From NCBI GenBank assembly GCA_016204585.1, contig JACQKH010000045.1, positions 1 to 39,659 on the forward strand: a stretch of DNA of 39,659 bases. The letters are read 5' to 3'. Every line of letters begins with the position of its first letter. Position 1 is the first letter of the stretch. This document shows, piece after piece, positions 1 through 39,659 of the stretch. This DNA comes from Candidatus Kerfeldbacteria bacterium. Lineage in GTDB: Bacteria > Patescibacteriota > Patescibacteriia > SBBC01. Under the pieces are notes generated by a model, which did not search any database, had not been told where the DNA came from, and was given only the letters and a program-made list of their open reading frames with translations. The position numbers and the translations under genes are program-made.

Positions 1-27
1 ATCATATATAAATTACCTGTCGAGACC

Positions 28-600
28 CTAGTCGAAACGAATTTCGATCTGGTCTTTGTCGCGCATGACGTAGCGGTCGAACTCGCTGTTGGCCTGTCCG
101 TTGACCGTCATAGACAATTTGCCATCTGGCCCATTGCATTGGTCAAGAACGCAGGTCGAAGAGAGCTGTTTTCCCCAAAGCTCGAAGAACCGTTTCAGTC
201 GAAGGTCGTCGCGGAGCACGCGGCCGCTGAATTCTAGGTGGATAACCTGCGGGTCTTCGTGCGTATGAATGCTGCTGTGGGCACCAGTGGTACCGAGATT
301 TTTAGGGATGGTGACGGGCGAACCTTTGATCGCCACGTTCATTTGCGGATGCCAGTGGAGGCCGTTACGGGAAACGACATCGGATTCAGGCACCGGTGGT
401 CGCCTGGCCACATCCCAAATTCCAAATCCGCCCGCGCCGACAGCCACTACGATCAGTCCACCCCAGAGGACTACCCGACTGAGTGATCGAAGTTTTGTCC
501 TTCGCGCCTGGCCCTCGGTTTTAAGCTGACGACGAAGCAGCCGACGTTGCCGCTTGGTCAGCGGCTGACCGGATTGGTTAAGGTTGTCGTTCGGGTTCAA
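28..600 (-). CDS. Single-TM exported protein with His-rich conserved segment (HWHPQMNV...HSSIHTHEDPQVIHLEF)
   Basis: Intact ORF, basic N-terminus, one TM helix (VVLWGGLIVVAVGAGGFGIW), His-rich extracytoplasmic domain. Confidence 0.75.
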   Translation of the reverse strand: MNPNDNLNQSGQPLTKRQRRLLRRQLKTEGQARRTKLRSLSRVVLWGGLIVVAVGAGGFGIWDVARRPPVPESDVVSRNGLHWHPQMNVAIKGSPVTIPKNLGTTGAHSSIHTHEDPQVIHLEFSGRVLRDDLRLKRFFELWGKQLSSTCVLDQCNGPDGKLSMTVNGQANSEFDRYVMRDKDQIEIRFD

Positions 601-793
601 CCGGGTAGCCTTCGTTAGACAACGTTTTCGCCAGGGACTTCAGGTCGAGCGAGTCATCGTGCTCGACGGTGAGTTGGCATTTTACGGCGTTGACTTCAGC
701 TTTCTGAACACCCGGCGCGTCCTCGCAAATGCCTTCCATCACCAGGGCGCACGAGGCACAATCGTAGTGCAAGACCTTGAAAGTAGTTTTCAT
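578..793 (-). CDS. Small heavy-metal-associated (HMA-like) domain protein
   Basis: 71 aa, CASC (CxxC) motif, length and pattern typical of HMA/copper-chaperone-like domains; overlaps the start of the downstream ORF. Confidence 0.7.
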   Translation of the reverse strand: MKTTFKVLHYDCASCALVMEGICEDAPGVQKAEVNAVKCQLTVEHDDSLDLKSLAKTLSNEGYPVEPERQP

Positions 794-806
794 GCCGTGG
801 ATCTAG

Positions 807-829
807 GCCGATGAATCGGCACGCTACAG
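807..829. repeat. REP-like hairpin GCCGATGAATCGGC followed by ACGCTACAG
   Basis: Resembles the RAYT right-end hairpin at 35709-35731 (GCCGATAAATCGGCGGGCTACAA). Confidence 0.55.
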
Positions 830-838
830 TTTTTGGTC

Positions 839-917
839 ATCCCGTTAGACGGTCCCATGTTAATGTTTCAATAATTGTTCCATCCCAATCTTTTCAAAAT
901 GTGCCGTCTAACGGGAT
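839..917. repeat. Perfect 14-bp inverted repeat ATCCCGTTAGACGG ... CCGTCTAACGGGAT with 51-nt spacer
   Basis: Arms at 839-852 and 904-917 read directly; the right arm abuts the stop codon of the 917-1924 gene. Confidence 0.8.
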
Positions 918-1924
918 CATACCGCGTTGATGGTACCGCTGAACATGCCCATGCCGCAGGTGAAGGTATAGCGGCCGGGTTTTGGAAACGTGGCGGCGAT
1001 GGTGGTCGGCCGATCCTGGGCCACGGCGGTTTCTAAGTTGAGCTGCGGCAGGCGGAAGATGCTGGTACAGCCGAGACGGCCTTGTGCATTGAGACTGATC
1101 GTGACTGGCTGGCCGGCTGGCACCGTTAATTCATTCGGGTCGTAGCCGGTAGGCAGAACGCTGATGACGAGATTGGTGGCCGCCGCGTTGTCCTCGGCGC
1201 CCGCACTCTCGCCGCCGAACGCTAAACGCGCGCCAGCCATCACGTTCTGAAAAGAGTACGACGATCCGGACGCCACCAGCGCACCGTTAAAGCTGTACAG
1301 GCCAAGACCGACCACCAACGCGGCGGCCGCGTACTTGAGGCGGCGCTGGAAGAAGGATGTCTCTTTTGCCAGCACGCCGATGATGAAGAAGAGCGGGACC
1401 GTGCCAAGGGTGAAGGCCAGCAGGATGGCCGCGCCTTGCCATGCGCTGCCCGTGGAAATGGCAGCCAGTTCCATGGCTTGGGTCGTGCCGCAAGGAATGA
1501 GGATAGTCAGGAAACCGAGAATGGCCGGAGCAATCAACGCCTGGCTCTTGGCCCGCTGCCTGATGAAACGGCGAACTGCGGCTGGCGGGGCGATGGTCAG
1601 CCAGGGCAGCCAGTGCGGAGCGATCAGCCGAATCCCGGCCACCACCATGAATAGACCGGCCACGACCTGCAAGGTTATTTTCATGCCGCTGGAAATGGTC
1701 AAACGATCGCCCAGCCATCCCAAGCCCAATCCGAGCACGGTGTAAGCGATGATTTTCGCCACCAGAAAGGCGCTGACCGGCAGGAACAGCCGACGCCAGC
1801 CCCGGAGTTCCTCGTCACCATCATTGCGGCGAGCGAGCAGGCCGACGAGCAAGCCGCCCTGGACCGCAAAGCAGGTTAATCCGCCGGTAGTCAGGCCGGT
1901 GATGAGTGCGGTAAAAGGGGACAT
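917..1924 (-). CDS. TauE/SafE (DsbD_2-like) multi-TM protein with C-terminal cupredoxin-like domain
   Basis: 335 aa; N-terminal multi-TM region (GLTTGGLTCFAVQGGLLVGLLARR, LIPCGTTQAMELAA), C-terminal β-sandwich-like domain ending PGRYTFTCGMGMFSGTINAV. Confidence 0.8.
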   Translation of the reverse strand: MSPFTALITGLTTGGLTCFAVQGGLLVGLLARRNDGDEELRGWRRLFLPVSAFLVAKIIAYTVLGLGLGWLGDRLTISSGMKITLQVVAGLFMVVAGIRLIAPHWLPWLTIAPPAAVRRFIRQRAKSQALIAPAILGFLTILIPCGTTQAMELAAISTGSAWQGAAILLAFTLGTVPLFFIIGVLAKETSFFQRRLKYAAAALVVGLGLYSFNGALVASGSSYSFQNVMAGARLAFGGESAGAEDNAAATNLVISVLPTGYDPNELTVPAGQPVTISLNAQGRLGCTSIFRLPQLNLETAVAQDRPTTIAATFPKPGRYTFTCGMGMFSGTINAV

Positions 1925-1949
1925 GTCGTGTGGATAAATTAAGCTAGCC

Positions 1950-1966
1950 TACTACACAGTGTAGTA
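1950..1966. promoter_or_regulatory. Operator-like palindrome TACTACAC-A-GTGTAGTA upstream of the metal cluster
   Basis: Perfect 8+1+8 dyad 26-42 bp upstream of the 917-1924 start codon. Confidence 0.65.
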
Positions 1967-2003
1967 CAGGTCGGCCAGCCGAGTCAACCGCGCCGCGTAA
2001 CGA

Positions 2004-2861
2004 CTACTCGGCTGCAGCCCGGTCCGTTTCAGGTTGCGCCACCTCGACTTTGAACTTCAATCGGCCACGAGGATTACCAGCGCCCGGGGTAAAGTCATCG
2101 TCAAGGTTGACCTCGACGCGCTGGAGCTTAAAAGCATACTTTGAGTCAATTAAGGACCGTTCAGCCGGCGCGGTTTTCACGAGTGACGGGGTCGGTAGCT
2201 TAGCTTTAAAAATTTCAGGCATGTCGTCGAACGGCCACTTGCCCCACAAGTGATAATCTTTTCCGCCCCAATCAGCCCGCGGCCCACGCGCCACTTGAAG
2301 ATGAACTTCACGGCCTTTAAATTCGAAGACCCTATCGACTTCATTGACAGACGGATCGGCCTGTACTTCGGAACGTGTCTCAGTCAACAGTGTTTCGTAG
2401 TCGGAAGATTGAGGAATCTCAGGCAATTCATCGAACTCCGCGTCGCCCCAGATTTGACTGACTTCCTGGCCGATCCGTTCTTGCCCGAGCCGGATATTTT
2501 TCATGGTGACCGAGCCGATTTCGGGTATTTCGGCCGCTTTGGTTAAGCCCTCGATTTTTAAGCTCTCGTAGACTTTGCCGGTTGCTTCGTCCCAACCACG
2601 GGCAATATCTGCCACGTATCTTCCGACCTCACGCTTAAGACGGATATCCGCTTTCGGCATTTGTTCGATGGCGGTTATCTTTTCTTCCGGCGTCGAGCCC
2701 GGGATGGCCTCGTAGGCAGCTTGCGCTTGCGCGCGTTTTTCCGGCTTCGGATCGTCGTAGCCGGCTAAACCGTTTAACGTCTCGGGTGCGGTTGATGAAT
2801 ATTCGGTTTCGATTGATGTTAGCTCATCCGGTTCTGGCGGAGGGCTGTCGAACTGGCTCAT
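2004..2861 (-). CDS. Hypothetical protein, acidic, soluble
   Basis: 285-aa intact ORF with no competing long ORF. Confidence 0.65.
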   Translation of the reverse strand: MSQFDSPPPEPDELTSIETEYSSTAPETLNGLAGYDDPKPEKRAQAQAAYEAIPGSTPEEKITAIEQMPKADIRLKREVGRYVADIARGWDEATGKVYESLKIEGLTKAAEIPEIGSVTMKNIRLGQERIGQEVSQIWGDAEFDELPEIPQSSDYETLLTETRSEVQADPSVNEVDRVFEFKGREVHLQVARGPRADWGGKDYHLWGKWPFDDMPEIFKAKLPTPSLVKTAPAERSLIDSKYAFKLQRVEVNLDDDFTPGAGNPRGRLKFKVEVAQPETDRAAAE

Positions 2862-3172
2862 ATGGTAATGGCGGGTGAATGATTATTGGTTTAAAAATAC
2901 ATGAGGATACGCCAAAAAACAATTTCCGTCAACGTTACATGACCGAAAAAATTCGAGCCCTAGACAGGAAGACTGGGACTCGGTGTAGCCGGGCGTATTC
3001 AGTTGTCTTGTGTCGAACTGCGAACCACTACTCACCAGACTGCTATCTCCGGCTGCTCGCTAACGAACCACTTTCTTTGTGAAGAGGAGTGTACGGTTTC
3101 TGTCGAAAACGGTTCAAGATTCTAGAGCCAGACTTGAATTTTTAGTACGTCATGCTACCATAATCCAGCTGT

Positions 3173-3250
3173 GCGCCCGTAGCTCAGTCCGGATAGAGCA
3201 TCAGCTTGCGGAGCTGGGGGTCGCAGGTTCAAATCCTGCCGGGCGCACCA
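3173..3250 (+). tRNA. tRNA-Arg (anticodon GCG), CCA encoded
   Basis: Acceptor GCGCCCG/CGGGCGC, anticodon loop TTGCGGA, T-loop GGTTCAAATCC, 3' ACCA. Confidence 0.92.
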
Positions 3251-3474
3251 ACTGATGGTGAAATTGAGACGTAGTCGCTGAGAGTTGCAAGCCAGCCTCG
3301 TAAGATTCGAACGAAGTGAGAATCTGTACGGGTTCAAATCTCAAGCGAAGCGAAAACCCCGCACCCGACGTGTAAGGAGAGGTGCGGCAGTTGCCGGGCG
3401 CGTTTGGTTTAAAAAGCAAAGACAGAAGTTGATTGTGGAGACCCTTCGCAACGCTCAGGGTTTGACGCTGCGCC

Positions 3475-4044
3475 TCAAATTTTGAACAACCGTCCGACTG
3501 CGTCCGAGGCCGGTTCCTCTTCTTTTTCCAAGTCCTCGCTTAAAAACCGAAGAAGTTCTCGGCGGAGTTTCACCGGGTCTGTACCCTCGAGCGGAATACC
3601 GAGGACCGGCCGGAGCGAGCTCTTGAAGCGAAGGTAAAGTGTCTTGGCTAGTGGTGGTTTGTAGATAATCCAAAACCTTGCCAGATCATCATAGGCGTAG
3701 AAATTCTTGGCAATCTCAACGCCGTCCTCGGTGATGTTGATAGTTAGGATGTTTGGTTTCTGGCGAGACTGGAAAATGATGATGGTGAAAGCCAGGACGA
3801 TGATGATGGCGAACAGGGGGTTGCGGTCGTAGATTGACCAGACCAGCACCAGCAGTACGAAAACTGACATGCCGATATACCAACCGCGACTCCGTTGATA
3901 GCGCGGAACCTCCGGGAATCTCCATGATATCAACGTTTTACCGTGGTCGGTTGGTTGAATGGTTTGTCGGTCTGGCATAGGATTGTTGATTATGAAAACT
4001 GCTGTTTTTACCGCCACTTGTATTATATTATACAACCTTTTCAA
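3475..4044 (-). CDS. Conserved-hypothetical membrane protein with 2 TM segments
   Basis: 189-aa ORF; the N-terminus may start at the internal Met (MPDRQTIQ). Confidence 0.65.
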   Translation of the reverse strand: MKRLYNIIQVAVKTAVFIINNPMPDRQTIQPTDHGKTLISWRFPEVPRYQRSRGWYIGMSVFVLLVLVWSIYDRNPLFAIIIVLAFTIIIFQSRQKPNILTINITEDGVEIAKNFYAYDDLARFWIIYKPPLAKTLYLRFKSSLRPVLGIPLEGTDPVKLRRELLRFLSEDLEKEEEPASDAVGRLFKI

Positions 4045-4061
4045 GGAAGGCGGGATCCCGC
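4045..4061. repeat. Palindromic repeat GGAAGGCGGGATCCCGC, copy 1
   Basis: Identical 17-mer at 4335-4351; core GCGGGATCCCGC is a perfect palindrome. Confidence 0.8.
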
Positions 4062-4135
4062 CTCAGGCGGAGGCGGTAGCCCCGCACCACTCTATAGTAT
4101 TCGGGTGCGGGGTTTTCGAGATTCGCCTAGCACCA

Positions 4136-4225
4136 TGGCGGAGAGGGTGAGATTCGAACTCACGGTGGCCTTTCAGCCACAACAGTTTTCAAGACTGTCC
4201 CTTTAAACCGCTCAGGCACCTCTCC
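4136..4225 (-). tRNA. tRNA-Ser (anticodon TGA), long variable arm, CCA encoded
   Basis: Minus strand GGAGAGG TG CCTGAGCGG..., anticodon loop CTTGAAA, variable arm, T-arm GTGAGTTCGAATCTCAC, 3' CCTCTCC-G-CCA. Confidence 0.93.
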
Positions 4226-4240
4226 GCCATGGTGCTGGGT

Positions 4241-4306
4241 TCAAGACCGTCGCTTTCGACCGCTCAGGCACCTCTCCGCCACGCTGCGGGACAAGACTGT
4301 CCCTTT
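4241..4306 (-). pseudogene. Two partial tRNA-Ser(UGA) 5'-half relics
   Basis: 4241-4280 (minus) GGCGGAGAGGTGCCTGAGCGGTCGAAAGCGACGGTCTTGA and 4291-4306 AAAGGGACAGTCTTGT match the 5' half of the intact tRNA-Ser. Confidence 0.75.
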
Positions 4307-4334
4307 TCCTGCCACCTTAATCTAGCATTTCTTA

Positions 4335-4351
4335 GGAAGGCGGGATCCCGC
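4335..4351. repeat. Palindromic repeat GGAAGGCGGGATCCCGC, copy 2
   Basis: Identical to 4045-4061. Confidence 0.8.
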
Positions 4352-4514
4352 AGGAGGCGGGACAACCGCTCCGGCATCCAACCGTGGCGGGCCACATGAG
4401 TTAAGTACCCAACGCGCCTGCCTACCAGCAGGTAGGCGCAACCATTATAAGGCTTTTCTGAAGATTTTTCTAGGAGACAATTGAGGCATGTGGGTCGGGA
4501 TTATCTCTGACGAC

Positions 4515-4841
4515 TTAAGCAAACTTGCTCAACAGAATTACTGATGTGATTGCTGCAATAATGCCGATAATTTCATAGACATTCAACTTTTCGTGAAAAG
4601 AGAAAACTCCAATTGCGACGAGAAGTAAAACGGTTGTCAGAGAGTAAATAACTCCAAGAGAAGAAAGTTTAATGTGCTTCATTACATAAAACCAGCCAAA
4701 AGCAGTTGAAGCATATATTATAAACCCAATTACAAACCACTTGGTTTCAATGAACCTTTGTCCGTGGCCCGCCAACTTAATAAAATAGTCACCAATGACA
4801 CCGACGGTGCTTAATAGGATAATTACGAGAATAGGATTCAT
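4515..4841 (-). CDS. EamA/SMR-like small membrane transporter
   Basis: 108 aa with four hydrophobic helices; ends VLLSKFA. Confidence 0.65.
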   Translation of the reverse strand: MNPILVIILLSTVGVIGDYFIKLAGHGQRFIETKWFVIGFIIYASTAFGWFYVMKHIKLSSLGVIYSLTTVLLLVAIGVFSFHEKLNVYEIIGIIAAITSVILLSKFA

Positions 4842-5067
4842 ATGTTAGCCGAATTGGTCACAATTATTTATCCAATAAATCCAGCATTCTGCTTCGACCA
4901 GGCGCAACTACTTTGAATGCTTGGGTCGCTCGATACTAAGTTCTATTGGCTCTCGGCTCCGCTCGAGCCACTCGAGTTAAGTGCTCAACCCGCGCAAGCA
5001 TGATAAGGGTCTTTCGACGTTTTTTCAAGGAACTGATTTGAGGCACGTGGGTCGGGGTCTAAAACTT

Positions 5068-5298
5068 TTATTTTAGGAATTCGGGTTTGAAGGGTCGATA
5101 TAAATTATCAAGCTTTTCCGCTGTGCCCTCAGATAATTTGCCCTGATCCCTTATTTCTTCTTCCGCCCCTTCTACCGCGCTTTGAATGTCCTCAAGCCGA
5201 TCGCCAAAAGCCTCTGGAGAATTAGCCAGAACCATTTTGATTGCTTGAAGAACAGTTGCTTGCTCAGACTCTCTGTTCTCTCGTATTTTTCTTTCCAT
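5068..5298 (-). CDS. Small hypothetical protein
   Basis: 76-aa C-terminal part of the 5068-5451 ORF from MERKIREN; the upstream part overlaps hairpin DNA and is probably not coding. Confidence 0.4.
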   Translation of the reverse strand: MERKIRENRESEQATVLQAIKMVLANSPEAFGDRLEDIQSAVEGAEEEIRDQGKLSEGTAEKLDNLYRPFKPEFLK

Positions 5299-5486
5299 AT
5301 TGATGGTTTTAATGAATAAAAGTGAATTAAAGCGTCTCTTTTCCCTGTGACCCGCAATTGCCATATATTCCTGCGCACCGGGTCGCTCGAGCCACTCGAT
5401 TCGTTCCCATACAGATGGTTGGAGCCCGAGCAGTGCGAGGGCGGAAACCACGAGTGAGGAGTCACGAAAGTGACGACGAATCGAGT

Positions 5487-5554
5487 GGCGGAGAGGGCGA
5501 GATTCGTCAGGTCATCCGACCTGACGCCGAGTCGAATGACTCGGCGAACTCACC
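5487..5554 (-). pseudogene. tRNA-Ser 3'-half relic with hairpin DNA inserted in the T-loop
   Basis: GGCGGAGAGGGCGAGATTCG | 38 nt containing two hairpins | CGAACTCACC, compared with intact GGCGGAGAGGGTGAGATTCGAACTCAC. Confidence 0.6.
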
Positions 5555-5621
5555 AGCTAGGCGAGTCAATTCGGTATCCTCGCGAGTATACACCTGGGAA
5601 AATAATACTACATGAGTCGCA

Positions 5622-5715
5622 TGGCGGAGGGAGTGAGATTCGAACTCACGATAGGGGTTTAACCCCCTATAACAGGTTAGCAACCTGCCGCCTTCAGCCA
5701 CTCGGCCATCCCTCC
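5622..5715 (-). tRNA. tRNA-Ser (anticodon GCT), CCA encoded
   Basis: Minus strand GGAGGGA TG GCCGAGTGGC..., anticodon loop TTGCTAA, long variable arm, TCCCTCC-G-CCA. Confidence 0.93.
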
Positions 5716-5739
5716 GCCATGCGACCCCTCTTTGTGGAT

Positions 5740-5991
5740 TTACTCGCCGATAGCATCACGATATTGTTGTCTAAGCATTCTTCGCCCTTCAGTTGTTTTC
5801 AGGAAGGTTTCTCGACGGAGGGCATCGCTGCGATGTGAGTAGTACTCATACCCGATCAATTTTAAGGGCAGGTACTTGCTTGTGGATGTGACTCTGCCAG
5901 CTTGATGTTGTTTTATTCTATCCTTAAGGTCTTCGGTCGAACCCTTATAAATATCTTTGTTGGATAGTTTCAGAAAGTAGACGTAGGTCAT
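5740..5991 (-). CDS. GIY-YIG superfamily endonuclease (small, UvrC-N-like)
   Basis: MTYVYFLKLSNKDIYKGSTEDLKDRIKQHQAGRV...; the upstream ORF extension reads through repeat DNA. Confidence 0.85.
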   Translation of the reverse strand: MTYVYFLKLSNKDIYKGSTEDLKDRIKQHQAGRVTSTSKYLPLKLIGYEYYSHRSDALRRETFLKTTEGRRMLRQQYRDAIGE

Positions 5992-6145
5992 AGATGGTAC
6001 ATGACATAGATAATATGCGCCACCTATTTTTTCACTCGGTCGGTCCATCCGACCCGATCCGGTCGAATATGTCCCGTCGTTATGACGGGGTGACCGGCCA
6101 CCTCTCCAAGTGAACATTTGACTTTTGACCATTCGTCTTTGCTCA

Positions 6146-6177
6146 GGGTCATCCTGAGCTTTGTCGAAGGATGACAT
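6146..6177. repeat. Palindromic repeat GGGTCATCCTGAGCTTTGTCGAAGGATGAC
   Basis: Hairpin arms TCATCCT / AGGATGA; gives the 'SSFDKAQDD' spurious translation on the minus strand. Confidence 0.75.
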
Positions 6178-6236
6178 GTGACATTTGACAAACGCCTCTA
6201 GTCACACGTCAAACGTCAATGGTCAAATGTTTCCTC

Positions 6237-6866
6237 CTATCCCTTGGCAATAGTCAGGACAGTGATGTGTTTCATTCCTGCTGAACGGAGTACGGCCGCC
6301 ACTTCTGATGATGTGGCACCAGTAGTGAACACATCGTCCACGATTATACCATTTTTCGGCAATTGTCCAAGTCCTGGCTTGAGACGAAATGCAGCTCGGA
6401 CATTAGTCAATCGTTCATCCTCAGCCAGCTCGACCTGGGGTTGGGTGTGGCGAATGCGATCCACCGCCTCGATAAACATCAGATTAAGGCGCTTGGCCAG
6501 AGAACGCGCGATCAGCGTGGACTGATTAAATCCGCGGTTGCGCTGGCGCTTGGGATGTAGCGGCACCGGAACGACCGCGTTGTCAGTCAGCTCACGACCA
6601 AAGGCGGTGGCCAGCGTCTGCCCGATCGGTTCAGCCAGCACCTGTCCGCCGTTGTATTTAAGTTCCTGGATGATTCGTTTGAGCACTGGGATATCGTACG
6701 AACCGAGCGTTAGCAGTTGGTCTACCCGGGCGACCGGCTGCGGGGTCCGTCTGGGTTTGAGCGGGGCCAGACACGGCGCGCAGAGCCAAGCATCCTCCTG
6801 GCCGCAGATCCGGCAGGATGGCGGGAAGAGAAGGTCTAATGCCAGGGTGGAGATTGATGCAAACAT
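6237..6866 (-). CDS. comF: ComF family phosphoribosyltransferase
   Basis: N-terminal CRICG/CAPC zinc-finger-like motif, PRTase motif GIIVDDVFTTGAT. Confidence 0.92.
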   Translation of the reverse strand: MFASISTLALDLLFPPSCRICGQEDAWLCAPCLAPLKPRRTPQPVARVDQLLTLGSYDIPVLKRIIQELKYNGGQVLAEPIGQTLATAFGRELTDNAVVPVPLHPKRQRNRGFNQSTLIARSLAKRLNLMFIEAVDRIRHTQPQVELAEDERLTNVRAAFRLKPGLGQLPKNGIIVDDVFTTGATSSEVAAVLRSAGMKHITVLTIAKG

Positions 6867-6915
6867 TGATGGCGTGATTATGCGCCACCTTTGTTGAACG
6901 ATTGTTCGACGCTAT

Positions 6916-9432
6916 TTACTTTTTCTTACTGGTTTTTTCGAGGATGATCTTGCTGTTTCGGACAGCGACCCGTACGACTGAACCAGTCTTGACGCTGCCG
7001 ATCAGGAGCCTTTCCGCCAGCGGACTTTCGACCGTGTCTTGGAGCACGCGGCGGACAGCCCGCGCCCCTTGGTCAGGACTGAACCCTTGCTGGGCGATGA
7101 GTTTTCTAGCCGCGGCGGACAGCTCCAGCTTGACTTCTTGGGATTTGGCCCGCTCGACAATCTGGTTGAATTGGAGCTCGACGATTTTTTCAACTGAGCG
7201 GATCATCAGCGGTCGGAAGGTGATGACCTTGTCAATGCGGTTCAGAAACTCCGGCCGGAATCCACGCTCGAGCTCTTGCAGTTGTCGTGCGCGCACCTCG
7301 TTGTACTGCTCGGCAATCTTTTGCTCTTCGGCTTTGGTTTCCGCGTCAAAGCCGATGGCCGCCACTTTGTTGAAGTTCTGCAGTCCGATGTTCGAGGTCA
7401 TGATGATGATGGTGTTCTTGAAGTTGACGCGTTTGCCGGTGGCGTCAGTCAGGTGGCCGTCGTCTAGGATTTGCAGCAGGATGTTGAAGACGTCGGGGTG
7501 GGCTTTTTCGATTTCGTCAAAAAGTACGACCGAGTACGGACGGTGTTTGACGGCGTCGGAGAATTTGTTGCTTTCACGATAGCCGACATATCCGGCCGGC
7601 GCGCCGATCAGTTTTGAGACGTTGAAGCTCTCGCCAAACTCGGACATATCAATGCGGATCAGCGATTTTTCATCACCGAAAATCCGGCGCGCCAACTCCT
7701 TAGCCGTTTCGGTCTTGCCGACTCCGGACGGTCCGATGAAAATGAAGGAACCGATCGGACGGTTTGGATTTGACAACCCGGCGCGCGAACGGCGGATCGA
7801 GTCGGCAATGGCGTGAATGGCCTCGTCTTGGCCGATGATCGCCTGCTTCATTTGATCTTCGAGGTGCAGCAGCCGCTCGCGCTCAACCCTGACCAGGTCG
7901 TACACCGGAATACCGGTGATGCGAGCCACTACCTCGGCAATGTCCTCTTTGCCGATAGTGCCGACGTTCGGCGGCAGGAACTTAGCCTCGCGCTCGCGAG
8001 CTTTCCCTAGCTTTGTTTCGATTAGTCGTTCTTGGGTCTGCAACCCGAGCGCGGCTTGAAACTCTTCGCGGGAAACAGCGTTCTTCTTTTTTTGCCGGAG
8101 TGAATTGAGCTCTTCCTCGAGCAGTCGAATCTTGCGCATCGAGCTGGTGCCAGGCGATTCGACCTTCGTCTTCGAGGCGGCTTCGTCAACCAGATCAATC
8201 GCCTTATCCGGCAGGAACTTATCCTGGATGTAGCGTTCGGACAGCTCGACCGCTGCCTCGAGCGCTTCGTCCGTGATGGTCACGCGGTGGTACTTCTCGT
8301 AGTTTACCTTGATGCCCTTGAGGATAGTAAGTGTTTTCTCGGTGGTCGGTTCAGCCACCATAATCGGTTGGAAGCGCCGTTCGAGCGCGGCGTCACCCTC
8401 AATATGCTTTTTGTATTCGTCGAGGGTAGTAGCGCCGATGACGCGGACGTGGCCTTTGGCCAGGGCCGGCTTCAAGATGTTGGCTGCGTCCATTGAGCCG
8501 GAGGCCGAGCCGGCGCCGACGATGGTGTGTAATTCATCAATAAACAGGATGGTGTTCGGATCGGACTTCATTTCGTCGATGATCTGTTTTAAGCGCGATT
8601 CAAACTCGCCGCGGTAGATCGTACCGGCCACCACCAGCGCCAAATCGAGCGTCAAGATGCGTTTGTTGAGAAGCGCGTCCGGCACCTCGCCCTTGACTAT
8701 TTTCTTGGCCAAACCCTCGACAATAGCCGTTTTACCGACGCCCGGGTCGCCGATCAGCACCGGATTGTTCTTGGTCCGGCGCGCCAGGATATGGACCAGT
8801 CGCTCGATTTCTCGTTCGCGGCCGATGACCGGATCAATTTTTTTCTGTTGCGCGACGTTGGTCAGATCGGTCGCGAAGTAGTCAAGGGCCGCCGTTTTTT
8901 GGCGCTCCTTGGTCGTACTCGTCCCTTCGCCGTCGCGGACATTGCCGTCGAAGAAACCGGAGATGTCGGGGAACTTCGAGGTGGACCGCAAAATCAATTG
9001 AAGATGCTGCTTGGTTTCCTTCGGGTTGACGTTGTGCTCGGCAATGAACTTTTCAACGGTGGCGTCGTTGATCTCCAAGATTCCCCACAGCAGGTGTTCG
9101 GTGCCGACGTATTTATGTTCGTAATGGTTGGCGATCAGGACAGCTTTTTCCAGCGCGCGCTTGGCCGGCAACGAGAAACGGAGGTCGCTGATCGACAGCG
9201 GGCTGGAGCTGACCGAGTCGTTTCGTTCGCGGATGCTGGTCTTCAGACGGGCCACGTGGAAACCGGCTCGGCTGAGGATTTCAAAGGCAATTCCGCCTTT
9301 GGCCTCGGCCAGTCCGAACAGCAGGTGTTCTGGATTGATGTAGCGGTTACCCAGCTCTAACGCCAAACCGGCCGCATGCTGCAGCGTATTCTTGAGATGC
9401 GTCGTGAATTTGTTGAGAATGTCTGGTTGCAT
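6916..9432 (-). CDS. clpC: ATP-dependent Clp protease ATPase subunit ClpC (ClpA/B family)
   Basis: 838 aa; Clp_N repeats, two Walker A motifs ([16 protein letters not shown]), ClpB D2-small-like C-terminus. Confidence 0.95.
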
Positions 9433-9585
9433 GGGGTAGTGATGGGGTAGTGAGTAGTTTGGCAGCGCGTACTTTAGTGCGCGGTTATGGTAGTGCGCCT
9501 TTAGTTTTAGGTATTAGCGTCAATTACAAAGTGTAGCAGAAAAGACGGCGGCAGCAAAACGTTGTACCACAGCGGCTTTTCGATG

Positions 9586-10497
9586 TCAAGGATTTTTACT
9601 CGCCGAGTCCATTTGGCGGAGCGCGCGAACCCGCTCCTCGATCGGCGGGTGGGTCATGAAGAGCCGTTTAAGCTTGCGACCAGAGTTGCCGAAAGGGTTG
9701 GTGAAAAACATGTGAGCAGTGGCGTCGTTGGCGGTGGCTAGCGGCCTGGAGTTAAGACTCTGAATTTTTTCCAGCGCCTTGGCCAGACCCTCGGGATATC
9801 TAGTCAACAGCGCGCCCGAAGCATCGGCCAGCAACTCGCGGCGGCGCGAGACTGCAAAATGCACGAGCTGGCCGATGAGCGGAGAGAGAATCAGGAGGAC
9901 AATGCCGATGAGCGCCAGTACGCCGGCGCCGCGATCGCTGCTACGCCGTCCGCCGAAGCGACCGGAGTAGAAGAACCAGCGGGCCAGCAGCGTGACTGCG
10001 TTCACCAGCATCAGCACCAGCATCAGGTAGCGGATGTCGAAGTTCCTGATGTGACTGAGTTCGTGGGCCAGCACTCCCTCAAGTTCTTCGTTGGCGAGCT
10101 TCTCGATCGCACCCGTGGTAACGGCGATCGAGGCGTGCTTTGGATCTCGGCCGGTGGCGAAGGCGTTGATGGAGGGATCGGTTATTAGATAGAGCTTGGG
10201 CATCGGCGTCCCCGCGGCCATGCCCAGATTTTCCACCAGGTTGTAGAGATAGGCATTGTCCGGTTTCGAGATCGGACCTTTCGCGCCGGCGACAGCCAGA
10301 GCGACCCGATCACCGGCGTAGTAACCACCAAGCGTCATGCCTAGAGCGATGAGGAGAGCCAGGAAGAGCCCGCCCAGGCCATAGTCGGTGAATTCGCCGA
10401 TAATCCAGCCGAGCCCGGCCACGAACAGCACAAAGAATGTAAGCAGCAGGGCGCTCTTGAGCTTGTTACGCGAAATGTAGTCGTAGGTCGTGGGCAT
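9586..10497 (-). CDS. htpX: HtpX-like M48 zinc metalloprotease
   Basis: HELSHIRN zinc motif, N-terminal TM helices, 303 aa. Confidence 0.95.
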   Translation of the reverse strand: MPTTYDYISRNKLKSALLLTFFVLFVAGLGWIIGEFTDYGLGGLFLALLIALGMTLGGYYAGDRVALAVAGAKGPISKPDNAYLYNLVENLGMAAGTPMPKLYLITDPSINAFATGRDPKHASIAVTTGAIEKLANEELEGVLAHELSHIRNFDIRYLMLVLMLVNAVTLLARWFFYSGRFGGRRSSDRGAGVLALIGIVLLILSPLIGQLVHFAVSRRRELLADASGALLTRYPEGLAKALEKIQSLNSRPLATANDATAHMFFTNPFGNSGRKLKRLFMTHPPIEERVRALRQMDSASKNP

Positions 10498-10502
10498 GAG
10501 TG

Positions 10503-10576
10503 GGTGAGCTTGTAGCTTTTAGCTGATAGGTGGCAGCAAAAAATTGAGCCGCTAAAAGCTAACAGCTACCAGCTAG
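10503..10576. repeat. AGCT heptad-type inverted repeat between htpX and lemA
   Basis: AGCTTGTAGCTTTTAGC ... GCTAAAAGCTAACAGCT (15/17 complementary). Confidence 0.75.
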
Positions 10577-11127
10577 AACTTCACTGCTACCGGCTGTTTC
10601 TCGGCTTCGCCTTCGACCTCGAAGAACTCGCGCGGCTTAAAACCGAACGTTTGAGCGAGCAAATTGGTGGGGAAAGTCTGCTGGCTGGTGTTAAAGTCGC
10701 GAACATTGCCGTTATAGAATCGGCGGGACGCTTGGATTTTATTCTCCGTGTCGCTTAGTTCGTCTTGGAGTTTGGCGAAATTCGCGCTGGCTTTTAACTC
10801 GGGATAGGCTTCGGCGATGGCGAAGATCGACTTAAGAGTTTGCGACAGCGCGTTTTCGGCTTGTGCTTTGTCGTGCGGCGTTTGCGCACCCATGGCCGCG
10901 GATCGCGCTTTGGTAACATTTTCGAACGCTTCGCGTTCGTGCTTAGCGTATCCCTTGACTGTTTCCATCAGGTTGGGAATCAGGTCGTAGCGGCGCTTGA
11001 GCTGAACATCAATATCCGACCACGATTCGTTCGTGCGGTTGCGCAGACTGATCAGCCGGTTGTACATGGTCATGATCCACAGCAGGATCAGCACGATGAT
11101 ACCGACGATTATCCAGGTGATAGTCAT
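10573..11127 (-). CDS. lemA: LemA family protein
   Basis: N-terminal TM then YNRLISLRNRTNESWSDIDVQLKRRYDLIPNLMETVKGYAKHE. Confidence 0.95.
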   Translation of the reverse strand: MTITWIIVGIIVLILLWIMTMYNRLISLRNRTNESWSDIDVQLKRRYDLIPNLMETVKGYAKHEREAFENVTKARSAAMGAQTPHDKAQAENALSQTLKSIFAIAEAYPELKASANFAKLQDELSDTENKIQASRRFYNGNVRDFNTSQQTFPTNLLAQTFGFKPREFFEVEGEAEKQPVAVKF

Positions 11128-11177
11128 AAAGTTCTCCTTAAATTGTTTCGTTAACGAATGGACAAAGCAGTTAGCAA

Positions 11178-11693
11178 TTAGTTTGTAAGAATATCGATCC
11201 GGTCAGCGACCACGCTCGTTTGGCCGTCAATCACGTCAATTGAGTGGACGTCCACTGAACCGCCGACCTTAATATCCGAGAAGGTCGCCGCGGTCCGCGG
11301 TCGGGCGGCATTCGCGTCGAGACTAACCGGCGCTTTACCGATCGTGGCTACTTCGGTGTTCTGCAACATGTTGACCAGGATGATCTGCTCGCGGGCGTTG
11401 CCGTTCACGTTCTGGAAGAGGCGAACCGCTAAGCGGTTGTCGTTGATTTCCTTGATGATGCCGACGAACGAATGGCGGCCGGCCGGCGCATCAGTGGTGA
11501 TTCTGGTGGTCGTGTTTTGCGCGGCGACCGAACTTCGCGTTGCCTGGACGTTGACTGGTCGATTCTTGTACCAAATCGTGAAGATCGAGAGGGCGCCGAG
11601 CATCGAGGTCAAGACTATCACGATTGTTACTAAATGTTCATTACCCCATAGTCGTGCGCCGGCACGAGTTTTTTTTAAGGAGATTTGTTCCAT
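11178..11693 (-). CDS. Membrane-anchored hypothetical protein (DUF5666-like β-rich domain)
   Basis: Likely start MEQISLKKTRAG; TM then FVGIIKEINDNRLAVRL... pattern. Confidence 0.6.
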   Translation of the reverse strand: MEQISLKKTRAGARLWGNEHLVTIVIVLTSMLGALSIFTIWYKNRPVNVQATRSSVAAQNTTTRITTDAPAGRHSFVGIIKEINDNRLAVRLFQNVNGNAREQIILVNMLQNTEVATIGKAPVSLDANAARPRTAATFSDIKVGGSVDVHSIDVIDGQTSVVADRIDILTN

Positions 11694-11821
11694 TGACTTT
11701 TCGAGTAGAATGTGGTTTTGCCGAACGTGAAAATCTTGTCGACAAAACCGCTTTCTTTTGGTAGTATATGTAGGAAGGCGACTGTCTGTCAAAGGACTAA
11801 AACAAGTCGTTAGCTTCAACC

Positions 11822-12724
11822 ATGCGAAAAATTCAAACACGCTCTAAATCAACCAAGCGTTTCGTGCTCATGGCTGTGCTCGGCGTACTTGGGATTTTTG
11901 TTATCTTTAGCATTCCGCTTAAAGTACGTTCAGTAACTTACGAGGCGCCGAGCGGCTCGCCGCCGGTAAGCGACAGTTCGGCAGCGCTCAACGTTTCGTC
12001 CTCAATCCAGACCAAGATCGGAGGTTTAACGCTTAACAACGGACTGACCATTGGGAACAATTCAAACTTAAACGTCTTTGGCGACGTTTGCTGGAATGGA
12101 GTTTGTAAGAATTCGTGGGCTGAGGTTTCCGGAGTGTCGGCCATCGAGAGGTTCGTGAAATTGATATCGGACCCTACCGACCCAAGCGGCTGGGCTGACC
12201 TAACTGGATCAGACAACGCCACGACTTTGAAACTCAACTCGCCGGTGCCGACGTTTCCGGCCGCTGCTCCGGGAGTGGATGCCGGGGTGTTTGGTCAGGA
12301 CGACGGCTCGAGTGCTTCGGCGAGCTACGGAGTGGCTGGTTATGCTAGCCGGAATAGCGACAAAAGTTATGGCATCTACGGTACTTCGTCGGCAACAAGT
12401 CCGTCCTGGGCCGGGTACTTTGCCGGAAACGTGGCGGTAAGTCCGGACAATGACCTGATCGTCGGCGGATCGATTACGCAAGGCAACGACTCGAACGTGA
12501 GCGAGTTGTGCATCAATGACGTCTGCCGTTCGGAAATCCTGCTGACCGGTGACCAGTACTGGACCGTCAGCGGCAACGACCTTCAAGTCGCTGATACCGG
12601 CTTGAATCTGGCGGTCGGCGGAAAAGATTCGCGGGCCAGTTTTTTCGTCCAGAACAACGCCAGCCGTTTGAACGTCACGCTTAAAGTGAACGGGGTCGGC
12701 AATAGCGCTGACCTGTCGCTATGA
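11822..12724 (+). CDS. Exported modular surface protein, type A paralogue 1
   Basis: N-terminal TM, LNVSSSIQTKIGGLTLNNGLTIG, CWNGVCKNSW, YGVAGYAS..WAGYFAGN, LCINDVCRSE. Confidence 0.8.
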   Translation: MRKIQTRSKSTKRFVLMAVLGVLGIFVIFSIPLKVRSVTYEAPSGSPPVSDSSAALNVSSSIQTKIGGLTLNNGLTIGNNSNLNVFGDVCWNGVCKNSWAEVSGVSAIERFVKLISDPTDPSGWADLTGSDNATTLKLNSPVPTFPAAAPGVDAGVFGQDDGSSASASYGVAGYASRNSDKSYGIYGTSSATSPSWAGYFAGNVAVSPDNDLIVGGSITQGNDSNVSELCINDVCRSEILLTGDQYWTVSGNDLQVADTGLNLAVGGKDSRASFFVQNNASRLNVTLKVNGVGNSADLSL

Positions 12725-14136
12725 ACAAGTCACTGGTCTATGCTCCGCCGATCGTAGTAGTGACATTTGTCACGGTGCTGGTTGGGCTGCGCGTTTCCGC
12801 CGCCACCTTTTCAGCGCCGAACTTGCCCGAGCCCGGCGGAAATATCTCATTGCCGTTGAACACTTCTTCAAGTCCGCAGACCAAGGCCGGAGGATTGACC
12901 GTGGAGGGGGATGCGACAATCCAGAACGGCTTAACGCTCGGTCAGGCCGGTGGCTCCAGCAAGATCTGCTGGAATGACGACGGTACCGGCCTGAACTGTC
13001 GTAATAACTGGGGCGAGCTCAGTACGGTCACTGGTTACTTGCGCTTGAACTCGGGCGGAGCTGGTCCAGCCGATACCGGACACATTCAAATACAAGGCAC
13101 CTCCGGATCCAGTGATCCGGTCGCCACCGTCACGGTTCGCGCCGGCACGACAACCGCACCTTCCGAGTCGTCTTACGGCGTTTACGGAGTAGCCGTTGGC
13201 GGAGTTCCATCCGCGATAAGTTACGGCGTTCTCGGTCAAGCCACGGTGAATTCATTTCAGCGCGCCGCGATCTTTGGGAGCAGCGCCGGTTTCCCGAATG
13301 CTTGGGCCGGGTACTTTACCGGCGGCGACGTGGGCGTGGCAGATCAATTTGATCTGGCTGTTGGCGGCACCGCCGTCCTGAATAACACCACTCAGCTATG
13401 CCTCAACAGCACTTGCATTGATAGTTGGCCGCCTGATGCGGGAAGCGGTTTCTGGGAGCGAAGCAGTTCGAATCTTCACCCGCTTGATCCGACCAAGTCA
13501 ATAACCGTAGCCGGCAGCGTGTCGACGGCTCCTTTTCATGTGGCGGTCATCTCGGACGGCTCACCGCCAGATCCGGACAAGGCAGATCTGACCATCATTG
13601 CCGGCACAGCTAAATTCAATCAGTACATTGTCGGCACTCCGCCGCCGTGTAATGATCCGCCTGGCACCTGTTACCTGCCGGCCGCTGATACTTGCGGCGA
13701 TGGAATATGCAGCAACAAGGAATGCGATTCCGGAACGACACCGGGCTGTACCACCGCCGACCCGAACCACTGCCCGGCTGATTGCGACATCACCCCGCCG
13801 GATGACGTCGGGGTTGACACTGAGCTCGAGGTCTGCGCGGGGAGCGGGTGTCCTCCGCCAACTCCGCCGACTCTCTACGTTAAGTGGACTAACCCAGGTA
13901 ATTCGGATTTTGCCGGTACCAGAGTCATCGTGAGTTCCGACCGCTATCCGACCGGGCCGACTTACATTGGTGACCTCGGGATCATGAAAGATATCGCTAA
14001 ACCCGGGACCACGTATAGCGCACCATGCAATCTTAGCACGCGGTACTATGCTGCTCTATACGCTTACGACCAAATGGGTAATTTCGCGCCCGGCATTCTC
14101 TACGATCCGCTCTGCACCACGCTGCCTGTCCAGTAG
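12721..14136 (+). CDS. Exported modular surface protein, type A paralogue 2, with CGDGICS Cys motif and Fn3-like C-terminus
   Basis: ATGA overlap with the previous gene; PLNTSSSPQTKAGGLTV, YGVYG..WAGYFTGG, CLNSTCIDSWPP, CGDGICSNKECDSG, Fn3-like WTNPGNSDFAGTRVIV. Confidence 0.8.
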   Translation: MNKSLVYAPPIVVVTFVTVLVGLRVSAATFSAPNLPEPGGNISLPLNTSSSPQTKAGGLTVEGDATIQNGLTLGQAGGSSKICWNDDGTGLNCRNNWGELSTVTGYLRLNSGGAGPADTGHIQIQGTSGSSDPVATVTVRAGTTTAPSESSYGVYGVAVGGVPSAISYGVLGQATVNSFQRAAIFGSSAGFPNAWAGYFTGGDVGVADQFDLAVGGTAVLNNTTQLCLNSTCIDSWPPDAGSGFWERSSSNLHPLDPTKSITVAGSVSTAPFHVAVISDGSPPDPDKADLTIIAGTAKFNQYIVGTPPPCNDPPGTCYLPAADTCGDGICSNKECDSGTTPGCTTADPNHCPADCDITPPDDVGVDTELEVCAGSGCPPPTPPTLYVKWTNPGNSDFAGTRVIVSSDRYPTGPTYIGDLGIMKDIAKPGTTYSAPCNLSTRYYAALYAYDQMGNFAPGILYDPLCTTLPVQ

Positions 14137-14155
14137 CGACTTGGGCTTTTGAAAC

Positions 14156-15502
14156 ATGAAACATATATTACGTCATAATTCAGTCCTCGTCATTCGCCTG
14201 ACCACGGCCTTGGTCGCGATGGCTGCTGTTTTAGCGGCTGGCCGGGTGGCTGCTCAGATCAATCCATTCAGTCCAACTGAACCGCCAGGAAAGCTTCCCG
14301 GGTATTTCGACGTTCTTCCCTTGAATACATCGTCATTTTCTCAGGTTAAGGAAGGTCCTCTTACGGTCAATGGGCCGTTCACCGTGGGCCGCAGCATTGT
14401 CGGCAGCTTCTTGAACGTTAGCGGTTCGATTCTTTGGAACAGCGACCGGCGCGACAACTGGGAAACAATCGGCAGTCGGAATTTCGTTCACCTCTATGAC
14501 CTTTCGCATCCGGTCGGAATTGCCGATGTGGGCGTCGCGTCTGTGGTCGGTGACACCAGCGGAACCGCAACTTTTACGGCCAAGGCCGGCACCGGGAGAA
14601 ATACCGCTGGGGTTTCCGGCTACTCGGCGGCCACTGGTTCCGGACTAAGCGCCGGGGTGGTCGGTGAAACACAGAATCCGACCGGTTACGGCGTTTACGG
14701 AACGGTTGGGTCGAACACCCAGGCCTGGGCTGGGTATTTCTCGGGCAACGCCGGGATTGCCGCGCCGCGCGATTTAATCATCGGATCAGTCGGCGGCGGT
14801 GTTTCCGCAGCCCGGACGAACGTTATTTCCGAAGTCTGTCTTAACGGCGACTGCCGTTTGACCTGGCCGCCATCCGGCGGAACGCTTTGGTCAGTCAACG
14901 GCGCGACGCTGTGGCCGTCGTCGGAAACGGTCAGTCTGATCGCGGGCGGCACTGAACCAGACGCGGTAAAGCGTTGCGTGACAAATCCGAGCGTACCGGA
15001 TCCCAACAAGTCGAAATTTAGCGTGATCAACAATCCTAATTTCACTTCGGACGTCTGCCTGGTTAGCGGGACTGCCTCGTTGGGACAAATTGTTATTGGC
15101 GCACCAGTCAGCGGAACGCCGACCGCCACTACCTGCGGCGACGGGATTTGCAATGGCAACGAGACCGGAGGCTACGGCCAGCCGACCTATTGCGGGAAGG
15201 ATTGCGACTTCACTGCACCAAACTCGGTTACCGGCGCCACTGCCAGCGGTTCGCCGCAGGTCACGATCAGTTGGACCAACCCGGCGGCCTCGGATTTCTC
15301 CGGCACCAAAGTGGTCATGACCATCGGTACGCCGCCGTCTAAGATTCAGGGCGCCAGCCTGATCGGAACGGAAGTTTCGCGGCCGTCAAGCAGCTTCACC
15401 AGCGCGCCCCTGACGCCGGGCACGTACTACTTCGGTCTCTACAGCCACGACCAGGCCGGCAACTTCGCGACCGGAGTTATTGTTGAGGTCAGATTACAGT
15501 GA
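14156..15502 (+). CDS. Exported modular surface protein, type A paralogue 3, with CGDGICN motif and Fn3-like domain
   Basis: PLNTSSFSQVKEGPLTV, YGVYG..WAGYFSGN, VCLNGDCRLTWPP, CGDGICNGNE, ISWTNPAASDFSGTKVVM. Confidence 0.8.
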   Translation: MKHILRHNSVLVIRLTTALVAMAAVLAAGRVAAQINPFSPTEPPGKLPGYFDVLPLNTSSFSQVKEGPLTVNGPFTVGRSIVGSFLNVSGSILWNSDRRDNWETIGSRNFVHLYDLSHPVGIADVGVASVVGDTSGTATFTAKAGTGRNTAGVSGYSAATGSGLSAGVVGETQNPTGYGVYGTVGSNTQAWAGYFSGNAGIAAPRDLIIGSVGGGVSAARTNVISEVCLNGDCRLTWPPSGGTLWSVNGATLWPSSETVSLIAGGTEPDAVKRCVTNPSVPDPNKSKFSVINNPNFTSDVCLVSGTASLGQIVIGAPVSGTPTATTCGDGICNGNETGGYGQPTYCGKDCDFTAPNSVTGATASGSPQVTISWTNPAASDFSGTKVVMTIGTPPSKIQGASLIGTEVSRPSSSFTSAPLTPGTYYFGLYSHDQAGNFATGVIVEVRLQ

Positions 15503-15514
15503 TCAAACCGATTC

Positions 15515-16420
15515 ATGAATAGAACAAATCAACGCCGACCAACTCCATTTCGCACACTCGTTCGAGTTCACGCCCGAACCGGTTTGGCGGTCGCGGCGGT
15601 TCTCAGTATGATCGGATTTCTCCGCCTGGCGCTGCCGGCTTGGTCGGCCACGATTACCCCGGGCGCCAACCAGAAGGTGACGGTCTATCAGGGCGTGGCG
15701 ATCGTGGCGCCTGGCGACCCGGGCGCCAGCATCATGGAGATTGGAAACGCCGGCCGGGACATTGCCAGCACCGGCAGCATCTTCCTCCGGCCGAACAGTA
15801 CCGGTTCCGGCACCCGCTTCTACCAGTGTACGGCCGGGTCGTGCTTCGGACTTCAGAATCTTGATCTGACCGGCGATTTAACCATTGGTAAGGACTTGTG
15901 TTTTTTCGGCGGGGACTGCCGTTCGAGCTGGCCACCTGGGACGACTGAGTGGAAACTAATCAACGTCTTCGGACCGGTGCTCCAGCCGAAAGTGCTGACA
16001 AACGCCGTCCACGTCGGCAGTCCCGGATCGCCGGTGCAGGGCGGCCCGGCGCTCAACGTGGCCGCGCCTGGCGGAGTCGCGACGTATGTGAACCGCGGTT
16101 CCGGTTATGCCGGCCTGTTCGACGGCAACGTGTCCACGACCGCTGACGTCAAGGTTTACGGTACGATAACCTCAAACGGACGGCCGGTCTGGGATGCTTC
16201 AAACGATGGTCAGGGGTCGGGATTGGACGCCGGGAAAATTGACGGAATGGTTGTGAGATACGAAACTCCGGACAGATGCACCGACGGTCGAGATCAGCAA
16301 GAACATCTCTATTGCCTGTGTTTTAGCGGCCGCCAGGCGGACGGAATAACGCCGCTTCCCGGAGCAGATTCGTTGGGCCGTGATTTCTACCGTTGCGCCC
16401 CGCTGTTTAATTACTTCTAG
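15515..16420 (+). CDS. Exported modular surface protein, type B paralogue 1
   Basis: VTVYQGVAIVAPGDPGASIMEIGNAGRDIASTGSIFLRP, LCFFGGDCRSSWPP. Confidence 0.8.
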   Translation: MNRTNQRRPTPFRTLVRVHARTGLAVAAVLSMIGFLRLALPAWSATITPGANQKVTVYQGVAIVAPGDPGASIMEIGNAGRDIASTGSIFLRPNSTGSGTRFYQCTAGSCFGLQNLDLTGDLTIGKDLCFFGGDCRSSWPPGTTEWKLINVFGPVLQPKVLTNAVHVGSPGSPVQGGPALNVAAPGGVATYVNRGSGYAGLFDGNVSTTADVKVYGTITSNGRPVWDASNDGQGSGLDAGKIDGMVVRYETPDRCTDGRDQQEHLYCLCFSGRQADGITPLPGADSLGRDFYRCAPLFNYF

Positions 16421-18364
16421 ATGCCAATGCGAAAGCAAGTGAAAAAACGTTATCGGCAAAGCACCAGCCTTCTCCGCAATAGTTTGATGGCCATTTTGCT
16501 CGTGCTATTGCTGACGGTGTTCCGGTCAACCCTCAACGTGAAATCCGCCTCGGTGACCGGCGCTCCGGAGAAACTCAAGGTAACGGCCGGCGTTCTGATC
16601 GTCAATACCGGCGCCGCCAGCGACAGCATCCTCGAACTCGGCAACGCCGGCCGGGATATCGTCTCAACCGGCGACATCTACTTCCGGCCGGACAACACCT
16701 CAGCCGGACTCCGCTTCAGCGGGAATACGACTGATAACACGCAGGACTTGCTGGTGACCGGCGATTTGAGCGTCGGCCGGAACATTTGTTTGGGCGGCGT
16801 CTGCCAGAGCGCCTGGCCGTCAACAATTGATCTATGGGAAACAGTGACCAACGCCGGGTTTACCTACCTTCAGCCGAAGCAAGATGCCGGAATCAACCCG
16901 GCCATCCAGATCGGCGATCCGGTCAAGTTCTGCGCGATTGACGGCAACGAATGTACCTACTCGGGCGATTGTCGTCAAGAGAACTGCATTGCCAATTCAT
17001 GCGAACAAAGCGGCGGCTATTGCGAAGATTACACCTGGTGTCCGAACCTGGCTTGCACTGGCGCAGGCGGGGTGTCTGGCAAGAACGCCCTCGAGGTCTA
17101 CGGCCGCACCACCGGCAGCGCGCTGCAAAGCGGCGCAGGTTACACCTTTTTCGGCGAGTTTGACGAAGCAGGCAATCCCATCCCCGGCAGCGGCAACGTC
17201 AGGGTCAGCGGCATTCTCGACGTGAATAAACGTGATGTCAACTGGCTGTTCAATGATATTTCGAACCGTTCATCTCTGAAGAGGCTGGCCGCAGGAGTTG
17301 ATGTGTTTACCAAAGCGTTCCACTACCTGAACAATGATCCATCCCCGTTCGAGATGCCGACGGAAATTGACGCGGACACGCTTATCGCTGAAGCAGCGAC
17401 GCCTTTCACCAATCCGTCAACCAAGAAAAAGGACTTCTTTTGGAAGAAAAAAGACGTGACGTCCCAATCGGAGGGCTATACCTACCATTATGACGCGTTG
17501 TGCGTGGCTTCGGATTATACAAATCTTTGTCAGGGAGGGACTGCCAGCGGAAATCCCTGTGTTACCCCGGCGCAGGTGACTGCGTGCACAAATGGCGGCG
17601 GAACCTGCAAAACCCTTTGTAAAAACGAACAACAACTGTGTAAAGCCGAGATGGCCGGTCGCTGCGCGGCTGGCAGTGGAAAGGATATAGGGCTTGGATA
17701 TAACGTTGACTTTGAAAATTTTCCATGTAACCCGGCGGAAAATGGGCCGCTACCCGGCGGATTAAATCCGGCCTGTGGAACCGGAACCTGCACCACCTCA
17801 TCTTGTCCTTCCGGATACAACAACTGCTCGCCGCCGATAGTTTCAGGCGAGTGTCAGAGACTAGCATCGAACGGAGGTATTACTCTTACCGGAAGGACTT
17901 GTCGAAGTTCGAATGACTGTCAATCTACGACTAACCCGCTTGATAATTGGTATCCAGGAGAAATCTGCGTTTTTGGCAAGCTTTTTGTCTATGAACCAGG
18001 GGCGGGAGCGGTTTCCTGTCAAAATAGTGAACAGACCTACGGCAGCGCTTCTTGCGAATATAAATGTAAGCAGACAAATACCGCCGATTGGTATAATAAT
18101 ATCCCCGGGGTCTATCCAGCTTGCACCGGTCAAGATCAATGCACGTCTTTGAACCCTGACGACATAAACATTTATCGAACCTCCGGCTACTGCACCTGGC
18201 GAAATAGCTATCCCCAGGATCGGACCGGCCAGCGGTGGTTCTGCGATTGCGTTCTCCATGAATCGTTGCCATACACCACGACCACAACCGGCAGCGGCGG
18301 AGACCTATGCACGAATCGGTTTTTCAGGGAGCAACTTCCAATTACTGCGGTTTCACCGCCATGA
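16421..18364 (+). CDS. Exported modular surface protein, type B paralogue 2, long Cys-rich C-terminal region
   Basis: ILELGNAGRDIVSTGDIYFRP, ICLGGVCQSAWPS, many Cys motifs (CRSSNDCQS, CTNGGGTCKTLC). Confidence 0.8.
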   Translation: MPMRKQVKKRYRQSTSLLRNSLMAILLVLLLTVFRSTLNVKSASVTGAPEKLKVTAGVLIVNTGAASDSILELGNAGRDIVSTGDIYFRPDNTSAGLRFSGNTTDNTQDLLVTGDLSVGRNICLGGVCQSAWPSTIDLWETVTNAGFTYLQPKQDAGINPAIQIGDPVKFCAIDGNECTYSGDCRQENCIANSCEQSGGYCEDYTWCPNLACTGAGGVSGKNALEVYGRTTGSALQSGAGYTFFGEFDEAGNPIPGSGNVRVSGILDVNKRDVNWLFNDISNRSSLKRLAAGVDVFTKAFHYLNNDPSPFEMPTEIDADTLIAEAATPFTNPSTKKKDFFWKKKDVTSQSEGYTYHYDALCVASDYTNLCQGGTASGNPCVTPAQVTACTNGGGTCKTLCKNEQQLCKAEMAGRCAAGSGKDIGLGYNVDFENFPCNPAENGPLPGGLNPACGTGTCTTSSCPSGYNNCSPPIVSGECQRLASNGGITLTGRTCRSSNDCQSTTNPLDNWYPGEICVFGKLFVYEPGAGAVSCQNSEQTYGSASCEYKCKQTNTADWYNNIPGVYPACTGQDQCTSLNPDDINIYRTSGYCTWRNSYPQDRTGQRWFCDCVLHESLPYTTTTTGSGGDLCTNRFFREQLPITAVSPP

Positions 18365-19254
18365 CAAAAGCATTAAAAAACTCTTTCATCATAATCTGGT
18401 TGGTGGCGGCGATTGGGATTTTCCGTTTCAGCCCGTCCGCCTTTTCCAAACCGCTAACCTCCGGCGCCAGCCAGAAGCTGACTGTTTACGAAGGCGTTAT
18501 CACCATTGACCACACCCCTGGCGGAAACATCCTGGAGCTCGGCAACGCCGGCCGGGACATCGCCTCAACCGGCGAGATTTTCGTCCGCCCGGGAAACACC
18601 ACGGCCGGCACCAAGTTTTATGCCGCCAGTCCATCCGAACCGCAAAATCTGTTGCTGACCGGAAGACTGACGGTCAATAAGGGTTTGAACTTTAACGGCC
18701 AATACATTACTGGCTGGACTACCGGCAGCTCCTTCTGGTTGCCCGCGGCCGGCAATTACGTCGAGCCGAACCCGCTGGCTTACGGAGTTCAGTTCAACAG
18801 CGATACCAACGTCTTGGCGAATAACGGCGCAAACCAGAGCGCGCTGTACGTAGTCAACTATGACCTGTCAGGATTGGCCGCCAAGTTCGAATCCCCGCCG
18901 CCAATTAATCAGACAATCAACATCTACGGCAACCTCGAGGCGACCGGAAATATCAGGAGCGGCGCTGAAGGCAACCTGTTTGACGTTTGGACTGACTCGA
19001 ACGACGGATATAAGGCCGCGCCGACCGGACCTGATTATCTGGATTTGCTGGATGCGGACTTGCTCGACGGGGTTAACCTTGACCTGGCCAAGGGAATCGA
19101 CCGCAATCCTCCTCAGAATCCGGCTTGTGATATTAATCTTGAGGCCTCATCTAACATGTCGTGTCTGTGCCGCGCAAATCCCAACAATCCGGCTGTATTC
19201 GAGTGCATCGAACTCACCTGCAACAGACCGGGAGATTGTGTATCATCCTCCTAA
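18361..19254 (+). CDS. Exported modular surface protein, type B paralogue 3
   Basis: Start MTKALKNSF overlapping the previous stop; LTVYEGVITIDHTPGGNILELGNAGRDIASTGEIFVRP; LDADLLDGVNLD. Confidence 0.8.
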   Translation: MTKALKNSFIIIWLVAAIGIFRFSPSAFSKPLTSGASQKLTVYEGVITIDHTPGGNILELGNAGRDIASTGEIFVRPGNTTAGTKFYAASPSEPQNLLLTGRLTVNKGLNFNGQYITGWTTGSSFWLPAAGNYVEPNPLAYGVQFNSDTNVLANNGANQSALYVVNYDLSGLAAKFESPPPINQTINIYGNLEATGNIRSGAEGNLFDVWTDSNDGYKAAPTGPDYLDLLDADLLDGVNLDLAKGIDRNPPQNPACDINLEASSNMSCLCRANPNNPAVFECIELTCNRPGDCVSSS

Positions 19255-19262
19255 TAGCCACC

Positions 19263-22200
19263 ATGAGAAGAAAGTTAGTAGAACCCATCTCAAAATTCCA
19301 TTCCGGCTCTGCGGAGCGGAATTTCGGGCTGCGGGACTTCGTCTCGGATTCGAAATATCACGGATATTCCTCATCCTCCGACTCGTCCCTCGCCACGAAA
19401 TTCCGCCCCTCGGCTCGAAAGCGAATTTTGAGATGGGTTCTAATCATTTCAGCGGCGTTTAATCTCAAGGTTCTGAAAAGCTTCATGCTGGTTGTGATGG
19501 CTGGAGCGATTTTTGTCACCATTCCCTCCAGCAGCCGGGCCAGCAATTTCGTCAAGGTCGGCTCGCCGTTCAGCGCGCCGATCAACCTCTACGGCGTGAC
19601 CACGCTCTACGACCGGGCGGAGAAAACTTACAAGGCCTGGGCGGTTGGCGGTCTGGTCTTCACCGATCCCGCTACCGGAACGGAAACCACAACTACGGCA
19701 GTCATGATGTACTTCAATGGTTCGTATTGGGCAAAGGTGCCGATTCCCCCCGTCGGCCGGCCGCTACGGTCGGTTTCCGTTATCCAGTATTTAAGAACAA
19801 TTGACTCGGCCGGAAACAGACTTACCCAGCCGAAATGGGCGCTTTCCGGCTGGGCCGTAGGCGATAAAGTGCCGGATCCCGACAACCCAGGCATGTATAT
19901 CGGCGCGACCATTTTAAAGCTCGATCCGGACGTAAACGCCACTAATCCGCTGGCCTTCAACTCCTGGACCAAGCAGCGAAAGATTAAACCGCCTTCATCG
20001 CTGGCTGGTAAACCGTGTCCCGAAGACTTTGTTGAAAATCTGACCCTGTGCACCAACTGGACCGAGAACAATCTCAAGGCCGTGGCCGCGGTTAACGATC
20101 GCTTGGCCGTGGCCGTCGGCGAGGCCGGCACGGTGCTGCACTATGATTTGTCGTTCGATAAGTCTATTTACACTTCGCCGTCGTACGATACAACTGTTGA
20201 GTATTGGAATTCGCAATCAGGATTTGCTCCAACCGACACCATCAACGCGGTAACCTTCCTGGACGAAGCTCATGGCTGGCTGGCTGGAGCTAACACTAGT
20301 GTCAACGAAGGCCGGGTTTGGAAGTACACCAAACAAAGCAATCAGTACGACACGATGGGATCATTAAATATTCCGGACATTATTTACACAAGCATTGCAG
20401 CCACCCTTCGTCCTTCGCTGACGTCGGGAGACCCCTTAAAAAGCGTATTGTGGCTAGGTACAACCTTTAGCGCTATCCCGTCCTACGGCCTCATCCGTTT
20501 CGATGAGAAACTTAATCGACTTTCTTCTACTTACGGGACCGGCGCTCCGGTTAGCGGCATAAGTTTGACCAGGCGCGCCGGCGGCCAGGATCAGAACCTC
20601 CTCCAGAACGGTTCATTCAACGCCGACCGGAAAGACGAGAGCGTCAGTAAGCGCATTCCGGACGGCTGGGAACTCAGCAGTCCGTATTACGGCGGGTCAA
20701 CGAATTTTACTTCGCCGCTGAATCTCCAATCAGCAAATCTAGTTGATCGAGTGTCGGGCAATCCGGCCTATGTTGGCGAGTCGGCCCAGTCAGTGACCAA
20801 GACTGACGGCGTAACTGCTAGAACGCTCGTGATCCACCACTCAGGACTCGCCGATTATTTCAATGCCTTTTCAAACAATTTTCCAAACGATACCTATGCG
20901 AGTTTTTCGAGTGGATCAACGCCTGTCAGTTTGCAGATGGAAGATGCGACAACTCCGCTCATGTCAACGCTAGTTCCTGGCCAGGGTGATTATTTCTCAC
21001 TCCCTACCCACGCCAACAGCAACGGATACGTTGGTCCGCCGGTTCAGGTCGGCCTATCCATCAACGGATTTTTGCGTATTCCCGGTGTGGAGTCATCCGA
21101 TCGGCAGTACGAGTTTAAAATCGAGCATCCGAAGGGCTGGGTGAATTTCGATATTGAGAATGATGTCAGCGGCGACACGCTGGTCTGCCACGGCGGCAGT
21201 AATCACGGCGCAGCGTGCACCAGTTTGTCCGATCCGTCCTGCACCAGCGGCGGCGGCGTCTGCAGCCCGAGCTCCCAGTATCCGGCTAACAGCGCTGATC
21301 CGGTAACTGACAATTCTCTGATTGCTTGGAACCCGGGAATTTGCCAGAATGATCCGTTGATCCCTACCAGAATTTGCGTGGGGGGAAGTAACGAAGGCGA
21401 AGTCTGTGATGATCCGACTGACTGCTTGGACGGCGGGACCTGCTTCCCGAGCACGCAAAAGGTTCAGTGCTTCAACAACGACGAGTGTAACATCGGCCGG
21501 TGCTTTGAACCGAACTACTACAATAGTAATGATAATAATATATACAGCGTGGGGCCAATTCGCTGCACGAATGATGAAACATGCCAAAGCGTATATGGCA
21601 ACAATGCCAGTTGCGTGCCGTTTAATTCCCCCCCGAATTGCGTAGACGCTCCGTCAACGGGAGAATCAACCTCTAAGCCAATTGAGTTCAGGCAAGGAGA
21701 CGGGTTTAAAGCCCGCGTCTGCGACGGTGGTGCTAATAGCGGGCGGTCGTGCGTAGACAGTTCACAATGCCCCGGCTCAGCGTGCGGGCTGAAGGGACTG
21801 GGGTGGTTTCCGTTTACTCTCCGTTATTTTCAGCCGTGGAAAAGGGCTTGCTCGGGGAGCCCAATGATGCGTTGTTATGACAACTCTGATTGTGTCGCGC
21901 CGGCAATCTGTGAGAATACGGATTTGAGCTACTACTATGAAGGGCAATGCACCAAGAAAGACGGAACAGTGACTGGAACATGTTCCAGCAATGTCAATGA
22001 TGCAAATGGCATTAGCCCCTGTGGTTACGAAAACGACGCGTACGGAAATCCCACCGTCAAGATCAACTGTCAGAATATACGGACTAAACCTGACCGCTCG
22101 AGCTTGAAGGTGTCCTACCGTGAAGTTGGCGCGCCGACTTGGAATCCCGTGCAAGATTCCGACCTGCTGGTGTCGGCCAACCCTAACTTCGTTCCGGGCG

Positions 22201-25112
22201 AAACAGATCGCGCCTCGATTGTCCAGGAAGTTCCATTTACCACGCTGCCGGGCACGAGTTTTTCCGTCAGCGGTAAATACAAAATCGAATTTCCGAACGA
22301 CTTTCTACCAGCCACCGCTTCGCCCAGCGATCCCCGGCAGCCGAAGTCTCCGCAAGCCGGCATCCGCGTCCGTTGCACGAACGGGACGAACGACGCCTGC
22401 GGTTACGACGTACAAACCTTCCAAGCTAACTCGGCGATTGGCGTGAGCGGCCCCGGGACGTCTTGCCGACGTCCGGACGGAACGACCTACGGCCGGAGTT
22501 GCACCACCAACGCCCAATGCGACGGTGGTGACACGTGTGTTGGACAATGGGTTGATTTTTCCGCCACCGTCACCAAGCAGAATCGTAACGCCGGTACCGG
22601 TCTGCGCACGGCCGACGATCCGAGCCAGGGCTTGGTCATTGAATGCTTTGCCGACTATGGGGCGCGCGTCGGTTGCGACGATATTACGGTGGTGCCGCTA
22701 AGCGAAGCGGCCCTCAGTGGCTTTGACCAGGTTGACGCCTGGGCCGTGGATGAGGGCGGCGCAGTCTATCAAAACACCCTGGATTTCAACAACTCCTTGC
22801 CCGACCCGGACCCTTGGAGAGTAGTCGTTCAACCATCGGCCGTACCCCTCCGCAGCGTGGCGGCGGCTGATTCCTATCATCTCTGGTCAGTGGGTGACAA
22901 GACTTCCGACGCGAACGCCACGATTCTTCGCTTAAGCCCGGGAAACGTCAGCGGTTGGGCGTGGATCGGCGCTTCCAGCTCGGCCTCGTCCGGCGACGCG
23001 CTCGGCTGGATTGATTTCAACTGCGGCAACCTCCAGTCATGCGTGAAACAACCCTCTAACTTTGGGGTAAACGTCGAGCTGACCGGCGACGAGGCTGGCC
23101 GGATTGCCGGCAGCGCCTGGCAAGGCACCGAGGATCCGAATGACGTCATAGATTACGGCCCATGCATTGGTGGCGACGGTTCTCCGACAACTAGTCCTTC
23201 TTGCGACGTGGTGTGTTCGAATAACAGTTTGCGCCTTTGCTCGAACAGCAGTCAGTGTGAGGGTACTTGCAGTAAAAACCAGGGATTTAGGTGTAGCACG
23301 GACGCCGACTGCCAGGTTAGCTGCGCTGCCAATCCGGTGGCCTGCCGGTCAATCGGCTGGTTGTCATTCGATAAAAAGGTAACCGGCACTCCGCCTGAAC
23401 TGCCGTACAACACTGCTTATGACCCGGATGATCGTAGCACATACTATACCGCCAAGTTTGACAACGTTACAGACAAAATTGACGGTTGGGCGCGCTTTGA
23501 ACTCGGCCAATGCAGCGTCTCAAAGCAGTCATGCTTCCAGTCAACTTCCTGCCCATTACGCCAGAGCTGCGAATGGTCAGGCGCAGCGTCGGTGCCTGGA
23601 CAGATTCCGGCCGCTGAAGCGAACGCCAAAGCCGGTTGGGTTAAGCTGCGCGGCGATGATAATCCGTCATCTCCGGTGACCGGCGACTTTTTCGGTTGTC
23701 AGGATTGTACTGAGATTGTGGGTGGAACTACTCCTGGGTATTGCGGTACTACCTCAACTGAGTGCGGTATTGACCTTGATTGTCTAGATGCTGGATATAC
23801 CGGCCCGGATGCACAATGCTTAAAGACATGCAAGATTTGCACCAAGTACTCTAGCGGAGCCGTGGCTACTGATTATCCGGCGTGCAATTCCTGCTCGCGG
23901 TGCACCCTCAAACGATGCAAGACCCAGAACGCAAATCAACGATGCACAGGGGACTATCAATGTAACGACATCGCCGGCGATTGCCAGAAGTACGGCATCA
24001 CTGACGACGGAACGGGAAATATCTGTTTCGGCGATCTGGCGGACGGCACCAAGTGCGTTATCGGGGCGCAGTGTATTTCCTGTAACAGCTGCAGCAAGTA
24101 CGGCGTGTCACTAGATGTCGGCGATACCAAGAATTTCAGCGGCTTCGCCTGGAGTCCGGACCTCGGCTGGATTGACTTCAGCCTGGTGACGCTCGGCGGG
24201 CAAGCGTTTTTCCAAACGAAATTCGGCGACATCTACGCTGGCGGCGATATTGGCAGCACGGCCACCGGCCTCCCGCCCGGCTACCCGGGTGGTTCAGCCC
24301 AATGCAACGCCACTTACCGGATCGTGTCAGCCGGCACCATCACCAACTTCTGCTCGGCCGCGCCGGGCGGGCTGGCCAGTCCCTTTATCGAACCGGGGGC
24401 GCAGCTCTTTCCGTTGCCGGTTCCCGAAAACCGATTCACCGCCAGGATCGGCTCGCTCGACATTGAAGGTTTGACCGCCGTGGCGAAAACGGTTGGCAGC
24501 AAGAACTTCAACAAGTACGGGGACGAGGTGGTGGACGTACCGGACGGAGAGGAACTCTCCCACGTTTGCGACGGAGCGGTAACGGCCGGTCGCTGCGATA
24601 ATAACGATTCCAAGCTGCTCGGGAAGGTTTATCATGTCAAAGGAGATTTCGTTATTGATCGTGACTTTTCGTTCAACGCCGGAGTGAGCTCGGTCGAGAG
24701 CGGAGCAGGCACTTTCGTGATTGACGGCGTGCTACGCGTGCAGGGAAATACTTCCTATCCACCGGCCGGTGCGTTGATTCAAAACCGGCGGCAGCTCCCG
24801 TCAGCCGGATTTTTCGTGCTCGGTCCTGGCGGTATTACGGTCGAACCGAATGTTTCCAAAATGGTCGGTGCCTACTACGCCAACGGTCAAATCACGGTCA
24901 ATTCCAGCGGGTCAGGCGGAGACAATCAATTGGTGGTCAGCGGTCTGATGGTCGCAAAAACCTTCGGTTTCCAGCGGACCTTCCGGGGTATCTCCGGTGA
25001 GCAACAACCGGCCGAACAAGTGATCTACGACGGTCGCCTGACGGTCAACACGCCGCCGGGCTTCTCGCAGCTGGCGCAGGGTTTGCCGAACTTGCAAGAA
25101 GTTGTGCCGTGA
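19263..25112 (+). CDS. Giant (~1.9 kaa) exported Cys-rich surface protein with propeller-like N-terminal region and conserved C-terminal domain
   Basis: Open over 5.8 kb; start uncertain (19263, or 19485 MLVVMAGAIFVTIPSSSRA); repeated AVGG/AVGE/WLAGA/LWSVG motifs; at least ten Cys-rich motifs; GWIDF/GWARF/GWVKL/GWIDFS motifs. Confidence 0.85.
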   Translation: MRRKLVEPISKFHSGSAERNFGLRDFVSDSKYHGYSSSSDSSLATKFRPSARKRILRWVLIISAAFNLKVLKSFMLVVMAGAIFVTIPSSSRASNFVKVGSPFSAPINLYGVTTLYDRAEKTYKAWAVGGLVFTDPATGTETTTTAVMMYFNGSYWAKVPIPPVGRPLRSVSVIQYLRTIDSAGNRLTQPKWALSGWAVGDKVPDPDNPGMYIGATILKLDPDVNATNPLAFNSWTKQRKIKPPSSLAGKPCPEDFVENLTLCTNWTENNLKAVAAVNDRLAVAVGEAGTVLHYDLSFDKSIYTSPSYDTTVEYWNSQSGFAPTDTINAVTFLDEAHGWLAGANTSVNEGRVWKYTKQSNQYDTMGSLNIPDIIYTSIAATLRPSLTSGDPLKSVLWLGTTFSAIPSYGLIRFDEKLNRLSSTYGTGAPVSGISLTRRAGGQDQNLLQNGSFNADRKDESVSKRIPDGWELSSPYYGGSTNFTSPLNLQSANLVDRVSGNPAYVGESAQSVTKTDGVTARTLVIHHSGLADYFNAFSNNFPNDTYASFSSGSTPVSLQMEDATTPLMSTLVPGQGDYFSLPTHANSNGYVGPPVQVGLSINGFLRIPGVESSDRQYEFKIEHPKGWVNFDIENDVSGDTLVCHGGSNHGAACTSLSDPSCTSGGGVCSPSSQYPANSADPVTDNSLIAWNPGICQNDPLIPTRICVGGSNEGEVCDDPTDCLDGGTCFPSTQKVQCFNNDECNIGRCFEPNYYNSNDNNIYSVGPIRCTNDETCQSVYGNNASCVPFNSPPNCVDAPSTGESTSKPIEFRQGDGFKARVCDGGANSGRSCVDSSQCPGSACGLKGLGWFPFTLRYFQPWKRACSGSPMMRCYDNSDCVAPAICENTDLSYYYEGQCTKKDGTVTGTCSSNVNDANGISPCGYENDAYGNPTVKINCQNIRTKPDRSSLKVSYREVGAPTWNPVQDSDLLVSANPNFVPGETDRASIVQEVPFTTLPGTSFSVSGKYKIEFPNDFLPATASPSDPRQPKSPQAGIRVRCTNGTNDACGYDVQTFQANSAIGVSGPGTSCRRPDGTTYGRSCTTNAQCDGGDTCVGQWVDFSATVTKQNRNAGTGLRTADDPSQGLVIECFADYGARVGCDDITVVPLSEAALSGFDQVDAWAVDEGGAVYQNTLDFNNSLPDPDPWRVVVQPSAVPLRSVAAADSYHLWSVGDKTSDANATILRLSPGNVSGWAWIGASSSASSGDALGWIDFNCGNLQSCVKQPSNFGVNVELTGDEAGRIAGSAWQGTEDPNDVIDYGPCIGGDGSPTTSPSCDVVCSNNSLRLCSNSSQCEGTCSKNQGFRCSTDADCQVSCAANPVACRSIGWLSFDKKVTGTPPELPYNTAYDPDDRSTYYTAKFDNVTDKIDGWARFELGQCSVSKQSCFQSTSCPLRQSCEWSGAASVPGQIPAAEANAKAGWVKLRGDDNPSSPVTGDFFGCQDCTEIVGGTTPGYCGTTSTECGIDLDCLDAGYTGPDAQCLKTCKICTKYSSGAVATDYPACNSCSRCTLKRCKTQNANQRCTGDYQCNDIAGDCQKYGITDDGTGNICFGDLADGTKCVIGAQCISCNSCSKYGVSLDVGDTKNFSGFAWSPDLGWIDFSLVTLGGQAFFQTKFGDIYAGGDIGSTATGLPPGYPGGSAQCNATYRIVSAGTITNFCSAAPGGLASPFIEPGAQLFPLPVPENRFTARIGSLDIEGLTAVAKTVGSKNFNKYGDEVVDVPDGEELSHVCDGAVTAGRCDNNDSKLLGKVYHVKGDFVIDRDFSFNAGVSSVESGAGTFVIDGVLRVQGNTSYPPAGALIQNRRQLPSAGFFVLGPGGITVEPNVSKMVGAYYANGQITVNSSGSGGDNQLVVSGLMVAKTFGFQRTFRGISGEQQPAEQVIYDGRLTVNTPPGFSQLAQGLPNLQEVVP
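19279..19442. mobile_element. MITE-like full-length palindrome, 20-bp perfect terminal inverted repeat including TA ends
   Basis: TAGAACCCATCTCAAAATTC (19279-19298) / GAATTTTGAGATGGGTTCTA (19423-19442); inner IR GCGGAATTTCG (19316-19326) / CGAAATTCCGC (19396-19406); central AATATCACGGATATT. Confidence 0.75.
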
Positions 25113-25121
25113 GGCTGACTC

Positions 25122-25176
25122 TTGACATTTGACCATTGACTTTTGACGGTCAAATGTCACATGTCAAAAGTCAAAT
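25122..25176. repeat. GTCAAAN heptad inverted array upstream of pilM
   Basis: TTGACAT TTGACCA TTGACTT TTGACGG then GTCAAAT GTCACAT GTCAAAA GTCAAAT. Confidence 0.85.
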
Positions 25177-25185
25177 GTTTTACAG

Positions 25186-25214
25186 TAGACAGATAGCTTT
25201 TTTTGTGCTATAAT
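25186..25214 (+). promoter_or_regulatory. σ70-like promoter TAGACA-N17-TATAAT for the pilM operon
   Basis: -35 at 25186-25191, -10 at 25209-25214, 17-bp spacer. Confidence 0.75.
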
Positions 25215-25266
25215 TTTTGCATGGAATGTTACTTGCCGAGCACCGTTTTTGCGGGTGGTGGTATAC

Positions 25267-26376
25267 ATGGCACTCTTTAAGGGTCGGGGAACAAGTTTTC
25301 TCGGAGTTGACATCGGAACTTCGAGCATCAAGGTGGTGGAATTCCGGAATGAGGGAGGACGTCCGCGACTGGCAACCTACGGCTTTCTCGAACGGCCGAC
25401 GAACATCATCAAACTCGATTCGGTCCAAGAGCAGAACGACGTGGCCGCGGCTTTGACGCAGATCGTTAAAACGTCGCGGGTCAACACCAATCGGGCCGTC
25501 GCCGCCCTCCCGAATTTTTCAGTCTTCACTTCGATTATCAGTTTGCCGGTGATGCCCAAGAAGGAGATGTACGCGGCCGTGCGCTGGGAGGCGAAAAAAT
25601 TCGTGCCGATGCCGATCGAGGAGATGGTGCTTGATTGGCGGTTGTTGAAAGAAAAGAATAAATCACCTAGTCAAACCACCGAATCGGTCAGCCCCGAAGA
25701 TGGGAAAGCGACCGAAGAGAAGGGGCCCAAAAACCTGCGCGTTCTGTTGACCGCCGCACCGAAAAACCTGGTTAAGCGGTACATCGACATTTTTAAGAAT
25801 ACCGGCTTGCGCTTAGTCAGTCTGGAAACCGAATCATTCGCGCTGGAGCGCTCGCTCCTCGGCGGCGAACCAGGATCGTTCATGATTGTTGACGTCGGTG
25901 CCGTCGCCACCAACATCACCATTACGGTCAACGGCGTGCCTCTCCTCAATCGCTCGATCGACGTCGGCGGCGACACCATCACCAAAGCCATTGCCAACAG
26001 TTTAAATGTTGACCTTGAACGCGCCGAACAGTTCAAACGAGACGTCGGCGTCCAAGGGGCGACCGGCGGCGCCAGTCAAATTCCCCGCGCCATCGAATTC
26101 GTCATTACTTCCGTCGTCAACGAAATTCGTTATGTCCTCAATCTTTATCGAAACCAAGGAGAGAAACCGATCGAGAAAGTCATTCTGGCCGGCGGTTCGG
26201 CTTTCTTGACGAACCTTCCCGAATACCTGTCAGCCACTCTGAACATGCCAGTCGTCATCGGCGACCCCTGGGCGCACGTCATCTATCCACTCGATCTCAA
26301 GCCGGCGCTCGATGAGCTGGGTCCGCGCTTCGCCGTGGCCATCGGGTTGAGCATGCGCGAAATCGTCTCGCCCTAA
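25267..26376 (+). CDS. pilM: Type IV pilus assembly protein PilM
   Basis: LGVDIGTSSIKVVEF, AAVRWEAKKFVPMPIEEMVLDW, MIVDVGAVATNITI, VILAGGSAFLTNLPEYL. Confidence 0.93.
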   Translation: MALFKGRGTSFLGVDIGTSSIKVVEFRNEGGRPRLATYGFLERPTNIIKLDSVQEQNDVAAALTQIVKTSRVNTNRAVAALPNFSVFTSIISLPVMPKKEMYAAVRWEAKKFVPMPIEEMVLDWRLLKEKNKSPSQTTESVSPEDGKATEEKGPKNLRVLLTAAPKNLVKRYIDIFKNTGLRLVSLETESFALERSLLGGEPGSFMIVDVGAVATNITITVNGVPLLNRSIDVGGDTITKAIANSLNVDLERAEQFKRDVGVQGATGGASQIPRAIEFVITSVVNEIRYVLNLYRNQGEKPIEKVILAGGSAFLTNLPEYLSATLNMPVVIGDPWAHVIYPLDLKPALDELGPRFAVAIGLSMREIVSP

Positions 26377-26381
26377 AAAAC

Positions 26382-27587
26382 ATGCCAGACATTAACTTGC
26401 TAGAAGAAAAAGAAGAAGCCGACGAAAAATCGGCCGCCAAGCCGAAGATTCCGCCGGCGCGGATTGAATACTCCAGCCCGGAATCAAAGGCCGAACACGG
26501 GCGACTACTAAAGAAGCCGTCTACTTTTAGTCTTTGGTTCCGTTCGCTGTTTCGCCGTCCGGGCGCTCAACATCCGCGGCCAACTCCGCCGGTGACCGGT
26601 GAAAAATCTGCTCCTCGCCGTCCTTCTCCGGATACGACCAAATCCAACATCGCCGAGCCGGAGGATATTTTTGCCGACCTGCCGAGTTACGGCGGCGGGC
26701 CAGTCAAGAAACCAGCTGGGCCGTCACCCCAACCGCCGGCGCCTTCCGGTCCGAAGCCAGGAGACTTTCCACCGCTGCCGAGGATGTCTGAATGGACGCC
26801 GACGACCGGGCAATCACCGCGGAAACCGCCGGCAACTCCGAGACCCCCCCGCCCCCAAACTCTTGGCGAATCATCTCCTTCATCATCGCCGTTATCTCCG
26901 CTGATCTCCCAAATTAAGCGGAAGCCTGCCCGCCAAGCGTTGCGTCAACGAGCGCCGGTTGCCGAGGAAGATGCCGGCGTCAACCTGTTGCCGGAAGAAC
27001 TGGTGGTCGATTTCGAGCCACGGAAAAAACTCACCACCCTCGGCTTGGTGGCGCTGGCGGCCGCCTTGGTCGTCGGCGTGATTGACGTCTCGCTTCTTCT
27101 CTGGAAGGAAACTCAGGTCAAGAAGACGAGGGAGAAGGAGGGTGAGGTGGCGCAGACGGTGCAAAGGATTAAGGCGCTCGAGACAGAGCAACGACGGGCG
27201 ATCGCCCTCCGCTCGTCCACGCGGACGATCCGCGCTCTTCTAAATACGCACATTTACTGGACCGAGTTTCTCAAGAAATTTGAAAAATATACCCTACCGA
27301 CCGTCATCTACCCGGGTGGAATAACGACCACCTTCCGCGCCGGAATTACACTGACGGGGAGAGCGCCCGACATCGCCACCATCACCAAGCAGCTGGCGGT
27401 CTACCAGCAAGCGACTGACTTCATTAAGACTGCCAAAGTCGAGAACATCATCCGCAACCATGAGAAGGGGAGCGAGGGAACCTACAACTTCATCGTCGAT
27501 CTTACTTTCGTCGACGAGGTCTACAACAATCCGGTTGATGCCCTAACGGCCCCGACCGAAATCCAAAAGTCACAACCAAAACCATGA
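26382..27587 (+). CDS. pilN: PilN-like protein with Pro-rich N-terminal extension
   Basis: VNLLPEELV followed by TM and coiled-coil; located between pilM and pilO. Confidence 0.85.
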   Translation: MPDINLLEEKEEADEKSAAKPKIPPARIEYSSPESKAEHGRLLKKPSTFSLWFRSLFRRPGAQHPRPTPPVTGEKSAPRRPSPDTTKSNIAEPEDIFADLPSYGGGPVKKPAGPSPQPPAPSGPKPGDFPPLPRMSEWTPTTGQSPRKPPATPRPPRPQTLGESSPSSSPLSPLISQIKRKPARQALRQRAPVAEEDAGVNLLPEELVVDFEPRKKLTTLGLVALAAALVVGVIDVSLLLWKETQVKKTREKEGEVAQTVQRIKALETEQRRAIALRSSTRTIRALLNTHIYWTEFLKKFEKYTLPTVIYPGGITTTFRAGITLTGRAPDIATITKQLAVYQQATDFIKTAKVENIIRNHEKGSEGTYNFIVDLTFVDEVYNNPVDALTAPTEIQKSQPKP

Positions 27588-28288
27588 AACTTCCGCCGAT
27601 AGCTCGCAAACTAATAACGCGGCTGATGACCTCTTACTTCCGCTATTTGGTCTGGTCAGTGGTCGGGGTGGTGTTGCTGCTAGGATTGTTAATGGTTATT
27701 AAACCACAGTTTGAGAACGTTCGTTTGGTCGGTGTCCTGGCCCTCGAGGAAAAAAAACAGCAACTCAAGGATCGGACTACCTACTACGACAAGGTCAAAG
27801 CAATGGTCGAGAAGTACCGATCGCTGTCTGGCGAAGAGACCGAAAAAATTTCGCGAATCCTTCCATCGCGACCGGAGGTTTCCGATCTTTTCCATTCCCT
27901 CGAGTCACTGGCGACTGCTTCTGGCATGACGCTCGAATCGGTGGCGGTCACGAAGGGCTCGAGCGCGGCGACGGCCGCCCAACCGAGCGGCGCCGCATCG
28001 GCCCGCCGGGAGGCGACGGCCGGAGCGCAAAACAGAACCGCCTCGTCCGATACCGTACAATTTCTGGATGTTAATTTGAGCGTCAGCGGACCGACTGATT
28101 ACGCCACGTACAAGCGATTACTGCAGAACATTGAGAAAAGTCAGCGCTTGTTTGACGTCGGCAGCATCGCCTACAAGCCCTCCGAGACGAAGGTCCAGTT
28201 AGCCGGCGAGGAATCGGCTACCGGCAATACCATCACCATCACCTTTAAAACATACTATCTCGAGCCAGCCGGATCTTCGCCTTCCTAA
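27584..28288 (+). CDS. pilO: PilO-like protein
   Basis: TM plus coiled-coil plus ferredoxin-like region, synteny; overlaps pilN by 4 nt. Confidence 0.85.
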   Translation: MKLPPIARKLITRLMTSYFRYLVWSVVGVVLLLGLLMVIKPQFENVRLVGVLALEEKKQQLKDRTTYYDKVKAMVEKYRSLSGEETEKISRILPSRPEVSDLFHSLESLATASGMTLESVAVTKGSSAATAAQPSGAASARREATAGAQNRTASSDTVQFLDVNLSVSGPTDYATYKRLLQNIEKSQRLFDVGSIAYKPSETKVQLAGEESATGNTITITFKTYYLEPAGSSPS

Positions 28289-28293
28289 CAATT

Positions 28294-28608
28294 ATGGCCC
28301 TCGCCCAAAAAAGAAATACCCGACAGTCGACATTGCTCTTGATTGTGCTGGCCGCCATCATTATCGCCGGCATCATCGTCTATTACTCGCTCCGGCCGAA
28401 GACGACGACCACTGGCCCCGGCCGATCAGGTGGCAGCGCCAACGACCTCGAAACGTTTACTGATTTCGGGGAAGATCTTTTTACCGAGGACCAATTTAAG
28501 TCACTGCGTAATTTTTCTAACACCAATATATCTACCCCGCCGTCACCGCCAATTGTCGCACCGCCGGGCGATTCGACCGGGAACCCTGATCCGTTTCGTC
28601 TGCAGTAA
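28294..28608 (+). CDS. Small bitopic membrane protein in PilP position
   Basis: 104 aa, N-terminal TM, Pro-rich tail; synteny only. Confidence 0.65.
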   Translation: MALAQKRNTRQSTLLLIVLAAIIIAGIIVYYSLRPKTTTTGPGRSGGSANDLETFTDFGEDLFTEDQFKSLRNFSNTNISTPPSPPIVAPPGDSTGNPDPFRLQ

Positions 28609-28612
28609 ATCT

Positions 28613-30379
28613 ATGCCGCCGACCGTTGCCACATCGTCCATTGGACCAGAGACGACACTCGTCGATCTGCTGCTTAAGGATGGCCTACTCACTGAGGATC
28701 AAGTGGATTCCCTTCTGCAGGAGAGTCAACGAACGCAGCAGCCGGTCAACGAATTGCTCGAGACTAGAAACCTTGTTCGTGAGGAAGACCTCGTCCGTGA
28801 AAAGAGTAAACTCTATAACATCCCATACATCGATCTGTTCGGCCGGGTTGTTCGGGCAGAAATCCTGAACGTGGTATCAAAAGAACTGGCGGAGAATTAC
28901 CATATGGTGGCGTTCAACAAGAGTGAGAACGAGCTGTCGGTGGCGATGGTTGATCCGTCGAACTTCCGAGCGCTCGAGGCGATCGAGTTCATCGCGCGGA
29001 AGAACCACTTCCGCATCAAGTACTACCTGACGTCGCAGTCGAGCCTGAAGTACATCATCCGCCAGTACGAGAGCCTGTCCGCGGAGGTGGAAGAAGCCCT
29101 TAAGGGCGCGGAGCAGGAGTCCGAGCTCCAGAAGTCAATGTTAAAAGTTGAGGAGAAGGGGCTGGAAGAAGTCGTTAAAACCGCGCCGGTCTCGAAGATG
29201 GTTTCCGTTATCCTCCGCCACGCCGTCGAAGGCAAAGCCTCGGACGTTCACATCGAACCGGTCGGCGACGAGACGCGAGTCCGCTTTCGGATCGATGGCA
29301 TCCTTCACACTTCGCTGGTATTACCCCGCAACGTCCATCAAGCCATCGTCGCCCGGGTTAAAGTTTTATCAAATCTAAAGATCGATGAAACGCGCATTCC
29401 GCAAGACGGCCGTTTCCGGATGGTCATCGAGGGTCACGACATTGACTATCGAATCTCGACTCTGCCGCTGGTGAACAACGAGAAAGTGGTGATGCGAATT
29501 CTCGACACCTCGGAGAACTTGACCAATCTTGACGTCCTGGGTTTTGACGGCAAGACGATGCAAGCCATGAAAGAAAATGTCAAAAAGTCGCACGGCATGT
29601 TCCTGAGCACTGGGCCGACCGGCTCCGGCAAGTCAACGACGCTCTACGCCCTGCTGGACATCCTGAACGAGGAGTCGGTCAACATCGTGACGCTGGAAGA
29701 TCCGGTCGAGTACTTCATGCGGGGTATCAATCAATCGCAAGTTAATCCGGAGGTCGGGTTGACCTTCGCGGCCGGACTTCGGTCAATCCTGCGGCAGGAC
29801 CCCGACATCGTCATGGTCGGTGAGATTCGCGATAACGAAACGGCCGAGCTGGCCGTCCACGCCGCCCTGACTGGCCATATCGTCTTCTCCACCCTCCACA
29901 CCAACGACGCTTTCGGCGCCATCCCCCGTCTGATCGACATGAAGATTGAGCCGTTTCTCATCGCCTCGTCATTGAACGTGGTGATGGCTCAGCGGTTGGT
30001 GCGTCGCGTCTGTCACCACTGCATCAAGGAGGCCAAGATACCGGAATTGCTAGAGAAGGAGGTTTGGCAAGAGATTACCAATGTCGGCGAGAAGAACGTG
30101 CCGCCAGGAATCAAGCTGACAAAACCCCTCCGGTTCTTCCAGGGCCAGGGATGCGTTCGCTGCGAGAACTCCGGCTACAAAGGACGGATCGCCATCGCCG
30201 AAGTGCTGACCGTGACCCCGGAGGTGAAGCGAATTATCGTCAGCGGCGGAAATATAGTCGATAACCTGCGCGAGGAGTTCAAGCATCAAGGGATGTTCTC
30301 GATGCGACAAGACGGAATTTTCAAGGCGTTACGCGGATTTACCACGGTCGAGGAAGTCTGGGATGCGACTAGATCGTGA
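28613..30379 (+). CDS. pilB: Type IV pilus assembly ATPase PilB (GspE family)
   Basis: Start MPPTVATSS; Walker A GPTGSGKST, VGEIRDNETAE, STLHTND, CHHC/CVRC cysteines. Confidence 0.95.
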   Translation: MPPTVATSSIGPETTLVDLLLKDGLLTEDQVDSLLQESQRTQQPVNELLETRNLVREEDLVREKSKLYNIPYIDLFGRVVRAEILNVVSKELAENYHMVAFNKSENELSVAMVDPSNFRALEAIEFIARKNHFRIKYYLTSQSSLKYIIRQYESLSAEVEEALKGAEQESELQKSMLKVEEKGLEEVVKTAPVSKMVSVILRHAVEGKASDVHIEPVGDETRVRFRIDGILHTSLVLPRNVHQAIVARVKVLSNLKIDETRIPQDGRFRMVIEGHDIDYRISTLPLVNNEKVVMRILDTSENLTNLDVLGFDGKTMQAMKENVKKSHGMFLSTGPTGSGKSTTLYALLDILNEESVNIVTLEDPVEYFMRGINQSQVNPEVGLTFAAGLRSILRQDPDIVMVGEIRDNETAELAVHAALTGHIVFSTLHTNDAFGAIPRLIDMKIEPFLIASSLNVVMAQRLVRRVCHHCIKEAKIPELLEKEVWQEITNVGEKNVPPGIKLTKPLRFFQGQGCVRCENSGYKGRIAIAEVLTVTPEVKRIIVSGGNIVDNLREEFKHQGMFSMRQDGIFKALRGFTTVEEVWDATRS

Positions 30380-30381
30380 AG

Positions 30382-30460
30382 TAGCTTATAGCTTGCTAGC
30401 TTCATTAGCTTGTTGGGAGGTTGCCAAAAAAGCTAAAAAGCTAGGAAGCTAACAGCTAAC
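30382..30460. repeat. AGCT heptad/nonad inverted repeat between pilB and receiver gene
   Basis: AGCTTATAGCTTGCTAGCTTCATTAGCTTGTT ... AAGCTAAAAAGCTAGGAAGCTAACAGCTAAC. Confidence 0.8.
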
Positions 30461-30470
30461 ATTAACATCT

Positions 30471-30872
30471 ATGCCGAAAAAAACAACTCATGATGCGTCG
30501 GGAAAACCAAGAATCCTGGTAGTCGAGGATGATTCTTTCCTGGCCGGGATGTACGTCACAAAACTCGGACTCGAGGGATTCAGTGTTGACCTAGCAAGCG
30601 ACGGCCGGGAGGGTCTGAAGAAGGCCAAGGACGGAAAACCGGATCTGGTCCTCCTCGACATCGTCCTGCCGGTGATGGACGGTTTCACTATGCTCGAGCA
30701 CATGAAGTCCGATCCTGAATTGCGCAGCATCCCGGTGGTCCTCCTGACAAACCTCGGCCAGAAGTCTGACGTGGAGAAGGGATTAAACTTAGGCGCGGCT
30801 GACTACCTCATCAAGGCGCACTTCATGCCGAACGAGGTGATCGAGAAGATCAAGAGAATCCTGAACGGCTAA
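30471..30872 (+). CDS. Stand-alone CheY-like response regulator receiver
   Basis: VVEDDSF, LLDIVLPVMDG, LLTNLG, DYLIKAHF motifs. Confidence 0.92.
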   Translation: MPKKTTHDASGKPRILVVEDDSFLAGMYVTKLGLEGFSVDLASDGREGLKKAKDGKPDLVLLDIVLPVMDGFTMLEHMKSDPELRSIPVVLLTNLGQKSDVEKGLNLGAADYLIKAHFMPNEVIEKIKRILNG

Positions 30873-30876
30873 TCGC

Positions 30877-31950
30877 GTGTCGACCAGCGAATCCATCATC
30901 ATCCAGCGGATCCTGACGACGGCCGCCGAGTATCGGGCCAGCGACCTGCACCTGACCACCGGTAATCCGCCCATTCTCCGCGTTGACGGGAAGTTGGTCA
31001 TCCTCGAGCAGGAGCAAATGGTGACCCCGGACTTCATGGACGTCGTGAAAGAGATGTTCCTGACACCCGAGCAACAGGCGGTCCTCAAACAAGATCGCGA
31101 GATCACCGTCGCCTACACCCTGGAAAACCGCATCCGATTCAAGGTTTCGATGTTTTTCCAGCGCGGTTACTTGGCCGCCAGTTTGCGTTTGATATCGAAC
31201 GAAATTAAACCCCTCCGCGAACTAGGACTGCCGCCGATCGTCCAGGAATTTACCAAGCTGACCAAAGGCCTGCTCCTAATCACCGGGCCTTTTGGCTCGG
31301 GTCGCACGGCCACGGTCGCGGCCGTCGTCAATGAAATCAACAAAACCAGGTCAGCTCACGTCATCACTATCGAAAAACCGATCGAACACGTCTATGTGAA
31401 CGATCGGAGTTTCATCGAGCAGCGCGAGGTCGGTCGAGACACCAAGTCGTTTGAGCAGGCGCTGGAGACCGCCATCCGCGAGGATGTGGACGTGATTGTG
31501 GTGTCAGAAATGGTTGAGCCGCCGGTCATCCAAGCGGTCCTGACCGCGGCCGAGTCTTCACGATTGGTGATTTCCACGATGAATACCGATTCGGTGATGA
31601 AAACAGTTGAAAGCATCATTAACAGCGCGCCAGCCGACCTCGAGGTAAAGACCCGGCAACAGCTGGCCGGGACGCTCCAGGGCATTGTCAGCCAGCGTCT
31701 ATTGCCGCGGGTCGGCGGCGGTCGGATTCTGGTGGCCGAGGTGATGGCGCCGTCTCCGCCGATCCGGGCGGTCATCCGCGACGGGGCGCTCTTCCAGCTG
31801 CAGAATATTCTCCAAACGAGCCGAGAGAGCGGGACTATTTCCCTTGATCGTTCCCTGGCCGAGCTCGTTAAGACCGGCGAAATCTTAGTGGACGATGCGC
31901 TCGTTTACGCCGTTGATCCCAATAATCTTAAGATGTGGACGCGATCCTAA
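30877..31950 (+). CDS. pilT: PilT/GspE-family ATPase with degenerate catalytic motifs
   Basis: PilT-like length and N-terminus (YRASDLHLTTGNPPILRVDGKL), but Walker A GPFGSGRTAT, SEMVEP and STMNTD in place of GSGKST, GEMRD and TLHT. Confidence 0.88.
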   Translation: MSTSESIIIQRILTTAAEYRASDLHLTTGNPPILRVDGKLVILEQEQMVTPDFMDVVKEMFLTPEQQAVLKQDREITVAYTLENRIRFKVSMFFQRGYLAASLRLISNEIKPLRELGLPPIVQEFTKLTKGLLLITGPFGSGRTATVAAVVNEINKTRSAHVITIEKPIEHVYVNDRSFIEQREVGRDTKSFEQALETAIREDVDVIVVSEMVEPPVIQAVLTAAESSRLVISTMNTDSVMKTVESIINSAPADLEVKTRQQLAGTLQGIVSQRLLPRVGGGRILVAEVMAPSPPIRAVIRDGALFQLQNILQTSRESGTISLDRSLAELVKTGEILVDDALVYAVDPNNLKMWTRS

Positions 31951-31952
31951 GA

Positions 31953-32023
31953 AGCTTATAGCTTCATTAGCTTCGTTAGCTTGTTAGGGCGTTCTAAAAA
32001 GCTAATGAAGCTAGCGAAGCTAA
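31953..32023. repeat. AGCT heptad/nonad inverted repeat between pilT-like and pilC
   Basis: AGCTTATAGCTTCATTAGCTTCGTTAGCTTGTTAG ... CTAAAAAGCTAATGAAGCTAGCGAAGCTAAC. Confidence 0.85.
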
Positions 32024-32035
32024 CTATCTGCTCCA

Positions 32036-33247
32036 ATGGCCATTTTCGACTACAAGGCGAAGGATTTGAGCGGTCAGTCAATCAGCGGCGCGGTCGAAGC
32101 GCCGAGCGAAGCGGTGGCCCTCGACGTGCTGAAAGAAAAGGAGCTATTTGTTCTGTCCCTCAAGGAACGAAAGCGCATCACCCTCTTTCAATCCTCACTT
32201 GGCTTCCTCCAGCGCGTTCCGCGCAAGGACGTGGTGCTGTTTGCGCGGCAGCTGGCCGTGATGATCTCGGCCACGGTGCCGATCGTCCAAGCCCTCCGCA
32301 TCCTGGTCAGGCAGACCGAAAACGTCAACTTCAAGATTATTATTTCCGAGATCGCCGACGAGGTGGACGGCGGAGCGAAGCTGTCCGCCACGTTGGCCCG
32401 CTACCCGAGCGTTTTTTCTCAGTTCTTCGTGCACATGATCCGCTCCGGCGAAACGACCGGCAAACTGGACGAGACGTTGAACTACTTGGCCGATCAGCAG
32501 GAGAAGGATTACGACCTGATTTCGAAAATTCGCGGGGCCATGATCTACCCGGCCTTCGTGCTCGGCGGCATTCTGGTGGTCGGCGCGGCCATGATGATTT
32601 TCGTCATTCCCAACCTGACCAACATTCTGCAGGAAGGCGGCGGCGAGCTGCCGGCCAGCACTAAAGCGGTCATCGCCACCTCGAATTTTTTCAAGCATCA
32701 GTGGTGGGTTCTCCTGATCGTCCTGGTGACTATTCCGGTCCTCCTCCGATTCGCCATAAAAACTGAGGTTGGCCGTCATCAGTTCGATCGCCTGAAGTTC
32801 CGGATGCCGATCTTTGGGCAGATTTTCCAGAAGATTTATCTGGTCCGGTTTTCGCGCTCGCTCTCGACGCTGGTGGTTTCCGGCATTCCGGTGACGCGCG
32901 GCTTGGAAATCGTGGCTGACGTCGTGGGCAACACCGTCTATCACGACCTGACCCGGGAATCAATAACCGAGATCGAGGCCGGCAACTCGATTGCCACCGC
33001 CTTCGTTAAATCCAAGGACATCCCGCCGATGCTGCCGCAAATGATGGTGGTCGGCGAGCAGACCGGAAAGCTCGACCTTATCCTCGACAAACTGGCGAAC
33101 TTCTACGCCAAAGAGCTGGAAAACATGATTGCCAACCTGACCAGCCTGATCGAGCCGTTGATCCTGGTGATCATGGGCGTCGGTGTGGCCGTGATGGTTA
33201 TGGCCATCTTATTGCCGATGTACAACCTGTCGCAGGCGATAACGTAG
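32036..33247 (+). CDS. pilC: Type IV pilus inner-membrane protein PilC (GspF family)
   Basis: FARQLAVMISATVPIVQAL, PQMMVVGEQTGKLD, T2SSF repeats. Confidence 0.95.
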   Translation: MAIFDYKAKDLSGQSISGAVEAPSEAVALDVLKEKELFVLSLKERKRITLFQSSLGFLQRVPRKDVVLFARQLAVMISATVPIVQALRILVRQTENVNFKIIISEIADEVDGGAKLSATLARYPSVFSQFFVHMIRSGETTGKLDETLNYLADQQEKDYDLISKIRGAMIYPAFVLGGILVVGAAMMIFVIPNLTNILQEGGGELPASTKAVIATSNFFKHQWWVLLIVLVTIPVLLRFAIKTEVGRHQFDRLKFRMPIFGQIFQKIYLVRFSRSLSTLVVSGIPVTRGLEIVADVVGNTVYHDLTRESITEIEAGNSIATAFVKSKDIPPMLPQMMVVGEQTGKLDLILDKLANFYAKELENMIANLTSLIEPLILVIMGVGVAVMVMAILLPMYNLSQAIT

Positions 33248-33255
33248 GTAGGCAG

Positions 33256-33283
33256 TTAGGTATTAGGTTTTAGGTGTTAGGGG
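33256..33283 (+). repeat. TTAGGTN heptad array (4 units)
   Basis: TTAGGTA TTAGGTT TTAGGTG TTAGGGG. Confidence 0.85.
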
Positions 33284-33303
33284 GTTGTGAGGGAGTGGAT
33301 GAG

Positions 33304-33380
33304 TAGGTAGGCGGCATCCGCTAACTCCCCTCCACATCAGTGGAGGGGTGGCGACGCCCGTGGCGGAGCCGGGGTGGGTT
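33304..33380 (+). repeat. Double-hairpin palindromic element, copy 1
   Basis: TAGGTAGGCGGC...CCCCTCCACATCAGTGGAGGGG...GGGGTGGGTT. Confidence 0.7.
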
Positions 33381-33407
33381 GCGAAACCTCGAAAATCGTG
33401 CTATACT
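33379..33407 (+). promoter_or_regulatory. σ70-like promoter TTGCGA-N17-TATACT of the major pilin gene
   Basis: Spacer exactly 17 nt, ~170 nt upstream of the ATG. Confidence 0.7.
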
Positions 33408-33577
33408 ACACTAAGATTCAGCCTGTGGACAATTCTCACGGCTGTAAAAAACTCGTTCGTTCTTGATACTTAAGCCATTCCGAGTAAAAGCTTGTCTTCG
33501 TTCAAGAGATTCAGCAGGCCTGCATCCGTTGAACGAAACGATTCTCGGAAAAAACCGAAAGGGGGTGACGAAACAAC

Positions 33578-34096
33578 ATGAATAATGCAAAGAAAGGGTT
33601 TACGCTCATCGAGCTCTTGGTGGTCATCGCGATCATCGGCATTTTGTCAACCATCGGTCTCGTCGCCCTGAACGGGGCGCGGGCTAAGGCCCGGGACGCG
33701 CGGCGCACCGCTGACATGCGATCCTACGCTTTGGCTTATACCAGTTATGCGGATACGGCGACGTCATTCGATACTGGCGTTGGTTGTGCACCTGAAACTA
33801 ACATCAGTGCTTGTGGAGCATTGCAAACGGCCGCCTCCTCCACGTCTTTACCAAATGATCCGACTACAGGAGCGGCAGCCGCCACAAACTCTAATGCAGC
33901 TTGTGTTGCTGCTGATAAAAATAATCCAGCTTGTAATGCCCTCGCTAACTGGGCAAGGACTGGTGGGGCGTATGCAAACTACACACTTGCATTCGAAGAT
34001 GTTAACGCGTTCTCTATCCTTCTGGAACTAGAAACGGCCGGTACCTGGGGAGCTGCGGGGTTGCATTTGTACCAGCAATCCGGCACCTTCCTGTAA
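33578..34096 (+). CDS. Major type IV pilin (GspG/PilA-like)
   Basis: MNNAKKG^[16 protein letters not shown] prepilin motif; own promoter and terminator. Confidence 0.92.
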
Positions 34097-34114
34097 TTCG
34101 CGCTTGGTATTTGG

Positions 34115-34146
34115 AAACAAAAAAGGGCTCTGGCCCTTTTTTGTTT
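34115..34146 (+). terminator. Rho-independent terminator AAACAAAAAAGGGC-TCTG-GCCCTTTTTTGTTT
   Basis: Perfect 14-bp stem with tetraloop, 18 nt after the pilin stop. Confidence 0.93.
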
Positions 34147-34160
34147 TCCTTTGATGTTGA

Positions 34161-34295
34161 ACCACCCCCACCGCGACCTACGTCGCGGTGACCCCTCCAT
34201 GAGATGGAGGGGAGAGTTAGGTAGGCGGCTACCGCCACTTCTCCTCCTTGCAAAGGAGGAGTACCCGTCGCGTTACACGCGACGGGGGAGGTGGT
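34161..34295. repeat. Head-to-head pair of double-hairpin palindromic elements (inverted copy plus forward copy)
   Basis: Five hairpins in ~135 bp, including CACCGCGACCTACGTCGCGGTG, CCCCTCCATGAGATGGAGGGG, CTCCTCCTTGCAAAGGAGGAG and CCGTCGCGTTACACGCGACGG. Confidence 0.75.
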
Positions 34296-34387
34296 CAATC
34301 AACGCCGCCCGCCGCTTCCTTGACCTAGGCGACCATTCCAGTTTACACTGCCTACACATTCGGTGGTGACGAAAAAGGACTTAACTT

Positions 34388-34687
34388 ATGTCAACAAAAC
34401 AACGCGGCGCAACCACGACCGACGTCAAAACGCTCGGGTCAAGATTAGAAGCGACGATCAAAAGGAACACGCGCGAGATTGTCGCGCACTTCAACGCCAG
34501 CCAGGGTGAGCAGAACAAATGGATAAAGGGTGAATTCGAAAAGGTTGACCAGCGTTTTGACGAAATACGCGTCGAACTAGAAGCGATTAAAGAAATGTTG
34601 GCCATGAAACAAGAACTGCGTAATCTCGTGCGCGAACTGAAGGCCAAAGGCATCGAGCTCGACGAGTCGCGGATTTTCGCGCGGTAG
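34388..34687 (+). CDS. Small coiled-coil hypothetical protein
   Basis: 99 aa, heptad-rich charged sequence. Confidence 0.65.
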   Translation: MSTKQRGATTTDVKTLGSRLEATIKRNTREIVAHFNASQGEQNKWIKGEFEKVDQRFDEIRVELEAIKEMLAMKQELRNLVRELKAKGIELDESRIFAR

Positions 34688-34695
34688 ATTAGGCA

Positions 34696-34721
34696 GCTTC
34701 CTAGCTTCATTAGCTTGTTAG
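34696..34721 (+). repeat. AGCT word repeat, single arm
   Basis: GCAGCTTCCTAGCTTCATTAGCTTGTTAG, same words as 30382 and 31953. Confidence 0.65.
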
Positions 34722-34754
34722 AGGGCGGAGGAGCATTTGTGATATACTGGATTT

Positions 34755-35174
34755 ATGTTTATCCCTGACCGCCGCGGTCTCGGCCTTATCTCCACCCTCC
34801 TGATTCTCACGGTGGTGGCTGCGTTTTTGGCCGGGGTGGGGTTATTGTTGAGCCAGGAGCGGGCGCGGGTGCGGGACGCCCGGCGCATCGCCGACATGGT
34901 GCGGGTGCAGTTTGCCTTTGAAACGTTGTTCCGCGAAAAGGCCAGTTATAGCGAGGCGGCGTCCGGGTGCGGACAGGTTGAAGTTTTGGTTTCAACGTGT
35001 GCGTTGACCACCTACCTGCCGCAGGTTCAGAATTTGAAAGATCCGGGGAGGTACGCCTACCGAGTTGCCAAAGTGCCGGATGAGAGGGATTACGCTATCA
35101 GCTTTGTGCTGGAGCGGGCGTACGAGAGCTTGGCCAAGGGGAAACACGTGTTGAGCAAGGATGGGGTTCGGTAG
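34755..35174 (+). CDS. Pseudopilin-like protein lacking Glu5
   Basis: RRG^LGLISTLLILTVVAAFLAGVG then ARVRDARRIADM, matching the major pilin's [12 protein letters not shown]. Confidence 0.7.
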   Translation: MFIPDRRGLGLISTLLILTVVAAFLAGVGLLLSQERARVRDARRIADMVRVQFAFETLFREKASYSEAASGCGQVEVLVSTCALTTYLPQVQNLKDPGRYAYRVAKVPDERDYAISFVLERAYESLAKGKHVLSKDGVR

Positions 35175-35178
35175 GAGC

Positions 35179-35206
35179 TAGGTTTTAGGTATTAGGTTTT
35201 AGGTTG
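35179..35206 (+). repeat. TTAGGTN heptad array (4 units) upstream of RAYT
   Basis: TAGGTTT TAGGTAT TAGGTTT TAGGTTG. Confidence 0.85.
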
Positions 35207-35241
35207 TTTGAAGCATAGTCCGGCGCGAGAATCCGCAACGG

Positions 35242-35264
35242 TTGTAGCCCGCCCATTTATGGGC
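35242..35264. repeat. REP hairpin, left end of RAYT element (TTGTAGCCCGCCCATTTATGGGC)
   Basis: Inverted relative to 35709-35732 with compensated stem change. Confidence 0.8.
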
Positions 35265-35291
35265 CTAGCACGAACAAGCCGTGATTGAACC

Positions 35292-35801
35292 ATGCGTGGG
35301 TTGAAACCTGTCAGATTGCCGCAGTACGATTACCGAACCGACGGTTATTATTTTGTGACGGTTGTTTCAAGAAACAGAAAAAATATCTTTCAGAATTCCG
35401 AAAATATCATCGAGGAAGAGCTGGAGAACGTAGCAAAACAAATCCAGGGGTTGTCCGTGGATACAAAAATTGTCATGCCGAACCATGTTCATCTGATTTT
35501 AGTTTTAGAGAATTGTGCATTACCGCTGGGGGAGATTATCAGAAGGTGGAAAGCAAAAGTATCCCATTCATTAGGTTACTCTGTTTGGCAGCCGAATTAT
35601 TACGAACACGTTATTCGAGACGAGGAAGCATTGAACCGAATACGCGAATACGTCATTTATAATCCGGAGCTTGAGATTTTAAAATTCGAACAGTTCTATC
35701 CACGCGATGCCGATAAATCGGCGGGCTACAAAAAGATGCCGACCCCGCCCGCCGAAGTCCCGCATGGCGGGACGGGGCGGGTGAATCGGTGGGCTACATG
35801 A
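35292..35801 (+). CDS. REP-associated tyrosine transposase (RAYT, Y1_Tnp/HUH)
   Basis: MPNHVHLIL (HUH), QPNYYEHVIRDEEALNRIREYVIYNPE; flanked by REP hairpins. Confidence 0.93.
   Translation: MRGLKPVRLPQYDYRTDGYYFVTVVSRNRKNIFQNSENIIEEELENVAKQIQGLSVDTKIVMPNHVHLILVLENCALPLGEIIRRWKAKVSHSLGYSVWQPNYYEHVIRDEEALNRIREYVIYNPELEILKFEQFYPRDADKSAGYKKMPTPPAEVPHGGTGRVNRWAT
35709..35732. repeat. REP hairpin, right end of RAYT element (GCCGATAAATCGGCGGGCTACAAA)
   Basis: Reverse complement TTTGTAGCCCGCCGATTTATCGGC matches the left end; partial third copy at 35784-35799. Confidence 0.8.
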
Positions 35802-36601
35802 ATATTGTCATCGGGGTTGTTGTTTTTGTTCTGGGAACCGCGATTGGCAGTTTTTTGAACGTGGTGATTTACCGTTTGCACGCGGGCGGCTCGCCGCTCC
35901 GCGGCCGGTCGCGTTGTCCGCACTGTAAACATCAGCTGGCTGCTGACGATCTGATACCGGTTCTTAGTTTTGTCATGCTGCGCCGGCGCTGTCGCTACTG
36001 CCATAAACCGATTTCTTGGCAGTACCCGCTAGTGGAGCTCAGTATGGGTTTAGTGGCGCTGACCATGATGCTCCGCTACGGACTGTCGGTTGAGTCATGG
36101 GTGGGAACGGTGCTGGGAGCGTTCCTCTTAGTGATTTTCGTTTATGATCTCCGTCACCAGTTAATCCTCGACCGGGTCAGCATTCCGGCCATGGTCGCGG
36201 CGTTGCTAGGTTCGCTTCTGCTTAAGCGACCGCTGACCGATATCGCCATCGGCGGCGTGGCTGGCGCCGCTTTTTTCTTTCTGCAGTACGTGTTCTCGAA
36301 CGGTCGCTGGATCGGCGGCGGCGACATCCGGCTAGGCGCCGTATTGGGGTTGGCCTTGGGCTGGAAGCTGCTGGCGGTCAGCTTGGTACTGGCGTATTTT
36401 GGCGGTTCAACCGTCGCTTTATTTCTAATCCTGACGAAGCGCCGATCATGGTCAAGCCAAATTCCGTTCGGCACGTTCTTGAGTTTGGCCGGCATCGTAA
36501 CTTTCTTGTGGGGTAACGAGATTCTGGTCTGGTACTTGCACGGCGGATTTTTCGATTGGTTCGTCGGCGCGTTCCTGCGGTTTTACAATCCGGCGGTCTG
36601 A
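35798..36601 (+). CDS. pilD: Prepilin peptidase PilD (A24 family)
   Basis: FVLGTAIGSFLNVVIYR, CPHC/CRYC zinc motif, GGGDIRLGAVLGL. Confidence 0.94.
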   Translation: MNIVIGVVVFVLGTAIGSFLNVVIYRLHAGGSPLRGRSRCPHCKHQLAADDLIPVLSFVMLRRRCRYCHKPISWQYPLVELSMGLVALTMMLRYGLSVESWVGTVLGAFLLVIFVYDLRHQLILDRVSIPAMVAALLGSLLLKRPLTDIAIGGVAGAAFFFLQYVFSNGRWIGGGDIRLGAVLGLALGWKLLAVSLVLAYFGGSTVALFLILTKRRSWSSQIPFGTFLSLAGIVTFLWGNEILVWYLHGGFFDWFVGAFLRFYNPAV

Positions 36602-36610
36602 GGAGAAGAG

Positions 36611-37327
36611 TTGGCAGATTGGAGATTGGAGTCGGGAGTTGACGGTTGTCGAATCACAGAGGAAAATAGGGTAGTGGATACTTCGTCAAATGTCAAAGGT
36701 CAAACGTCAAGAGTCAAATGTCGTTCTGGGTTCACCCTACTCGAACTCCTCATCAGCATGGCCATCTTTGCGATTCTCGGGACCTTCACGGTAATGAGTT
36801 TTCGCAGCGCGGGACAGTTGAATAATCTCCGGCAGGCCGCCAATGAGCTGGTGTCGAATCTCCGGCTGGCCCAGTCCATGTCACAGTCCGGGGCAACGGT
36901 GAATAGTTGTGACGATGGGGGTGAAAAATACAAACTCTGCCCTGACGCAACTTGTTCCATCTGTTCTGAGAAAGCGCCAAAAGGAGGGTATGGTATAAGC
37001 GGCGGTGGTCAATTTGGTGCGTGGTCATCGTTGCCGACGTCAAGGTATATGATATTTGCGGAGTTGTTGGGAGATGGGTATGATCTAAACGATGATCCAA
37101 CGATATTTACCGTTGATTTACCGGCTCAAACCTCCATTTCAATGGTAGATTCGAGCGTGATGGGATTGCATTTTCTCAAGGATGGTCACGCCTACGATTT
37201 TTTTGGCAATATAAGCAATCAATATTTTTGCATCTCTCACAGTAACTTTCCAAACGTGTATCGCAAAGTCACCCTCATCGGCGCCACCGGCCAGATTCAG
37301 GAGGAGGCGGTAGCAGCATGTCCGTAA
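36611..37327 (+). CDS. Minor pilin/pseudopilin (GspH/FimT-like)
   Basis: SG^FTLLELLISMAIFAILG; RBS AGGAG upstream of TTG start; long leader. Confidence 0.85.
   Translation: MADWRLESGVDGCRITEENRVVDTSSNVKGQTSRVKCRSGFTLLELLISMAIFAILGTFTVMSFRSAGQLNNLRQAANELVSNLRLAQSMSQSGATVNSCDDGGEKYKLCPDATCSICSEKAPKGGYGISGGGQFGAWSSLPTSRYMIFAELLGDGYDLNDDPTIFTVDLPAQTSISMVDSSVMGLHFLKDGHAYDFFGNISNQYFCISHSNFPNVYRKVTLIGATGQIQEEAVAACP
36685..36722 (+). repeat. GTCAAAN heptad array inside the prepilin leader coding sequence
   Basis: GTCAAAT GTCAAAG GTCAAAC GTCAAGA GTCAAAT GTC. Confidence 0.9.
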
Positions 37328-38091
37328 AACATCAAGCTGATCTTCCCAAAGGGCAGGGCCTGCTCGAGACCGTCATCGGCATCGGCGTGATTATCGCCGG
37401 TACAATCGGCAGCGTTACTCTGATCGCGGCAACGGTTACGGCCGGTCGCGCCACCAACAACAAAGTTATCGCCGCCAGCTTGGCGCGTGAAGGGATCGAG
37501 GCGGTTCGCAACATCCGCGATGCGAATTGGCTACGAATTCAGGCGAACGAGGATACGGACTTAAGCATAGCTGACATTCAGCTTCCCAGCTCGTTTGACG
37601 GGTTGTACGATCAGACCAGCAATTACCACGTCGCGGTCCCCGGGTTCAGCTGGGCCGGTAACAGTTGGACCGTTGGCTCGGTACCGGATCCAGCCATGGA
37701 CTTTAATGACACGAACAGTTTTACGACGAAGATGTGTGGAAAGGTTGGGACTCAGCCGCATGTCTGTTCGGAGATTTACCAGGAGGTAGCGACACAAGCA
37801 TTTTATCAGACCGACAAAGGTTTTTCCGCAAGCGTTCCGCCGGCCACACGATTCAAGCGTTTAGTGAATGTCAATCCGATTTGCCGGGAAGACGATGCGC
37901 CAGCCGATGGCATACCGGACGTCGGCTTTAACGCAGCGGAGAGGATTGAAGCGCTGAACGGTTCTACTTGCAGTGCCACTGAGATTCTCGTCGGCCTCCA
38001 GGTTATTAGCAAGGTCTGTTGGGACGACTGCACTGCTCAGAAAACCTTTCAACTTGAAGACCGGCTGTATAATTGGAAATACGTGAAATGA
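37318..38091 (+). CDS. Minor pilin (PilV/GspI-like)
   Basis: KG^QGLLETVIGIGVIIAGTIGSVTLI; overlaps the upstream gene. Confidence 0.8.
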   Translation: MSVKHQADLPKGQGLLETVIGIGVIIAGTIGSVTLIAATVTAGRATNNKVIAASLAREGIEAVRNIRDANWLRIQANEDTDLSIADIQLPSSFDGLYDQTSNYHVAVPGFSWAGNSWTVGSVPDPAMDFNDTNSFTTKMCGKVGTQPHVCSEIYQEVATQAFYQTDKGFSASVPPATRFKRLVNVNPICREDDAPADGIPDVGFNAAERIEALNGSTCSATEILVGLQVISKVCWDDCTAQKTFQLEDRLYNWKYVK

Positions 38092-38097
38092 GGTGGG

Positions 38098-38128
38098 TAG
38101 GTTTTAGGTAATAGGTTTTAGGAGTTAG
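38098..38128 (+). repeat. TTAGGTN heptad inverted repeat, left arm
   Basis: TAGGTTTTAGGTAATAGGTTTTAGGAGTTAG. Confidence 0.85.
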
Positions 38129-38141
38129 TTTTTCTGGGAGT

Positions 38142-38507
38142 ATGAGTATGCTATCAAATTCGTATAAAGAACTTACGGTATGGCAGAAGTCAATGGAGTT
38201 GGTAACTGCCGTTTACAAATTGACTGAACAGTTTCCGAAAGAGGAGTTATATGGATTGACATCCCAGCTAAGGAGATCGGCGGTTTCCATTCCATCAAAT
38301 ATCGCGGAGGGAAAATACCGAGGAAGTAAAAAAGACTATGTACAATTTCTCAGAATAGCATTTTCTTCCGGTGCTGAACTGGAAACACAAATCGAAATCG
38401 CTAAACGACTTCCATCAACAAAAAATTTGGGTTTTATTGACATTGAAGCAACCCTTGAGGAAGTTATGAAAATGCTGAATGCCTTAATTAAGAAACTGAT
38501 TCAATAG
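38142..38507 (+). CDS. Four-helix-bundle protein (23S rRNA intervening-sequence, S23-like)
   Basis: YKELTVWQKSMELVTAVYKLTEQFPKEELYGLTSQLRRSAVSIPSNIAEG motif. Confidence 0.93.
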   Translation: MSMLSNSYKELTVWQKSMELVTAVYKLTEQFPKEELYGLTSQLRRSAVSIPSNIAEGKYRGSKKDYVQFLRIAFSSGAELETQIEIAKRLPSTKNLGFIDIEATLEEVMKMLNALIKKLIQ

Positions 38508-38520
38508 CAACGATATAGTT

Positions 38521-38550
38521 CTTAACACCTAAAACCTAACACCTAAAACC
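38521..38550 (-). repeat. TTAGGTN heptad inverted repeat, right arm
   Basis: CTTAACACCTAAAACCTAACACCTAAAACC; reverse complement matches 38100-38127 at 25 of 28. Confidence 0.85.
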
Positions 38551-39426
38551 TTGTCTTTTCATCCGATAGTTCAGAATCATAGACTACGTTTATCAACACG
38601 CAACCCACACGGTTTTACATTACTCGAAATCATCGTGGCCACGGCGATTTTAAGCATGGCCACATTAATCGCCACCGGCCTGTTCGTCGCGGTCACTAGC
38701 TCTCAGAAGAAAGTCGAGTCTTTGTCTAAGGTCCAGAGCGACGCCAGATTCTTAATCGAGTCAATCGCCCAGTCCGTCCGTCTCGCCGGCCTGGACTACT
38801 CGTACTATTTGAACCTTGACGGAGATCCGAATACGCGTGATCCGGTTGATCTTTCTGGCGGTTTGCTTTCGATGTCCGCGGTGACGACTGACACAGCCCA
38901 GGTGGTGACCAAGGACGCCAGCGGCCAAACGTTTTTCAGTCGCTACATGAGAGGAAAGTTTGGCGAAGAAGATCGTTATGCCATTGGCGTCTGTACCCGC
39001 ACACCCGCTCAATTCGCCAGCGACCCCCTGCGCTGTGCGTACCCGACGCTGGCCCCAGAAGACTACCAGGATGTTACCCCGACGAACATCACGGTTGACG
39101 CCTTCAATGTTTGGGTCAGCCCAGGTTCAGATCCAAATGCTTTAGCCCCGAGCGGCACCGCCGACTGCTGGACTAATATAAATGCTGATCCGACGCAAGT
39201 TCCACCCGTCTTTGGTTTTGACTCAATAAATTCAAATTGTACATGTACGGATGCTAGCACGGATTGCTGGTCAGGACAGACCTGTGACCGGGGGATTTGC
39301 TTGAATACTAATCAGCAGCCGAAAGTGACGATTGTCATTTCCTCGAGAGGTGGCGGCAGCCGTCAAGCAGAGCAAGCCACCCAGACTCTTCAGACCACCG
39401 TGTCGGCCAGGATTTATAAGCGGTAA
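38551..39426 (+). CDS. Minor pilin (PilW/GspJ-like) with Cys-rich insert
   Basis: HG^FTLLEIIVATAILSMATLIATGLF; CTCTDASTDCWSGQTCDRGICL. Confidence 0.85.
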   Translation: MSFHPIVQNHRLRLSTRNPHGFTLLEIIVATAILSMATLIATGLFVAVTSSQKKVESLSKVQSDARFLIESIAQSVRLAGLDYSYYLNLDGDPNTRDPVDLSGGLLSMSAVTTDTAQVVTKDASGQTFFSRYMRGKFGEEDRYAIGVCTRTPAQFASDPLRCAYPTLAPEDYQDVTPTNITVDAFNVWVSPGSDPNALAPSGTADCWTNINADPTQVPPVFGFDSINSNCTCTDASTDCWSGQTCDRGICLNTNQQPKVTIVISSRGGGSRQAEQATQTLQTTVSARIYKR

Positions 39427-39433
39427 CATTGAC

Positions 39434-39659
39434 ATGATGCCATCCAGACGCCATCGCCGACAGAATGAACAGGGAGTGGCCTTGCTGCTGGCTCTTTTGC
39501 TGGTGGCGGCGTTGACGGCGGCCGGCATCGGCGCCTCGACCCTAATCGTCAAGGAGTTCAAGACTACGGCCAGCACTGACCAGGGCATCGCCGCCTATTA
39601 CGCGGCCGACGCCGGGGTCGAACGCGCGTTGTTCACGGTCTTTAACAACCGCATTGCCG
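39434..39659 (+). CDS. PilX/GspK-like minor pilin, truncated at window end
   Basis: MMPSRRHRRQNEQGVALLLALLLVAALTAAGIGASTLIVKEFKTTASTDQGIAAYYAADAGVERALFTVF; absent from the ORF track because it is open at the edge. Confidence 0.8.
   Translation, partial: MMPSRRHRRQNEQGVALLLALLLVAALTAAGIGASTLIVKEFKTTASTDQGIAAYYAADAGVERALFTVFNNRIA

Follow-up and report, generated by a model that had tools for sequence, protein, structure and literature searches.

A giant exported protein encoded upstream of pilM in a Candidatus Kerfeldbacteria genome carries a conserved tail linked to type IV pilus loci

Seven same-strand open reading frames (positions 11822-25112) upstream of pilM in a Candidatus Kerfeldbacteria genome encode three A-type proteins, three B-type proteins, and one giant protein, and a protein family defined by the C-terminal ~340 residues of the giant is encoded next to pilM, or within 2 kb of it, in 35 of 39 sampled loci. 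With moderate confidence, we interpret the giant as a modular adhesin or receptor that is associated with the pilus and accompanied by accessory surface proteins, which would make it a nonorthologous analogue of PilY1/PilX. The window, by which we mean the whole stretch of DNA that was analyzed (39,659 nucleotides), is a single contig (C14) in a 1.04-Mb draft genome. Within it, the seven-ORF block is flanked by a divergent u11178-lemA-htpX-clpC group on one side and by the pilM operon on the other (Table 1).

Table 1 Features of the seven-ORF block and the adjoining pilus genes
Feature	Position	Strand	Description
A1	11822-12724	+	Exported, 300 aa; signal peptide/TM, LNxSxxQxKxGxL motif, GVxG/YGIYG/WAGYFAGN module; without C-terminal Fn3
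A2	12721-14136	+	Exported, 471 aa; A module, Cys motif (TCGDGICSxxE), Fn3-like C terminus
A3	14156-15502	+	Exported, 448 aa; A module, Cys motif, Fn3 domain (residues ~350-448)
B1	15515-16420	+	Exported, 301 aa; ELGNAGRDIxSTGxIFxRP module, LDAGKIDG motif, direct repeats D1/D3
B2	16421-18364	+	Exported, 647 aa; B module, Cys-rich C terminus
B3	18361-19254	+	Exported, ~297 aa from ATG 18361 (ORF opens at 18307); B module, LDADLLDG motif
Dispersed inverted-repeat element	19272-19449	.	178 bp, between B3 and giant; false N terminus of giant ORF
Giant	19428-25112	+	Exported, Cys-rich, about 1.85-1.88 kaa; start TTG 19428 or ATG 19485
Giant head, first five propeller-like blades	19542-20594	+	AWAVGG, GWAVGDK, VAVGEAG, GWLAGAN, LWLGTT
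Head insertion	20595-22706	+	~700 aa; NGSF...PDGW (carbohydrate-binding-like, by eye), Cys-rich repeats
Last two propeller-like blades	22707-22955	+	DAWAVDEGG, LWSVGDK, running into SPGNVSGWAW
Conserved pilM-linked tail	24090-25109	+	Predicted beta-solenoid family; GWIDF, YDGRLTVNTPPGF
pilM	25249-26376	+	PilM_2, E = 1.4e-45; start probably an ATG a few codons in
pilN, pilO, pilB (28616), response regulator (30471), pilT (30877), pilC (32036)	26382-33247	+	
pilA, second prepilin (34755), pilD (35789), minor pilins (36611, 37318, 38551)	33578-39426	+	

The tail carries the motif PAExxIYDGRxxxNxPPGL, and in an alignment of twenty relatives the invariant positions cluster at YDGR...N.PPG. A profile in which the window tail is a founding row has matches in 166 of the 383 class genomes and in 90 of 289 genomes in a phylum sample. 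Linkage to pilM, also seen in the first 20 relatives, was surveyed in 39 tail loci fetched mainly as one per family, with pilM sought independently in each. In 34 loci pilM follows the tail gene directly, at a distance of 7 to 340 bp, and in one it follows after ~2 kb; in two others the tail gene is beside pilT or pilD, which places 37 of the 39 in a type IV pilus (T4P) locus. The contig ends at the tail gene in one of the remaining two loci, and the other has no T4P gene. Both the motif and the pilM adjacency of the window tail are confirmed in independent loci, several tail matches outside the class likewise adjoin pilM, and the linkage is class-wide. An earlier reading of the DNA from its sequence alone had called for a survey of pilM-flanking genes, holding that orthologs away from T4P loci would speak against a pilus-associated system; the survey bears the linkage out. 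The tail itself, the most informative feature of the locus, was absent from that account, and we found no description of a pilM-linked tail family, or of the gene next to pilM, in the open papers searched.

Class-wide linkage to pilM would also suit a structural or assembly part of the pilus machine, such as an exit or priming factor standing in for a missing part, with the variability of the heads incidental; CPR are reported to be without the PilQ secretin (PMC6744442), and no PilY1 is seen in the locus. We regard such a role as quite improbable, since the tail profile has no match in 217 of the 383 class genomes, so that the protein is hardly essential, and since the heads carry binding domains.

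The tail models as a beta-solenoid. An AlphaFold2 model built from the 20-row alignment is beta-rich, with pLDDT mostly 80 to 97 over residues 160 to 374 of the 380 modeled. When this model was compared with the PDB by Foldseek, ComZ of Thermus, a proposed pilus-tip pilin, came first at a level that is not significant (E = 0.04, probability 0.66 to 0.90), and the other matches, to ice-binding proteins, a hemolysin, and bactofilin solenoids, are not significant alone. The list is nevertheless coherent, because the ComZ solenoid has itself been reported to be similar to ice-binding proteins (PMC6561018). Single tail members also match DUF7305 (PF23981) weakly (best E = 0.0017; on the homolog L040, 16.5 bits against a cutoff of 27) and choice-of-anchor A (TIGR04215, PF20597) below the curated cutoff.

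In the head of the giant, a stretch of ~700 residues separates five blade motifs from two later ones, and on this basis we read the head as a probable seven-bladed propeller with an insertion. The propeller-like motifs had been recognized in the sequence-only reading; they are substantiated through a homolog from another family (L043) but not by the window protein itself. The compact head of L043 is without the ~700-aa insertion, passes the threshold for the Ycf48-type propeller family PF14870 (31.1 bits against a cutoff of 27; Pfam E = 1.8e-7), and matches Ycf48 structures in the PDB (E = 3.2e-8); it ends in SPGNAAGWGW, the counterpart of SPGNVSGWAW in the window. The window head does not reach the PF14870 cutoff, the top PDB match of its profile is Ycf48 at a nonsignificant E value of 0.13, and hhalign pairs it with L043 over the first two blades only (E = 2e-4, probability 46%).

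BLAST matches over 51 loci connect 1275 of 1275 tail pairs versus 30% of head pairs, a contrast (100% versus 30%) to be weighed with the fact that the loci were picked by their tail, which favors tail conservation. A search with the head across the class returned the same family only, plus one weak, broken match. ConA-like lectin domains occur in the heads of two genomes of family f50 (E = 1e-36 and 3e-31), while Pfam recognized nothing in six large heads from other families. Together, these comparisons show a constant tail joined to a lineage-variable head.

This variability bears on the strongest rival explanation, namely that the giant serves natural competence as a ComZ-like receptor for DNA at the pilus tip and is not an adhesin for a host, with the A and B proteins being unrelated surface proteins. 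ComZ, the top fold match of the tail, binds DNA (PMC6561018), and competence and T4P systems are widespread in CPR according to a genome survey (PMC6744442). The ComZ fold match is not significant, however, and the reported DNA-binding lysines of ComZ lie between its solenoid and its pilin domain (PMC6561018), whereas the giant has no pilin domain. Lineage-variable lectin and propeller heads, moreover, suit variable partners better than DNA, which is a constant ligand. We consider a role in DNA uptake unlikely.

The giant ORF opens mechanically at 19161, and its codons ~33 to 98 fall inside an imperfect inverted repeat with copies on other contigs of the same genome (C75) and in relatives (L032, L082), some of which carry in-frame stop codons. 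The first ~85 to 108 codons of the ORF are this element and not protein. Translation starts at ~19428 (TTG) or 19485 (ATG), because a signal peptide ending in PSSSRA is conserved in homologs from two other genera, and with such a start the giant does not overlap B3. The six paralogs had been described as tightly packed or overlapping, which holds for A1/A2 (4-bp overlap), B1/B2 (abutting), and B2/B3 (4-bp overlap, given the B3 start in Table 1). By inspection, the giant and its homologs have Sec-type signal peptides; neither a class III prepilin signal nor a hydrophobic pilin helix is present, while the true pilins of the locus match N_methyl. Docking of the giant would need a partner protein, because it has no pilin helix.

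Searches within the genome uphold the division of the six smaller proteins into two classes of three paralogs. With A3 as the query, A2 (E = 7e-40) and A1 (E = 3e-24) were retrieved with no further match, and with B3 as the query, B1 (E = 1e-27) and B2 (E = 2e-22), again with no further match; at the DNA level the B copies are 73 to 82% identical over 88 bp, and LDG motifs are present in the B proteins. Pfam and NCBIfam scans of all seven proteins of the block gave no significant family, and PHROGs gave weak partial matches only. Those of phage tail-fiber profiles to the A and B proteins are scattered and partial, as in residues 203 to 245 of B1 (phrog_25563, E = 5.5e-6, a partial match). The Fn3-like domains proposed from the sequence are real in A3, whose C terminus matches FN3 structures by Foldseek (E = 3.1e-5). 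The fiber-like middle of A3, the sole A or B protein tried, yielded no confident AlphaFold2 model (pLDDT ~30 to 45).

A-type genes are also T4P-linked. An alignment of the A proteins matches 158 of 383 class genomes, some of these matches being Fn3 or Cys-motif segments in other proteins. When the count is restricted to matches that include the A N terminus, 32 share a contig with a tail, and in 29 of these the A gene precedes the tail gene on the same strand by no more than ~12 kb. In 28 further matches of this kind the A gene and the tail are on separate contigs, several of these A genes being located where a cassette is broken off, and another 18 come from genomes without a listed tail. A strict motif scan placed 15 A-like ORFs upstream of a tail gene and none downstream or on the opposite strand. 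A genes unlinked to the tail exist or may exist.

The cassette order and its flanks are also present in three other genera of the same family, a recurrence far beyond chance, and the flanks kept within the family are clpC-htpX-lemA. On the contigs of two relatives (G003 and G004), clpC-htpX-lemA is followed by A genes and then B, in an order identical to that of the window, and in G003 an A1 homolog comes after lemA. The genomes compared are drafts, and fragment edges explain some missing neighbors. A gene for a small exported-type protein (11178-11840, minus strand), divergent from A1, keeps its place by lemA in two related genera (L076, L079). Farther upstream in the window, a 52-bp tandem repeat (4188-4306) overlaps a tRNA-Ser gene.

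Two reverse transcriptases in the genome are accompanied by template/variable repeat pairs with mismatches mainly at template adenines, which raises the idea that diversity-generating retroelements (DGRs) target the block and keep mutating it as a set of adhesins. The templates match local targets only, no window stretch matches either of them, and no variable repeat was found; we reject DGR diversification of the block as hardly credible. The elements themselves are two probable DGRs elsewhere in the genome, each with a reverse transcriptase gene of ~350 aa and nearby template/variable repeats (L195 6825-6951 and 7321-7447 on contig C19, with 11 of 11 differences at template adenines; L196 8873-9010 and 9390-9527 on contig C40).

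As the sequence-only reading had it, the giant is followed by the pilM operon, the pilM ORF beginning 137 bp past the giant stop, and no canonical PilY1 is visible in the locus; PF05567 has no match in any of the seven proteins. A wider PF05567 scan gave a match in 0 of 193 class genomes, with control genomes equally silent. One relative has a PilX-like gene after pilW without a PilY1 gene behind it. The gap between the giant and pilM contains no terminator-like site on the plus strand. Promoter-like sites, which are consensus matches only, lie before A1 (11739-11767) and before pilM (25186-25214), and given the latter, the block may be transcribed as a unit of its own.

The separate promoter-like site would fit a host-contact coat, in which all seven proteins are displayed on the cell surface or cell wall and never enter the pilus, their genes being mere neighbors of the pilus genes or cotranscribed with them. 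The N-terminal hydrophobic segments of the A and B proteins could be membrane anchors, and the tail is weakly related to adhesive domains of the choice-of-anchor A and ice-binding types. Against this, the tail gene has stayed next to pilM in some 35 families across the class, and in the loci to which it has moved it sits by pilT or pilD, so that we judge a coat independent of the pilus improbable.

Several other features lie among the pilus genes. A single-domain response regulator gene between pilB and pilT (30471-30872) is conserved in many relatives. Two 48-nt direct repeats (33286-33333 and 34200-34247; 73%) flank the pilA region, and an IS200-like Y1 transposase gene of the RAYT type (35292-35801), between a prepilin gene and pilD, overlaps the pilD start. 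A gene for a 23S-rRNA-IVP/bAvd-like four-helix protein (38142-38507) lies between pilV and pilW and has a counterpart with 73% identity at the same place in another genus (L039 18608-18949 and 13541-13720).

In the interpretation that we favor, a modular receptor or adhesin on the pilus, the block would be the outward-facing part of a Patescibacterial T4P, and all seven proteins would be exported by Sec. The C-terminal beta-solenoid tail would be the constant part that docks onto the pilus, most likely at its tip through minor pilins from the same locus, and the N-terminal head, exchanged or remodeled between lineages, would bind the ligand; in the family to which this genome belongs, the head would be a seven-bladed propeller containing a large insertion rich in Cys. 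The A and B proteins may be smaller modular surface proteins that are coexported and likely bind, or are displayed on, the same surface. Jointly, these proteins could recognize a partner cell or surface, as PilY1/PilX-type proteins do elsewhere, and the bound object could then be drawn in by PilT-driven retraction. We infer docking on the pilus or its tip, the ligand, host recognition, and the A/B partnership from this combination of features. A saccharibacterial T4P protein with a beta-propeller, PilX2, is required for host binding (PMC12206443). The multisubunit tip or surface fiber for attachment that was first proposed gains from the T4P linkage of the tail and A genes, the propeller and lectin heads, and the weak ComZ and ice-binding folds. 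In that proposal, the A and B proteins would form one fiber with the giant.

More tentatively, and as a possibility that we would not yet bet on, pilM-linked solenoid tails with exchangeable heads may be a general host-recognition element of Patescibacterial T4P, an independently arisen replacement for PilY1 in which the head type tracks the partner organism. The tail family, recognizable in sequence and fixed beside pilM, supplies a named candidate that can be tested in hundreds of uncultured genomes, and the pairing of a constant tail with changeable heads allows head type to be compared with partner. Both bear on how most Patescibacteria beyond Saccharibacteria find and hold partner cells.

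Among known systems, PilY1 (PF05567) resembles the giant in being a large Sec-exported protein with a propeller domain (seen in the homolog L043 and probable in the window) encoded in a T4P locus, and PilY1 itself is thought to sit on minor pilins. In contrast to PilY1, whose gene follows pilX, the giant is encoded upstream of pilM, none of the seven proteins matches PF05567, the giant head resembles Ycf48, and the protein ends in a predicted beta-solenoid tail. Saccharibacterial PilX1 and PilX2 (N. lyticus TM7x; PMC12206443) are, as is proposed for the giant, Patescibacterial T4P components with no canonical PilD signal and with a seven-bladed propeller; they are lollipop pilins with RCC1 propellers, whereas the giant lacks a pilin helix and has a putative propeller of the Ycf48 type that contains a large insert.

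ComZ of Thermus thermophilus (6QVI; PMC6561018), the best fold match of the tail, has a beta-solenoid domain in a T4P-linked protein, as is predicted for the tail, but ComZ is a DNA-binding pilin into which the solenoid is inserted, a pilin part is missing from the giant, and the match is weak. DUF7305 and choice-of-anchor A show weak sequence similarity over the solenoid in a few tail members, although every such match is below curated cutoffs. Finally, PilB and PilC of Streptococcus sanguinis (PMC8179133) also have a binding module grafted onto a T4P component, comparable to the ConA-like lectin heads in relatives of the giant; unlike the giant, they are pilins with prepilin signals, and there is no significant sequence relation (7oa7, E = 0.97).
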